NCBI GenBank assembly: GCA_009838765.1
Contig: VXQX01000025.1
Coordinates: forward strand, 1 to 56,410
Length of the DNA: 56,410 nucleotides
Source of the DNA: Gemmatimonadales bacterium
GTDB lineage: Bacteria; Gemmatimonadota; Gemmatimonadetes; Palauibacterales; Palauibacteraceae
Direction: 5' to 3'
The notes beneath the pieces were generated by a model that saw only the letters and a program-made list of their open reading frames with translations, was not told the DNA's origin and made no database searches. Every line of letters begins with the position of its first letter. The stretch's first letter is position 1. Below, in pieces: positions 1 to 56,410 of the stretch. Made by a program: the position numbers and the translations under genes.

Positions 1-49
1 GGAGTCGGTTACTCGTCGATCCGGTGGACAACGTCCTTGGCATCTACAA

Positions 50-1555
50 CTAGCGTATCTCCTCGCGGATTGCGGCCAGTTCCTCGGCCGCGCCCTCGGG
101 CGGCTGGGTGAACAGGCTGACGCCGATCGTGACGGCGAAGCCCGCCGCGAAGCCCGGAAGCATCTCGTACAGGTCGTAGAAGCCCTCCTTGAAGAGGACG
201 ACCCACAGCATCGTGACGAGGAAGCCGGCGATCATGCCGGCGAGCGCGCCCGCGCGCGTGGTTCGGGCCCAGAAGAGCGAGCACAGCACGACCGGGGCGA
301 ACGCCGCCGCGAGGCCGGACCAGGCGAAGAGCACGAACCAGAAGATCGCCCGCTCGGCGGTGAGCGCGAGCAGCAGGCCGGTCACGCCGAGCACGACCGT
401 CACCGCCTTGCCCAGCACGGAGAGCGCCCGCTGCCGGGCATCGGGGCGGAAGATCTTCTGATAGACGTCCCGCACCGCCGCGGAGGAGGCGAGGATGAGC
501 AGCGAATCGGCGGTCGACATGATGGCGGCGAGGACGACGACGAGGACGAGCCCCGTGAACAGGTCGGGCAGGAGTCCCGCGGCCATGGCGGGGAGGGCGG
601 TCTCGGGGTCGGCGAGGGCCGGGAAGAGGACGCGGGCGGCCATCCCGGTGAACACCGCCCCCATGTCGAACACGATGATGCAGCCGACGGCGATCGGTCC
701 CGCCTTCCGGATCTCGCGCTGGTCGCGCGCGGCGAGAAAGCGCGCCAGGAGTTGCGGGGCGCCGAGGAACGCGAGTCCGACGCCCACGAAGCCGGCCGCG
801 CTCGCGATCCCGAGCGGGGTGACGCCGAGCCCGCCGCCGAGCCGCAGGAGGTCCGGGCCGGACGCCTGCAACCCCTCGAACACGGCGAGCGGTGCGGCCG
901 CCCGCAGCCCGTCCATGAGCGCGCCCCAGCCTCCGACGGCGCCGATGCCGACGAAGGGCAGGACGAGGAGGCAGGCGAACATGAGCACGCCCTGGGCGAA
1001 GTCGGAGTACGCCACCGCCTTGAAGCCGCCCACGACGGTGTAGAAGAGGACCACGGCGAGGCCGAGCCCGACGCCCACGCCGTAGCCGGTGCCGAGGAAG
1101 GAGTCGAACGCCTTCCCGGTCGCCGTGAGCTGCGCTCCCACGTAGAACGCCACCATCGACAGCACGATGACGGCGCCGACGATGCGGAAGCTGTGCGTCT
1201 TGTCCCGGAAGCGGTCCTCGAGGTAGTCGGGGACGGTGATCGAACCGTAGCGGTCGGTGAACGCCTTGAAGGGCCGCGCCACGAAGGCCCACGCGAGCGC
1301 GACGCCGAGGACCTCTCCCAGCACGACCCACAGCGCGTGCATACCGAGGGCGTACCCGATTCCCGTGAGTCCGAGCAGGAGCCAGGCGCTCTCCCCGGTC
1401 GCGTTGGAGGAGAAGGCGAGGACCCACGAGGGGAGCTTCTTGCCCGCCGCGTAATAACCCTTCACGTCGTGCGATTCCTTCCCGCCCCACACGCCGATGA
1501 CGAGGAGGAAGAGGAGGTACACGACGACGACGCCGATGATCACGGGAGAGGGCAT
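50..1555 (-). CDS. Sodium:solute symporter (SSS family, PutP-like)
   Basis: A 501-residue inner-membrane protein, the usual length for SSS symporters such as the Na+/proline carrier PutP. It reads as about 13 hydrophobic helices from a short outside N-terminus to a charged tail (AAIREEIR). Family landmarks visible are an early GKKLPSW loop, a NATGESAWLLLG helix, TVVGGFKAV in the middle, and an AAIMSTADSLL helix carrying the Ser/Thr residues that line the second Na+ site in this family. The ATG at 1555 starts directly at the first helix. It diverges from the TPR-thioredoxin lipoprotein gene across about 250 bases. The substrate cannot be read from sequence; proline or another small organic solute is likely. 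Nothing clear is seen in the 49 bases to its left. Confidence 0.9.
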   Translation of the reverse strand: MPSPVIIGVVVVYLLFLLVIGVWGGKESHDVKGYYAAGKKLPSWVLAFSSNATGESAWLLLGLTGIGYALGMHALWVVLGEVLGVALAWAFVARPFKAFTDRYGSITVPDYLEDRFRDKTHSFRIVGAVIVLSMVAFYVGAQLTATGKAFDSFLGTGYGVGVGLGLAVVLFYTVVGGFKAVAYSDFAQGVLMFACLLVLPFVGIGAVGGWGALMDGLRAAAPLAVFEGLQASGPDLLRLGGGLGVTPLGIASAAGFVGVGLAFLGAPQLLARFLAARDQREIRKAGPIAVGCIIVFDMGAVFTGMAARVLFPALADPETALPAMAAGLLPDLFTGLVLVVVLAAIMSTADSLLILASSAAVRDVYQKIFRPDARQRALSVLGKAVTVVLGVTGLLLALTAERAIFWFVLFAWSGLAAAFAPVVLCSLFWARTTRAGALAGMIAGFLVTMLWVVLFKEGFYDLYEMLPGFAAGFAVTIGVSLFTQPPEGAAEELAAIREEIR

Positions 1556-1719
1556 TCACGCCTCCGTTCGCGTTGTTCGGGCGACTGACGCGGGGTCTTG
1601 CCACTGGCTGCTACTTTCCGCCGCGTACGGGCCGCTGACAACCATCTCCCGTGGATTCGGTGTCGGCAGTGTGTCGGCGGAGCGGGATCCGCGCGGGTCG
1701 CGGCAGCGCGCAACGCATG

Positions 1720-1805
1720 CTTCGAGAGACATTCGGGGGACACTCGAGGGACGTTCGAGAGACGTTCGAGAGACGTTCGAGGCACAAGAGACGTTCGAGG
1801 GACAT
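1720..1805. repeat. Tandem 11-bp repeats in leader of the TPR-thioredoxin gene
   Basis: Copies of a degenerate 11-bp unit (consensus TTCGAGAGACG) begin at 1721, 1732, 1743, 1754, 1765 and 1776, and once more at 1794 after a 7-base insertion. The period is exact for the first six copies, about one helical turn. The array ends directly before the ATG at 1806 and supplies the purine-rich stretch (gaggg) that would act as ribosome binding site. It could be a protein-binding array or a slippage-prone leader; function is unknown. Confidence 0.8.
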
Positions 1806-1853
1806 ATGACACTCTCCGTGAGACTCTCCATGACACTCTCCAGGACACTCTCG
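1806..1853 (+). repeat. Four 12-bp in-frame repeats at the signal-peptide start
   Basis: Four consecutive 12-mers (atgacactctcc, gtgagactctcc, atgacactctcc, aggacactctcg) form the first 16 codons of the lipoprotein. Copies 1 and 3 are identical, and each offers an in-frame ATG, so translation could begin at 1806 or 1830. Confidence 0.85.
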
Positions 1854-3851
1854 CGGGCCGGGCTCGCCGGGCTCGCCGTTCTCCCGGTTCTCGCAGGGTG
1901 CGGCGATGCGCGCCCCGCCGCAGAGCTGATGGCGGATGCGGCCGCGGACGTAGAGGCGGTTCGGCTGGAACAGGCCATGGTCCGCTACGACTCGGCGCGG
2001 ACGAAAGCTCCGGACGACGCCGAAGCCCACCGGCAGTACGCGAAGCTGGCCAGCTACTTCAGCCTGCACGCGGAAGCCGCGCAGGCGTGGGAGCGCGTGC
2101 TCGAGCTCGAGCCCGGCGATTCGGCCGCCTGGGAAGGGTACGTCCACGATCTCCGCTGGGCCGGCATCTTCGAGACGGACCGGCGGTACGCGGAGAAGAT
2201 CCTGCAGGTCCTCCCGGAAGCCCTCCGCAACGCGCCGAACCGCCCCATCATCTACGACGAAGCGCAGGAGGCGGCGGCGGACCTCGGACAACTCGACGCC
2301 TACGGCGCGATCGTGGCCGAGGTTGAGGCCATGCGGCCGGACGACCAGATCCTCCTTCACGCAGTGGGGGCGCTCCGGGTCGCGCTGGCGGATCAGGAGG
2401 AGGGGGATCGGGGCCAGGCCGTGAGGGACTCGATCGGAGTCGTGCTCGACGCGCTCGCCGCCGAGATCGAGGGCGATCCGGACGTTGCGGCGCCGGTCCT
2501 GTTCCGGCTCGCGGCGGGATACGACTTCGGCATGCTTCGGCGGGAAGACGACGCGGACCGCTGGCTGGAACGCCTGGAGGCCGCCCCGGACCGCGGCGAC
2601 CTGGCGGACGACCCGCGGTACTGGGACCTGGTGTTCGATTTCCAGGAGGCCCTCTACGGCGATTCTGCTGAAGACGCTACGGCCGAGCCGTCGCGTCTCG
2701 TTGCCGAAGGGCTGAAGTCAAGGGATCTCGGGCGCCGCGGCGCGTGGGTGAGCCGCAACCATACGGTCGTGACACGGCAGGCGCTCGCTTCGATCACGGG
2801 TGATGCGCCGGGGAGCAGGGCCGTGTGGGGGGCGGCGACGGTCGCGGCCGAACCCCCGCACGCGCCGCTCGAACCGGAAGCGGCCGGGCTGCTGTTCGAT
2901 GCCTCGATGGACGCGGTCCGCTGGCGGGAGAGCGTGTTCTCGACGCTCCGCGGGCTGCTCTACTTCGGGATCGAGCCGCAGGCCGTGCTCAAGGAGACGA
3001 TCGCGATCGAGAAGAAGCTCCGCGCCCACAGCCCGGGATACCTGTACCCCGGTCTCCAGGGCGATGAGCGGGAGAAGGCGCGGCAGGACGCGATCGCCGG
3101 AGCCCTCATCCTCCAGGCTCGCGCGCTCACGCAACTCGGGGAGATCGAGGCGGCCGGCGAGTTGTTCGCGCAGGTGGCGAACGAGTCGCGCGATGCCGCC
3201 ACGCTGGGAGAGTACGGGCGTCATCTCCTCCGCACGGACCGGCCGGCGGAGGCGCTGGACGCCTTCGTGGAGGCGATCGCGTTCGGCGGGTCCCGGTTCC
3301 GCGCGCTCGCGGATGAAGCGGCCGCGGCGGCCGACTTTTCTCCCGGGACCGTCGACGAGCGGCTCGCCGTGCGGCAACCCATCGTGGAGGCGGAGTTGGA
3401 ACGCCGGGAGCTCGGAGAGCGCATCGGGCGCGAGGCGCCGGAGTTCGCGATCGCGGACCAGAACGGGTTCGAATGGCGGCTGAGCGACCTCGAGGGAAAG
3501 ATCGTCGTGCTCAAGTTCTGGGCCACGTGGTGCGGCCCCTGCATCGAGGAATTCCCGCATTTCGTCGAACTGCTGAAGACGTACGAAGACGCGGAGGATG
3601 TGGTGTTCCTCACCGTCGCCACGGCGGGCTCTCCGCGGGAAGAGGTGGCCGCGCAGATCGAGGAGGGCGGTTTCACGTTCCCGGTCCTGTTCGACGAACA
3701 GGGCCTCGCGCTGGATTACGAGATCCTCGGCTACCCGACGACGTTCTACCTGGACCGGGCGGGGTTCATCCAGTTCAAGCGCGGGGGCTTCGTCGAGTCC
3801 GGCTACGAAGAGGGCGTCGCGCGCCGCATCGACGCCCTCCGCGGCCAGTAG
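1806..3851 (+). CDS. Lipoprotein with TPR-like repeats and C-terminal thioredoxin (TlpA/ResA-like) domain
   Basis: The product of about 681 residues has a signal peptide ending in the lipobox LAGC (VLPVLAGCGD), so it should be a lipid-anchored envelope protein. Residues about 40-150 contain helical TPR-like pairs (EAHRQYAKLASYF, AAQAWERVLELEPGD), and a helical scaffold continues to about residue 530. The last 140 residues are a thioredoxin fold with WATWCGPC (Cys576, Cys579) and a later cis-Pro loop (YPTTFYLD), as in TlpA/ResA thiol-disulphide reductases. I chose ATG 1806 because the open frame upstream is the repeat array, not protein-like. The first 48 bases of the gene are four 12-bp near-repeats, giving MTLS VRLS MTLS RTLS. 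A likely role is redox or quality control of envelope proteins; the partner is unknown. Confidence 0.8.
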   Translation: MTLSVRLSMTLSRTLSRAGLAGLAVLPVLAGCGDARPAAELMADAAADVEAVRLEQAMVRYDSARTKAPDDAEAHRQYAKLASYFSLHAEAAQAWERVLELEPGDSAAWEGYVHDLRWAGIFETDRRYAEKILQVLPEALRNAPNRPIIYDEAQEAAADLGQLDAYGAIVAEVEAMRPDDQILLHAVGALRVALADQEEGDRGQAVRDSIGVVLDALAAEIEGDPDVAAPVLFRLAAGYDFGMLRREDDADRWLERLEAAPDRGDLADDPRYWDLVFDFQEALYGDSAEDATAEPSRLVAEGLKSRDLGRRGAWVSRNHTVVTRQALASITGDAPGSRAVWGAATVAAEPPHAPLEPEAAGLLFDASMDAVRWRESVFSTLRGLLYFGIEPQAVLKETIAIEKKLRAHSPGYLYPGLQGDEREKARQDAIAGALILQARALTQLGEIEAAGELFAQVANESRDAATLGEYGRHLLRTDRPAEALDAFVEAIAFGGSRFRALADEAAAAADFSPGTVDERLAVRQPIVEAELERRELGERIGREAPEFAIADQNGFEWRLSDLEGKIVVLKFWATWCGPCIEEFPHFVELLKTYEDAEDVVFLTVATAGSPREEVAAQIEEGGFTFPVLFDEQGLALDYEILGYPTTFYLDRAGFIQFKRGGFVESGYEEGVARRIDALRGQ

Positions 3852-3959
3852 GCGTCGCCGCTCCCGGAGCGTTGCGTGAACCCCGACCGGGACCGCAGCT
3901 TGACGGCTTGCGCGGTGGGATACCGACCGTGATGGGACACAGGCCAGAGAGGTGCGTCA

Positions 3960-4259
3960 ATGTACGTCGCTGCATTCATCACCGATAAGTCCGGGGTGGC
4001 GCAAGCACGGGACGAAACGCGCGCGGCGTTCATGGAGTATCTCCGCAGTCACCCGGCCCATCCGGATGTCGTCGTGCATCACGGCGGGCCGACGCTCGGA
4101 GACGATGGCGAGAGCATCGTCGGGCGCCTGATCGTGATGGAGGCCCCCTCGGTCGAGGCGGCGCGCGCGTTCCTCGCCGACAGCCCCTTCGCCAGGGCGG
4201 ACGTCTTCGCCGAATGCCACGTCCACGCGTGGGACTGGGCGACGGGGCGTCCCAGCTAG
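3960..4259 (+). CDS. YCII-like small protein
   Basis: A 99-residue protein of the YciI/YCII type, an alpha-beta ferredoxin-like fold often found next to ring-cleaving or ring-hydroxylating enzymes. Visible features are the N-terminal strand MYVAAFITDKSG, a central HHGGPTLGDDGE segment, the helix EAARAFLADSPFARADVF typical of YCII ends, and a closing HVHAWDWATG. It begins at ATG 3960 behind a purine-rich agagagg. The next gene, the Rieske oxygenase alpha subunit, starts 27 bases after its stop, so the two are probably co-transcribed. YCII proteins have been proposed to be enzymes or substrate-binding helpers, but the function here is not known. Confidence 0.75.
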   Translation: MYVAAFITDKSGVAQARDETRAAFMEYLRSHPAHPDVVVHHGGPTLGDDGESIVGRLIVMEAPSVEAARAFLADSPFARADVFAECHVHAWDWATGRPS

Positions 4260-4286
4260 CGAGACGGCCCCGCTAGCCAACTGTCG

Positions 4287-5579
4287 GTGGACATCAAGGA
4301 TCTGATCGTCGACGACCGGGACCGCGGAGTGTTCAGGGTCCACCGGTCGTGCATGACGTCCGCCGATCTGTTCCGGCAGGAACGGGAGCGGATTCTCGAT
4401 CGCTGCTGGATCTACCTGGGGCACGAATCGGAAGTGGAGGCCCCGGGAGACTACCGTCGTCGCACGGTGGCCGGCCGACCGCTGTTCTTCATTCGCGGCA
4501 AAGACGATCGAATTCGGGTGTTCCTCAACTCCTGCCCGCATCGCGGCGCCATGATCTGCCGCCGCGACGCCGGGAACGCCGGGGTCCTGCAGTGCTTCTA
4601 TCACGCCTGGTCTTTCAGCACGGACGGCGATCTGATCGGCGTTCCCGGGGAAGACGCCTACGGCCCCCACTTCGACCGGACGGAGTTCTGTCTGAAGGAA
4701 CCGCCCAGAGTCGACAGCTACCGGGGCTTCCATTTCGTGAGCTTCAACCCGCACGTCGAGGACCTGGTCACCTACCTGGCGGGGGCCAGGGACTACCTGG
4801 ATCTGGTCGTCGACCAGGCCGAGCGAGGGATGCGGGTCGTTCCGGGTTCCAACAGGTACACGATCAAGGCCAACTGGAAGCTGCTGGCCGAAAACAGCCT
4901 CGACGGATACCACCTGCTCCCGACGCACCGGACCTACGTGGACTACATGGCCGGTCTCGGGACGGACGAAAGCGGAGAGTCGCTGGCCGCCCGCCCTCCC
5001 GGCGCCGGGAAGGCCCTGGGGGGCGGCCATTGCGTGTCGGAGAACATATCCCGCAACGGCCGCCCCATCGCCCGCTGGCACCCGATCTTCGGCGAGGAGG
5101 CCAGGGAGCGCATGGCGCGAGTGCGCCGGCGGCTGGTGCAGAAGTACGGAGAAGAGCGCACCTACCGGATGGCCGACACGTCGCGGAACCTGCTCATCTA
5201 TCCGAACCTGCTGATCATGGACTTCGTAGCCATCAGCATCCGGTACATCGAACCCGTGGCGCCGGACAGAATGGAGGTCACGGCCTGGCATCTCGTGCCC
5301 AGGGAGGAGTCGGGTCCCGCGCTGGCCACCCGGCTCGACAGTTACCTCACCTTCCTCGGACCGGGCGGCTTTGCCACCCCGGACGACGTGGAGGTCCTCG
5401 AATCGTGTCAGGCCGGCTTCCGCGCCACCGAGGCCGAGTGGTCCGACATCTCGAGGGGCATGCTGAATCCGCGCCCGGGCACGTCGGATGAACTCCAGAT
5501 GCGGGGATTCTGGCGGCAGTGGCACGCCCACATGCAGGGCCGAAGCCGGACCAATGTCCAGGACCGCGCGAACGCATGA
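4287..5579 (+). CDS. Rieske aromatic ring-hydroxylating oxygenase, alpha subunit
   Basis: A 430-residue catalytic subunit of a Rieske non-haem iron oxygenase. The N-terminal Rieske centre is complete: Cys83-Pro-His85 and Cys103-x2-His106 (CPHRGAM ... CFYHAW). The C-terminal catalytic domain has the mononuclear iron motif DGYHLLPTH, with Asp206 bridging the centres and His209 and His214 as ligands. It starts at GTG 4287, and its TGA overlaps the ATG of the beta subunit by four bases, implying translational coupling. The family uses electrons from a reductase and ferredoxin, not encoded here, to oxygenate aromatic or related substrates. The neighbouring kinase-like and acyl-CoA dehydrogenase genes suggest breakdown of an organic acid, but the substrate cannot be told. 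Confidence 0.9.
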   Translation: MDIKDLIVDDRDRGVFRVHRSCMTSADLFRQERERILDRCWIYLGHESEVEAPGDYRRRTVAGRPLFFIRGKDDRIRVFLNSCPHRGAMICRRDAGNAGVLQCFYHAWSFSTDGDLIGVPGEDAYGPHFDRTEFCLKEPPRVDSYRGFHFVSFNPHVEDLVTYLAGARDYLDLVVDQAERGMRVVPGSNRYTIKANWKLLAENSLDGYHLLPTHRTYVDYMAGLGTDESGESLAARPPGAGKALGGGHCVSENISRNGRPIARWHPIFGEEARERMARVRRRLVQKYGEERTYRMADTSRNLLIYPNLLIMDFVAISIRYIEPVAPDRMEVTAWHLVPREESGPALATRLDSYLTFLGPGGFATPDDVEVLESCQAGFRATEAEWSDISRGMLNPRPGTSDELQMRGFWRQWHAHMQGRSRTNVQDRANA

Positions 5580-6070
5580 CCGCCAACGGCAGGTCCGCGC
5601 TACGGGAAATGGCAGAGGACTTCCTGTTCAGGGAAGCGGCGCTCCTCGACGCATGGAGACTGGATGAGTGGGTCGATCTGTTTACGGACGACGCCCGGTA
5701 CGTGGTCCCCTCCACGGATCTGCCGGAAGGCGATCCCGCGCGCGATCTGGTCTTCATCGATGACGACATCGTCCGCCTCCGCGCCCGCGTGGCACGGCTG
5801 AACAGCCGCCATTCGCACCGCGAGTCGCCGCGGTCGCGGACGCGCCGGTTCGTTTCGAACGTGCGGGTCGAGGAAACCGGCGCCGGAGAGCTCCGGGTTT
5901 CCGCAAACGTCCTCGTCTACCGGTTTCGCAGCGGCGACGGAGCGCCTTACGTCGGCACCATCGAGTACCTCCTCAGGCGGAAGGGCGGGGACCTGAGAAT
6001 CGCGTACCGCCGCGCGGTGCTCGATATGGAAGACCTCGCCTGGCACGGCGCGGTGAGCATCATCTTCTGA
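5576..6070 (+). CDS. Rieske oxygenase beta subunit (SnoaL/NTF2-like)
   Basis: A 164-residue cone-shaped NTF2-like subunit that packs against alpha subunits to form the alpha3beta3 hexamer of ring-hydroxylating oxygenases. Typical features are an N-terminal helix (FREAALLDAWRLDEWVDLF), the strand DDARYVVPST, the HRES segment near residue 80, and a C-terminal run of strands (LRVSANVLVYRFR ... GDLRIAYRRAVLD). The start ATG at 5576 lies inside the alpha-subunit stop (ATGA). It ends 28 bases before the TTG of the next gene. It is structural; no catalytic residues are expected. Confidence 0.88.
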   Translation: MTANGRSALREMAEDFLFREAALLDAWRLDEWVDLFTDDARYVVPSTDLPEGDPARDLVFIDDDIVRLRARVARLNSRHSHRESPRSRTRRFVSNVRVEETGAGELRVSANVLVYRFRSGDGAPYVGTIEYLLRRKGGDLRIAYRRAVLDMEDLAWHGAVSIIF

Positions 6071-6098
6071 ACCGTCCCCTCCAGAACGGAGACACCGG

Positions 6099-7157
6099 TT
6101 GGCCACGCTGGGAGCGGTCACGGCGACCCACGGCTTCGACGAGCGGCGGCTCGCGGACTACCTGCGCGCGTGCGGGTTGCGGGGATTCGCGGGCGGGCTG
6201 ACGGCGCTCCAGTACCAGGGCGGGCAGTCGAACCCCACCTATCGGCTCGAAGCGGACGGCCGGTACCTAGTCCTGAGGAAGAAGCCGCCGGGCGAGTTGC
6301 TCCCCTCGGCGCACCTCATCGAGCGCGAGTACCGCGTGATGAGAGCGCTTGCGGACACCGGCGTGCCCGTGCCGGCCATGATCCACCTGTGCGAGGACCC
6401 GGGCGTGATCGGGCAGGCGTTCTTCGTCATGGAGCATGTCGAGGGGCGGGTGCCGTCGGCCCCCGGGTTGCCCGAAGTCGAAGCGCCCGCCGAACGGGCC
6501 GCGATCTACGACGCGATGAACGAGTGCCTGGCGCGGCTCCATGCGGTCGACTGGACGGCCGTCGGTCTGGGGGACTACGGGAAACCGTCGGACTACGTCG
6601 CGCGGCAGATCTCCGTCTGGACGCGACAGTACGAAGCGGCGCGTGCCGGCCCGATCCCGGCCATGGAGGCGCTCGTCGAGTGGCTCCCGGCGCATGTTCC
6701 CGCCAGCGACGCGTCGGAGGGGGAGACGACGATCGCCCACGGCGACTACCGGCTCGACAACATGATCCTGCACCCGACGGAGCCGCGGGTGCTCGCGATC
6801 GTCGACTGGGAGTTGTCGACGCTGGGGCACCCGCTGGCCGACCTGGCCTACAACTGCATGACGTACCACCTCCCGGAGGGACCCCTGTGGAAGGGGTTGG
6901 GGGAGATCGACTGCGAGGCGCTGGGGATTCCGTCCGAGGAGGACTACGTCGCCGCGTACTGCCGGAGGACGGGGCGCGACGGGGTGCCGGACTGGGAGTT
7001 CTTCATGGCCTTCGGCCTCTTCCGCCTCGCCTCGATCTGCCAGGGCGTGTACGCGCGCGCGCTCCAGGGCAACGCGAGTTCGCGGAACGCGCTGGAGGTC
7101 GGCGCCAAGGCGCCGATGCTGGCGGAAGCCGGCTGGAGCTTCGCCCGCCGCGCCTGA
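6099..7157 (+). CDS. Aminoglycoside-phosphotransferase-fold kinase, ACAD10/11 N-domain type
   Basis: A 352-residue kinase-fold protein. Residues 40-60 carry the glycine/ATP loop region (YQGGQSNPTYRL ... LVLRKKP), then HGDYRLDN at 214-221 as the catalytic loop and DWE at 236-238 as the metal-binding loop. GQSNPTY is characteristic of the kinase domain fused to acyl-CoA dehydrogenase in ACAD10/ACAD11, where it phosphorylates a hydroxyacyl-CoA so that the dehydrogenase domain can eliminate phosphate. A stand-alone acyl-CoA dehydrogenase gene lies 14 bases away on the opposite strand, so the split pair may do the same job. The start is TTG 6099, chosen for the ggaga six bases upstream. Its spacing to the Rieske beta gene suggests one operon. 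Confidence 0.85.
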   Translation: MATLGAVTATHGFDERRLADYLRACGLRGFAGGLTALQYQGGQSNPTYRLEADGRYLVLRKKPPGELLPSAHLIEREYRVMRALADTGVPVPAMIHLCEDPGVIGQAFFVMEHVEGRVPSAPGLPEVEAPAERAAIYDAMNECLARLHAVDWTAVGLGDYGKPSDYVARQISVWTRQYEAARAGPIPAMEALVEWLPAHVPASDASEGETTIAHGDYRLDNMILHPTEPRVLAIVDWELSTLGHPLADLAYNCMTYHLPEGPLWKGLGEIDCEALGIPSEEDYVAAYCRRTGRDGVPDWEFFMAFGLFRLASICQGVYARALQGNASSRNALEVGAKAPMLAEAGWSFARRA

Positions 7158-7171
7158 GACCCGCTACGGCC

Positions 7172-8482
7172 TCAGGGCTCCCGTGGGCCCCGCAGTTCGA
7201 GCTTCGCGAGCGCCTCGAGATGGACCTCGTCGGGGCCGTCGGCGAGGCGCAGGGTGCGGGAGTGCGCGTAGGCCGCGGCGAGCCACGTGTCGGGGCTCAC
7301 GCCGAGGGCGCCGTGGACCTGGATCGCCTGATCTAGGACGCGGCAGGCCATGCGCGGCGCGACGATCTTGATCATCGCGATCTCCCGGCGCGCCGCCTTG
7401 TTTCCGACGGTGTCCATCATGTGGGCGGCGTGCAGGGTGAGGAGCCGGGCCTGGTCTACGGCGATGCGGCATTCGGCGAGCGCGTGGCGAAGGGCGCCCT
7501 TCTCGGCGAGGGGGCCGGAGAAGGCGACCCGCGTCCTCGCGCGCTCGGCCATGTCCTCGATCGCGCGCTCGGCGACGCCGATGAGCCGCATGCAGTGGTG
7601 GATGCGGCCGGGGCCGAGGCGGCCCTGTGCGATCTCGAACCCGCGGCCCGGGCCGAGGAGCATGTTGCCGGCGGGCACGCGGACATCGGTGAAGCGCACC
7701 TCGCCGTGGCCGACCGGCGCGCTGTCGTAGCCGAACACGCCGAGCGGCCGCACGACCTCGATGCCGGCGGCGTCGCGCGGCACCAGCACCATCGACTGCT
7801 GCCGGTGGCGCGCCGCGTCGGGGTCCGTCTTGCCCATGAAGATGAACAGCCGGCACTCGGCCCGGGGGGCCTGCGTCGCCCACCACTTGTGGCCGTTGAT
7901 GACCCACTCGTCCCCATCGCGGACGATGGACGAGCGGATGTTCGTCGCGTCCGACGACGCGACGTCGGGCTCCGTCATCGCGAACGATGAGCGGATCTCG
8001 CCCGCCAGCAGCGGCTCGAGCCACGCCTTCCGCTGCGCCGGCGTCCCGTAGCGGGCCAGCGTCTCCATGTTGCCGGTGTCCGGCGCGTTGCAGTTGAAGA
8101 CCTCGGGCGCCCATTCCACGCGTCCCATGACCTCGCAGATGAGCGCGTACTCGAGGTTCGAGAGGCCGGCCCCGTAGCGGGGGCCCGGATCCGCGTCGCC
8201 CGAAACCGCGTCCCGGTCGCGTCCCGGTTCCGCGTCGGGGGGAAGGAAGAGGTTCCACAGCCCCTCCTCCCGCGCCCGCGCCTTCAGCGTCTCGAGGACC
8301 GGAGGGGTGGAGAACCGGTTCTTGGCCGCTTCGAGTTCCCGGTGAAACGTCTTCTCGTTGGGGTGAACGTGCGCCTCCATGAACTCGCGCACGCGCGCCT
8401 GGAGGTCGAGAGACCGTGTGGAGAAGAGGGCTGGGGCGTTCACTCGCGCTCCGTCGGGGATGTCGACTCGGGGTCGGGACAT
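7172..8482 (-). CDS. Acyl-CoA dehydrogenase (ACAD10/11-like)
   Basis: A 436-residue flavoprotein. Landmarks are [16 protein letters not shown] (flavin/substrate loop), [40 protein letters not shown] and the C-terminal [19 protein letters not shown], all typical of ACAD10/11-type enzymes acting on branched or hydroxylated acyl-CoAs. The gene is convergent with the kinase-fold gene. ATG 8482 is the first in-frame start. A second ATG at 8501, 19 bases upstream, is out of frame and exists because the 19-bp sequence over the start is repeated in tandem, so the exact 5' end is delicate. Substrate and electron acceptor are unknown. Confidence 0.88.
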
Positions 8483-8520
8483 CGACTCGGGGTCGGGACA
8501 TCGGCTCGGGGTCGGGCTGT
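8464..8520. repeat. 19-bp tandem repeat over the acyl-CoA dehydrogenase start
   Basis: Three head-to-tail copies of a 19-bp unit containing ctcggggtcgggacatcg, the last diverging, cover the first codons and the leader of the acyl-CoA dehydrogenase. GTCCGTGTCGCGG is repeated just beyond. Because 19 is not a multiple of three, gain or loss of a copy would move the ATG out of frame. Confidence 0.7.
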
Positions 8521-8683
8521 CGGGTCCGTGTCGCGGCCGCGGGGTCCGTGTCGCGGTCGGGGTGACATTGCCGGGGTGCGCCCCAAGATTAGCGGGCCTT
8601 CCGGCGGAGACAACGGGCGCTGTCAGCGGGCCGGTGATCGACACGGGCCGGTACGGAGTCCGGCCACCTCCAGGGATTCGGGG

Positions 8684-10954
8684 ATGAGCGAACGGCACAT
8701 GGGGCTCTACGGCGCGACGGCGCTCGGCGTCGGCGCGATCGTGGGAGGCGGGATCCTCGCGCTCGCGGGCGTCGCGTTCGCCACCGCGGGCCCCGCCGCG
8801 ATGCTTGCCTTCGCCCTCAACGGGGGGATCGCGTTCCTCACCGCCATGAGCTTCGCCCGCCTCGCCCGCCGCTTCCCGGAATCGGGCGGCATCTACACGT
8901 ACGCGAAGAAGGTGCTCTCCATCGAGGTCGCCTTCATCGTGGGGTGGGTGGTGTGGTTCGCCTCCATCGTCGCGGGCGTGCTCTACGCACTCGGCTTCGC
9001 GGCGTTCCTCGTGGAAGGCCTGGAGCGCCTGGCGCCGGCGCTCGGCGTGTCTTCGGACTGGTTCGGACACGGCGGGATGCAGATCGGGCTCGCGATCGCG
9101 GCGGTCGCGGGCTACTCGCTGCTCCTCGTCCAGCGCACCGCCGGCGGAGGCAACGCGGCCACGATCGGGAAGGTCGTCGTGTTCGCCGTGCTCATCGCCG
9201 GGGGGGTCGTAGCCTGGTTCGCCGGTTCCGCCGGTTCGCCGGCCGAGACGCTGGGGCGCCTGAGCCCGTTCGCACCGCAAGGCTCGCTCGGCCTGCTGCA
9301 GGCCATGGGCTACACCTTCATCGCCCTCCAGGGCTTCGACCTCATCGCCGCGGTGGGAGGCGAGGTTCGCGATTCGGAGCGCACGGTGCCGCGGGCGATG
9401 TACCTGTCGCTCGGGATCGCGCTCGTCGTCTACATCCCCCTGCTCGTCGTCGTCGCGACGGTCGGCGCGCCGCCCGAGGGGATCCAGGCCGCGGCGGAGG
9501 CGCACCCGGAGGAACTCGTGGCCGTGGCGGCGGAGCGCTTCATGGGTCCGGCCGGGTACTGGCTGGTGATCGGGGCGGGGCTCCTGTCGATGTTGTCGGC
9601 CCTGCACGCGAACCTGTTCGGGGCTTCGCGCGTTGCGTTCGCGATGGCGCGGGACCGGACGCTGCCGCATCACGTGGGCGAGATGCGGGCACGCACGGGG
9701 ACTCCCGCCGTCGCCGTGGCCGCGACGGGCGCGATGATGATGGTCATCGCCGTGGCGGTGGGGAACGTCGCGGCGGCCGGCGCCGCATCGAGCCTGATCT
9801 TCCTGATCTCGTTTGCCATGGTGCACTGGGCCGCGATGCTGGCCCGCCTGCGCTCGGGCCACCCGCGGCCGGCCGCGCTCCCGGTGGTCGGTGCGGCCCT
9901 CTGCCTGGGGCTGGCGATCTTCCAGGCCATCGCCGTGCCGGAGGCGGGGCGCGTCGTCGCGGTGTGGCTCGGACTCGGGGCGCTGTTCTACCTCACCTTC
10001 CTCGCGCCGGGCGCCCGCCTGGCAGACGCGAGCGCCCAGGCCCGGGACCCCGACCTGGCGCGGCTGCGCGGCCGCAGCCCGCTGATCCTCGTGCCGATCG
10101 CGAATCCGGCGAGCGCGGCGAGTCTGGCGGATGTGGCCGCCACCGTGCGCGCGCCGGGCGTCGGGCAGGTCCTGCTGCTGTCTGTGATCCCGCGCGACGG
10201 GCGTCCCGCGGTCTCCTTCGACGCGGTGGTGCAGGACGCCAAGGACATTCTGGGAGAGTCCGTGAGGCGGGGACTCGAAGGCTCGGTTCGCCCGGAGGCG
10301 CTGTTCACGACTGCGTCCGACGTGTGGGGCGAGATCGCCCGGGTGGCCAACGGCCACCGCTGCGACACGGTACTCCTGGGCTTGACCCGGCTCACCCGGC
10401 CGCGGGTCGAAGCGCATCTCGAGGGTCTCATCTCGAAGATCGACGCGGATGTCGTCATCGTTCGCGCGCCGCCCGGCTGGCGGATCGCGGAGACGAGGCG
10501 CGTGCTGGTCTCGGTGAGAGGACGGCGCGACCACAGCGAACTGCGCGCCCGCCTGCTCGGCAGCCTGGCGCGTACCTCGGAACCGTGGATCACGTTCCTG
10601 CGCACGCTCCCATCCGACACGCCGCCCGACGGGCGCCGGAGGGTTGAGCGCGGCATCCGCCGACTCGCCCGGGACGAGGCCGCGGGGCCGCATGAGGTGG
10701 CCTTCGAATACACCGACGAACCCGTCGAACCGGTGGCACGGCTCGGGCAGGAGAGCGATCTCGTAGTGATGGGAATGGAACGGCGCGGCCGGGGCGAACC
10801 GGGGATCGGCGCCTTCGCCCTCGAGGTGGCCCGGAGGACGGACATGCCGCTCATCCTCCTCGGCCGCCGTCGCCGCGGCGGGACGCTCGCGGCGCGAGGG
10901 CTCGCGCAGGCGGTGTCGACGATACAGAGGCCGGGGCAGAGGTCGGAACCGTGA
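8684..10954 (+). CDS. APC-family transporter fused to two universal stress protein domains
   Basis: A 756-residue protein. Residues 1-430 are an APC amino-acid/polyamine-type permease with about 12 helices. The first helix has the family motif [13 protein letters not shown], followed by [13 protein letters not shown] and [22 protein letters not shown]. The remainder is cytosolic: two USP-like alpha/beta domains at about 455-605 ([14 protein letters not shown] ... [13 protein letters not shown]) and 610-745 ([15 protein letters not shown] ... [11 protein letters not shown]). USP domains often bind ATP and may sense energy state. The start ATG 8684 has aggga eight bases upstream. Its TGA overlaps the GTG of the next transporter gene, so the two are coupled. 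The solute is not predictable. Confidence 0.85.
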
Positions 10955-13308
10955 CGGCCGACGTCATCATCGTCCTCGCCATCGTCGCGGTGGCGGTCGT
11001 CCTCTTCGTCACCGAGTGGGTCCGCTACGACGGCGTGGCGCTCATGGTGCTCCTCTCGCTGGCGATCTCCGGCGTCATCCCGATGGCGCGCGCCATCGAA
11101 GGATTCGCCAATCCCGCGGTGGTCACGATCGCGGCTGTGCTCGTCCTCAGCGGCGGGCTCTACAAGACCGGCGTCGCGAACGTCGTCGGCGCGCAGGTGC
11201 TGAGGCTCGCGGGGGATTCTCCCGTGCGCGTCACGGCGCTGCTGATGCTCACGTCGGGGCTCATGTCGGGGGTGATGAACAACACGGCGGCGGTCGCGCT
11301 GCTCATCCCGGTCGTGATCGATATCTCCCGCCGCCTCGGCATGCGTCCCTCCCGCCTGTTGATCCCGCTTTCCTTCGCGGCGCTCCTCGGCGGCATGACG
11401 ACGCTCATCGGGACGGGGCCCAACATCCTCCTCTCGAGCATTCTCGAGCGCATGGGGCAGGGGGGATTCGGTTTCTTCGCCTTCACGCCCGTCGGCGCTA
11501 CCGCGCTCGCCCTGGGGGTCCTGTACGTGGTCCTCGCGGGGCGGCACTTCCTCCCGGACCGTTCCACCGGGGACGACGATGGGGGCGACGAGATCGACCT
11601 GACCGGCCGATATCGCCTCGCCGAGTCGCTGCTCATGCTCCGGATTCCGGCGGGCTCCGCGCTGGACGGGTGTTCGCTCGTCGAGGCACGGCTCGGCCAG
11701 GCGCTCGGGTACGACCTCCTGGCCGTGCGCCGCAGGGGGCACCTGATACGGGCGCCGGAGCCGGAGTTCCGGCTCCGGAGCGGCGACGTGCTCATCGTCG
11801 AGGGGCGGATCGAAGCGCGCGACCGCCTGCGCGCCTGGGGCCATCTCGCCGGGCGCAGGGAATCGAACGATGCCCTGGGACGCCTCGTGAAGGACGCGAC
11901 GGTGCTGGCCGAGGCCGAGGTCGGCGAGAAATCGGACCTCGTCGGCAACACGGTGCGCGGCATCGATTTCCGCAACCGGTTCCAGGCCCACGTCGTCGCC
12001 ATCCGGCGCGACGGCCAGGTCCTGAGCGGCCTGTTTCAGACCATGCAGCTCGAGGCCGGGGACGCGCTCCTTCTCCTGGGCCGCGAGGACCAGCTCCAGC
12101 AACTCCGCTACGCGACGGAGTTCTCGGCGATCGGCTGGACGGACATCGGCTCCGCCACCGAGGAGTACGAGTTGTACCGATCGCTGATGCGGCTCCACAT
12201 CCCCGATGGATCGTGGCTGGACGGGCGGACCCTCGCGGCGTCGCGTCTCCGGGGCGCCTTCGACCTCACGGTGCTGGAGATCGAGCGCGAGGATGGCGAC
12301 ATCGCCCTGCCGCACGCGTCGGAGAGGCTGCGGGCCGGCGACCGCCTCATCGTCGAGGGAGCCCCGGCCTGCTTCGCCGTGCTGGAGGCGCTTCAGGCGC
12401 TCGTTCCGGCGGACGAACGACCGTCGGTCGGCGAGCTGGAGTCGGAGGACACGGGGTTCGCGGAGGTCACGCTGGCTCCTAGCTCCGATCTCGTGGGCAA
12501 GACGTTGCGCGAGGTCCTCTTCCGGGAGTCCTACGGACTGAACCTGCTCTCGATTTTCCGCGGGGGGCGGGCCTTTCACTCGAACATCCGCATCTCGCGC
12601 ATGGCGCTCGAGTTCGGAGACGCCCTCCTCGTCTACGGCAACCGCAAGAAGATCGCGCTCCTCGCCCGCGACCCGCGATTCCTGGTCCTCCACGGGCAGC
12701 TCCATGAAGTGTTTCGCGTCCACAAGGCGTGGATCGCCAGCGCGGTCATGGCGGGCTTCATCCTCACGGCCTCCCTCAACCTGCTCCCCGTGTACATCGC
12801 GGCGCTGCTCGGCGCGCTTCTGATGGTGTGCACGGGCTGCGTGAAGGGGAACGAGGTCTACGCCTTCGTCGAATGGCGGGTCGTCATGCTCCTCGGGGGG
12901 ATGCTGGCGCTCGGTCTCGCGATGGAGGACTCCGGCACGGCGGAACTCATCGCCCGCGAAGTCGTGGGGCGGGCGGCGGAGATGGGACCCCGGATCCTCA
13001 TCGCGAGCATCTTCCTCATCTGCGCGCTCGCGGCGCAGTTCGTTCCCACCTCGGCGGTCGCGGTGCTCGTCGCGCCGATCGCGCTCAGCGCCGCGTCCGA
13101 ACTGGATCTCTCGGCGCGGGCGCTGCTCATGGTCGTCGCGGTGGGCTCCTCCTGCGCCTTCCTGAGCCCCTTCGGCCACCCGGTGAACCTGCTCGTGATG
13201 GGCGTGGGCGGCTACAAGGTCGTGGACTATACGAAGGTCGGCGCGCCGCTCTTCCTGCTCATGATGCTGATGGTCGTCCTCTTCCTCCCCATCGTCTGGC
13301 CGCTTTGA
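10951..13308 (+). CDS. SLC13/DASS-type anion transporter with four internal RCK_C (TrkA-C) domains
   Basis: A 785-residue membrane protein of the SLC13/ArsB superfamily (sodium-coupled sulfate or carboxylate carriers). The N-terminal membrane half contains [16 protein letters not shown] and GTGPNILL; the C-terminal half contains [20 protein letters not shown] and [19 protein letters not shown]. Between them, at about residues 215-585, I count four RCK_C-like units, each ending in a strand pair such as [39 protein letters not shown] and [13 protein letters not shown]. Many homologues have two. RCK_C units bind small ligands and gate the membrane part. The GTG start overlaps the preceding stop (GTGA), and the pairing with a USP-tailed permease suggests shared metabolic control. 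The substrate is uncertain. Confidence 0.85.
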
Positions 13309-13365
13309 GCAGCCAGCGCGGGCGTGTCACGCGGGGGCGTCTGCCGGGCTCTTGCGGGAGTGGGG

Positions 13366-15360
13366 TCAGTCGAGGCCGGCGAGTTCGGTCTCGATGCGTT
13401 CCCAGGCGCCGATGAGTTCGTCGAGTTCTCCCTGCCGGGCGGCGCGCTCGGCCTCGAGAGCGCGAACCTTATCCGCGGGGGTGTCGGCATAGAAGGCGGG
13501 ATCGGCGAAGATCGCGTCGACCTCGGCGATGCGGGTCTCGGCCGCTTCGATCCGCTTCGTGATGTCGTTCAGCTTCTTCCGCAGTGAGCCGCCCCGGTAG
13601 CGGTTCCGGTTGCCCCGCGCGGTTTCCGTGCCGGCGCCGCGGCGTGAGTTTCCCCGGGCGGGGCGGCTGCCGGCATCGCGGGTCTCGGCGGCGGCATCGC
13701 GGGCGGCGCGCTTCTCTCTCCGGGCCTTGAGGACGACGGTGTCGACGTCGAGGTGGTCGTCGCCGCAGTAGTGGACGTACTCCTCGTAGCTGCCCCTGAA
13801 ATCGCGGATCCCGTCCTCGGAGATTTCGACGATGCGGGTCGCGAGCTGCGAGACGAACCAGCGGTCGTGCGAGACGAGGATGAGCGTGCCGTCATAGCCC
13901 CGGAGCGCCCCGACCAGGGCTTCGATGGATTCGAGGTCGAGGTGGTTCGTGGGTTCATCGAGGACGAGGACGTTGGGTCGCTCGATCGCCATCCGGCAGA
14001 AGACGAGGCGGGCGGCCTCGCCGCCGGAGAGGTTGCCGACCCGTTTCTTCGCGTCGTCGCCGGAGAAGAGCACGCGCCCCATCTCGCCGCGCACGAACCC
14101 GAGCGTCCGGCCGGCGCAGAAACCCGCGATCCAGTCCTCCGCGGTCTGCCCCGGCGAATCGAAGCGGGCCTCCTGGTCCTGCGCGAAATAGCTCGGGTGC
14201 GTCTCGTAGCCCCACGAGACGCGGCCGGCGTCGGATTCGAGTTCGCCCATGACGATCTTGAGCAGGGTGGATTTCCCGATCCCGTTGGGGCCCATGATCG
14301 CCATGCGGTCCCCGCGCTCGAGGGTGAGATCGACGCCGTGGAGGACCTCGTTCAGCTCTTCACCGTCCCCGAACGCCTTCTTCACGTCTTCGACGCCGAG
14401 AACGGTACGGCCGCTCGGACGGCGGGACTCGAAGCGGAAGTTCGGATAGCGGCGCGAGGAGACGGGGAGCGGCTGCAGCGCCTCCGCCCGCTTCTCTATG
14501 AGACGCAGCTTGCTCTGGGCCTGCCGCGCCTTGCTCGCCTTGGCCCGGAAGCGGTCGACGAACTGTCGATGGTGAGCGATCTCGCGCTCGCGGTTCGCGA
14601 GTTCCTTCTCCCGTCTCTCCTGGTCCTCCCTCTTTCGGATCAGATAGTCGTCATAGTTGCCCTTGTACGCGGTGACCGTCTCATAGTCGATGTCGAGAAT
14701 GTGCGTGGCGATATTGTCGAGAAAACGGTGGTCGTGGGAGATGACGACGATCGCTCCCTTGAACTCCCGCAGAAACTTCTCGAGCCAGCGGATGGAGAGG
14801 ATGTCGAGGTGGTTCGTCGGCTCGTCGAGGAGGAGGACGTCGGGCGCGCCGGCGAGCGCCTGGGCGAGCAGCACGCGGAGCTTGAACCCGCCGGAGAGGG
14901 TGGAGAGCGGACGGCGGTGGATCTCGGTCGGGAAGCCGAGGCCCTCGAGGATCTCGCCCGCGCGGGCCTCGGCCGTGTAGCCGTCGTGGCGCTGGAAGAT
15001 CTCCTCGAGTTCGGAGAAGCGGTCGGCGTCGAAGTCTCCGTCCTCCGCCTCGATCAGCGCCTCCCGCTCGACCATGGCCCGCCACAGATCCGGGTTCCCC
15101 ATGAGCGTCGCGCCGAGGATCTCCTCGTGGTCGTGGAGGAAACGGTCCTGGCTCAGGACGCCGACCTGGAGGCGTTTCGGGATGGTGACGGATCCCTCCG
15201 TCGGGTCCTCGGTGCCGCCGAGGATGTTGAGGAGCGTGGTCTTGCCGGATCCGTTCGCGCCCACGAGGCCGTAGCACTCGCCGGGGTTGAGGAGGAGGGT
15301 GGCGTCGCGGAAGAGCACCTGGCCGCCGAACGCCTTCCCGAGACCGGAGACGGTGATCAT
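13366..15360 (-). CDS. ABC-F family ATPase (ribosome-associated, Uup/YbiT-like)
   Basis: A 664-residue soluble protein with two ABC cassettes and no membrane helices. Cassette 1 has Walker A GANGSGKTT, signature LSGGFK and LLLDEPTNHLD. Cassette 2 has GPNGIGKST, LSGGEA and LVLDEPTNHLD. A charged linker (RKREDQERREKELANRERE) sits between them, and a basic, coiled-coil-prone tail follows cassette 2, as in Uup-type proteins. ABC-F proteins act on the ribosome or ribosome-associated nucleic acids, in translation factor or antibiotic-protection roles. This layout fits a housekeeping member better than a resistance one. It lies 42 bases downstream of the ankyrin gene and may be read from the same transcript. 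It is convergent with the SLC13 gene. Confidence 0.9.
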   Translation of the reverse strand: MITVSGLGKAFGGQVLFRDATLLLNPGECYGLVGANGSGKTTLLNILGGTEDPTEGSVTIPKRLQVGVLSQDRFLHDHEEILGATLMGNPDLWRAMVEREALIEAEDGDFDADRFSELEEIFQRHDGYTAEARAGEILEGLGFPTEIHRRPLSTLSGGFKLRVLLAQALAGAPDVLLLDEPTNHLDILSIRWLEKFLREFKGAIVVISHDHRFLDNIATHILDIDYETVTAYKGNYDDYLIRKREDQERREKELANREREIAHHRQFVDRFRAKASKARQAQSKLRLIEKRAEALQPLPVSSRRYPNFRFESRRPSGRTVLGVEDVKKAFGDGEELNEVLHGVDLTLERGDRMAIMGPNGIGKSTLLKIVMGELESDAGRVSWGYETHPSYFAQDQEARFDSPGQTAEDWIAGFCAGRTLGFVRGEMGRVLFSGDDAKKRVGNLSGGEAARLVFCRMAIERPNVLVLDEPTNHLDLESIEALVGALRGYDGTLILVSHDRWFVSQLATRIVEISEDGIRDFRGSYEEYVHYCGDDHLDVDTVVLKARREKRAARDAAAETRDAGSRPARGNSRRGAGTETARGNRNRYRGGSLRKKLNDITKRIEAAETRIAEVDAIFADPAFYADTPADKVRALEAERAARQGELDELIGAWERIETELAGLD

Positions 15361-15402
15361 GTGCGGGTCATGTGAACGGCCGCTTATGGGCGCCTGGTCG
15401 GG

Positions 15403-17193
15403 TCAGCAGGACACGCAGTTGTGGTTGTTCTTCGAGCCCAGACTCTCGAGCAGGGCCACGGCCTCGGGGAAGGGCTGGGTGCGCTGGTAGGGGCCGTTCG
15501 CCATGTCTGCGGTGGTCTGGCCGACGCGGCTCACGGCGGTCGGGTCCGCGCCGTGCTCGACGAGGAAACGGATGACCTCGAGGTCGCCGCGCGAGGCCGC
15601 GTTGTGGAGCGGCGTGTAGCCCTCGTCGTCGCGCTCGTTCACATCCGCGCCCAGCTCTTCCACCAGGTAGCGGACCGCCGGCAGCCAGCCGGCCGGCACA
15701 TACCGGTGGGCGTTGCTGGGGAAGCCCTGTCCGTAGCCGATGCCGGTCGCGGCGTGGATCGGGTAGTCGGCCGGACCGCCCACGGGCACGGGGGGAACGC
15801 CGGACAGGTCGCGCTTCTCGCGGTCCCAGGCCGGGAGACGCCGCGGGGGTACCTTGATCGTGGCGAGGTGCGGGTCGGCGCCGTGGTGGACGAGGAGTTT
15901 CATCGCTTCCACGTCCAGCGAGTACGCGGCGCGCCAGAAGGGAGTCGCGCCCTTCAGGTCGATCTGCAGCAGGTCGAAGTTGTACGACACCCACCACAGG
16001 TGCTTCTCGAGACGGGCGTCGGGATCCACGCCCGCGTCGAGCAGGCGGCGCATGACGTCGAGATAGCTGTGCCGCTGCTGTCCGTAGGCGTGCTGCTGCG
16101 GGTAGCGCGACTTCGGCGCCCAGTGGGCGTTGACGGCGGCGAAGAGCGGCGTCGCGCCGGCGGCGGAGGCGAGTCGGGGATCGGCCCCGGCCTCGAACAG
16201 CTCGATCGCGAGATCGAAGTGGCCGTTGATCATCGCGATGAGCATCGGGCTCGTGTGGTCGCCGCCGCTCACCTGGTTGACGTCCGCTCCGCTCTCGAGG
16301 AGCGCGCGCACGGTGCCGGCGTGACCTTCGCGGGCGGCGTGAAGCAGGGCAGTCATGCCGCCGTGGCCGCCGATCAGGTCGCCGTAGCCGAGCGGCTCGG
16401 GCTCCTCGATCGGACGCTCGTACTCCTCCTCGTCCTCGACCGCGGGACGGCCCGCGGGGGCGTCGGTGGCGGCGGCCAGCGGCGCATCGGACGGGGCGGG
16501 GCGGGGCGGCACCGGCGGTTCGGGCTCTCCGCGCATCCGCGCGGCGCGGGCGCGGCGGTCGGCCTGCGACCACTCGGCCAGCGCCGTGATGTCGGTGACC
16601 CAGGTGGCGAGCGCGGGATCCGCGCCGCCCTCGAGCAGCGCCCGCACGGCGGCTTCCCGGCCGCGGGCGGCCGCGTACATGAGCGGCGTCTGGCCCCAGC
16701 GGGCTTCGCGCACGTCGGCATCCCCGCCGTGCGCGAGGAGCAGGCGGACGGCATCCGCTTCGCCCGCGCCGGCGGCGAGGTGCAGTGGGGTCGCGCCGCC
16801 CACATCCGCGGTGGTAGCGGTCTGCGCCGCACCCGCTTCGAGAAGGAGGCCCACGACCTCCCCGCCGCCGACTTCGCTCGCGAGGTGCAGCGGCGCGTAG
16901 GCGCCGATGCGGGTGGCGGCGTCGACATCCGCGCCGGCCTCGAGGAGCAGGCGGGCCAGATCGGCGTTCGCGGCGCGCGCCGCCCAGTGGAGCGCGGTCA
17001 TTCCGTCGCCCTGAGGCGCGTTTACGTCGGCGCCCTCGGAGAGCAGCGCCCGCACGGAGGCGAGGTCGCCCGTCATTGCCGCGTCGGCGACCGGCGAATC
17101 GGTCAACAGCGCGCCGCTCAGAAGCACCGCCAGCAGCGCGACCGTCGGCGCCTTCAGCGCCGGGGCCATCCGAAGGCGCCTGCCCCGTTTCAC
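15403..17193 (-). CDS. Exported ankyrin-repeat protein of the DUF1592/DUF1552 operon
   Basis: A 596-residue protein with an N-terminal hydrophobic export signal (LLAVLLSGALL), then about ten ankyrin repeats recognisable by TALHWAARA, APLHLASEVG, TPLHLAAGAG, TPLMYAAARG, TALLHAAREG and TPLHNAASRG. A proline/acid-rich insert at about residues 220-270 splits the array in two. The protein ends in NCVSC, a C-terminal CxxC pair that could bind metal or form a disulphide. The GTG start overlaps the DUF1552 stop by four bases, so the three genes DUF1592, DUF1552 and ankyrin are translationally coupled. I infer a periplasmic scaffold for the other two products. An internal ATG eight codons on is an equally plausible start. 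Confidence 0.85.
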   Translation of the reverse strand: MKRGRRLRMAPALKAPTVALLAVLLSGALLTDSPVADAAMTGDLASVRALLSEGADVNAPQGDGMTALHWAARAANADLARLLLEAGADVDAATRIGAYAPLHLASEVGGGEVVGLLLEAGAAQTATTADVGGATPLHLAAGAGEADAVRLLLAHGGDADVREARWGQTPLMYAAARGREAAVRALLEGGADPALATWVTDITALAEWSQADRRARAARMRGEPEPPVPPRPAPSDAPLAAATDAPAGRPAVEDEEEYERPIEEPEPLGYGDLIGGHGGMTALLHAAREGHAGTVRALLESGADVNQVSGGDHTSPMLIAMINGHFDLAIELFEAGADPRLASAAGATPLFAAVNAHWAPKSRYPQQHAYGQQRHSYLDVMRRLLDAGVDPDARLEKHLWWVSYNFDLLQIDLKGATPFWRAAYSLDVEAMKLLVHHGADPHLATIKVPPRRLPAWDREKRDLSGVPPVPVGGPADYPIHAATGIGYGQGFPSNAHRYVPAGWLPAVRYLVEELGADVNERDDEGYTPLHNAASRGDLEVIRFLVEHGADPTAVSRVGQTTADMANGPYQRTQPFPEAVALLESLGSKNNHNCVSC

Positions 17194-18608
17194 GAGCCGG
17201 CCGCGTTTGCGCTGGGGGCCGCGAGCGAAAGCGGGCCCGTACTGTCGCCGAACTGTTCGATGTCCTCCAGGCCGAGCGTGTGCATCAGCGAAAGCATCGC
17301 GTCCGCCATCGGCGTGCCCGCCGGCGCCCGCACGTGGAGGCCGCCCTCCAGCTTCCCGTTCGCGCCGCCGGCCACGAACAGGGGGCAGCGCTTGTGGTTG
17401 TGCACGTTGGGGTCGCCCATCGGCGAGCCGTAGATGACCATCGTCTTCTCGAGCAGGTCCGTCTCGCCGTCCATCGTGTTCCGCAGCCGCTCGAGCAGGT
17501 ACGGGACCATCGACACATGGAACCGGTTGATCTGCGCGAAGTCGTCGATGTTCCCCTCGTCGGCGCCGTGGTGCGAGGCCGGGTGGAACGGCTTGTCGAC
17601 GCCGCTCTCCGGGAAGACGCGGGCCGACGAGTCGCGCCCCAGCTTGAACGAAAACACGCGCGTCATGTCGGACTCGAACGCGAGCGCCTGGAGGTCGAAC
17701 ATCAGCTGCACGTGCTCGACGAAGGAGTCGGGCACGCCGGCGGGCGCCTCGGGCAGCGCCCGCTCCTCGCCGCTCCGGTTCTGCGTCTCCACCCGCTCAA
17801 TGCGCCGCTCGATCTCCCGCACGTTGTCCAGGTAGCGGTCGAGCCGGCGGACATCGACGGGGCCCAGCTCCCGGCGGAGTTCCCCGATGCGGCCCGCGAT
17901 GAAGTCGAGGACGCTCCGGTTCGCCCGGCGGCGTGCGGCGCGTTCCTCCGCGCTCCCGCCCGCGCCGAACAGCTGGTCGAAGGCGACCCTCGGATCGCGG
18001 ATCATGGGGAGCGGTTCGGTCGGCGAAGCCCAGCTGATCGTGTCCGTGTAGACGCACGCGTAGCCGTACGCGCACCCGCCTGACTGGTCCACGTTCTCGA
18101 TGCAGAGCTGCATGGAGGGGATCGGCGTATCCTGCCCGAAGCGCTGGGCGTAGAGCTGATCCATCGACGTCCCGGCCAGGATGTCCGAGCCCTCCGTCTG
18201 CCGCGGGTGGGACTGGGTCAGGAAGGTCGCGCTGGATCGGAAGTGGTCGCCCCCGATCTCCTTGGGGATTCGGGCTTCCGCCGCCTCGATGTCGGTGTCG
18301 CTGATGATCGTGAGCCGGTCCCGGAACGGTTCGAGGGAGGCAAGCGCCCCGGTGCTCAGGTCGAAGTCACGGCCGGTCTGCAGCGGCGACCAGTAGCCGC
18401 GCGACGCGCCGTACGCGGTCGAGCCCGCGGCGCCGTGCACCATTTCGATCGCGATCAGCCGCGTCGGATCCGCGGGGCGGATCGATCCCCACAGCCGTCC
18501 GGCCGGAACCATGGCGTCCAGCATCGGAAGCGCCACCGTGGCCCCGACTCCCCGGAGGAAGGTGCGGCGCGGAATGTGCTTTCCCGTGATGATGTCCATC
18601 TGGATCAC
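17190..18608 (-). CDS. DUF1552 Tat-exported protein
   Basis: A 472-residue protein with a twin-arginine signal at residues 14-20 (RRTFLRG) followed by a hydrophobic stretch, so it should be exported folded. The remainder matches DUF1552, recognisable by the ISDTDIEAAE, HFRSSATFLTQSHPR, SMDQLYAQRFG and PEAPAGVPDSFVEHV segments and a late YGSPMGDPNVHNHKRCPLFVAGG block. The family is almost always encoded beside DUF1592 proteins. It shows resemblance to alkaline-phosphatase/sulfatase-like exported proteins, but no activity is established. The start overlaps the DUF1592 stop by four bases (ATGA) and the stop overlaps the ankyrin GTG. Confidence 0.88.
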   Translation of the reverse strand: MIQMDIITGKHIPRRTFLRGVGATVALPMLDAMVPAGRLWGSIRPADPTRLIAIEMVHGAAGSTAYGASRGYWSPLQTGRDFDLSTGALASLEPFRDRLTIISDTDIEAAEARIPKEIGGDHFRSSATFLTQSHPRQTEGSDILAGTSMDQLYAQRFGQDTPIPSMQLCIENVDQSGGCAYGYACVYTDTISWASPTEPLPMIRDPRVAFDQLFGAGGSAEERAARRRANRSVLDFIAGRIGELRRELGPVDVRRLDRYLDNVREIERRIERVETQNRSGEERALPEAPAGVPDSFVEHVQLMFDLQALAFESDMTRVFSFKLGRDSSARVFPESGVDKPFHPASHHGADEGNIDDFAQINRFHVSMVPYLLERLRNTMDGETDLLEKTMVIYGSPMGDPNVHNHKRCPLFVAGGANGKLEGGLHVRAPAGTPMADAMLSLMHTLGLEDIEQFGDSTGPLSLAAPSANAAGS

Positions 18609-21094
18609 GTCCCCTGGTTGGTTCCCCGTTGGGTCGCACGGTCGGTCCCGGCGTTCGAGCCGCCGGCCTCAGCCCCCTGTTCGACGATGGCGCCGCCCCG
18701 GCTCATGAGGAAGGCCGGGCTCTCCGCCACTCCGAGGATGAAGGCGGACATGCGGTACTCCTCCGCCTCCGCGCGGCGCGTGATGCGGCGCACGGTCGGC
18801 ATGTCGAAGTACTCCACGCGGCGTCCGAGCGCGTACGCCATGAGACTCTCGGTGAACGCCCTCGCCAGCGACTCGCTCCGCGAGAGCAGGGCGATCCGCA
18901 GGTCGGCCGGCCCCGCCAGCGGCGTCCCGTCGTACAGGTCGCCGCTGGGGTCGACCGTGCGCCCCTGGTCGTTGATCCGGTACGCGCCCGTCACGTCGAA
19001 GTTTTCGAGCGCAAGCCCCAGCGGGTCGATGACGCGGTGGCACGAGCGGCAGGCCGGGCTCGCACGGTGCATCTCCAACCGCTCGCGCACGGTGAGGAAG
19101 CGGCCCTCCTCGGCCTCGTCGATCGCCTCCAGATCCGGCACATCCGGCGGCGGCGGGGGCGGCGGCGTCCCGAACAGGACCTCCATGATCCACTTGCCCC
19201 GCAGCACGGGCGAGGTCCGGTTCGCGTGCGAGGTCGAGGTGAGGATGCTCCCGTGCGCCAGCACGCCGCGGCGGATGTCGTCGGGATAAGCGACCTTCCG
19301 GAAGTGGGTTCCGGCCACGCCGGACATCCCGTAGTGCCGGGCGAGCCGCTCGTTGACGAAGGTGTAGTCCGCCGTCAGCAGCTCGAAGAAGCCGCGGTCC
19401 TCCCGCACCAGGTGCTCGAACAGCAGCTCCGTCTCGCGGCGCATGTCGCGGGCGAGCTGCTCGTAGAAGTCGGGGAAGCGGAGCGCGTCCGGATGGACGT
19501 TGTCGAGGTCCTGCAGCCGCAGCCACTGCGCGGCGAATCGCGTCGCCAGCCCCTCGGCGTTCGCGTGCGCGAGCATGCGGCGGACCTGGGTCTCCAGGCC
19601 GGCCGACTCGTCGAGCCCGCCCGTCCGGGCCGCCTCGATGAGCGCCTCGTCCGGCGGCATCCCCCACAGGAAGAAGGCGAGCCGGGAGGCGAGATCGAAC
19701 GGCGCGATGCGGTATGGGCCCTCGGTCCCCGCCCCCGCGGGCGGTTCCTCGAAGCGGAAGATGAAGTCCGGGCTCGCGAGGATGCCCTGGAGCGCCGTCC
19801 GGACGCCGACCTCGAAGCCGTCCTCCTCCGCCCCGGCGTCGTACAGGGCGAGGAGCGGGTCGACATCCGACGCGTCCACCGGCCGCCGGTAGGCCTGCGC
19901 CGCCAGCCGCTCCACGATCTCCCGCGCGCAGCGGCGCTCCGCCGCCTCATCCCCGGTTTCGGGCTGGCACGTCAGCACGCGCGCCCGGGTCGGCGTCTCC
20001 GACACGCCCGACACGCCGAACGGCCCCCGGATCGTGAGGTCGCGGAGGTGGGCGACGACCGTGATCCCGTGCGAATAGCCGATCTTCTTGTCGGCGAGAC
20101 TCCACTCGTGCGGCGATACCAGGTCTTCGATCGGTCCGTCGAAACGCTTGATGAAGGCGGCGGACACGCGGTGCGGCCCCGCCGTCACGTGAATCGGCTG
20201 CGTCTCCACCTGGACCCCGTTGGGATCCTGCCGGTGCATCCAGCGGTCGATGTCGATGAGCGCCCGCCGTTCCCCGTCCACGGAGAGTTCGACTTGCTCG
20301 TCGAAGGGCGTCGTCTGCCCGAAGAAATTCCCGGTCGACTCGTGCTGAAAGGCGAGCCGGAAGACGTAGTCTCCGTCCGCGGTGAAGTTGTGCACGACGG
20401 AGATCCCGCCGCGCGTGCCGATCGGCGTGCCCGGCACGTGCTGCCGCTGCTCGGCGTAGCGGGACACCTCGTATTCCGTCTCGCTCGCCGTCACGGTCGG
20501 GTCCCCGAGCGCGAGCCGGCTGATCTCGCTCGCGGCGGTCAGATATCCTTCGAGCAGCGTGGCGGAGAGGTTCTGAACGTCCGCGATGTTGTCGAAGCCC
20601 GCGCTGATCGTCTCGTTCGGCAGGTAGGCGGAGGCGTCGATATCGAGCCCGAGGAGCGCCCGGATCGAGCGCTCGTACTCCGCCCGGTTCAGCCGCTGGA
20701 AGGAGCGGACGCCGGGGTCGGGCCGGTCGGCCGCCGCGGCGTCGACCCGCGCCTCGAGCGTCTCGGCGAGCGCGAGCAGGTCTTCGGGCGGTGGACGCCG
20801 GATCCCCGGCGGCGGCATCATTCCGGCCCGAAGCTTGCGGATCATCTTCTCCGCCGTCTCCGCCTCGAGGTGCGCCATCTCCACCTCGAACCGCTCCAGC
20901 GAGAGATTCCCCAGCACCCGGGTGTCGTTGTGGCAGTTCGTGCAGACCTGGTTCACGATCGCCTGCGGGATCGTGTCCGGGATGAATTCGCGAGCCTGGA
21001 GCGGGGGTGGGGCGGAGAGGGGCGCACCGCCGGGAAGCGCGGAAATCAGCGCCCAAAGCGCGATGCAGGACAGCGCAATCGCGAGTCTCTTCAT
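18605..21094 (-). CDS. Secreted multi-domain haem protein (PSD/DUF1587-DUF1595-DUF1592-DUF1588-DUF1585)
   Basis: An 829-residue exported protein with signal peptide MKRLAIALSCIALWALISAL. Two CxxCH haem-binding motifs are present, at residues 51-55 (CTNCH) and 682-686 (CRSCH). Between them are the planctomycete-type cytochrome-associated domains: FQRLNRAEYERSIRALLGLD (DUF1587), a beta-rich carbohydrate-binding-like block at about 195-350, QAYRRPVD (DUF1595), SRLAFFLWGMPPDEAL (DUF1592), RRGVLAHGSILTSTSHANRTSPVLRGKWI (DUF1588) and the C-terminal GRRVEYFDMPTVRRI (DUF1585). It heads a coupled three-gene operon. Family context suggests periplasmic or surface oxidation of a polymer or sugar, but the reaction is unknown. 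Confidence 0.9.
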   Translation of the reverse strand: MKRLAIALSCIALWALISALPGGAPLSAPPPLQAREFIPDTIPQAIVNQVCTNCHNDTRVLGNLSLERFEVEMAHLEAETAEKMIRKLRAGMMPPPGIRRPPPEDLLALAETLEARVDAAAADRPDPGVRSFQRLNRAEYERSIRALLGLDIDASAYLPNETISAGFDNIADVQNLSATLLEGYLTAASEISRLALGDPTVTASETEYEVSRYAEQRQHVPGTPIGTRGGISVVHNFTADGDYVFRLAFQHESTGNFFGQTTPFDEQVELSVDGERRALIDIDRWMHRQDPNGVQVETQPIHVTAGPHRVSAAFIKRFDGPIEDLVSPHEWSLADKKIGYSHGITVVAHLRDLTIRGPFGVSGVSETPTRARVLTCQPETGDEAAERRCAREIVERLAAQAYRRPVDASDVDPLLALYDAGAEEDGFEVGVRTALQGILASPDFIFRFEEPPAGAGTEGPYRIAPFDLASRLAFFLWGMPPDEALIEAARTGGLDESAGLETQVRRMLAHANAEGLATRFAAQWLRLQDLDNVHPDALRFPDFYEQLARDMRRETELLFEHLVREDRGFFELLTADYTFVNERLARHYGMSGVAGTHFRKVAYPDDIRRGVLAHGSILTSTSHANRTSPVLRGKWIMEVLFGTPPPPPPPDVPDLEAIDEAEEGRFLTVRERLEMHRASPACRSCHRVIDPLGLALENFDVTGAYRINDQGRTVDPSGDLYDGTPLAGPADLRIALLSRSESLARAFTESLMAYALGRRVEYFDMPTVRRITRRAEAEEYRMSAFILGVAESPAFLMSRGGAIVEQGAEAGGSNAGTDRATQRGTNQGT

Positions 21095-21162
21095 GGATTC
21101 GCTCGTTCTCCGCGACCGGCGGTGCGATCTGGCTTCTCGAACCTTCTCCTGCCTAACCCTCC

Positions 21163-21168
21163 AATATA
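21163..21168 (-). promoter_or_regulatory. Possible -10 element upstream of the DUF1592 operon
   Basis: TATATT on the minus strand sits about 70 bases upstream of the DUF1592 start in otherwise GC-rich sequence. No good -35 box is seen. A similar gcgtc...TATATT context occurs upstream of the first free ACP gene. This is only a candidate. Confidence 0.25.
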
Positions 21169-21250
21169 GGGACGCCGACCGGATTTCGCCCTATACAGAT
21201 CCTCCGCCCCCCCCGGCGCCGGCCCGATGCAGCCTGTACATCCCGGCCCC

Positions 21251-23023
21251 TTAACCCTGGCTGGGAGAATCGCCGTGGGGCTTCCGGCGATATTCGACCA
21301 ACGCGGACCGGCCGACGATCCTTAGCAGCCGGATCCAGCGCTCGCTCCCATCGGCGTCTTCCAGATGAAGTACATCGCCCGCCCGAACGTGCACGGGCCG
21401 GAGCATGTTCCCCGTGACTTCTCCGTTAACGGCGATATTCCCCGTCCGGATGCGCGCGTGGTCGAGCGTCGCTACGAACGGTGGAGAACGACCGTCCCTC
21501 GCGATGGTCACGCGCCCCGCCAGGCCCGGAATGGTGCCCGAGCCCTGCGGGAAGATAGTGCCGCCGCCTCCCGGGAGCCGGACGAGGTCGACGGTGATTA
21601 TCCGCTCGGCCGGGAGCCACTCGCGTTCCAGTCTTGCCTCGAAACCGGGAGCGGCCACGAAAAGCGTCAATGCCAGCGCCAGCGGCAGACTCGGTGACGG
21701 ACCGCGAGACTCCAGTTCCAGTATCGCTTCGCCCTGCGCGTCGGTCCTCGCGGACTTCCACCTCACATTCGGGTGATTCGGAGACACCACAAGGACGTCC
21801 GCAGCGGCGATTGGCCGTCCTCCCGAGAGTACGTGAACGACGCCGGCCGCATCACGCAGGGACGCGGCCCGCGCCATCCGCCATGGCAGAAGTTCACCAT
21901 CGGCCCACCGGTGGCGTTCATCTCCACCGTACACGACGACGGGATCGCCGGCAGGCGGCCGGGAGAGGTGACCTCGCACGCGCCGAACGGTGCGCAACAT
22001 GTCCGATGAGGGCGCGCGCGCGGTCCTTGCTTCGAGCAGGGTTCGTCCCCTCGCGTTCTCGATGACCAGATCCGCCTCGACGCCGTTCCGGTCGCGGTAG
22101 AAGGTCAAGCCGTGCTGCCCCAGACCCAGATTGGTCCGGTTCTTCCACGCTTCCGAGACCACCCACGTCCGGAAGATGGCGTCGCGCAGCGGATGTGAAC
22201 GGAGTTGGCCCGGTTCATGGATGTCCAGGAGCCAGCAGGCCAGGCCCGTGTCGCAGAAATAGAGCTTGGGCCCTTTCACGAGACGGTTGCGGATGTTGTC
22301 CTGGAACGCCGGCAGACGAAAGACGATGAAGCTCGTCTCGAGAACATCGATCCACCGTTTGGCCGTTGGTTGGGTTATGCCACAGTCGCTGGCAAGTGAT
22401 GAGTAGTTGAGGAGTTGGCCGGTGCGGCTCGCGCAAGATCCGACGAATCGTTGAAACGTCATCAGGTCTCCGACGTTCAGGATCGCTCGAACCTCGCGCT
22501 CCAGATAGGTGCCGAGGTACGCGCGAAGCCAGGCGGTCGGATCGAGTGCATGATCGAGGATACGCGGATACCCCCCGGTGAAGAGCGCTTCATCGAGATT
22601 GGTGGGGTGGCGCGCGAAGCGTCGGATTTCTCCCCACGTCAGCGGCAGCAGTTCGTGTAGTTCGGTGATCCCGGCCAGCGAATGGACCAGGGACTCCAGG
22701 AGGAGCCGATTCTGGGAGCCGACGAGGACCCAGCGGCCGGGCGCCGGGTCGCTGTCAAGGAAATGCGGCAGGTGGGACAGCAGGTCTGGCGCACGCTGGA
22801 TCTCGTCGATGACCGCACCATCCGGGAGTCCTGCCAGAAAGCCAATCGGGTCGTCGACCGCGAAGCCTCTGATGTCCGGGTCTTCCAGCGTCCGGTACGT
22901 ATGCTCGGGGAACAGTGCCCGGCACAGCGTCGTCTTCCCGCTTTGCCTCGGCCCCGTAAGCGTTACGACGGGCATCGTCGCTGCAACCCGTCTCAGCAAC
23001 GGCGCAAGATCTCGAGCGATCAT
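21251..23023 (-). CDS. AAA ATPase with DUF4143 and an extra C-terminal beta-rich region
   Basis: The 590-residue product starts with an AAA_14 ATPase: Walker A GPRQSGKT at 24-31, Walker B AVIDE at 70-74, and a sensor segment RWVLVGSQN. DUF4143 follows at about 175-400 (GGYPRILD, TYLEREVRAI, GPKLYFCDTGLACWLL). Most proteins of this type end near 380-430 residues. Here about 190 more follow, with a carboxypeptidase-regulatory-like strand pattern (SGGRPIAAADVLVVSPN ... RTDAQGEAILEL) and a second beta block ending in ALVEYRRKPHG. The gene stands alone and its bases are less GC-rich than its neighbours, compatible with transfer. Biological roles of AAA_14/DUF4143 ATPases are poorly known. Confidence 0.8.
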   Translation of the reverse strand: MIARDLAPLLRRVAATMPVVTLTGPRQSGKTTLCRALFPEHTYRTLEDPDIRGFAVDDPIGFLAGLPDGAVIDEIQRAPDLLSHLPHFLDSDPAPGRWVLVGSQNRLLLESLVHSLAGITELHELLPLTWGEIRRFARHPTNLDEALFTGGYPRILDHALDPTAWLRAYLGTYLEREVRAILNVGDLMTFQRFVGSCASRTGQLLNYSSLASDCGITQPTAKRWIDVLETSFIVFRLPAFQDNIRNRLVKGPKLYFCDTGLACWLLDIHEPGQLRSHPLRDAIFRTWVVSEAWKNRTNLGLGQHGLTFYRDRNGVEADLVIENARGRTLLEARTARAPSSDMLRTVRRVRGHLSRPPAGDPVVVYGGDERHRWADGELLPWRMARAASLRDAAGVVHVLSGGRPIAAADVLVVSPNHPNVRWKSARTDAQGEAILELESRGPSPSLPLALALTLFVAAPGFEARLEREWLPAERIITVDLVRLPGGGGTIFPQGSGTIPGLAGRVTIARDGRSPPFVATLDHARIRTGNIAVNGEVTGNMLRPVHVRAGDVLHLEDADGSERWIRLLRIVGRSALVEYRRKPHGDSPSQG

Positions 23024-23049
23024 GGAACCAGCCAGCTCCGTACATCGGC

Positions 23050-23086
23050 TTAGGCCATTTGAAAATTCGATTTTGAATTGGCTTAA
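23050..23086. promoter_or_regulatory. AT-rich inverted repeat upstream of the AAA/DUF4143 gene
   Basis: A 17-bp imperfect inverted repeat (14 of 17 positions pair) surrounds a TCG loop: ttaggccatttgaaaat on the left and its near complement on the right. It lies 27-63 bases upstream of the ATPase start and about 80 bases beyond the PLD stop. No T-run follows on either strand, so an operator is more likely than an intrinsic terminator. Confidence 0.45.
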
Positions 23087-23167
23087 GGTCCTACACGGAT
23101 GTTGTTTCTTGCAACGACCCCAGGGGAACCGGATGTCGTGTTCCCTCAGACTCGCGCGGCGGAGAGG

Positions 23168-24400
23168 CTACTGCGGGCCCGGGATCGTGCGTCCGTCGCG
23201 CCAGGTCGCGAGGGGGATCGGGCTCGGCCGACGCTCGCGTACCGAGGAGGACAGCAGCTCCAGCACGCGCATCGAGAGGCCGCCGAGGCGCTCGCGCCAG
23301 CGCTGGCGGCGCCCCTCCGCCGGCTCCCGGCAGCGCGCGAGATCGGGCTCGAGTATGCGCTCACCGATCTCGCGGACGAGGTCGGGAGCGCTCGTGATGA
23401 GGACGACCTCCGGCTGCATGCGAAAGCTCACGTAGTCGAAGTTCGCCGAACCGAGGACGACCGAGTCGTCGATCCGCATCACCTTGGCGTGCGACATCGG
23501 GCCGGGCAGCATGAGGACCTCGAAGCCCTCGCGTCGCGAAGCGTCGAGCGTGCCCCATTTCATCACGGCCCGGTTGTGGTCCTCCGGCATCATCACCGTG
23601 ACGTGCACGCCGCGGCGGTGCGCCCGGCCGAGGGCGCTCCAGAACGGCTCGCTGATGTACGGACACTGGATGACGATCCGGTCGGTCGCCCGATCGAGCG
23701 CGCGGGAGACGGCGTCGCGCAGCCCGGGGTTGCCCCGGCCCTCGCCGACCACGATCTCGTCGCCGTCGATCTCCGCGGAGGCCGCCCGGTCGTGCCCGCG
23801 CCACGTGTGCTCGAAGTCCTGGCGCAGGAAGGCTGCGATCCCCGGACTCTCGATGCGGATCATGAAGTCGTGCCAGGCGAAGTTGTGCTCGCTGAAGTTG
23901 ATTCCGCCGAGGTAGGCGATCCGGTCGTCGATCGCGACCAGCTTCTTGTGGTTGCGGACGATGAGCCGGTGGAACCGCCGTCCCACGGGCCACGTGAACC
24001 GGACGGGCACCCCGCCGCGTTCCAGCCGGTCGCACATCTCGCCGGTGGCCGCGACCTCGCGCTGCAGGACCGGGTCGCGCCGCGCGCGCGGCAAGCCGAT
24101 GAACCGGTCGTTGATCAGGTACTTCGTCACGGCGTCGGCGACGATGCGCTTCCGCGGCGCTTCGCAGGCCAGCAGGGCTTCCGCCAGGCCCAGCCCGGCG
24201 GCGTCGCCTTCGAAGGAGAGCGTCTGGGCGTAGACGTACTGGCGCGCGCCGCGGATGTCGCGCTCAAGGTGGCTCCAGAACTCGGCGCCGCCGAGGCAGA
24301 GCCGCATCGGGGCGCGCGCTGGCCGACCAGCCGGAGGGGGGCTCGCATCCGTCGCGGGCGTCCACGCGCCGGTCCCCCTCACGGGGCCGGTCCCCCTCAT
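23168..24400 (-). CDS. Phospholipase D-family protein (cardiolipin-synthase-like)
   Basis: A 410-residue protein with two complete HxK(x4)D motifs: NHKKLVAIDDRIAYLGGIN in the first half and SHAKVMRIDDSVVLGSANFD in the second. This is the two-lobed active site of PLD phosphatidyltransferases such as cardiolipin synthase B. No N-terminal membrane helices are seen, as in ClsB-type enzymes. The ATG at 24400 overlaps the stop of the upstream LPG_synthase_TM gene by four bases, so they form a coupled pair, suggesting joint work on membrane phospholipids. Phosphatidyl transfer is the likely reaction; a nuclease-like role of the same fold is less likely in this context. Confidence 0.85.
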   Translation of the reverse strand: MRGTGPVRGTGAWTPATDASPPPAGRPARAPMRLCLGGAEFWSHLERDIRGARQYVYAQTLSFEGDAAGLGLAEALLACEAPRKRIVADAVTKYLINDRFIGLPRARRDPVLQREVAATGEMCDRLERGGVPVRFTWPVGRRFHRLIVRNHKKLVAIDDRIAYLGGINFSEHNFAWHDFMIRIESPGIAAFLRQDFEHTWRGHDRAASAEIDGDEIVVGEGRGNPGLRDAVSRALDRATDRIVIQCPYISEPFWSALGRAHRRGVHVTVMMPEDHNRAVMKWGTLDASRREGFEVLMLPGPMSHAKVMRIDDSVVLGSANFDYVSFRMQPEVVLITSAPDLVREIGERILEPDLARCREPAEGRRQRWRERLGGLSMRVLELLSSSVRERRPSPIPLATWRDGRTIPGPQ

Positions 24401-25473
24401 GCCGCTGCCCCCTTCTCCCCGGCCCGGACATCGGCGACATGTCGCCGCGCCTCGGCGAACAGCACGAACGCCCCCAGCACCGTCCCGAAGAACGTCGTGA
24501 GCAGCCGCCAGCCGACGACCCACAGCACCGTCACCTCGACGAGCAGCACGCGGTTCATCAGCAGCCCCGTCGAGGCCTCGGCGATGCCCGAAGCGCCCGG
24601 CGTCGGCGAGAAGTAAAGAACGATGTGCTGCAAGAGCTGGAGTCCGATGAACGAGAGATCGACCGGCCCCTGGAGCGCCGCCGCGAGGACGTAGCCCATG
24701 AGATACTTGTTCAGGTAGAGCAGGGCGGTCGCGAGGCACACCCAGGCGAGCGTCGCCTTTCCGCGCGACGCGACGGCCCGGAGCCCGGCGGCCAGTCGCT
24801 CGACCTCGCGGCTCAGCAGACGCCGGCCCGCCGCCGCCCAGCGCCGGACTCGCGTTCGCCGTCTCGATACCAGGTTGAGGAAGCGTCGGATCAGCCGAAC
24901 GGTGCGCCGCCGAGCGGCGACGGCCGAGATGAACAGACCCGCGAGTGCCGTGATCGCCGCGACCGCGATGGCGAGCGCGATCAGCACGCCGCGCGCCAGG
25001 GCTTCCCCCGGCAGCAACGCCAGCGCGGCGAGGCCGCCGAGCGCGAAGAAGAGCAGCGTGGCGACGAACGTCAGCAGCGAGCAGAGAATCGCTTCGGACA
25101 GTCGCGCCCCGCGCCGGCACAGCACGTAGAGCTGCGCGGCTCCGCCGCCCGTCTGCGCCGGCGTGATCGCACCCAGCAGCATGTTCGCCCAGTTCGCCCG
25201 CATGCAGTGCCACAGCGAAACGCGCGAGAAGACGCGCCCGTCGAGGAGCAGGCGATAGCGGAGGCCGCCCAGCGTAAAATCGAGCACGAGCAGCGCGAGC
25301 AGGGCGACGGCGAAGCCCGGCGTGATGCGGGCGAGAATGCTGTCGAGTTCCGAAGGAGGGCGCCACCGGATGAGCGCCACGAGCCCCAGAGCGGTCAGTC
25401 CGCCGAACGCGAGTGCGCCGACGATCAGCTTGCTTCGCGCGGGGATGGGGGAACTCGGTTGGGGACTCGCCAC
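24397..25473 (-). CDS. LPG_synthase_TM / UPF0104-type integral membrane protein
   Basis: A 358-residue protein with about eight hydrophobic helices and the family core ANMLLGAITPAQTGGGAAQLYVL, then a late helix with YFSPTPGASGIAEAS, matching the lysylphosphatidylglycerol-synthase membrane region (UPF0104, YbhN-like). That region is thought to act as a lipid flippase. The aminoacyl-transferase domain of full MprF proteins is absent. The start is GTG 25473, and the stop overlaps the PLD gene start. Pairing with a cardiolipin-synthase-like enzyme mirrors the ybhN-clsB arrangement of enterobacteria and supports a role in phospholipid handling. Confidence 0.82.
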   Translation of the reverse strand: MASPQPSSPIPARSKLIVGALAFGGLTALGLVALIRWRPPSELDSILARITPGFAVALLALLVLDFTLGGLRYRLLLDGRVFSRVSLWHCMRANWANMLLGAITPAQTGGGAAQLYVLCRRGARLSEAILCSLLTFVATLLFFALGGLAALALLPGEALARGVLIALAIAVAAITALAGLFISAVAARRRTVRLIRRFLNLVSRRRTRVRRWAAAGRRLLSREVERLAAGLRAVASRGKATLAWVCLATALLYLNKYLMGYVLAAALQGPVDLSFIGLQLLQHIVLYFSPTPGASGIAEASTGLLMNRVLLVEVTVLWVVGWRLLTTFFGTVLGAFVLFAEARRHVADVRAGEKGAAA

Positions 25474-25500
25474 TCGTCTTTCTTCCCTGGATCGGTCGAA

Positions 25501-25530
25501 AGGACCTGTAAGGACCTGTAAGGACCTGTT
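25501..25530. repeat. Triple 10-bp direct repeat
   Basis: Three consecutive copies of aggacctgt(a/t), preceded by a partial copy, sit in the gap between the LPG_synthase_TM gene and the creatininase gene. No function is evident. Confidence 0.85.
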
Positions 25531-25561
25531 ACGCCTCGCGGGGGGTGGTGAGATTCAGCGC

Positions 25562-25589
25562 GCCCGCGCGGACCGTGCGCCGCGCGGGC
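25562..25589 (-). terminator. GC-rich hairpin downstream of the creatininase-family gene
   Basis: A perfect 9-bp inverted repeat (gcccgcgcg / cgcgcgggc) with a 10-base loop lies 22 bases past the creatininase stop. No U-tract follows, so this would be a weak intrinsic terminator or a stabilising 3' hairpin. Confidence 0.4.
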
Positions 25590-25611
25590 CGGATCGGCGA
25601 GGCTGCGTGCG

Positions 25612-26523
25612 CTACATGCCGCTGTTGGTGATGGCCTCGCGGATCTTCTCGACGGTGAGCGCGGTCCGGTAGGCCTGGAGCTTGAGACCGATCTCGATCG
25701 TCTTCTCCTTCGGGGCGATCGGGACGCCGTTGATCTTCGCGAGTCCCGCCTTCACACGCTGGTCGTAGCGGACGACCGCGGGGTCGACGGTCATCATCAG
25801 GCTCGTGATGCCGAAGCTGTCGTGGATGCCGTCGTTCTCCGTCTCCACGATCCCCAGCTCGGACTCGAGGAAGTCCCCGCCTCCGTAGCGGTAGTACTCG
25901 GGGATGTGGTGGGCGTGGGCGTCGTCCCAGCGCTCGTTGAGGCGCGCCGCGACGTTCGCCATCCCCTGCACGTTTCCGCCGCTGTCGCCGATGAAGACGA
26001 TGTGTTCGAAGCCGTGTGCCCTAAGGCTCGAAGCGACGTCATCGAGCACCGCCTCGAAGGTCTCCTGGCGGAGCGAGATCGTGCCGGGGTAGCGCATGTG
26101 GCCGGAGGGTTCGTCGATGTCGCCCTCGGGAACGAGCTTCACGATCGGCGCGCAGAGCGCCTTGCCCAGCTCGCGGGCGATCGCCTCGCACGTCCCCTGC
26201 AGCACGTAGTTGTGCTTGCCCGTGGCGACGTAGGGCCCGTTCTGCTCGATCCCGCCCGTGGAGACGATCGCGATGTTGTACCCGCCGGCCATCATGTCGC
26301 GGACTTCCATCCACGTGAGTTCCTCGATCCAGATCGAGTCGAACATCTCGATCGGGCGCTCCGAGACGAGTTCGGCGTCGATCCGGGCCTCGTATTCGGC
26401 CATGAGACGGGCGCGCTCCTCGGGCGTCATCTCCCGGTTCTGGCCCGCAGCCAGGGCCGGGACCGCGAGCGGGATCGCCAGCAGGGCGGTCAGGGCGGTC
26501 AACGTCGAACGGGCATGCGACAT
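25612..26523 (-). CDS. Exported creatininase-family amidohydrolase
   Basis: A 303-residue protein with a signal peptide (TLTALTALLAIPLAVPALAAG) followed by a creatininase fold. The family metal-binding region reads GGIEQNGPYVATGKHNYVL, later EGDIDEPSGHMRYPGTISL and FIGDSGGN. Cytosolic creatininases have ExHG with the His as metal ligand; here that His is Asn and a later His (GKHN) may substitute, a variant that changes the metal site. ATG 26523 was chosen because aggag lies seven bases upstream and the signal peptide begins there. It is divergent from the first megasynthase gene. Hydrolysis of a cyclic amide in the periplasm is likely; creatinine itself need not be the substrate. Confidence 0.82.
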   Translation of the reverse strand: MSHARSTLTALTALLAIPLAVPALAAGQNREMTPEERARLMAEYEARIDAELVSERPIEMFDSIWIEELTWMEVRDMMAGGYNIAIVSTGGIEQNGPYVATGKHNYVLQGTCEAIARELGKALCAPIVKLVPEGDIDEPSGHMRYPGTISLRQETFEAVLDDVASSLRAHGFEHIVFIGDSGGNVQGMANVAARLNERWDDAHAHHIPEYYRYGGGDFLESELGIVETENDGIHDSFGITSLMMTVDPAVVRYDQRVKAGLAKINGVPIAPKEKTIEIGLKLQAYRTALTVEKIREAITNSGM

Positions 26524-26667
26524 GGTTCTTCTCCTGTTTCCTCGTGCCGGACCGGAATTGGCCGGGACCAAGTCTGACACTGCGGTCGAACAAATCTCCG
26601 GTCCGTGGAAGCCGGCCGGCAAGGGGATCATACCGAGACCGCACGGAAGGTTGCGGTCCCGGGTCCG

Positions 26668-29600
26668 ATGCCGCCCGAGAGCCCGGGTGGCCGCGGAAGC
26701 GGCCGCTCGCCGGAGCCGGTGTTGCGCGGAGCATCACATGCGCGGAAAGTGCCGGAGCGCCGGCGGTCATCTGAAGCGCAACCTGCAATCGGGAGATCGA
26801 AACTGTCGAACACCACTCATACAGGTTCACCGGGGCGTCCTCCAGGTTCACCGGGGCGTCCTCCCCGGCGGACCGGACGGCGGCAGGGGACCTCGCCGAC
26901 CCCGAATGAGCCCGTCGCGATCATCGGCATGGCCTGCCGCTTCCCCGGCAGCAAGAACCTCTCCGGCTTCTGGAGACAGCTCCTGGCCGGCGAGAACGCG
27001 GTGGTGGAGGGCCCGCCCGGCGCCGTCATCGGGCGCCCCGGTCGGCAGTTCCCCCAGTTCAGCGCCAGGAACGAGGCCATCCGTTTCGGGGCCTATGTCG
27101 AAGACCTCGACCTGTTCGACGCGGAGTTCTTTCGCATCTCTCCGATCGAGGCGCAGATGCTCGACCCCCAGCAGCGCATGATGCTGGAGGTGAGCTGGTG
27201 GGCGCTCGAGGACGCGGCCATCGACCCCGGGAGCCTCAAGGGCAGCCGCACCGGCGTCTATGCCGGCATCAGCATCATGGACTACCGGGACATGGCGATC
27301 TCGGATCCCGGCACGAGCGAGGCCGCGGCCGGGCTCTACGCCGCCACCGGCAACGCGCTGAACACGGCCATCGGCCGGGTCTCCTTCGTTCTCGGCCTCG
27401 AAGGGCCGTCGATGGCGATCGACACCGCCTGCTCATCCTCGCTGGTCGCCATCCACCAGGCCGTGGCCGGGCTCCAGCGTGGTGAGGCGGACCTGGTTCT
27501 GGCCGGCGGCGTCCATGCCCAGTTCGCCGGACGACCGCTCGAGCTGCGCGCCAACGCGGGAATGCTGTCGCCGACGGGCCAGTGCTGGACCTTCGACGCG
27601 GCCGCCGACGGTTTCGTCTCCGGCGAGGGCTGCGGCCTGATCGTCCTCAAGCGCCTCAGCGACGCCAAGGCGGACGGTGACCGGATCTGGGCCGTCATTC
27701 CCGGCTCGGCGGTCAATCAGGACGGCGCCAGCCAGGGCTTGACCGTGCCCAGCGCTCCGTCCCAGGAAAAGGCGATGGAGGAGGCCCTGGCGCGGGCCGG
27801 CGCCTCCCCCTCCGACGTCGACTACCTGGAGACCCACGGCACCGGCACGATCGTCGGCGATCCCATCGAGCTGAACGCGGCGGCAGCCGTCTACGGACGC
27901 GAGCGCGACGCGGAACACCCCCTGCTGGTCGGTTCCGTCAAGACGAACATCGGACACCTCGGACCCGCCGCCGGCGTCGCGGGCCTGATCAAGGCGGTCC
28001 TGGCGATGAGACACGGGGTCATTCCGCGTCACCTGAACTTCAGCAACCCGAACCCCAACATCGACTGGGACCGCCTGCCTGTCCGCGTCACCGACGGGAT
28101 GACGGACTGGCCCATCCACCCGGGTCGCCCCCGCCTGGCCGGCGTCAACTCGTTCGGTTGGTCGGGGACCAACGGCCACGTGCTGGTGCAGGGCTACGAC
28201 GAACTGAAACCCGCGGCCGGCCGCGCTCGCGCTTCCTTCCCCGTCGGTCTCCGCCGGCCCGTCGGCGTCCGGGCGGAACCGAGGGGGGAACCGGGTGGGC
28301 GGGACACCCGCCTTCTGCCGCTCTCGGCCAGATCGCCCGGAGCGCTTCACGACCTGGCTCGACGCTACCTGTCCTGGCTCGATGAACAGCCGGACCCGGA
28401 CCTCGCGGACCTGGCCTGGACGGCCGCGGTCGGGAGGGGCCACCTGGCGCACCGGGCCGGCCTGGTCTTCAGCGACGTCGCCCAGCTCCGGCAGCAACTG
28501 GGGGACCTGGCCGCCGGAGAAAGCGGCGACGCCCCCCGGGAAGCGAAGAAGGTGGCCTTCGTCTTCACCGGCCAGGCCAGTCAATGGCCCGGAATGGGCC
28601 GGGCTCTGTACGAACGGGAGCCCGTGTTCCGCGCGGTACTCGACCGCTGCGACCGGCTGCTCTCCGAAGACCGCGCGGTCTCTCTGCTCGAAGTCATGTT
28701 CGAAGAGAACGGGACCGATGGCCTGCTCGACGAACCGACCTGGACACAACCCGCCATCTACTCGCTGGAGTGCGCCCTGGTCGCGCTCTGGGAGAGCCTG
28801 GGCGTCCGGCCGAGCGTTGTCGTCGGACACAGCCTGGGCGAGATCGCGGCGGCGCGGGCGGCGGGCGGCTTCACTCTCGAGCAGGGCCTCCGATACGCCG
28901 CCGCCCGTGGCACCCTGATGGGCGCCACGCGCCCCGATGGCGCGATGGCCGCCATCTTTGCCCCCGCCTCCCGCGTCGCCGAAGCGGTGGCCGCGCACAA
29001 CGCCGACTCGAACGACGAGGACATCTCCGTTGCCGTCGACAATGGAGCGCAGCAGGTCGTTAGCGGGCCGGCCGCCGAGATCGAGAAGGTGCTCGCGCAG
29101 TTCGAAGCCGAGGGGGTCAAGGTGCACCGGCTGCGGCGGAGCCCCGCGTATCACAGCGCCCTGATCGAGCCGGCCCTGGACGAGCTGGAAGCCGCCGTCC
29201 GGAAGATTGCCCCCTCGCCTCCGGCCCTTTCCGTCCCTCTGGTCAGCAACATCACGGGCCGTCTGCTCGACCCGGACGCGCACATGGACGCCGCGTACTG
29301 GTGTCGCCACGCACGCGAGCCCGTGGCGTTTCGGAGCAGCGTCGAGACTCTGGCGGAGATGGGAGTCGATGCGGTCGTGGAGGTCGGCCCGCATGCCGTG
29401 CTGGGGCCTGTCGTCTCGATGGTCTGGCCCGCGTCGGCTCCGGCGGCATCCCCGCCGGTTCTCGCCAGTCTTCGGCGTCCGCCCCGAGAGGCGGAGGAGC
29501 CGTGCATCGACACCAGTGGCGGCTTCATGGAAGCAGTTGCCGGCGTCTACGAAGCGGGCCTCGACATCGAGTTCGAAAGCCTGTTCGCCGGCGAGGCGCG

Positions 29601-31434
29601 GCGCCGCATCACCCTGCCGGGCTATCCCTTCCAGCGTATCCGGCACTGGGTCCGGCTGTCGAAGCGCCGCCAGAAAGCCGATGGACATCCGCTGCTCGGC
29701 GTCCGGCACGAGTCGCCCCGCGGCGAAGTCATGTTCGAGACGGAAGTGTTCGCATCCGATCCCGCGTGGCTGCTGGATCACCTGGTGTACGAACAGGTGG
29801 TCGTCCCCGGCGGGCTCCACGGCGGCATGGCGGTCTCGGTCGCACTGAGCCGAGGCGACGGGCCGGCGGTCGTGGACGAGTTGCAGATCTACAGCCCGCT
29901 GATGCTCGACGAGGAGGATCCGGAAACGGGCGGCGGAGGCCGCTCCCTGCAGTTCGTTCTGGACGGGTCGGACGACCTCGCCGAGCGTCCCTTCGAGATC
30001 TTCACGAAGGGAGAGGGCGAGGAGAGATGGACCCTGCACGCCGGCGGTCGGCTCTCCTCGGGAAGGTCGGACATCGAACCGCTCTCCCCGCTCGACCCGG
30101 AGGCGCTCAAAGCCCGGTTGACGCCCCAGGATCCCGTTGCCTTTTACCGAATGCGGTCCCGGACCGGCATCTACCTCGGCCCGTCCTACCACACGATCGA
30201 GTCCGCCTGGGCAACGGAAGGAGAGGCCCTGGCCACACTCGCGCTCAGCGATTCCGTCGACGCGACCGGGATGGAGCTGCATCCGCTGCTGCTGGACGGT
30301 TGCTTCCAGGTCCTGTCGCTGGCTCGCCACCACACCGTTTCCGAGCAGGGGGCGGTGTACATGCCCTTCGGCTGGCAGAGGCTGTGGGTGGCGGGACCGA
30401 TGCCCACCAGGCTCCTCTGCCATGCCACGGTGAGGGGATCCGCCGCGCGGAACGGAGCGGACGCCGCGTCTTCGGAACCGCCCGAAGTCGTGACCGGGGA
30501 CGTTCGGTTCTACTCCATGGAAGGGGCGCCGCTGGGCGGTCTGTTCGGCTTCACGGTCAAGCGGGCCAGGCGCGGCGCCCTCCTCTCGGCGAGGGCCGGG
30601 CTGAGGGACCTGCAGTACGAGGTCGCGTGGCGGGAGCAGCCGCTGGCCGGAAGCATGCCCGCCGCAGACTTCCTGGCGAGCCCGGCAACCGTCGCCGGCC
30701 GGTCGCGCACGCTCGCCGACCACCTGGCGGATCGTGACGTCGAAGCGGCGGACCGGGTCATCCTGCTCCGGGACCTCGAGCGGCTTTCCCAGGCCTACGT
30801 GCTGTCGGCGCTCGAGAGAATGGGGTGGCAGCGCCGAGCGGGGGCGGAGGTCTCGCCCGAGGACCTTCGGCGTGAACTGAACGTCTTTGACGAGCACCGG
30901 CGCCTGTTCCGGCGACTCCTGGCCATCCTGTCGGAGGCGGGCATCCTGAGCCGCTCCGGCGGGGGCTACGTCGTGGCGGCCGGAGTCGGCGACCCGCTCC
31001 CGGACGAAGCCCTGGCGGACCCAGAGGGTTTCGCCGCGAGGTGTCGGGACAGGCACCCTCACGGAACCAACGAGCTCGGTCTGCTCTGCCGCTGCGGCCC
31101 GGCTCTCGCCGAGGTGCTCCGGGGAAGCACGGATCCGATGACCTTGCTGTTCAGCGACGAAGGCCCCGGCGCGGCGGGCGTGTACCTTCAGGCGCCGGCC
31201 AACCGCGCGGCGAATCGGATGCTCGGAGACGCGGTCGAGGCGGCAATCTCCGGCCTGCCCGAGCATCGCCGACTGCGGGTAGCGGAAGTGGGAGCGGGGA
31301 CCGGTTCCGCCACCGAGGCGATCCTCCCGCGCCTGTCCTCCGACCGGGTCGACTACACCTTCACCGACATCTCGGCAGGCTTCTTTTCGCAGGCCGAAGG
31401 GCGCCTGGCCCGGACCGGCGCCCCGATCGAGTAA
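26668..31434 (+). CDS. Type I PKS megasynthase 1, N-terminal part (KS-AT-DH-partial cMT), ended by in-frame TAA
   Basis: This is the 5' half of a fully reducing iterative-type PKS. KS (26911-28195) has DTACSSS with Cys codon 27430, His codons in ETHGTGT and KTNIGH. AT (28550-29450) has GHSLG (Ser codon 28831) and PAYHS near 29145, closest to malonyl-type ATs. DH (29686-30590) has LLDHLVYEQVVVPGG and LLLDGCFQ. The cMT domain begins with EVGAGTGSAT and is cut at TAA 31432. The same frame reopens and continues the cMT without shift, and the paralogue at 43571 has TAC there. The start is unclear: GTG 26605 and ATG 26668 lack a good ribosome site, while gggag precedes a CTG at 26803 close to where the paralogue begins. 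Confidence 0.85.
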   Translation: MPPESPGGRGSGRSPEPVLRGASHARKVPERRRSSEAQPAIGRSKLSNTTHTGSPGRPPGSPGRPPRRTGRRQGTSPTPNEPVAIIGMACRFPGSKNLSGFWRQLLAGENAVVEGPPGAVIGRPGRQFPQFSARNEAIRFGAYVEDLDLFDAEFFRISPIEAQMLDPQQRMMLEVSWWALEDAAIDPGSLKGSRTGVYAGISIMDYRDMAISDPGTSEAAAGLYAATGNALNTAIGRVSFVLGLEGPSMAIDTACSSSLVAIHQAVAGLQRGEADLVLAGGVHAQFAGRPLELRANAGMLSPTGQCWTFDAAADGFVSGEGCGLIVLKRLSDAKADGDRIWAVIPGSAVNQDGASQGLTVPSAPSQEKAMEEALARAGASPSDVDYLETHGTGTIVGDPIELNAAAAVYGRERDAEHPLLVGSVKTNIGHLGPAAGVAGLIKAVLAMRHGVIPRHLNFSNPNPNIDWDRLPVRVTDGMTDWPIHPGRPRLAGVNSFGWSGTNGHVLVQGYDELKPAAGRARASFPVGLRRPVGVRAEPRGEPGGRDTRLLPLSARSPGALHDLARRYLSWLDEQPDPDLADLAWTAAVGRGHLAHRAGLVFSDVAQLRQQLGDLAAGESGDAPREAKKVAFVFTGQASQWPGMGRALYEREPVFRAVLDRCDRLLSEDRAVSLLEVMFEENGTDGLLDEPTWTQPAIYSLECALVALWESLGVRPSVVVGHSLGEIAAARAAGGFTLEQGLRYAAARGTLMGATRPDGAMAAIFAPASRVAEAVAAHNADSNDEDISVAVDNGAQQVVSGPAAEIEKVLAQFEAEGVKVHRLRRSPAYHSALIEPALDELEAAVRKIAPSPPALSVPLVSNITGRLLDPDAHMDAAYWCRHAREPVAFRSSVETLAEMGVDAVVEVGPHAVLGPVVSMVWPASAPAASPPVLASLRRPPREAEEPCIDTSGGFMEAVAGVYEAGLDIEFESLFAGEARRRITLPGYPFQRIRHWVRLSKRRQKADGHPLLGVRHESPRGEVMFETEVFASDPAWLLDHLVYEQVVVPGGLHGGMAVSVALSRGDGPAVVDELQIYSPLMLDEEDPETGGGGRSLQFVLDGSDDLAERPFEIFTKGEGEERWTLHAGGRLSSGRSDIEPLSPLDPEALKARLTPQDPVAFYRMRSRTGIYLGPSYHTIESAWATEGEALATLALSDSVDATGMELHPLLLDGCFQVLSLARHHTVSEQGAVYMPFGWQRLWVAGPMPTRLLCHATVRGSAARNGADAASSEPPEVVTGDVRFYSMEGAPLGGLFGFTVKRARRGALLSARAGLRDLQYEVAWREQPLAGSMPAADFLASPATVAGRSRTLADHLADRDVEAADRVILLRDLERLSQAYVLSALERMGWQRRAGAEVSPEDLRRELNVFDEHRRLFRRLLAILSEAGILSRSGGGYVVAAGVGDPLPDEALADPEGFAARCRDRHPHGTNELGLLCRCGPALAEVLRGSTDPMTLLFSDEGPGAAGVYLQAPANRAANRMLGDAVEAAISGLPEHRRLRVAEVGAGTGSATEAILPRLSSDRVDYTFTDISAGFFSQAEGRLARTGAPIE
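26822..26863. repeat. 21-bp tandem duplication near the megasynthase 1 start
   Basis: Two exact head-to-tail 21-bp copies, encoding GSPGRPP twice if translated, lie just upstream of the first KS domain. The flexible, proline-rich segment is absent from the paralogous megasynthase. Confidence 0.85.
31432..31434 (+). other. Premature TAA inside the methyltransferase domain of megasynthase 1
   Basis: The codon TAA falls where the paralogue has TAC (Tyr) in PIEYRALDIE. The local bases are gagTAAaggcgcctg against gagTACagggcgctg in the paralogue. Reading frame and homology continue on both sides. A true nonsense mutation, readthrough or a base-call error are all possible. Confidence 0.9.
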
Positions 31435-31497
31435 AGGCGCCTGGACATCGAGACGGATCCGGCGGCACAGGGGTTCGACGCTCACAGCTACGACCTG

Positions 31498-37332
<5,835 letters not shown>

Positions 37333-38321
37333 CGAAGGAAAACGCGGAGCATCGCGACGCATTCCGCCGGCTTCTCGAGCTGCAGAAGGTGGGTAGAGTC
37401 CACGATGAAGTCGTAATCCACGCTCTCGATGTGCTTCAGATCAAAGCTGGGCAGGTACGCGTGCGGGAGAGTTGGATCGGCCCCGATCACTTTCGTGGGA
37501 CAATAAAGCATGTCCAGATCCAGCAGCGGGGCGAAGCTCCTCATGTATTCCGAGACCTGCGCTTCGAACTCACGTGGACAGCGGAGTCCAAGGCCTTCTC
37601 CGTCGGCCGCCTTCGTAAGGGTCGTCCTCGCCACGAGTTCCCGCACCCCGGGCACGACCCGGGCATACAGCGGAGAATACCGAAGAAGGTCCGAGAACTC
37701 CTCCTCGGACCGGAAACGGGGCGACCGTCGCCGCGTCAGCGCCGTCTGGCGGTCCAGGGCCTCGTCGAACTCCGCTTCACTTGCCGCAGGCTTGCAGAGG
37801 GGCGGATCGAACAGCACCAGACCCGAGTAGGGACCGGAGAGCGAGAGAATCGCCGTAAGCGTCGAAAGCGAATGAAAGACGCCTACGGTCGGCTTGTCTC
37901 CGAGACGCTCGGCGATGGCCCTGGCGAGGACGTCATGGTCGTGGAGCATCGTCGGAATGTTGTGATGCTTCCGCTCACCGACGGCATTCCAGCCGTGGTT
38001 TCTGATGTCGTAGACAACCAGATCGAACTCGTCCGCCAGGAGAGACCAGAACGGATAGTAAGCGTCGATGGCGAGGCCGTTGCCATGACTCAGAACCAGG
38101 CGAACCGGGGAATCCGGCCGGCCATGCCGCCGCACGACGGTGACCGTGTTCTCGTCGAGCCGCACCTGTTCCACCGCAAGGGGCTCAGGTAGTTCCCAGA
38201 CAGTCAACGGCTACCGATTCCGCCTATGCCCTGGGCCGACGCCGACCGCTGTCGGAAAGGCTCGGGACGATGCCCGCTGAGCCGACCGGAGGGTCGGAGC
38301 GGGCACCGCCGCCAGCGAGGC

Positions 38322-38552
38322 TCAACCGGATCCGGAATCGAGAAATGCGGCCAGGTTCCGCATGTTCTTCCAGTTGGCAACCTCCTCGGGGGGAATCTCG
38401 ACACCGAACGCCACCCCGACCTTCTTCACGAAGGCTACGGCGTCAAGGGACGAGATGTCGGAGGAAAGCAAACCGGTGTCGAGATCCAGGTCTCTTCCGA
38501 GGTCGAGGTGCTGGCGAGCGAGTTCCTGAATGCGGGCTTCGGTTGCTGTCAT
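38322..38552 (-). CDS. Free-standing acyl carrier protein 1
   Basis: A 76-residue acidic four-helix protein. The carrier site reads SDISSLDAVAFVKKV with Ser35 in the position of the phosphopantetheine-bearing Ser of DSL; the residue before it is Ser instead of Asp. Helix III follows (FGVEIPPEEVANWKNMRNLAAFLDS). ATG 38552 was chosen because the family begins at TATEARIQELARQHL and upstream codons are not protein-like. It precedes hydrolase 1 on the minus strand and diverges from megasynthase 2. It should receive or supply acyl groups in trans for the megasynthase. Confidence 0.8.
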   Translation of the reverse strand: MTATEARIQELARQHLDLGRDLDLDTGLLSSDISSLDAVAFVKKVGVAFGVEIPPEEVANWKNMRNLAAFLDSGSG

Positions 38553-38917
38553 GGTCGGAGTCCTCCGGGTTGCATGCGTGGAAAATGTCACTTCCGCGCA
38601 CCATGAATATAGACGCTCCAGGTGAGCGATACGAACCTCGAAGGCAATACTACGGCACATCCGTCCCCTCGGATACCGTCCGAAGCGCCGCCCGAGGTGG
38701 TCGCGCGTCGCCCAGGGTGCTCGACCGGCGGCGTCGCGTCGAAGTCCGCGTACCGCGGAGCGGCCGCCACCTAATGCACCACCTCCCGCACCGCGGCCGC
38801 GAGGCCGTATTTTTTCTCAGCCCAACTTGATGATATTTCACATGCGGGAGCACACGGGACCGCGGCCGGGGAGTCGACCCTCGGCGGGCTGAAACCGAAC
38901 GGCAGGGGGGACTGCGG
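38553..38917. promoter_or_regulatory. Divergent control region between ACP 1 and megasynthase 2
   Basis: This 365-base gap is more AT-rich than the coding DNA. On the minus strand a TATATT at 38606-38611 lies 54 bases before the ACP start. On the plus side a T-rich stretch with ttgatgatatttc (38826-38838) lies about 85 bases before the megasynthase 2 GTG, and aggggggact gives it a strong ribosome site. No clear operator palindrome or gene is seen. Confidence 0.4.
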
Positions 38918-41900
38918 GTGAGGACTCACGGGAACGGGCGGACGCGCGAACCCGGTGAACCCATCGCGATCGTGGGCATGGCGTGCCGGTTCCCCGGCAG
39001 CAGGAGCCTGTCCGATTTCTGGCGACAACTGATCGCGGGCGAGAACGCGGTCGTCGAAGGCCCTCCCGGCTCCGTCATCGGACGCGCGGGCCGGCTCTTC
39101 CCGGACTCCGGCGGCGAGAACCGTGCCCTCCGTTTCGGGGCGTTCATCGAAGACCTCGACCAGTTCGATGCGGACTTCTTCCGCATCTCTCCCATCGAAG
39201 CCCAGATGCTCGATCCGCAGCAGCGCATGATGCTGGAGGTGAGCTGGCACGCGCTCGAAGATGCGGGGATAGACCCCGGGAGCCTGAAGGGCAGCCGCGC
39301 CGGGGTCTTCGTCGGCATCAGCAACAACGACTACCGGGACATGGTCATCGATGCGCCGGAGACCGCCGATACCGCGGTCGGCTTCTACGCCGTGACCGGC
39401 ACGGCCCTCAACACGGCCATCGGCCGCGTCTCCTTTGCACTGGGCCTCGAGGGGCCCTGCATGGCGATCGACACCGCCTGCTCATCGTCGCTGGTTGCCC
39501 TCCACCAGGCGGTCGGGGCCCTGCAGCGCGGCGAGACGGATCTGGCCTTGTCCGGCGGCGTCCACATCTACCTTGCCGGACGTCCGCTCGAGTTGCGGGC
39601 CAACGCCGGCATGTTGTCGCCCGAGGGACAGTGCAAGGCATTCGATGCGGCGGCCGATGGCTTTGTGTGCGGTGAAGGCTGCGGTTTGCTGGTTCTGAAG
39701 CGCCTGGACGCGGCGGAAGCAGCGGGCGACCGGATCTGGGCCGTCATCCGCGGCTCATCGGTCAATCAGGACGGCGCGAGCCAGGGGCTGACCGTGCCCA
39801 GCGGCCCTTCGCAGGAGAAGGCCATGGCAGAGGCGCTTGCCCGAGGAGGCGTCTCGCCGTCCGATGTGGACTACCTGGAGGCCCACGGCACGGGGACGGT
39901 GGTCGGAGATCCGATCGAACTCGGTGCCGCGGCGGCCGTCTACGGGCGCGGGCGCACGTCGGCGAACCCGTTCCTGGTCGGGTCCGTCAAGACCAACATC
40001 GGACACCTGGGGCCCGCCGCCGGCGTCGCGGGCGTGATCAAGGCCGTGTTGGCGATGAGGCACGGGGTGATCCCCCGGCATCTCAACTTCAACGATCCGA
40101 CACCGAGCGTGGATTGGGATCGCCTGCCCGTGCGCGTAACCGACGTCATGACGGACTGGCCGCTCCATCCGGACAGGCGGCCGCTGGCCGGCGTCAATTC
40201 CTTCGGCTGGTCCGGGACGAACGCCCACGTCGTACTCGAGGGATACGGAGAAGCCGTAACGGAAACGGCAACCGACGCGGCTTCCGGTCCCGCCACGCTG
40301 CGCCCCCCCGTCGGTCCCGCGATTCCCGTGCCGGTGTCCGCCTCCACGCCCGAGGCCGCGGACCCGAGTGACGCCCGCACGACCCGGTTCCTGCCCTTGT
40401 CGGGCAAATCGCCGGCGGCGCTTGGCGATGTCGCGTCGCGGCATCTGTCCTGGCTTGCCGAGCACTGGCGTGACGAACGTGAGGGAGAGCGGTCCGGGGC
40501 CGACACGATCGCCGACATGGTCTGGACCGCCGCATCGGGCCGAAGCCACTTCGCCCACCGCGCCGGCGTACTGTTCAGCGATGTCGCCGAACTGCGCCGG
40601 AAACTTGCACGCCTCGCCGAAGATCAGGGTCCGGAAGCCGGCGTGGCGCCGGTGCGTGCGACCAACGTGGCTTTCGTCTTCACGGGACAGGCCAGTCAAT
40701 GGGTCGGCATGGGCAGGGCGCTATATGAGAGGGAGCCTGTTTTCCGCTCCGTCCTCGACCGCTGCGACGGACTCCTTCTGGAGGAGCGCGGCGTCTCGCT
40801 GTTGGACGTCATGTTCGGGAGCGAGGGGGCGGACGGGACGGACGGCCTGCTGGATGAGGCGGCGTGGACCCAGCCGGCGATCTATGCCCTCGAATGCGCC
40901 CTGACGGCGCTCTGGGAGAGTGTCGGCGTGGAGCCGAGCGTGGTCGTGGGCCACAGCCTCGGAGAGATGGCGGCGGCGCAGGCGGCGGGCGTGTTCGGCC
41001 TCGAGGACGGCTTGCGCTTCGCCGCGGCCCGCGGTGCGCTGATGGGCGCCACGCGCAGCGATGGCGCCATGGCCGCGATCTTCGCCCCAACCGCTCGCAT
41101 CGCCTCCGCGGTGGCGGAACGGAACGCTGCCTCGGACGATGTCGACCTGAGCGTCGCCGTCGACAACGGACTGCAGCAGGTCGTCAGCGGGCCCGCGAAG
41201 GATCTCGAGGCGGTTCTGGCACGCTTCGAGGCCGAAAGAGTGAAGGTGGTGCGCCTGCGACGGAGCCCCGCCTATCACAGCGCCCTCATCGAGCCCGCGC
41301 TGGACGATCTCGAAGCCGCCGTCCGCGATATCACGCCCGCTCCGCCATCTCCATCCGTGCCTTTCGTGAGCAACCTGACGGGACGGTTGCTGGAGCCGGA
41401 CGAACGGATGGATGCCGCCTACTGGCGACGGCAGGCGCGGGAGCCGGTGGCCTTCCGCCGTTCGGTGGAGACGCTGGCGGAACTCGGTGTCGATGCCGTC
41501 GTGGAGATCGGCCCCCACGCCGTCCTTGGCCCGGTGGTCGCCATGACGTGGCCCGAGACGGCGCCCTCCGGCCCGCCCGTCATTCTCGCGAGCCTCCGGC
41601 GGCCGCCGCGGGATCCCGCGGAGCCGGTGGCGGACCCAAGCGGGGGCTTCGTGGAGGCCGTGGCGGGGGCCTACGAGGCCGGAATGGAGATCGGGTTCCC
41701 CGGCCTGTTCGCCGGGGAGACCCGGCGCCGCATCTCGCTCCCCGGATATCCGTTCCAGCACAGTCACCACTGGATCCCGAGATCGAGGCGTCGGCGAACG
41801 GCCGCCGGCCATCCCCTGCTCGGCATGCGGCATGAATCGCCCCGCGGCGAGATCACGTTCGAGACGGAGATGTTCGCTTCGGATCCCGCCTGGCTGCAGG

Positions 41901-44900
41901 ACCACCTCGTGTACGACCGCATCGTCGCTCCCGGGGCACTCCACGGCGCCATGGCGGTGTCCGTGTCTCTGGCCGGCCGCGGCGGCTCGGCGACCGTGTC
42001 GGACATGCAGCTGCACAATCCCTTGATCTTCGAAAGCGAGGATGGCGAGGACCCGGAAGACGGGGCGCATGGCGCGGGCCGCAAGCTGCAGTTCGTTCTG
42101 AGCGGACCCGACGATGCCACGGTGGATGCCGCGGCGGATGCTGCGGCGGAAACCCCGGAGCGTCGATTCGAGGTGTTCAGCAAGGGGGAAACCGAAGAGA
42201 CGTGGACCCTTCACGCCGGCGGCAGGCTTTCATGGGGTACGTCCGGCGCTGCCGCCGGCCCCGGAGAGGCTCCGCACGTCGATCTGGATGAGCTGAGAGC
42301 CCGACTGCCGCGCCGTGATCCGGCGGAGTTCTACCGACTGCGATGGAGCGGCGACATTCATCTCGGCCCAGCGTATCACACGCTCCAGGCCGTCTGGGCC
42401 GGAAAAGGCGAAGCCCTGGGGGAACTGGCCCTCGGCGATTCGGTGGATGCGAGCGGCATGGAGATGCATCCCCTCCTCCTCGACGGCTGTTTCCAGATCT
42501 CGGCCATCGCCCGACATCTGATGAAAGTCGAGCAGGGCGCGGTCTACCTGCCTTTCGGATGGGAATCTCTTTGGGTGGCGGGCCCACTGCCGGACCGGGT
42601 CGTGTGCCACGCCGTCCTGAGGACTCCCGGGTCGGAGGACGGGGCGGACACGCCGCCGCAAGTCGTGACGGGCGACGTTCGGCTCTATGCCGCGGACGGC
42701 ACGCCCGTCGGCGTGCTGAAGGGCTACACCGCCAAGCGGGCGACCCGATCCGCGCTCCTTTCCGCCGAGGGCGGGGTCAAGGACCTGCTGTACGAGGTGG
42801 CATGGCGGAAGAAGCCCCTGAGTGGGGGGATGCGTGCCGCGGATTATCTGACGGATCCCGAGGTCGTCGCGAGCCGGTCCCCGACGTTCGTCGAATACCT
42901 GGCGCAGGAAGGCGTCAAAGGCCCGGACAGAGCCGCTCTACTGAAAGATCAGGAGACGTTGTCGAGGGCATACGCCTGCGCGGCGCTCGACAGCCTGGGG
43001 TGGGAGCGCGAAGCCGGCGAAGCGGTCCGGCCGGACGACCTTCGCCGCCAACTGGGGGTGACGGACGATCACCGGCGCCTGTTTGTCCGGCTCCTCGACC
43101 TGGCGGCGGGCGACCCGCGCCCGGACGGCCCGCACGGATCCGACGGCTCTCTCCTCGATCCCGGACCGCTGGCCGAGCGGTTCATTGACGGACATCCGCA
43201 CGGGATCAACGAACTCGGTCTTCTTCGCCGATGCGGTTCGGCTCTCGCGGAGGTGTTGCGGGGTCGCAGAGACCCGCTCGGCTTGCTGTTCGGCGACGAC
43301 GGGCCGAGCGCCGCGAGCCTGTACCTGACAGCCCCCGCGTCGCGCGCGGCGAACCGAATGCTCGGGGATGCGGTGGCCGCGGCTGTGTCGGGTCTTCCCG
43401 GGAATCGGCGGCTGCGGATCCTGGAAGTCGGTGCGGGGACCGGTTCGGCGACGGAGTCGATTCTCCCGCTCCTCCCCTCCGGCCGGTTCGACTACACGTT
43501 CACGGATATCTCGGCGGGGTTCTTCGCGCAGGCCGAAGCGCGTTTCGCCGCTACCGGCGCTCCGATCGAGTACAGGGCGCTGGACATCGAGGCCTCACCC
43601 GAAGCCCAGGGGTTCGAGGCCCATGCCTACGATCTCGTGATCGCCGCGAACGTGCTGCACGCGACCCGGGACCTCGGCGAGACGCTCGCGCACTGTCGCG
43701 ACCTCCTGGCCCCCTCGGGTCTGTTGCTGGCGCTGGAAGGACTGCGCCGCCGGGCATGGCAGGATCTGACGTTCGGACTTCTGGATGGATGGTGGCGTTT
43801 CGAGGACGACTACCGCCCCGACCATGCGCTCGCGACTCCGGCCGTATGGCGCCGAGCCCTGGGCGATGCAGGGTTCCTCGACATCGAGTTCCCCGGGCTT
43901 GCGAACCCCGATACGGACGAACCCCTGGGCTCGAACGTGATCATCGCCCGGGGACCGCGGAACGTGGCGCTCTCGCCGGGCGTGTGGGTCCTGGCGGCCG
44001 ACGAAACCGGTCGAGCCGCCGAGATGGCCGCCGGGCTGGCCAGGGCGCTCGCCTCCCGAGACCAGACGGTGGTCTTCGCCGGAGACGCCGGAGATGATCC
44101 GTCGACGGTCGACGTGACTCGGCGGGAGTCCTGGCGAGCCCTGTTGGCGGGGCTTCCCGCGGGTGTCCCGTTGAAGGGCGTGGTGCACCTCGCCGCTCTG
44201 GATGGGCACGGGGCGGCAGCGACCACCGAGCAAATGGCCGAGGACGTCGCGCGTGTCGGGTCCAGCGCCCTGGCTCTCGTTCAGGGCCTCATCGACACCG
44301 GCGCGACGCCGACCGACGGCGTGTGGTTCGTGACGCGGGGCGCGCAGGTCCTGGAAGAAGACCTTCTGGCGAGAAGCGCGGGGGAACTTGCCGGCTCGAC
44401 TCTGTGGGGGTTCGGGAAGGTGATGGCCCTCGAGGCGGCGCACCTCCGACCGAGGTTGATCGACCTCGACCCCGGGGCGGCGGGGACCGCGGAGACGGTT
44501 TCGAATCTTGCCCGGGAAGTCCTCTTTCCCGATGCCGAGACGCACATCGCCTATCGGGGAGGCTCCCGCCAGGGCGCCCGGCTGGTGCGCCTGGGCGCCG
44601 GCCGTGCCCCGCTCGCCTTGCCGGAGGATGCGGATTGGGTCGTCGGGCCCACGGACCCGGCGGCCGGCCTGTCGGCGCTGGGAGCGAAGCCGCGCCCGAA
44701 ATCCCCGCTGGAGCCCGGCGAGGTCCGGATCTCGGTGGAGGCCGTGGGGCTCAACTTCGCCGACGTGCTCCTCAGCATCGGCGCCGTGCCGTACGACCGG
44801 GAGATCGGCCGCGAGATGTACGGCCGCGTGCTGGAGACGGCTCCCGATGTGGAGGACCTCTCCGCGGGGGATGCGGTCGTCGGATTGGGCTTCGGCTCGT

Positions 44901-47900
44901 ACACGCCGGAGATGGTGACGTCGGCGGTCGCGCTGGCTCCCGCCCCCGATGGGTTCTCCGCGCCCGCGCTGGCCACGATGCCCGTCTGCTTCGTGACGGC
45001 TGAGCTCGCCTTCGAGATGGCGGGATTGACGGCCGGCGAACGCGTACTGGTCCACGCGGGAACCGGAGGCGTCGGCCTTGCCGCGATCCAGCTTGCGCGC
45101 GCCGCGGGCGCCGACGTCTTCGCAACCGCGAGTGTGGCGAAGCAGCCCTGGCTTCGCTCCCTCGGCGTCGACCACGTCTTCGACAGCCGGCAGACCGACT
45201 TCGGCGAAGAAATCCTCGCTGCCACGGGCGGCGAGGGGGTTCACGTCGTGTTGAACAGCCTCACCGGCGAGGGCTTCATCGAAGCGAGCCTGTCCTGCCT
45301 GGGGACGCGAGGCCGCTTTGTCGAAATCGGGAAGCGGGAGATCTGGAGCGAAGAAGAGATGTCGGCGGCACGTCCGGATATCGCCTACTCCTTGCTGGAT
45401 CTGGACGGGGTGAAGTTGACCGATCTCGCTCGGGCCGGCGCCTCCCTGGCGCGGGTCATGGGGCGGCTCTCGTCCGGCGAGCTGAGGCCGCTGCCTCACA
45501 CCGTCTGGCCCCTATCGGAGCTCCAGGCGGCCCTCGACGTCATGCGCGACGCCCGGCACACCGGCAAGAACGTCGTGCGGATGCCTCCTTTCGCACGGGA
45601 CGGCCTGCGCCCGGACCGGACGTACCTGGTGACGGGCGGGCTGGGAGGGATCGGCTGCGCGGTCGCCCGCTGGCTGGCCGAGAAGGGGGCCGCGACGATC
45701 GTCCTGAACGGGCGCCGCGCCCCCGACCCCGACGCGGAAGCTGCGATCCGCGAGCTGCGGGAGGGTGGCGTCGATGTTCGGGTGGAAGTGGCCGACGTAA
45801 CGGATTCCGCGGCCATCGATCGCATGCTGACCCGGATCGACGAGACCCTGCCGCCGCTCGGCGGCGTGGTACACAGCGTGGGCGTGCTGTCGGACGGCGT
45901 CATTGAGAACCAGAACTGGGAACGGTTCGAGGAGGTCCTGTGGCCCAAGGTGCTGGGAGCCTGGCATCTGCACCGGGCCACCATGGCGCTCGACCTCGAT
46001 CTTTTTGTCCTCTTCTCCAGCGTCACCGGCGTCGTGGGAAACCCGGGCCAGACCAACCACGCCGCCGCCAACGCCTTCCTCGACCAGGTTGCCGCCCACC
46101 GGCGCGCCCTCGGTCTCCCCGGTCAGGCCATCGCCTGGGGAGCGTGGTCGGGAATCGGGGAAGCGGAAGAGCAGCGGGAGAGGATCGAGAAACAATTGGC
46201 GTACACCGGCGCGGGCTGGATCACGCCGAGGCAGGGGATCGAAGCCTTCGACTGGCTGGTCCGGCAGGACGTGACCCAATCCACGGTCACCAGCGTTGAC
46301 TGGTCGGTCAGCGGAGAGGGGCTCGAATCCCGGCCTCGCTTCCTCGAAGACCTGATCGTCACGAAGAAAGCCAGGCGCGGGACGGGTGAAGCCCCGGCTT
46401 CCTCCGACGGCCTGATGTCCCGGCTGCGGGAGGCCCCGGCTGACGACAAGGAGAATCTCCTGTCGGCCTTCATCCAGGAGGAACTGAAGGCCGTGTTGAG
46501 ACTGCCGTCATCCCCCTCGGCCACAGCGAGCTTCTTCGATCTGGGCATGGACTCGCTGATGGCCGTGGAGTTGCGGAATCGGCTGAACCGCGCGTTTGCC
46601 GGGGAGTACGCGGCATCCAACACGGTCGTGTTCGACTACCCCAACTCCGCCGGTCTCGCGGAACACCTGTCGAAGGAGCTCGGCGCCCTGACCGGCGCGG
46701 AGCCGGCGACCGAGCCCGTAGCGGAGCCGGTCACGGAAGTGGCGGAGTCGGCCACGGAACCTGTGGCGCCGGCCGTCCGCACGCAGTTCCGCCGCGACGA
46801 CGACGACATCGCCATCGTCGGCATGGCCTGCCGATTCCCGGGTGCGCCGGATATCGACGCCTTCTGGCGGCAGCTTGAGGAGGGCGAGGACGCGGTCAGC
46901 GAGGGCCGTGCGGATCGGGGCTCATGGGAGGGCGTGGTCGGAGATCCGGGGGCCGAGGACCCGCTGCACCGACGGGGTGCTTTCGTCGAGGACATCGACC
47001 GGTTCGACTCGCGGTTCTTCCGCATCGCACCCATTGAGGCGCGGACGATGGACCCTCAGCAGCGGATGCTGCTGGAGACCAGTTGGCAGGCTATCGAGGA
47101 CGCGGGCATCGATCCCGGCCGGCTGGCTGGCAGCCGCACCGGCGTATATGTCGGCGTCGGCGGCAGCGAATACCGGGACCTGTTCGCCTCCCGGGGGCAG
47201 CCACTGGACTACGGCGGCACCAACGAGGCGATGACGGTCGGACGGGTCGCCTTCGCCCTGGGCCTCGAAGGGCCGGCGATTCCGCTGGATATGGCCTGTG
47301 CATCGTCCCTGGCCGCGGTGCACCAGGCGGTGGCGGGTCTGCAGAGGGACGAAGTCGACATGGCACTTGCGGGCGGTGTCAACGCCATCCTGTCGCCCGG
47401 AATCGCCGACTTCCTCGCGGAGTTGGGGGTGTTGTCCCCCAGCGGCCGCTGCCGTGCGTTCGACGCGGCCGCAGACGGCTTCGTCCGCGGCGAGGGATGC
47501 GGCATGATCGTCCTCAAGCGGCTGGCCGACGCCCGCGACGACGGTGACCGCATCTGGGGCGTCGTCCACGGTTCCGCGGTGAACCAGAGCGGGCGGAGTG
47601 CGGAACTGATGGCCCCCAACGGGCCGACCCAGGAACGGGTCATGGAGGAGGCGCTCGCGCGGGCCGGCGTCGACCCCGGCGAGGTCGACTATCTCGAGGC
47701 CCAGGGAGTGGGCAGCGAATTCGGTGACCCCATTGAGCTGAACGCCGTGGCCGCCGTCTACGGCCGGGGTCGCGACGCGGACGATCCTCTCCTCGTCGGT
47801 TCGGTCAAGACGAACATCGGCCACCTGGAGTGGGCCGCCGGGATCGCGAGCCTGATCAAGACGGTGTTGGCGATGAGCCGCGGTGTGATTCCCGGCAACC

Positions 47901-49231
47901 TGCACTTCCGGGACCCGAGTCCGCTCCTCGACTGGAAGAGCCTCCCGGTGCGCGTCGCCTCCGGCGCCACGGCGTGGCCGGGCCACTCCGGGAGAGCGCC
48001 TCTCGCCGCGGTGAACACCTTCGGGCTTTCGGGTGCGAACGCGCACGTCGTCGTGGGTGGATACGCGAACCCGGCTGCGGACGATGGCACCGTCTGGCCC
48101 GCAGGACCCGTTCGCACCGTCGCGGTCACCGGCACGACGGCCCCGGGAGGACTCGGAGAACGGACGACCCGTTTCCTGCCCCTTTCGGGCAAGTCCCCGG
48201 ACGCCCTGCGGGAGCTGGCTCGACGCTACCTGGAATTCGTTGGGAAACCGGATGGTTCGAGTCTGGCCGATGTGGCATGGACCGCGGGCAGGGGGAGAAG
48301 TCACTTCGCCTACCGCGCCGGATTGGTGTTCGACGATCTCGCACAACTTCAGGAGGGGCTTCGGGATGTGGCCGCAGGAAGACGAGGGCCCGCTGACCCG
48401 GAACCGCTGGAAGCGCCCCGGACCGCCTTCCTGTACACCGGCGGGTCCCGTAGCTGGGCGGGCATGGGACAGGCCCTGTACGAGACGGAACCGGTCGTGC
48501 GCGAGGTGCTCGACACCTGCGAAGAAGTGTGGCGGGGAGAGCGTGGCGCCTCGCTACTGGAGGTGCTGTTCGGGAAGGACGGAGCGAAGGACGATGTCGG
48601 CGACGCCGGCGAGGCAACGTCGGTCGGGGCCTCGATCTACGCGCTCCAGTGCGGTCTCACGGCGCTTTGGAGGAGTGTCGGGATAAGCCCGACCCCCGTA
48701 GTCGGATGCAGCGTCGGCGAACTCGCGGCGGCGCAGGCCGCCGGCGTGTGGGGTCTGGAGGAAGGGTTGCGGCTCTGGGCGGAGTTGGGAGGACGCGAGG
48801 CTCCGAGGGACATCGCGCTCGCCGCGCCTGCCGTGACCCTGGTGAGTGGCGCGACGGGGGCGGCGGTTGGGTCCGGCGACGCGCGCGACGTGACGTATTG
48901 GCAGCGGTCGGTGCGCGAGCTGCCGGCCATTGACCGCTGCCTCCGGACGCTGGCGGAGATGGAGGTGCCGGTCGTGGTGGAGATCGGCCCGGAAAGCGTG
49001 CTGGCGCCGATGGTCACGCAGCGCCCGGGGGAGGGCACCGCACCCGTCTTGCTTTCCAGCCTGAGCGCCGTGCAGCCTGCGGACGGCTTCGTGGCGGCGG
49101 TGGCCGGGGCGTACGAGGCGGGGCTCGAGATCTCCTTCGAGGGACTGTTTGCCGGCGAGGCTCGGTCGCGCGTGCCGCTGCCCGGCTATCCCTTCCAGCG
49201 CCGCCGCCACTGGCTCGAGGCCGTGGCTTGA
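38918..49231 (+). CDS. Type I PKS megasynthase 2 (KS-AT-DH-cMT-psiKR-ER-KR-ACP-KS*-AT*)
   Basis: An intact 3437-residue megasynthase. KS 12-440 (DTACSSS, Cys188), AT 582-895 (GHSLG, Ser680; PAYHS), DH 964-1281 (LQDHLVYDRIVAPGA; LLLDGCFQ), cMT 1288-1681 (EVGAGTGSATES; AANVLHATRD), psiKR 1685-1901, ER 1928-2224 (HAGTGGVGLAA), KR 2231-2455 (VTGGLGGIG; GQTNHAAAN, His for Tyr), ACP 2512-2588 (GMDSLMAVEL, Ser2546). A second KS (2629-3048) has DMACASS (Cys2794), but the first His is Gln2929 (EAQGVGS). A shortened AT (3168-3378) follows, with GCSVG. It should iterate to make C-methylated, fully reduced chains. There is no TE domain. GTG 38918 follows aggggggact. The stop overlaps the permease start. 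Confidence 0.92.
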   Translation: MRTHGNGRTREPGEPIAIVGMACRFPGSRSLSDFWRQLIAGENAVVEGPPGSVIGRAGRLFPDSGGENRALRFGAFIEDLDQFDADFFRISPIEAQMLDPQQRMMLEVSWHALEDAGIDPGSLKGSRAGVFVGISNNDYRDMVIDAPETADTAVGFYAVTGTALNTAIGRVSFALGLEGPCMAIDTACSSSLVALHQAVGALQRGETDLALSGGVHIYLAGRPLELRANAGMLSPEGQCKAFDAAADGFVCGEGCGLLVLKRLDAAEAAGDRIWAVIRGSSVNQDGASQGLTVPSGPSQEKAMAEALARGGVSPSDVDYLEAHGTGTVVGDPIELGAAAAVYGRGRTSANPFLVGSVKTNIGHLGPAAGVAGVIKAVLAMRHGVIPRHLNFNDPTPSVDWDRLPVRVTDVMTDWPLHPDRRPLAGVNSFGWSGTNAHVVLEGYGEAVTETATDAASGPATLRPPVGPAIPVPVSASTPEAADPSDARTTRFLPLSGKSPAALGDVASRHLSWLAEHWRDEREGERSGADTIADMVWTAASGRSHFAHRAGVLFSDVAELRRKLARLAEDQGPEAGVAPVRATNVAFVFTGQASQWVGMGRALYEREPVFRSVLDRCDGLLLEERGVSLLDVMFGSEGADGTDGLLDEAAWTQPAIYALECALTALWESVGVEPSVVVGHSLGEMAAAQAAGVFGLEDGLRFAAARGALMGATRSDGAMAAIFAPTARIASAVAERNAASDDVDLSVAVDNGLQQVVSGPAKDLEAVLARFEAERVKVVRLRRSPAYHSALIEPALDDLEAAVRDITPAPPSPSVPFVSNLTGRLLEPDERMDAAYWRRQAREPVAFRRSVETLAELGVDAVVEIGPHAVLGPVVAMTWPETAPSGPPVILASLRRPPRDPAEPVADPSGGFVEAVAGAYEAGMEIGFPGLFAGETRRRISLPGYPFQHSHHWIPRSRRRRTAAGHPLLGMRHESPRGEITFETEMFASDPAWLQDHLVYDRIVAPGALHGAMAVSVSLAGRGGSATVSDMQLHNPLIFESEDGEDPEDGAHGAGRKLQFVLSGPDDATVDAAADAAAETPERRFEVFSKGETEETWTLHAGGRLSWGTSGAAAGPGEAPHVDLDELRARLPRRDPAEFYRLRWSGDIHLGPAYHTLQAVWAGKGEALGELALGDSVDASGMEMHPLLLDGCFQISAIARHLMKVEQGAVYLPFGWESLWVAGPLPDRVVCHAVLRTPGSEDGADTPPQVVTGDVRLYAADGTPVGVLKGYTAKRATRSALLSAEGGVKDLLYEVAWRKKPLSGGMRAADYLTDPEVVASRSPTFVEYLAQEGVKGPDRAALLKDQETLSRAYACAALDSLGWEREAGEAVRPDDLRRQLGVTDDHRRLFVRLLDLAAGDPRPDGPHGSDGSLLDPGPLAERFIDGHPHGINELGLLRRCGSALAEVLRGRRDPLGLLFGDDGPSAASLYLTAPASRAANRMLGDAVAAAVSGLPGNRRLRILEVGAGTGSATESILPLLPSGRFDYTFTDISAGFFAQAEARFAATGAPIEYRALDIEASPEAQGFEAHAYDLVIAANVLHATRDLGETLAHCRDLLAPSGLLLALEGLRRRAWQDLTFGLLDGWWRFEDDYRPDHALATPAVWRRALGDAGFLDIEFPGLANPDTDEPLGSNVIIARGPRNVALSPGVWVLAADETGRAAEMAAGLARALASRDQTVVFAGDAGDDPSTVDVTRRESWRALLAGLPAGVPLKGVVHLAALDGHGAAATTEQMAEDVARVGSSALALVQGLIDTGATPTDGVWFVTRGAQVLEEDLLARSAGELAGSTLWGFGKVMALEAAHLRPRLIDLDPGAAGTAETVSNLAREVLFPDAETHIAYRGGSRQGARLVRLGAGRAPLALPEDADWVVGPTDPAAGLSALGAKPRPKSPLEPGEVRISVEAVGLNFADVLLSIGAVPYDREIGREMYGRVLETAPDVEDLSAGDAVVGLGFGSYTPEMVTSAVALAPAPDGFSAPALATMPVCFVTAELAFEMAGLTAGERVLVHAGTGGVGLAAIQLARAAGADVFATASVAKQPWLRSLGVDHVFDSRQTDFGEEILAATGGEGVHVVLNSLTGEGFIEASLSCLGTRGRFVEIGKREIWSEEEMSAARPDIAYSLLDLDGVKLTDLARAGASLARVMGRLSSGELRPLPHTVWPLSELQAALDVMRDARHTGKNVVRMPPFARDGLRPDRTYLVTGGLGGIGCAVARWLAEKGAATIVLNGRRAPDPDAEAAIRELREGGVDVRVEVADVTDSAAIDRMLTRIDETLPPLGGVVHSVGVLSDGVIENQNWERFEEVLWPKVLGAWHLHRATMALDLDLFVLFSSVTGVVGNPGQTNHAAANAFLDQVAAHRRALGLPGQAIAWGAWSGIGEAEEQRERIEKQLAYTGAGWITPRQGIEAFDWLVRQDVTQSTVTSVDWSVSGEGLESRPRFLEDLIVTKKARRGTGEAPASSDGLMSRLREAPADDKENLLSAFIQEELKAVLRLPSSPSATASFFDLGMDSLMAVELRNRLNRAFAGEYAASNTVVFDYPNSAGLAEHLSKELGALTGAEPATEPVAEPVTEVAESATEPVAPAVRTQFRRDDDDIAIVGMACRFPGAPDIDAFWRQLEEGEDAVSEGRADRGSWEGVVGDPGAEDPLHRRGAFVEDIDRFDSRFFRIAPIEARTMDPQQRMLLETSWQAIEDAGIDPGRLAGSRTGVYVGVGGSEYRDLFASRGQPLDYGGTNEAMTVGRVAFALGLEGPAIPLDMACASSLAAVHQAVAGLQRDEVDMALAGGVNAILSPGIADFLAELGVLSPSGRCRAFDAAADGFVRGEGCGMIVLKRLADARDDGDRIWGVVHGSAVNQSGRSAELMAPNGPTQERVMEEALARAGVDPGEVDYLEAQGVGSEFGDPIELNAVAAVYGRGRDADDPLLVGSVKTNIGHLEWAAGIASLIKTVLAMSRGVIPGNLHFRDPSPLLDWKSLPVRVASGATAWPGHSGRAPLAAVNTFGLSGANAHVVVGGYANPAADDGTVWPAGPVRTVAVTGTTAPGGLGERTTRFLPLSGKSPDALRELARRYLEFVGKPDGSSLADVAWTAGRGRSHFAYRAGLVFDDLAQLQEGLRDVAAGRRGPADPEPLEAPRTAFLYTGGSRSWAGMGQALYETEPVVREVLDTCEEVWRGERGASLLEVLFGKDGAKDDVGDAGEATSVGASIYALQCGLTALWRSVGISPTPVVGCSVGELAAAQAAGVWGLEEGLRLWAELGGREAPRDIALAAPAVTLVSGATGAAVGSGDARDVTYWQRSVRELPAIDRCLRTLAEMEVPVVVEIGPESVLAPMVTQRPGEGTAPVLLSSLSAVQPADGFVAAVAGAYEAGLEISFEGLFAGEARSRVPLPGYPFQRRRHWLEAVA
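46803..49050 (+). other. Terminal degenerate KS-AT pair of megasynthase 2
   Basis: KS* keeps its Cys (codon 47297) and the second His (TNIGHLE) but has CAG (Gln, 47702) for the first catalytic His. AT* keeps a Ser (codon 48710) in GCSVG but lacks the ferredoxin-like subdomain and the AYHS histidine. Both losses predict little or no condensation or malonyl loading. Confidence 0.8.
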
Positions 49232-50997
49232 GCGTCGGCGCGGCGGGCGACGCACCCGGCCTGCGCTTCCAGCCCGACGAACCGGCTCCGGCGAAGCTTG
49301 CCATGGGTCTGGGCATCCAGTTGGCCGCGCTCAACATCGCGGGCATAATCCTGGTTCCCCTGGTCGTGATGCGGGCCGCAAACGTGCCCGATGCCTACCT
49401 CTCCTGGGCCGTGCTTGCCTCGGTCGCCGTCAGCGGAGCGACGACGATCCTGCAGGCCTGCCGCGTGCGCCGCTTCGGCGCGGGGCATGTGCTGGTAATG
49501 GGAGGTTCCGGGGCCTTCATGCCCGTCTGCATCATGGCCCTCGCGGAGAGCGGCCCTGCGTTGCTCGCGACGCTGGTCGTCATCTCGGCGCTCGTGCCGC
49601 TGTTGCTGTCGTGGCGGCTGTCGCTCTTCCAGCGCATCCTGACGCCCCCCGTATCGGGCACCGTGATCATGCTGATCCCGGTGACCGTGTCGCCGTACGT
49701 ATCCGGACTCCTGGAGGGGGCGTCGGCCGGAGCCCCGGCCGCGGCCGGCGTACCACTGAGCTTCTTCGCGACCGTCCTCCTGATCGCCACCATCGCGCTG
49801 CGGGGGACCGGAACTCTGCGCTTGTGGGCCCCGGTGATCGGCGTGATCGGCGGTACCGCGCTCGCGGGCTACCATGGACTGTACGATCTGGAACGCGTCG
49901 CGGGCGCCACCTGGGTCGCGCCGCCGGATCCCCGCGTGCCGGGCTTCGATCTCCGGTTCGGGCCGGCGTTCTGGACCCTTCTCCCCTCTTTCCTGCTGGT
50001 GGCCGTGATCGCCGCCGTGCGCACGCTGAGCAGCGCGGTTGCGATCCAGCGCGTCTCGTGGCGCCGCAAGAGCCGCGCGGTCGATTTCCAGGCCGTGCAG
50101 GGGGCCGTGGCCGCGGACGGAGTGGGGAACCTGGTCGCCGGGGTCTTCGGTACGGTTCCCGGCACGGCCACCACGGCCAGCATATCGCTTACCGAACTCA
50201 CGGGTGTCGCGGCGCGCGGCGTCGGGATCGTGGCCGGAGCCACCTTCATCGCGCTCGCGTTCCTCCCCAAGGCGTTCGCGGCAGTGCTCGCCATTCCGGA
50301 CCCCGTATTCGCCGGCTACCTGGCCGTCGTCCTGGCGATGCTGTTCACGATAGGCATGAGAATCGTCGTGCAGGGCGGCGTCGACTACCGCAATGGCATC
50401 GTGGTCGGAATCGCCTTCCTGACAGGGACGAGCTTCCAGTACGGCCTGGTGTTCCCGGACCTGGTCTCGTCGTTCGCGGGCGGTCTGCTCGCCAACGGGA
50501 TGAACGCCGGTGGCCTCACGGCGATCCTGCTCACACTGTTCCTTCGTCTCACCGCGCCGCGCCGCGCCCGCATCGAGGCTCACTTCAGCGTCTCGGGGCT
50601 GCCTGCGATCAGGGAGTTTATTACGGCTTTCGGAGCGAAGGTCGACCTGGACCGTACCGTGGTGGATCGATTGGAGGCGGCGGCGGAGGAGGCTCTACTG
50701 GCCCTCGGTCTCCCCGACGACTCGGCGAACGGACGCGACGCCCGGCGCCTCCTCCTCACCGCCTGGCGCGAGAAGGGGGACGTAACGCTCGAGTTCGTGG
50801 CCGCTCCGATGGGCGAGAACCTCCAGGACCGCCTCGCGCTGATGGGTGGAGAAGCGGGGGAGGCCGCATTCGAAAACGAAGTTTCCCTGCGTCTCCTGCG
50901 TCATCTCACTTCGTCGGTGCGCCATCGGCAGTATTACGACACGGACATCGTGACCGTGCGGGTGGGGACCGCCGTCACGGCCCGCCGACCGTCATAG
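49228..50997 (+). CDS. NCS2-type permease with RsbW-like ATPase tail
   Basis: A 589-residue protein. Residues 15-445 are an NCS2 (nucleobase-ascorbate) transporter: GLGIQLAALNIAGIILVPLVV for helix 1, VMGGSGAFMPVC, PGTATTASISLTELTGVAARGVGIVAG, and the late ANGMNAGGLTAI motif. The final 140 residues are soluble and resemble the HATPase fold of anti-sigma/RsbW kinases (VVDRLEAAAEEALLALG near the N-box position; LRLLRHLTSSVRHRQYY near the end), though the ATP-binding glycines are weak. The TTG start overlaps the megasynthase 2 stop (TTGA), so it is coupled to the PKS. It might import a precursor or export a product; nucleobase transport is only the family default. It ends convergent with hydrolase 2, overlapping by six bases. 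Confidence 0.8.
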   Translation: MSVGAAGDAPGLRFQPDEPAPAKLAMGLGIQLAALNIAGIILVPLVVMRAANVPDAYLSWAVLASVAVSGATTILQACRVRRFGAGHVLVMGGSGAFMPVCIMALAESGPALLATLVVISALVPLLLSWRLSLFQRILTPPVSGTVIMLIPVTVSPYVSGLLEGASAGAPAAAGVPLSFFATVLLIATIALRGTGTLRLWAPVIGVIGGTALAGYHGLYDLERVAGATWVAPPDPRVPGFDLRFGPAFWTLLPSFLLVAVIAAVRTLSSAVAIQRVSWRRKSRAVDFQAVQGAVAADGVGNLVAGVFGTVPGTATTASISLTELTGVAARGVGIVAGATFIALAFLPKAFAAVLAIPDPVFAGYLAVVLAMLFTIGMRIVVQGGVDYRNGIVVGIAFLTGTSFQYGLVFPDLVSSFAGGLLANGMNAGGLTAILLTLFLRLTAPRRARIEAHFSVSGLPAIREFITAFGAKVDLDRTVVDRLEAAAEEALLALGLPDDSANGRDARRLLLTAWREKGDVTLEFVAAPMGENLQDRLALMGGEAGEAAFENEVSLRLLRHLTSSVRHRQYYDTDIVTVRVGTAVTARRPS

Positions 50998-51906
50998 GAG
51001 GCGGCGGGCCTCGAGAAAGCGCCGCAGCGCGGCGACGCACTCCGCTGGCTGTTCCAACTGGAGCAGGTGCGTGGTGTCCGGCAGGAAATCGTATTCGACC
51101 GTCTCTATGTGGCTCAGGTTGAAGGACGGCATGTACGAGAAAGCCAGCGTGGGATCCGAACCGACGACCTTGGTCGGGCATGGTAGCCGGCCCATGTCCA
51201 CGAGGAACGCGAACGTGCGCGTGTACGCCAGGATCTGCGCCTCGTATTCGCGCGGACAGCGAAGTTCGTAGCCGGCGCCATCGGGAGACTCGCGGAGTAC
51301 CGTCCGGGCCATCAGTTCCGCCGCCCCCGGGACCGCCCGGGTCAGCAGCAGGTGGCGGATGAGTTCGGCGAAGTCCTCCTGATCGCCGAAGCGGTCCGTT
51401 CGGCGCCGAATCGTCGCGGCCAGTTTCTCGGACAGTTCTTCGTACTCGACGTCGCCCATCTTCGGTCTGAACATCGGAGGATCGAAGAGAATCCACGCCG
51501 ACAACTCGCCCGTGCGCCCGGTCCCGAGCGACGGCGAAAGGAGCGCCGTCAGCGCCGCGAGGGAATGGAATACGCCGATCGTCCGGGCCCGGCCGTATTG
51601 ATCCTCAAGGGTTTCAACGACCCGTTCCTGATCCAGGACCAGGTTGGGAACGTTGTGCCCGGAAGCTGGACCCACCGCGTTCCACCCGTGGTTCCGGATG
51701 TCGTAAAGGAAGAGGTCGAAATCGTCCTGGAGCAGCGACCAGAAAGGATAGTAGAGGTCGATCGCCAAGCCGCTGCCGTGACTCAGCAGCAGCCGTGGCC
51801 CACCCGGATTCCCGTGCCTGCGCAGCTTGGTGACGCTCCCGTCATCGTGACGAACGTCGCACACGGAACGAGGTTCCGGCACCTCCCAGATCGCCTTCGT
51901 GGTCAT
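50992..51906 (-). CDS. Alpha/beta hydrolase 2 (candidate chain-release enzyme)
   Basis: A 304-residue paralogue of hydrolase 1, with HGSG, GVFHSLAAL (Ser115 probable nucleophile), VVGSDPTL (Asp) and TTHLLQLEQP (His) in the same order. I chose ATG 51906 (MTTKAIWEVPEP), which aligns with the start of hydrolase 1 (MTVWELPEPL); the upstream extension is not conserved. It lies 115 bases downstream of ACP 2, nearly the same gap as in the first set, so the ACP-hydrolase unit looks duplicated as a block. A thioesterase or acyl-editing role on ACP 2 is inferred from context. Confidence 0.8.
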   Translation of the reverse strand: MTTKAIWEVPEPRSVCDVRHDDGSVTKLRRHGNPGGPRLLLSHGSGLAIDLYYPFWSLLQDDFDLFLYDIRNHGWNAVGPASGHNVPNLVLDQERVVETLEDQYGRARTIGVFHSLAALTALLSPSLGTGRTGELSAWILFDPPMFRPKMGDVEYEELSEKLAATIRRRTDRFGDQEDFAELIRHLLLTRAVPGAAELMARTVLRESPDGAGYELRCPREYEAQILAYTRTFAFLVDMGRLPCPTKVVGSDPTLAFSYMPSFNLSHIETVEYDFLPDTTHLLQLEQPAECVAALRRFLEARRLL

Positions 51907-52021
51907 GGCGCGCGTGCAGCAGTCAAACCGACGAATAGCCGGCCTCCCCGGACCCATGCCGGGGGGGGCTCAAGTCGGAATCGGAGTCATCAGCCTCGGC
52001 GCCGAGCGCCGTGCCGAGCCT

Positions 52022-52240
52022 TCATTTTGCGGCGGAGTTCAGGTAGTCCGCCAGCTTGCGCAGCGATCCAAGGCACTCCGTGGGGACGGAGACGCCGAAG
52101 TCCTCCTCGACGACTTTCTTGAAGGCCATGGCAGCCATCGACGAGACGCCGATGTCCGGGAGGGTCGCGTCGAAGTTGGGCTCGCGGTCCAGGTCGAGGT
52201 GTTCGGCGACGAGTTCCCGCAGGCGATCTTCGGCGGCCAT
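52022..52240 (-). CDS. Free-standing acyl carrier protein 2
   Basis: A 72-residue carrier protein starting MAAEDRLRELVAEHLDLDR. The carrier site is DIGVSSMAAMAFKKVV with Ser34 as the likely phosphopantetheine site. As in ACP 1 the preceding residue is Ser, not Asp, and the next is Met for Leu. A FGVSVPTECLGSLRKLADYL segment makes helices III and IV. It sits between the PhyH-type oxygenase and hydrolase 2 on the minus strand. That order suggests a tethered substrate that is first modified by the oxygenase and then released. Confidence 0.78.
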   Translation of the reverse strand: MAAEDRLRELVAEHLDLDREPNFDATLPDIGVSSMAAMAFKKVVEEDFGVSVPTECLGSLRKLADYLNSAAK

Positions 52241-52373
52241 TGATGTGTCCTTTCCAGGGGTGGCGTGTGGTATCGGGCCCTTGACCAGAATACCGGGAGT
52301 ACTGTCCGACGGCGGGAAACTCTGATAGGGGGAGCGAGACGGCAAGCCTTGCAGGTCGACGGCGTCCCGCCGG

Positions 52374-53369
52374 CTACGAGGCTCGGCTGCCCGTGTTCCT
52401 CCGGATCGTTCGGCGGTCGCGGTCGCTGAAGTAGGCACACTGCGAAATCACGTCGCCGTGTTGCGCCCCGGCTTCGGCGATCTCGATATGCTGGCGCGTG
52501 ACCGGCTTGTACGGGAAGGGTCCCTTCCCGTACTGCTCGGAGGGGAATTCAAGGCACTGTGCCCGGTTCAGGTCGTAGCGCGAAGTCGCATCGACGAAAC
52601 GCATCACGTAGGCCGCACGCTGGGCCAACTCACCTTCGCCGAGCAGGACGCTGCGATGGATGACGCTCTTGTTGAACAGGAATGCGTCGCCCGGTTCGAA
52701 GTCGTCCTCCACGGCCTGCACGTCGAGAAGTTCCTTCATGGCGGGGGAGTTGAGGATCCCCCCTCTGAGACCGAAGTAATCGTCCACGCCCGTCCTCTTC
52801 CCGGCCCGTTCCCGGGCCTTGAGCGCCTCGACGACCGCGAGATCCGCCGGGTAGACGAAGTCGCCCGGCAGAATATGCTGGGGAATGTAGGCCATGCCGC
52901 CCCGCTGTCCGTTCGTATCGATGGGATGGAGCGGCACCCAGAGCGTGCACGCGAACTCCTCGGCGAATTGGTAGCCGAAGCTCTGCACGCCGACATGCCA
53001 CGGGAATCCCTTGTTTACGTTCTTCTTGATCTCGAAGGACAACTCGAACGTGAGAAAGAGGTCACGCCCGGTCAGGTCCGTCAGGGCCCGCCGGAAATAG
53101 GGGCGTTCCAGTAGCTCGAAGATGTCCGCCTTGTCGGCGGCAAAATCGTATTGCGTCCGGCTGAACACCGATTCGGACGCGACGCGGTCCGTGGTTCCTC
53201 GGTTGAATTGAACTTCCATTCCCCGGTTCAATTCGACATCCACGCGATCGAGCAGCGTGCTGACCACGTCGGCGTTGAGGAATCCCTTCAGCTTGACGAA
53301 ACCGTCGCGCGAGAAGTGCTCCATCTGCTCGCGCGCGACGCTGAATTCGTTGTCGAACGGATGGGCCAT
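52374..53369 (-). CDS. PhyH-type Fe(II)/2-oxoglutarate enzyme with HxG iron site (candidate halogenase)
   Basis: A 331-residue protein of the phytanoyl-CoA dioxygenase fold. The iron-site segment is FPWHVGVQSF: His125 is kept but the Asp of the usual HxD is Gly127. The distal His238 (VIHRS) and the Arg251 expected to bind 2-oxoglutarate are in place, so only the carboxylate ligand is missing. This same Asp-to-Gly/Ala change defines Fe/2OG halogenases such as SyrB2 and WelO5, where chloride fills the open site. SyrB2-type enzymes act on carrier-protein-bound substrates, and the next gene here is a free ACP. The start ATG 53369 follows ggagaagaacc. Alternatives are an altered hydroxylase or a dead enzyme. 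Confidence 0.82.
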   Translation of the reverse strand: MAHPFDNEFSVAREQMEHFSRDGFVKLKGFLNADVVSTLLDRVDVELNRGMEVQFNRGTTDRVASESVFSRTQYDFAADKADIFELLERPYFRRALTDLTGRDLFLTFELSFEIKKNVNKGFPWHVGVQSFGYQFAEEFACTLWVPLHPIDTNGQRGGMAYIPQHILPGDFVYPADLAVVEALKARERAGKRTGVDDYFGLRGGILNSPAMKELLDVQAVEDDFEPGDAFLFNKSVIHRSVLLGEGELAQRAAYVMRFVDATSRYDLNRAQCLEFPSEQYGKGPFPYKPVTRQHIEIAEAGAQHGDVISQCAYFSDRDRRTIRRNTGSRAS

Positions 53370-53403
53370 GGTTCTTCTCCGGCCAGGGTGCGGCGGGCGA
53401 TGG

Positions 53404-54393
53404 CTATAGGCTTCGAGTAGCGGTAGTTGGCAGAGTATCTGCCGTACCCGGGGAGGGCAACCGACCCTCCTCGTCTTCGGCCGGCTGTCGCCCGAGGATC
53501 AAATCGAAGGCGTCGACAGGGACGACGAGCCGGGTGTCCAACACGTCGGCAAGCGCCGATGGCGTCAGGTCGCGTTCGGAGCGGGCCTCGAAGGCGATGC
53601 CGGGAACCTCCAGCACGCGCACTCGCCGCCCGGACACGTGGAAGATCTGGTTGCGGGCCGGGCAGTCGGCCTCGGCGAGCCACGCCGCGAGAGCGGCGAC
53701 ATGCTCGGGCCCGAAGGGGTCGTACCCGGTCTCGTCCGGCTCGCCCAGCTGGTCGGCCCCCGTCATGCCCGCCACCATGCGCGTCCGCGCCGAGGGCGAG
53801 ATCACGTTCGAGCGGACGCCGTACGGGGCGCCTTCGATGGTCAGCACCTTCGAGAGGCCGATGATTCCCATCTTCGCAGCACCGTAGTTCGCCTGGCCGA
53901 AGTTGCCGCACAGCCCGGAGGAGGAGGTCGTGTGGATGACGGAGGCGGCGCGGGGGCGGCCCGCCTTCGCCTCGGCGCGCCACCAGGCGAGCGCGTGGCG
54001 GCTCGGGGCGGCGTGGCCCTTGAGGTGGACGGCCACGACCGCGTCCCACTCGTCTTCGGACATGTTGAACAAGGCCCGGTCCCGGAGGATGCCGGCGTTG
54101 TTCACGAGGATGTCGAGTCCGCCGAACGATTCGACCGCGAGGGCGATGAGGTCGTGGGCGGCGGTCCAGTCGGAGACGTCGTGACGGCTGGCCACGGCCC
54201 GGCCGCCGCCGGCCCGGATCTCGTCGCAGACGGATTCGGCCGGGCCGGCATCGGCGCCGTCGCCGCCGACGCCCGTGCCGAGGTCGTTGACGACGACGCT
54301 CGCCCCGCCGGCCGCCAGGGCGAGCGCGTGGGCCCGGCCGATGCCGCGGCCGGCGCCCGTCACAATCGCCACGCGTCCGGCCAGGCGGCTCAC
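53404..54393 (-). CDS. Short-chain dehydrogenase/reductase (FabG / HSD17B4-like)
   Basis: A 329-residue SDR with TGAGRGIGRAHALAL (cofactor loop), ILVNNAG, and the catalytic YGAAK after TTSSSG. The sequence after VVNDLG resembles 3-hydroxyacyl-CoA dehydrogenase domains of the peroxisomal multifunctional enzyme (HSD17B4 type). About 90 C-terminal residues extend beyond the SDR core (LEVPGIAFEARSERDLTPSAL). GTG 54393 gives the natural SDR start. It is 34 bases upstream of the PhyH gene and 31 bases downstream of the aminotransferase on the same strand, so the five genes may share a transcript. Oxidation or reduction of a 3-hydroxyacyl thioester is plausible. Confidence 0.85.
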   Translation of the reverse strand: MSRLAGRVAIVTGAGRGIGRAHALALAAGGASVVVNDLGTGVGGDGADAGPAESVCDEIRAGGGRAVASRHDVSDWTAAHDLIALAVESFGGLDILVNNAGILRDRALFNMSEDEWDAVVAVHLKGHAAPSRHALAWWRAEAKAGRPRAASVIHTTSSSGLCGNFGQANYGAAKMGIIGLSKVLTIEGAPYGVRSNVISPSARTRMVAGMTGADQLGEPDETGYDPFGPEHVAALAAWLAEADCPARNQIFHVSGRRVRVLEVPGIAFEARSERDLTPSALADVLDTRLVVPVDAFDLILGRQPAEDEEGRLPSPGTADTLPTTATRSL

Positions 54394-54424
54394 GCTCGGA
54401 TGCCCTCGTCCGCGGTCCGCCGGG

Positions 54425-55750
54425 TCAGCCGTCGATCCGCCGGCAGGCGGCCGCGAGGCGGCGGATGCCCTCCTCCATCTCGTCTTCCGCGATGAGGAGC
54501 GAGGGCCCGATCCGGATCACATGCCCGTTCAGTCCGCCGCGCCCGATGAGCAGGCGCTCTTCGCGGGCGGCCTCGAGGAGCGCGCCCGCCCGCTCGCCGT
54601 CGGGCACCCTCCGGGCGCGGTCCTCCACCATCTCAATGCCCTGCATCAGACCCATGCCGCGGACCTCGCCGATCCAGTCGTGCCCGCGCTTCAACTCTTC
54701 GAGTCCTGCGCGAAGCTGCGCGCCCCGCTCGGCGGCGCGGGCCCGCACGTTCTCGCGCTTCATCACGCCCAGCGTGGCGCGCATCGCCGCCATGGAGATC
54801 GAGTTGCCCCCGTACGTGGAGATCGACGGCCCCTGCCACGCCTCGGCGATCTCGGGCCGCGTGACCGTCGCTCCTACCGGGAATCCGTTCGCGATTCCCT
54901 TGGCCATGACCATGATGTCCGGCTCGACGCCCCAGTGTTCGATCCCGAACCAGCGGTCCCCGGTCCGGCCGAACCCCGCCTGCACCTCGTCGATGATGAA
55001 CAGGCCGCCGTAGCTCCGGATCACCTCCGCCGCCCGCCGGAAGTAGTCCGGGGGCGGCACGATGACGCCGGCCACGCCCTGGATCGTCTCGGCGAAGAAG
55101 GCGGCCGGCTTCCCGCCCGTCGTCGTCTCGATGACTTCGACGAGGTCGTCGATGAAGAAGTCCGTGGCTTCGGGACCGGCGCCGACCGGAGAGCGGTAGA
55201 GGTACGGCGACCGGGCGTGGACGATCCCGTCGACGCCCCCGCCGGGGAGGCGCCAGGCCCCCTGCGCGGTCATGTGGCTCGTGAGCGTGCTCCGCCCCGA
55301 ATAGGAGAGCCTCAGCGCGACGATCTCGTGCCGGCCCGTGTGCAGCCGTGCCGTCGCGACCGCCGATTCGACCGCCTCCGTGCCGCTGTTCGTGAAACAA
55401 GTCGTGCCGAGGGCGCCCGGCGCGATCTCCGCCAGCGCGCGCGCGGCCTCGATCTGGCCCTCCGTAACGTAGAGGGCCGAAGTGTGCCCGAGCCGTTCCA
55501 TCTGCGCGCGCGCCGCCTCGACGACCGCCGGGTTACAGTGTCCGACCGATGTCGTGAGGATGCCCGCGAACAGATCCAGGTACTCATCGCCGTCCACGTC
55601 CCGAACCCACACCCCGGCTCCCTCGGAGAGCGCGAGCGGCCGGCCGTAGTAGGGACGGACCCAGGGGAAGAGGTGCGCGGCCTGAGCCGCGGCCAGGGTC
55701 TGGGTTCGGGATTCCGTCGGGGTGATCGTCTGTACGCTGCTCAAGGGCAC
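54425..55750 (-). CDS. Class III PLP-dependent aminotransferase (AGXT2-like)
   Basis: A PLP enzyme of about 441 residues. Recognisable blocks are the N-terminal DVDGDEYLDLFAGI, CFTNSGTEAVESA, a central FIIDEVQAGFGRTG with the PLP-ring Asp, and VMAKGIANGFPVGA with the Schiff-base Lys. The best resemblance is to alanine-glyoxylate aminotransferase 2-type omega-transaminases. The start is uncertain: GTG 55750 and TTG 55744 are both short of a strong ribosome site, while longer frames add unconserved sequence. It heads the minus-strand group with the SDR. Whether it serves the polyketide pathway or general amino-acid metabolism cannot be told. Confidence 0.85.
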   Translation of the reverse strand: MPLSSVQTITPTESRTQTLAAAQAAHLFPWVRPYYGRPLALSEGAGVWVRDVDGDEYLDLFAGILTTSVGHCNPAVVEAARAQMERLGHTSALYVTEGQIEAARALAEIAPGALGTTCFTNSGTEAVESAVATARLHTGRHEIVALRLSYSGRSTLTSHMTAQGAWRLPGGGVDGIVHARSPYLYRSPVGAGPEATDFFIDDLVEVIETTTGGKPAAFFAETIQGVAGVIVPPPDYFRRAAEVIRSYGGLFIIDEVQAGFGRTGDRWFGIEHWGVEPDIMVMAKGIANGFPVGATVTRPEIAEAWQGPSISTYGGNSISMAAMRATLGVMKRENVRARAAERGAQLRAGLEELKRGHDWIGEVRGMGLMQGIEMVEDRARRVPDGERAGALLEAAREERLLIGRGGLNGHVIRIGPSLLIAEDEMEEGIRRLAAACRRIDG

Positions 55751-55963
55751 GTTCCCGCTTACCCGGCACTCGCCGGTAGTGACGGCGCGTCCCGCCGGCT
55801 GCGGGGGCGTCCGAAGCGGAAAGTGAGGTTGAGAATGGCCACGGGCAATCGACGGTTCCGTCCTCGGACATTCGCTCGCGGGCTGCCCGCGCCGGCCTCG
55901 CGCCGCGCCACCCTCCGCGGATAGTCTGGTGGGAACGACCACAGCCTCCCGGAGAATTCTCTC

Positions 55964-56410
55964 TTGTCACGATCGCACCCCGGCATCGGGATTCGTCTGC
56001 GCAGCGTTGGCGCAGGGCTTGGACTGGCCCTGCTCTCCGCCTGTGGCGGCGAGGAGTCGGTCACCGGTACGCCGCCACCCCCGCCGAACCGGCCGCCGGC
56101 GGTGGCGACGGCGATCGGGGCGGTGACGGTGGAGGTGGACGAGGTCTCGGTGGTGGACGTGTCGGGGCACTTCAGCGATCCGGACGGGGACGCGCTGGAG
56201 TACGAGGCATCTTCGTCGGCCCCGGGCGTGGCGACGGCGACGGTGGCGGGTTCGGAGGTGACGGTGACCGGGGTGTCGGCGGGGACGGCGGAGGTGGCCG
56301 TGACGGCGCGGGACCCTGGCGGCCTGTCGGCGTCGCAGTCGTTCGCGGTGACGGTGCCGAACCGGCCGCCGGCGGTGGCGACGGCGATCGGGGCGGTGAC
56401 GGTGGAGGTG
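55964..56410 (+). CDS. Repeat-containing lipoprotein, truncated at window edge
   Basis: The open frame from TTG 55964, with ggag about nine bases upstream, encodes a signal peptide with lipobox LLSAC (LGLALLSACGGEE). A proline-rich spacer and repeats beginning NRPPAVATAIGAVTVEV follow, and each repeat continues as a beta-sandwich (SGHFSDPDGDALEYEASS ... VTARDPGGLSASQSFAVTVP), as in Ig-like or cadherin-like surface proteins. The second repeat starts 273 bases after the first, and its first 54 bases are identical to it. The gene continues past the window. A surface adhesion or scaffold role is likely. Confidence 0.75.
   Translation, partial: MSRSHPGIGIRLRSVGAGLGLALLSACGGEESVTGTPPPPPNRPPAVATAIGAVTVEVDEVSVVDVSGHFSDPDGDALEYEASSSAPGVATATVAGSEVTVTGVSAGTAEVAVTARDPGGLSASQSFAVTVPNRPPAVATAIGAVTVEV
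56084..56410. repeat. 91-codon repeat units with an identical 54-base block
   Basis: Bases 56084-56137 and 56357-56410 are identical, at a period of 273 bases (91 codons). The unit lies inside the lipoprotein gene and is cut by the window end, so more copies may follow. Confidence 0.9.

Follow-up and report, generated by a model that had tools for sequence, protein, structure and literature searches.

An in-frame stop codon, private to one assembly, in the first synthase of a tandem sup-type pair from Candidatus Palauibacter: a possible young nonsense allele or a consensus error

Two synthase genes of the sup type, PKS1 and PKS2, lie in tandem on a contig of Candidatus Palauibacter, a sponge-associated genus of the Gemmatimonadota. 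The window analyzed here is that whole contig (56,410 nucleotides), which belongs to a MAG of 3.6 Mb in 96 contigs. The order Palauibacterales is part of a phylum known from sponges and corals, among other places (PMC10469786). Both synthases have the domain order KS-AT-DH-MT-ER-KR-ACP-KS-AT (Table 1). The KS-AT pair 3' of the ACP is degenerate: the second AT of PKS1 carries GFDAGE, not GHSxGE, and the second KS of PKS2 has a Gln in its HGTGT-type motif (LEAQGVGS). A permease gene lies directly 3' of PKS2 (49228-50997); in the relative G001 (L026, 16511-18280), codon 229 of this gene is an in-frame TAG in place of the window's TGG, and the G016 copy differs by a one-base gap. The window also encodes, on the minus strand, a long ankyrin-repeat protein (15403-17193), and proteins of this kind are often found in sponge symbionts.

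The frame of PKS1 is interrupted in the assembled sequence by a TAA. Counted in the mechanical frame that starts at 26605, it is codon 1610 and the only stop in 3,575 codons (26605-37329), with the natural stop at 37330-37332. The first-pass annotation had placed this TAA inside the methyltransferase of the first megasynthase, and the Pfam domains agree: the C-methyltransferase (MT) is cut between its SAM motif, EVGAGTG, on the 5' side and NVLHAT and FGLLDGWW on the 3' side, and the frame then stays open for 5.9 kb. The stop had also been said to part KS-AT-DH from the rest, which is what Pfam finds, with half of the MT staying on the 5' side and the other half continuing into ER-KR-ACP-KS-AT. 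Aligned to relatives, the homologous frame runs free of stops for thousands of bases on each side, far more than chance would allow. The further claim that the intact paralogue has TAC here, within a homologous frame on both sides, can be widened, as a sense codon is present in the paralogue and in all orthologues covering the site.

Table 1. Coordinates in the window of PKS1, PKS2 and the features discussed in the text.
Feature	Position	Strand	Basis or remark
PKS1, 5' part	26605..31434	+	Pfam, tblastn; true start uncertain, homology from near 26785-26900
PKS1, 5' domains	KS ~26908-28041; AT 28558-29415; DH 29686-30576; MT N-terminal part from ~30769	+	Pfam
In-frame TAA, codon 1610	31432..31434	+	sense (Tyr/Phe) in 80/80 relatives
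PKS1, 3' part (same frame, rest of MT onward)	31435..37332	+	Pfam
First in-frame GTG past the TAA	31498..31500	+	without ribosome-binding site
PKS1, 3' domains	ER ~32587-33450; KR 33493-34023; ACP 34345-34542	+	Pfam
PKS1, second KS and short degenerate AT	KS 34657-35766; AT 36334-36708	+	Pfam
Poly-C/G-rich tract in PKS1, probable assembly artefact	37030..37153	+	16 bp instead in both close relatives
PKS2, intact tandem paralogue, domain order as PKS1	38918..49231	+	Pfam

Among the best 80 of at least 521 public loci found with tblastn, the codon encodes Tyr in 77, Phe in 3 and a stop in none, and the MT of CurJ (5thy) has Tyr at the equivalent position. Within the genus, every homologue covering the site has TAC, including the tandem paralogue and the closest covering orthologue, that of G009 (~90% identity locally). 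On these comparisons the stop occurs in this assembly alone, and relatives are intact at the site. The PKS1 copy of G011 is 89% identical, and its contig stops 14 codons before the site. The G009 locus (L024, G009:C5) switches abruptly into unrelated sequence past PKS1 residue 1817, which looks like a chimeric join. The two closest genomes, G001 and G016, are 96-98% identical to this one in the DNA that they share with it and have an assembly gap at the site; thus, the mutation is not datable within the species group.

Comparison with three Acidobacteria orthologues gives a dN/dS of 0.19-0.21 upstream of the TAA and of 0.19-0.20 past it, similar to the 0.16-0.23 obtained for intact pairs. Along its own branch, since diverging from G001, this genome has accumulated 13 nonsynonymous and 27 synonymous changes in residues 2002-3400; under neutrality, 69% would be nonsynonymous (P ~2e-6). 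The 3' half has been under purifying selection even on this branch, until very recently. Because the 3' half has not decayed, the stop must be very young, or absent, or the 3' half must still be used.

Readings in which the interrupted gene is functional are, taken together, quite improbable. In a two-protein split, the 3' half would be made from an internal start and would work with the 5' half; the long open 3' frame and the purifying selection on it fit this proposal, although the selection is accounted for by a history in which the gene was intact. A split PKS would be expected to break at a domain border, to have a start signal and to share the break with relatives, whereas this break interrupts the core of the MT, immediately N-terminal to the LDIE strand of the CurJ structure, and no relative is divided at this site. 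The GTG that follows the stop had been described as lacking an obvious ribosome site, and indeed has no Shine-Dalgarno sequence; the first GTG with a five-base match resembling one, at 32608, is already past the MT. We therefore regard the split as extremely unlikely. Programmed readthrough or recoding of the TAA has an equally minimal chance. The frame and the selection do carry on past the TAA, but a stop conserved in relatives is found in 0 of the 80 and in none of the genus relatives covering the site. Moreover, the RNA fold 3' of the TAA is no better than that of shuffled sequences (z -0.02), no ochre-reading anticodon occurs among the 46 tRNAs found in this genome (ARAGORN), and TAA also terminates an ordinary-looking gene at 21251-23023. 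It is likewise highly unlikely that a genuine, fixed TAA leaves the synthase as two separately produced proteins (or is passed by low-level readthrough), so that its methylation step is altered or tuned. The four options of the first-pass annotation are thus reduced on these grounds to nonsense mutation and error.

A consensus or assembly error has a substantial chance of being the explanation, somewhat short of even. The organism would then have an intact gene, and the base would be a miscall or come from a mosaic assembled out of the numerous sup variants that coexist in a single sponge. PKS1 itself contains a 124-bp in-frame poly-C tract 5.6 kb downstream of the TAA, where G001 and G016 have 16 bp, and this tract is most likely a sequencing or assembly artefact. 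Further C20/G20 runs occur in this genome, and those of relatives are often ~100 bp away from contig ends. Junk of this type is what poly-G reads from two-colour Illumina sequencing produce. Contigs of four congeners end or turn chimeric inside the PKS1 gene, and two PKS1-type contigs of other assemblies terminate at residues 1596 and 1602, no more than 14 codons short of the stop at 1610; this gathering of contig ends near the stop was spotted after the fact and is suggestive. Frameshifts or stops at unrelated places are carried by 9 of the best 80 of at least 521 sup genes. A single sponge has yielded no fewer than 123 supA variants, and 15% of the sequences had frameshifts whose origin was unknown (PMC4245539). 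Against an error, no cluster of odd bases was found around the TAA, where substitutions occur at normal density (12 private changes per 300 sites), and no 21-mer spanning the TAA matches any other sup locus compared; thus, a simple chimera with the compared loci is not seen. Base substitution errors are also uncommon in short-read consensus sequence at good coverage.

The explanation to which we give slightly better than even odds is a real and recent nonsense allele in PKS1 of this strain or of part of its population. A change of one base, C to A, in the conserved Tyr codon would have created a private nonsense substitution, and the protein would be cut short past KS-AT-DH, halfway through the MT. 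The product would lack ACP, ER and KR, so PKS1 would not work; PKS2 next door is intact and may cover the loss. A sole disruption in 3,575 codons, a conserved Tyr/Phe and purifying selection on both halves fit a PKS1 that was intact until recently, and the lack of a ribosome site, RNA fold, suppressor tRNA or conserved split leaves two readings, loss of function through a very recent mutation or an error in the consensus. The evidence for a nonsense mutation is equally compatible with a base error, and we infer both that the base is real and that no useful 3' protein is made. No second disabling change in the frame lends support to real decay. As a background, the 150 kb shared by the sampled G000 and G001 stretches contain 4 candidate private stops in 64 genes: three are in the initial 12% of their frames, and the remaining one, 38% along, is in a frame lacking third-position bias. 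Too small to separate error from mutation, this sample thus offers no convincing private stop in mid-gene.

Taken as an ordinary copy that is either broken or misread, PKS1 would carry little weight beyond annotation. If the stop were confirmed in reads, it would suggest functional redundancy of the tandem sup synthases. Breaks in sup genes of assembled symbiont genomes, such as those in the nine relatives above, should not be counted as biology without reads.

Nothing was found to set PKS1 apart from ordinary nonsense pseudogenes or from the broken synthase genes of MAGs, which likewise have one break in an otherwise intact frame, at an unshared place. CurJ comes from a cyanobacterial multimodular pathway. 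Its C-methyltransferase (PDB 5thy) aligns with the MT of PKS2 across 290 residues (E 3.6e-60), the Tyr that precedes LDIE among them, and differs from PKS1 in having no stop. Both PKS2 and the two halves of PKS1 combined have, by Pfam, the single module KS-AT-DH-MT-ER-KR-ACP, an order that we take to be the definition of supA, followed by the degenerate second KS-AT. Mid-chain methyl-branched fatty acids are the proposed products of supA, the type I PKS named sup for sponge symbiont ubiquitous (PMC4245539, PMC3908369). PKS1 and PKS2 share with it a one-module reducing architecture with a C-methyltransferase, and are likened to it via domain order and distribution. The spread of SUP clusters has been described as independent of taxonomy (PMC9426513), and the distribution found here matches: members of the family occur at no fewer than 521 places in public genomes of prokaryotes, and the best 80 of these are all in MAGs, whose labels (Acidobacteria, Chloroflexi, Nitrospira, Gemmatimonadota, Proteobacteria and others) place it across phyla, presumably in symbionts of marine sponges. 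The closest full-length relatives of PKS1 are from Acidobacteria (Holophagales and Terriglobia; L043-L047), and their protein identity of 81-85% suggests that synthases of this type have been transferred between phyla. One sup clone includes a permease named SupE (PMC3908369), and here a permease gene follows PKS2. PKS1 differs from the sup PKS in its stop inside the MT and in its tandem arrangement with an intact paralogue.
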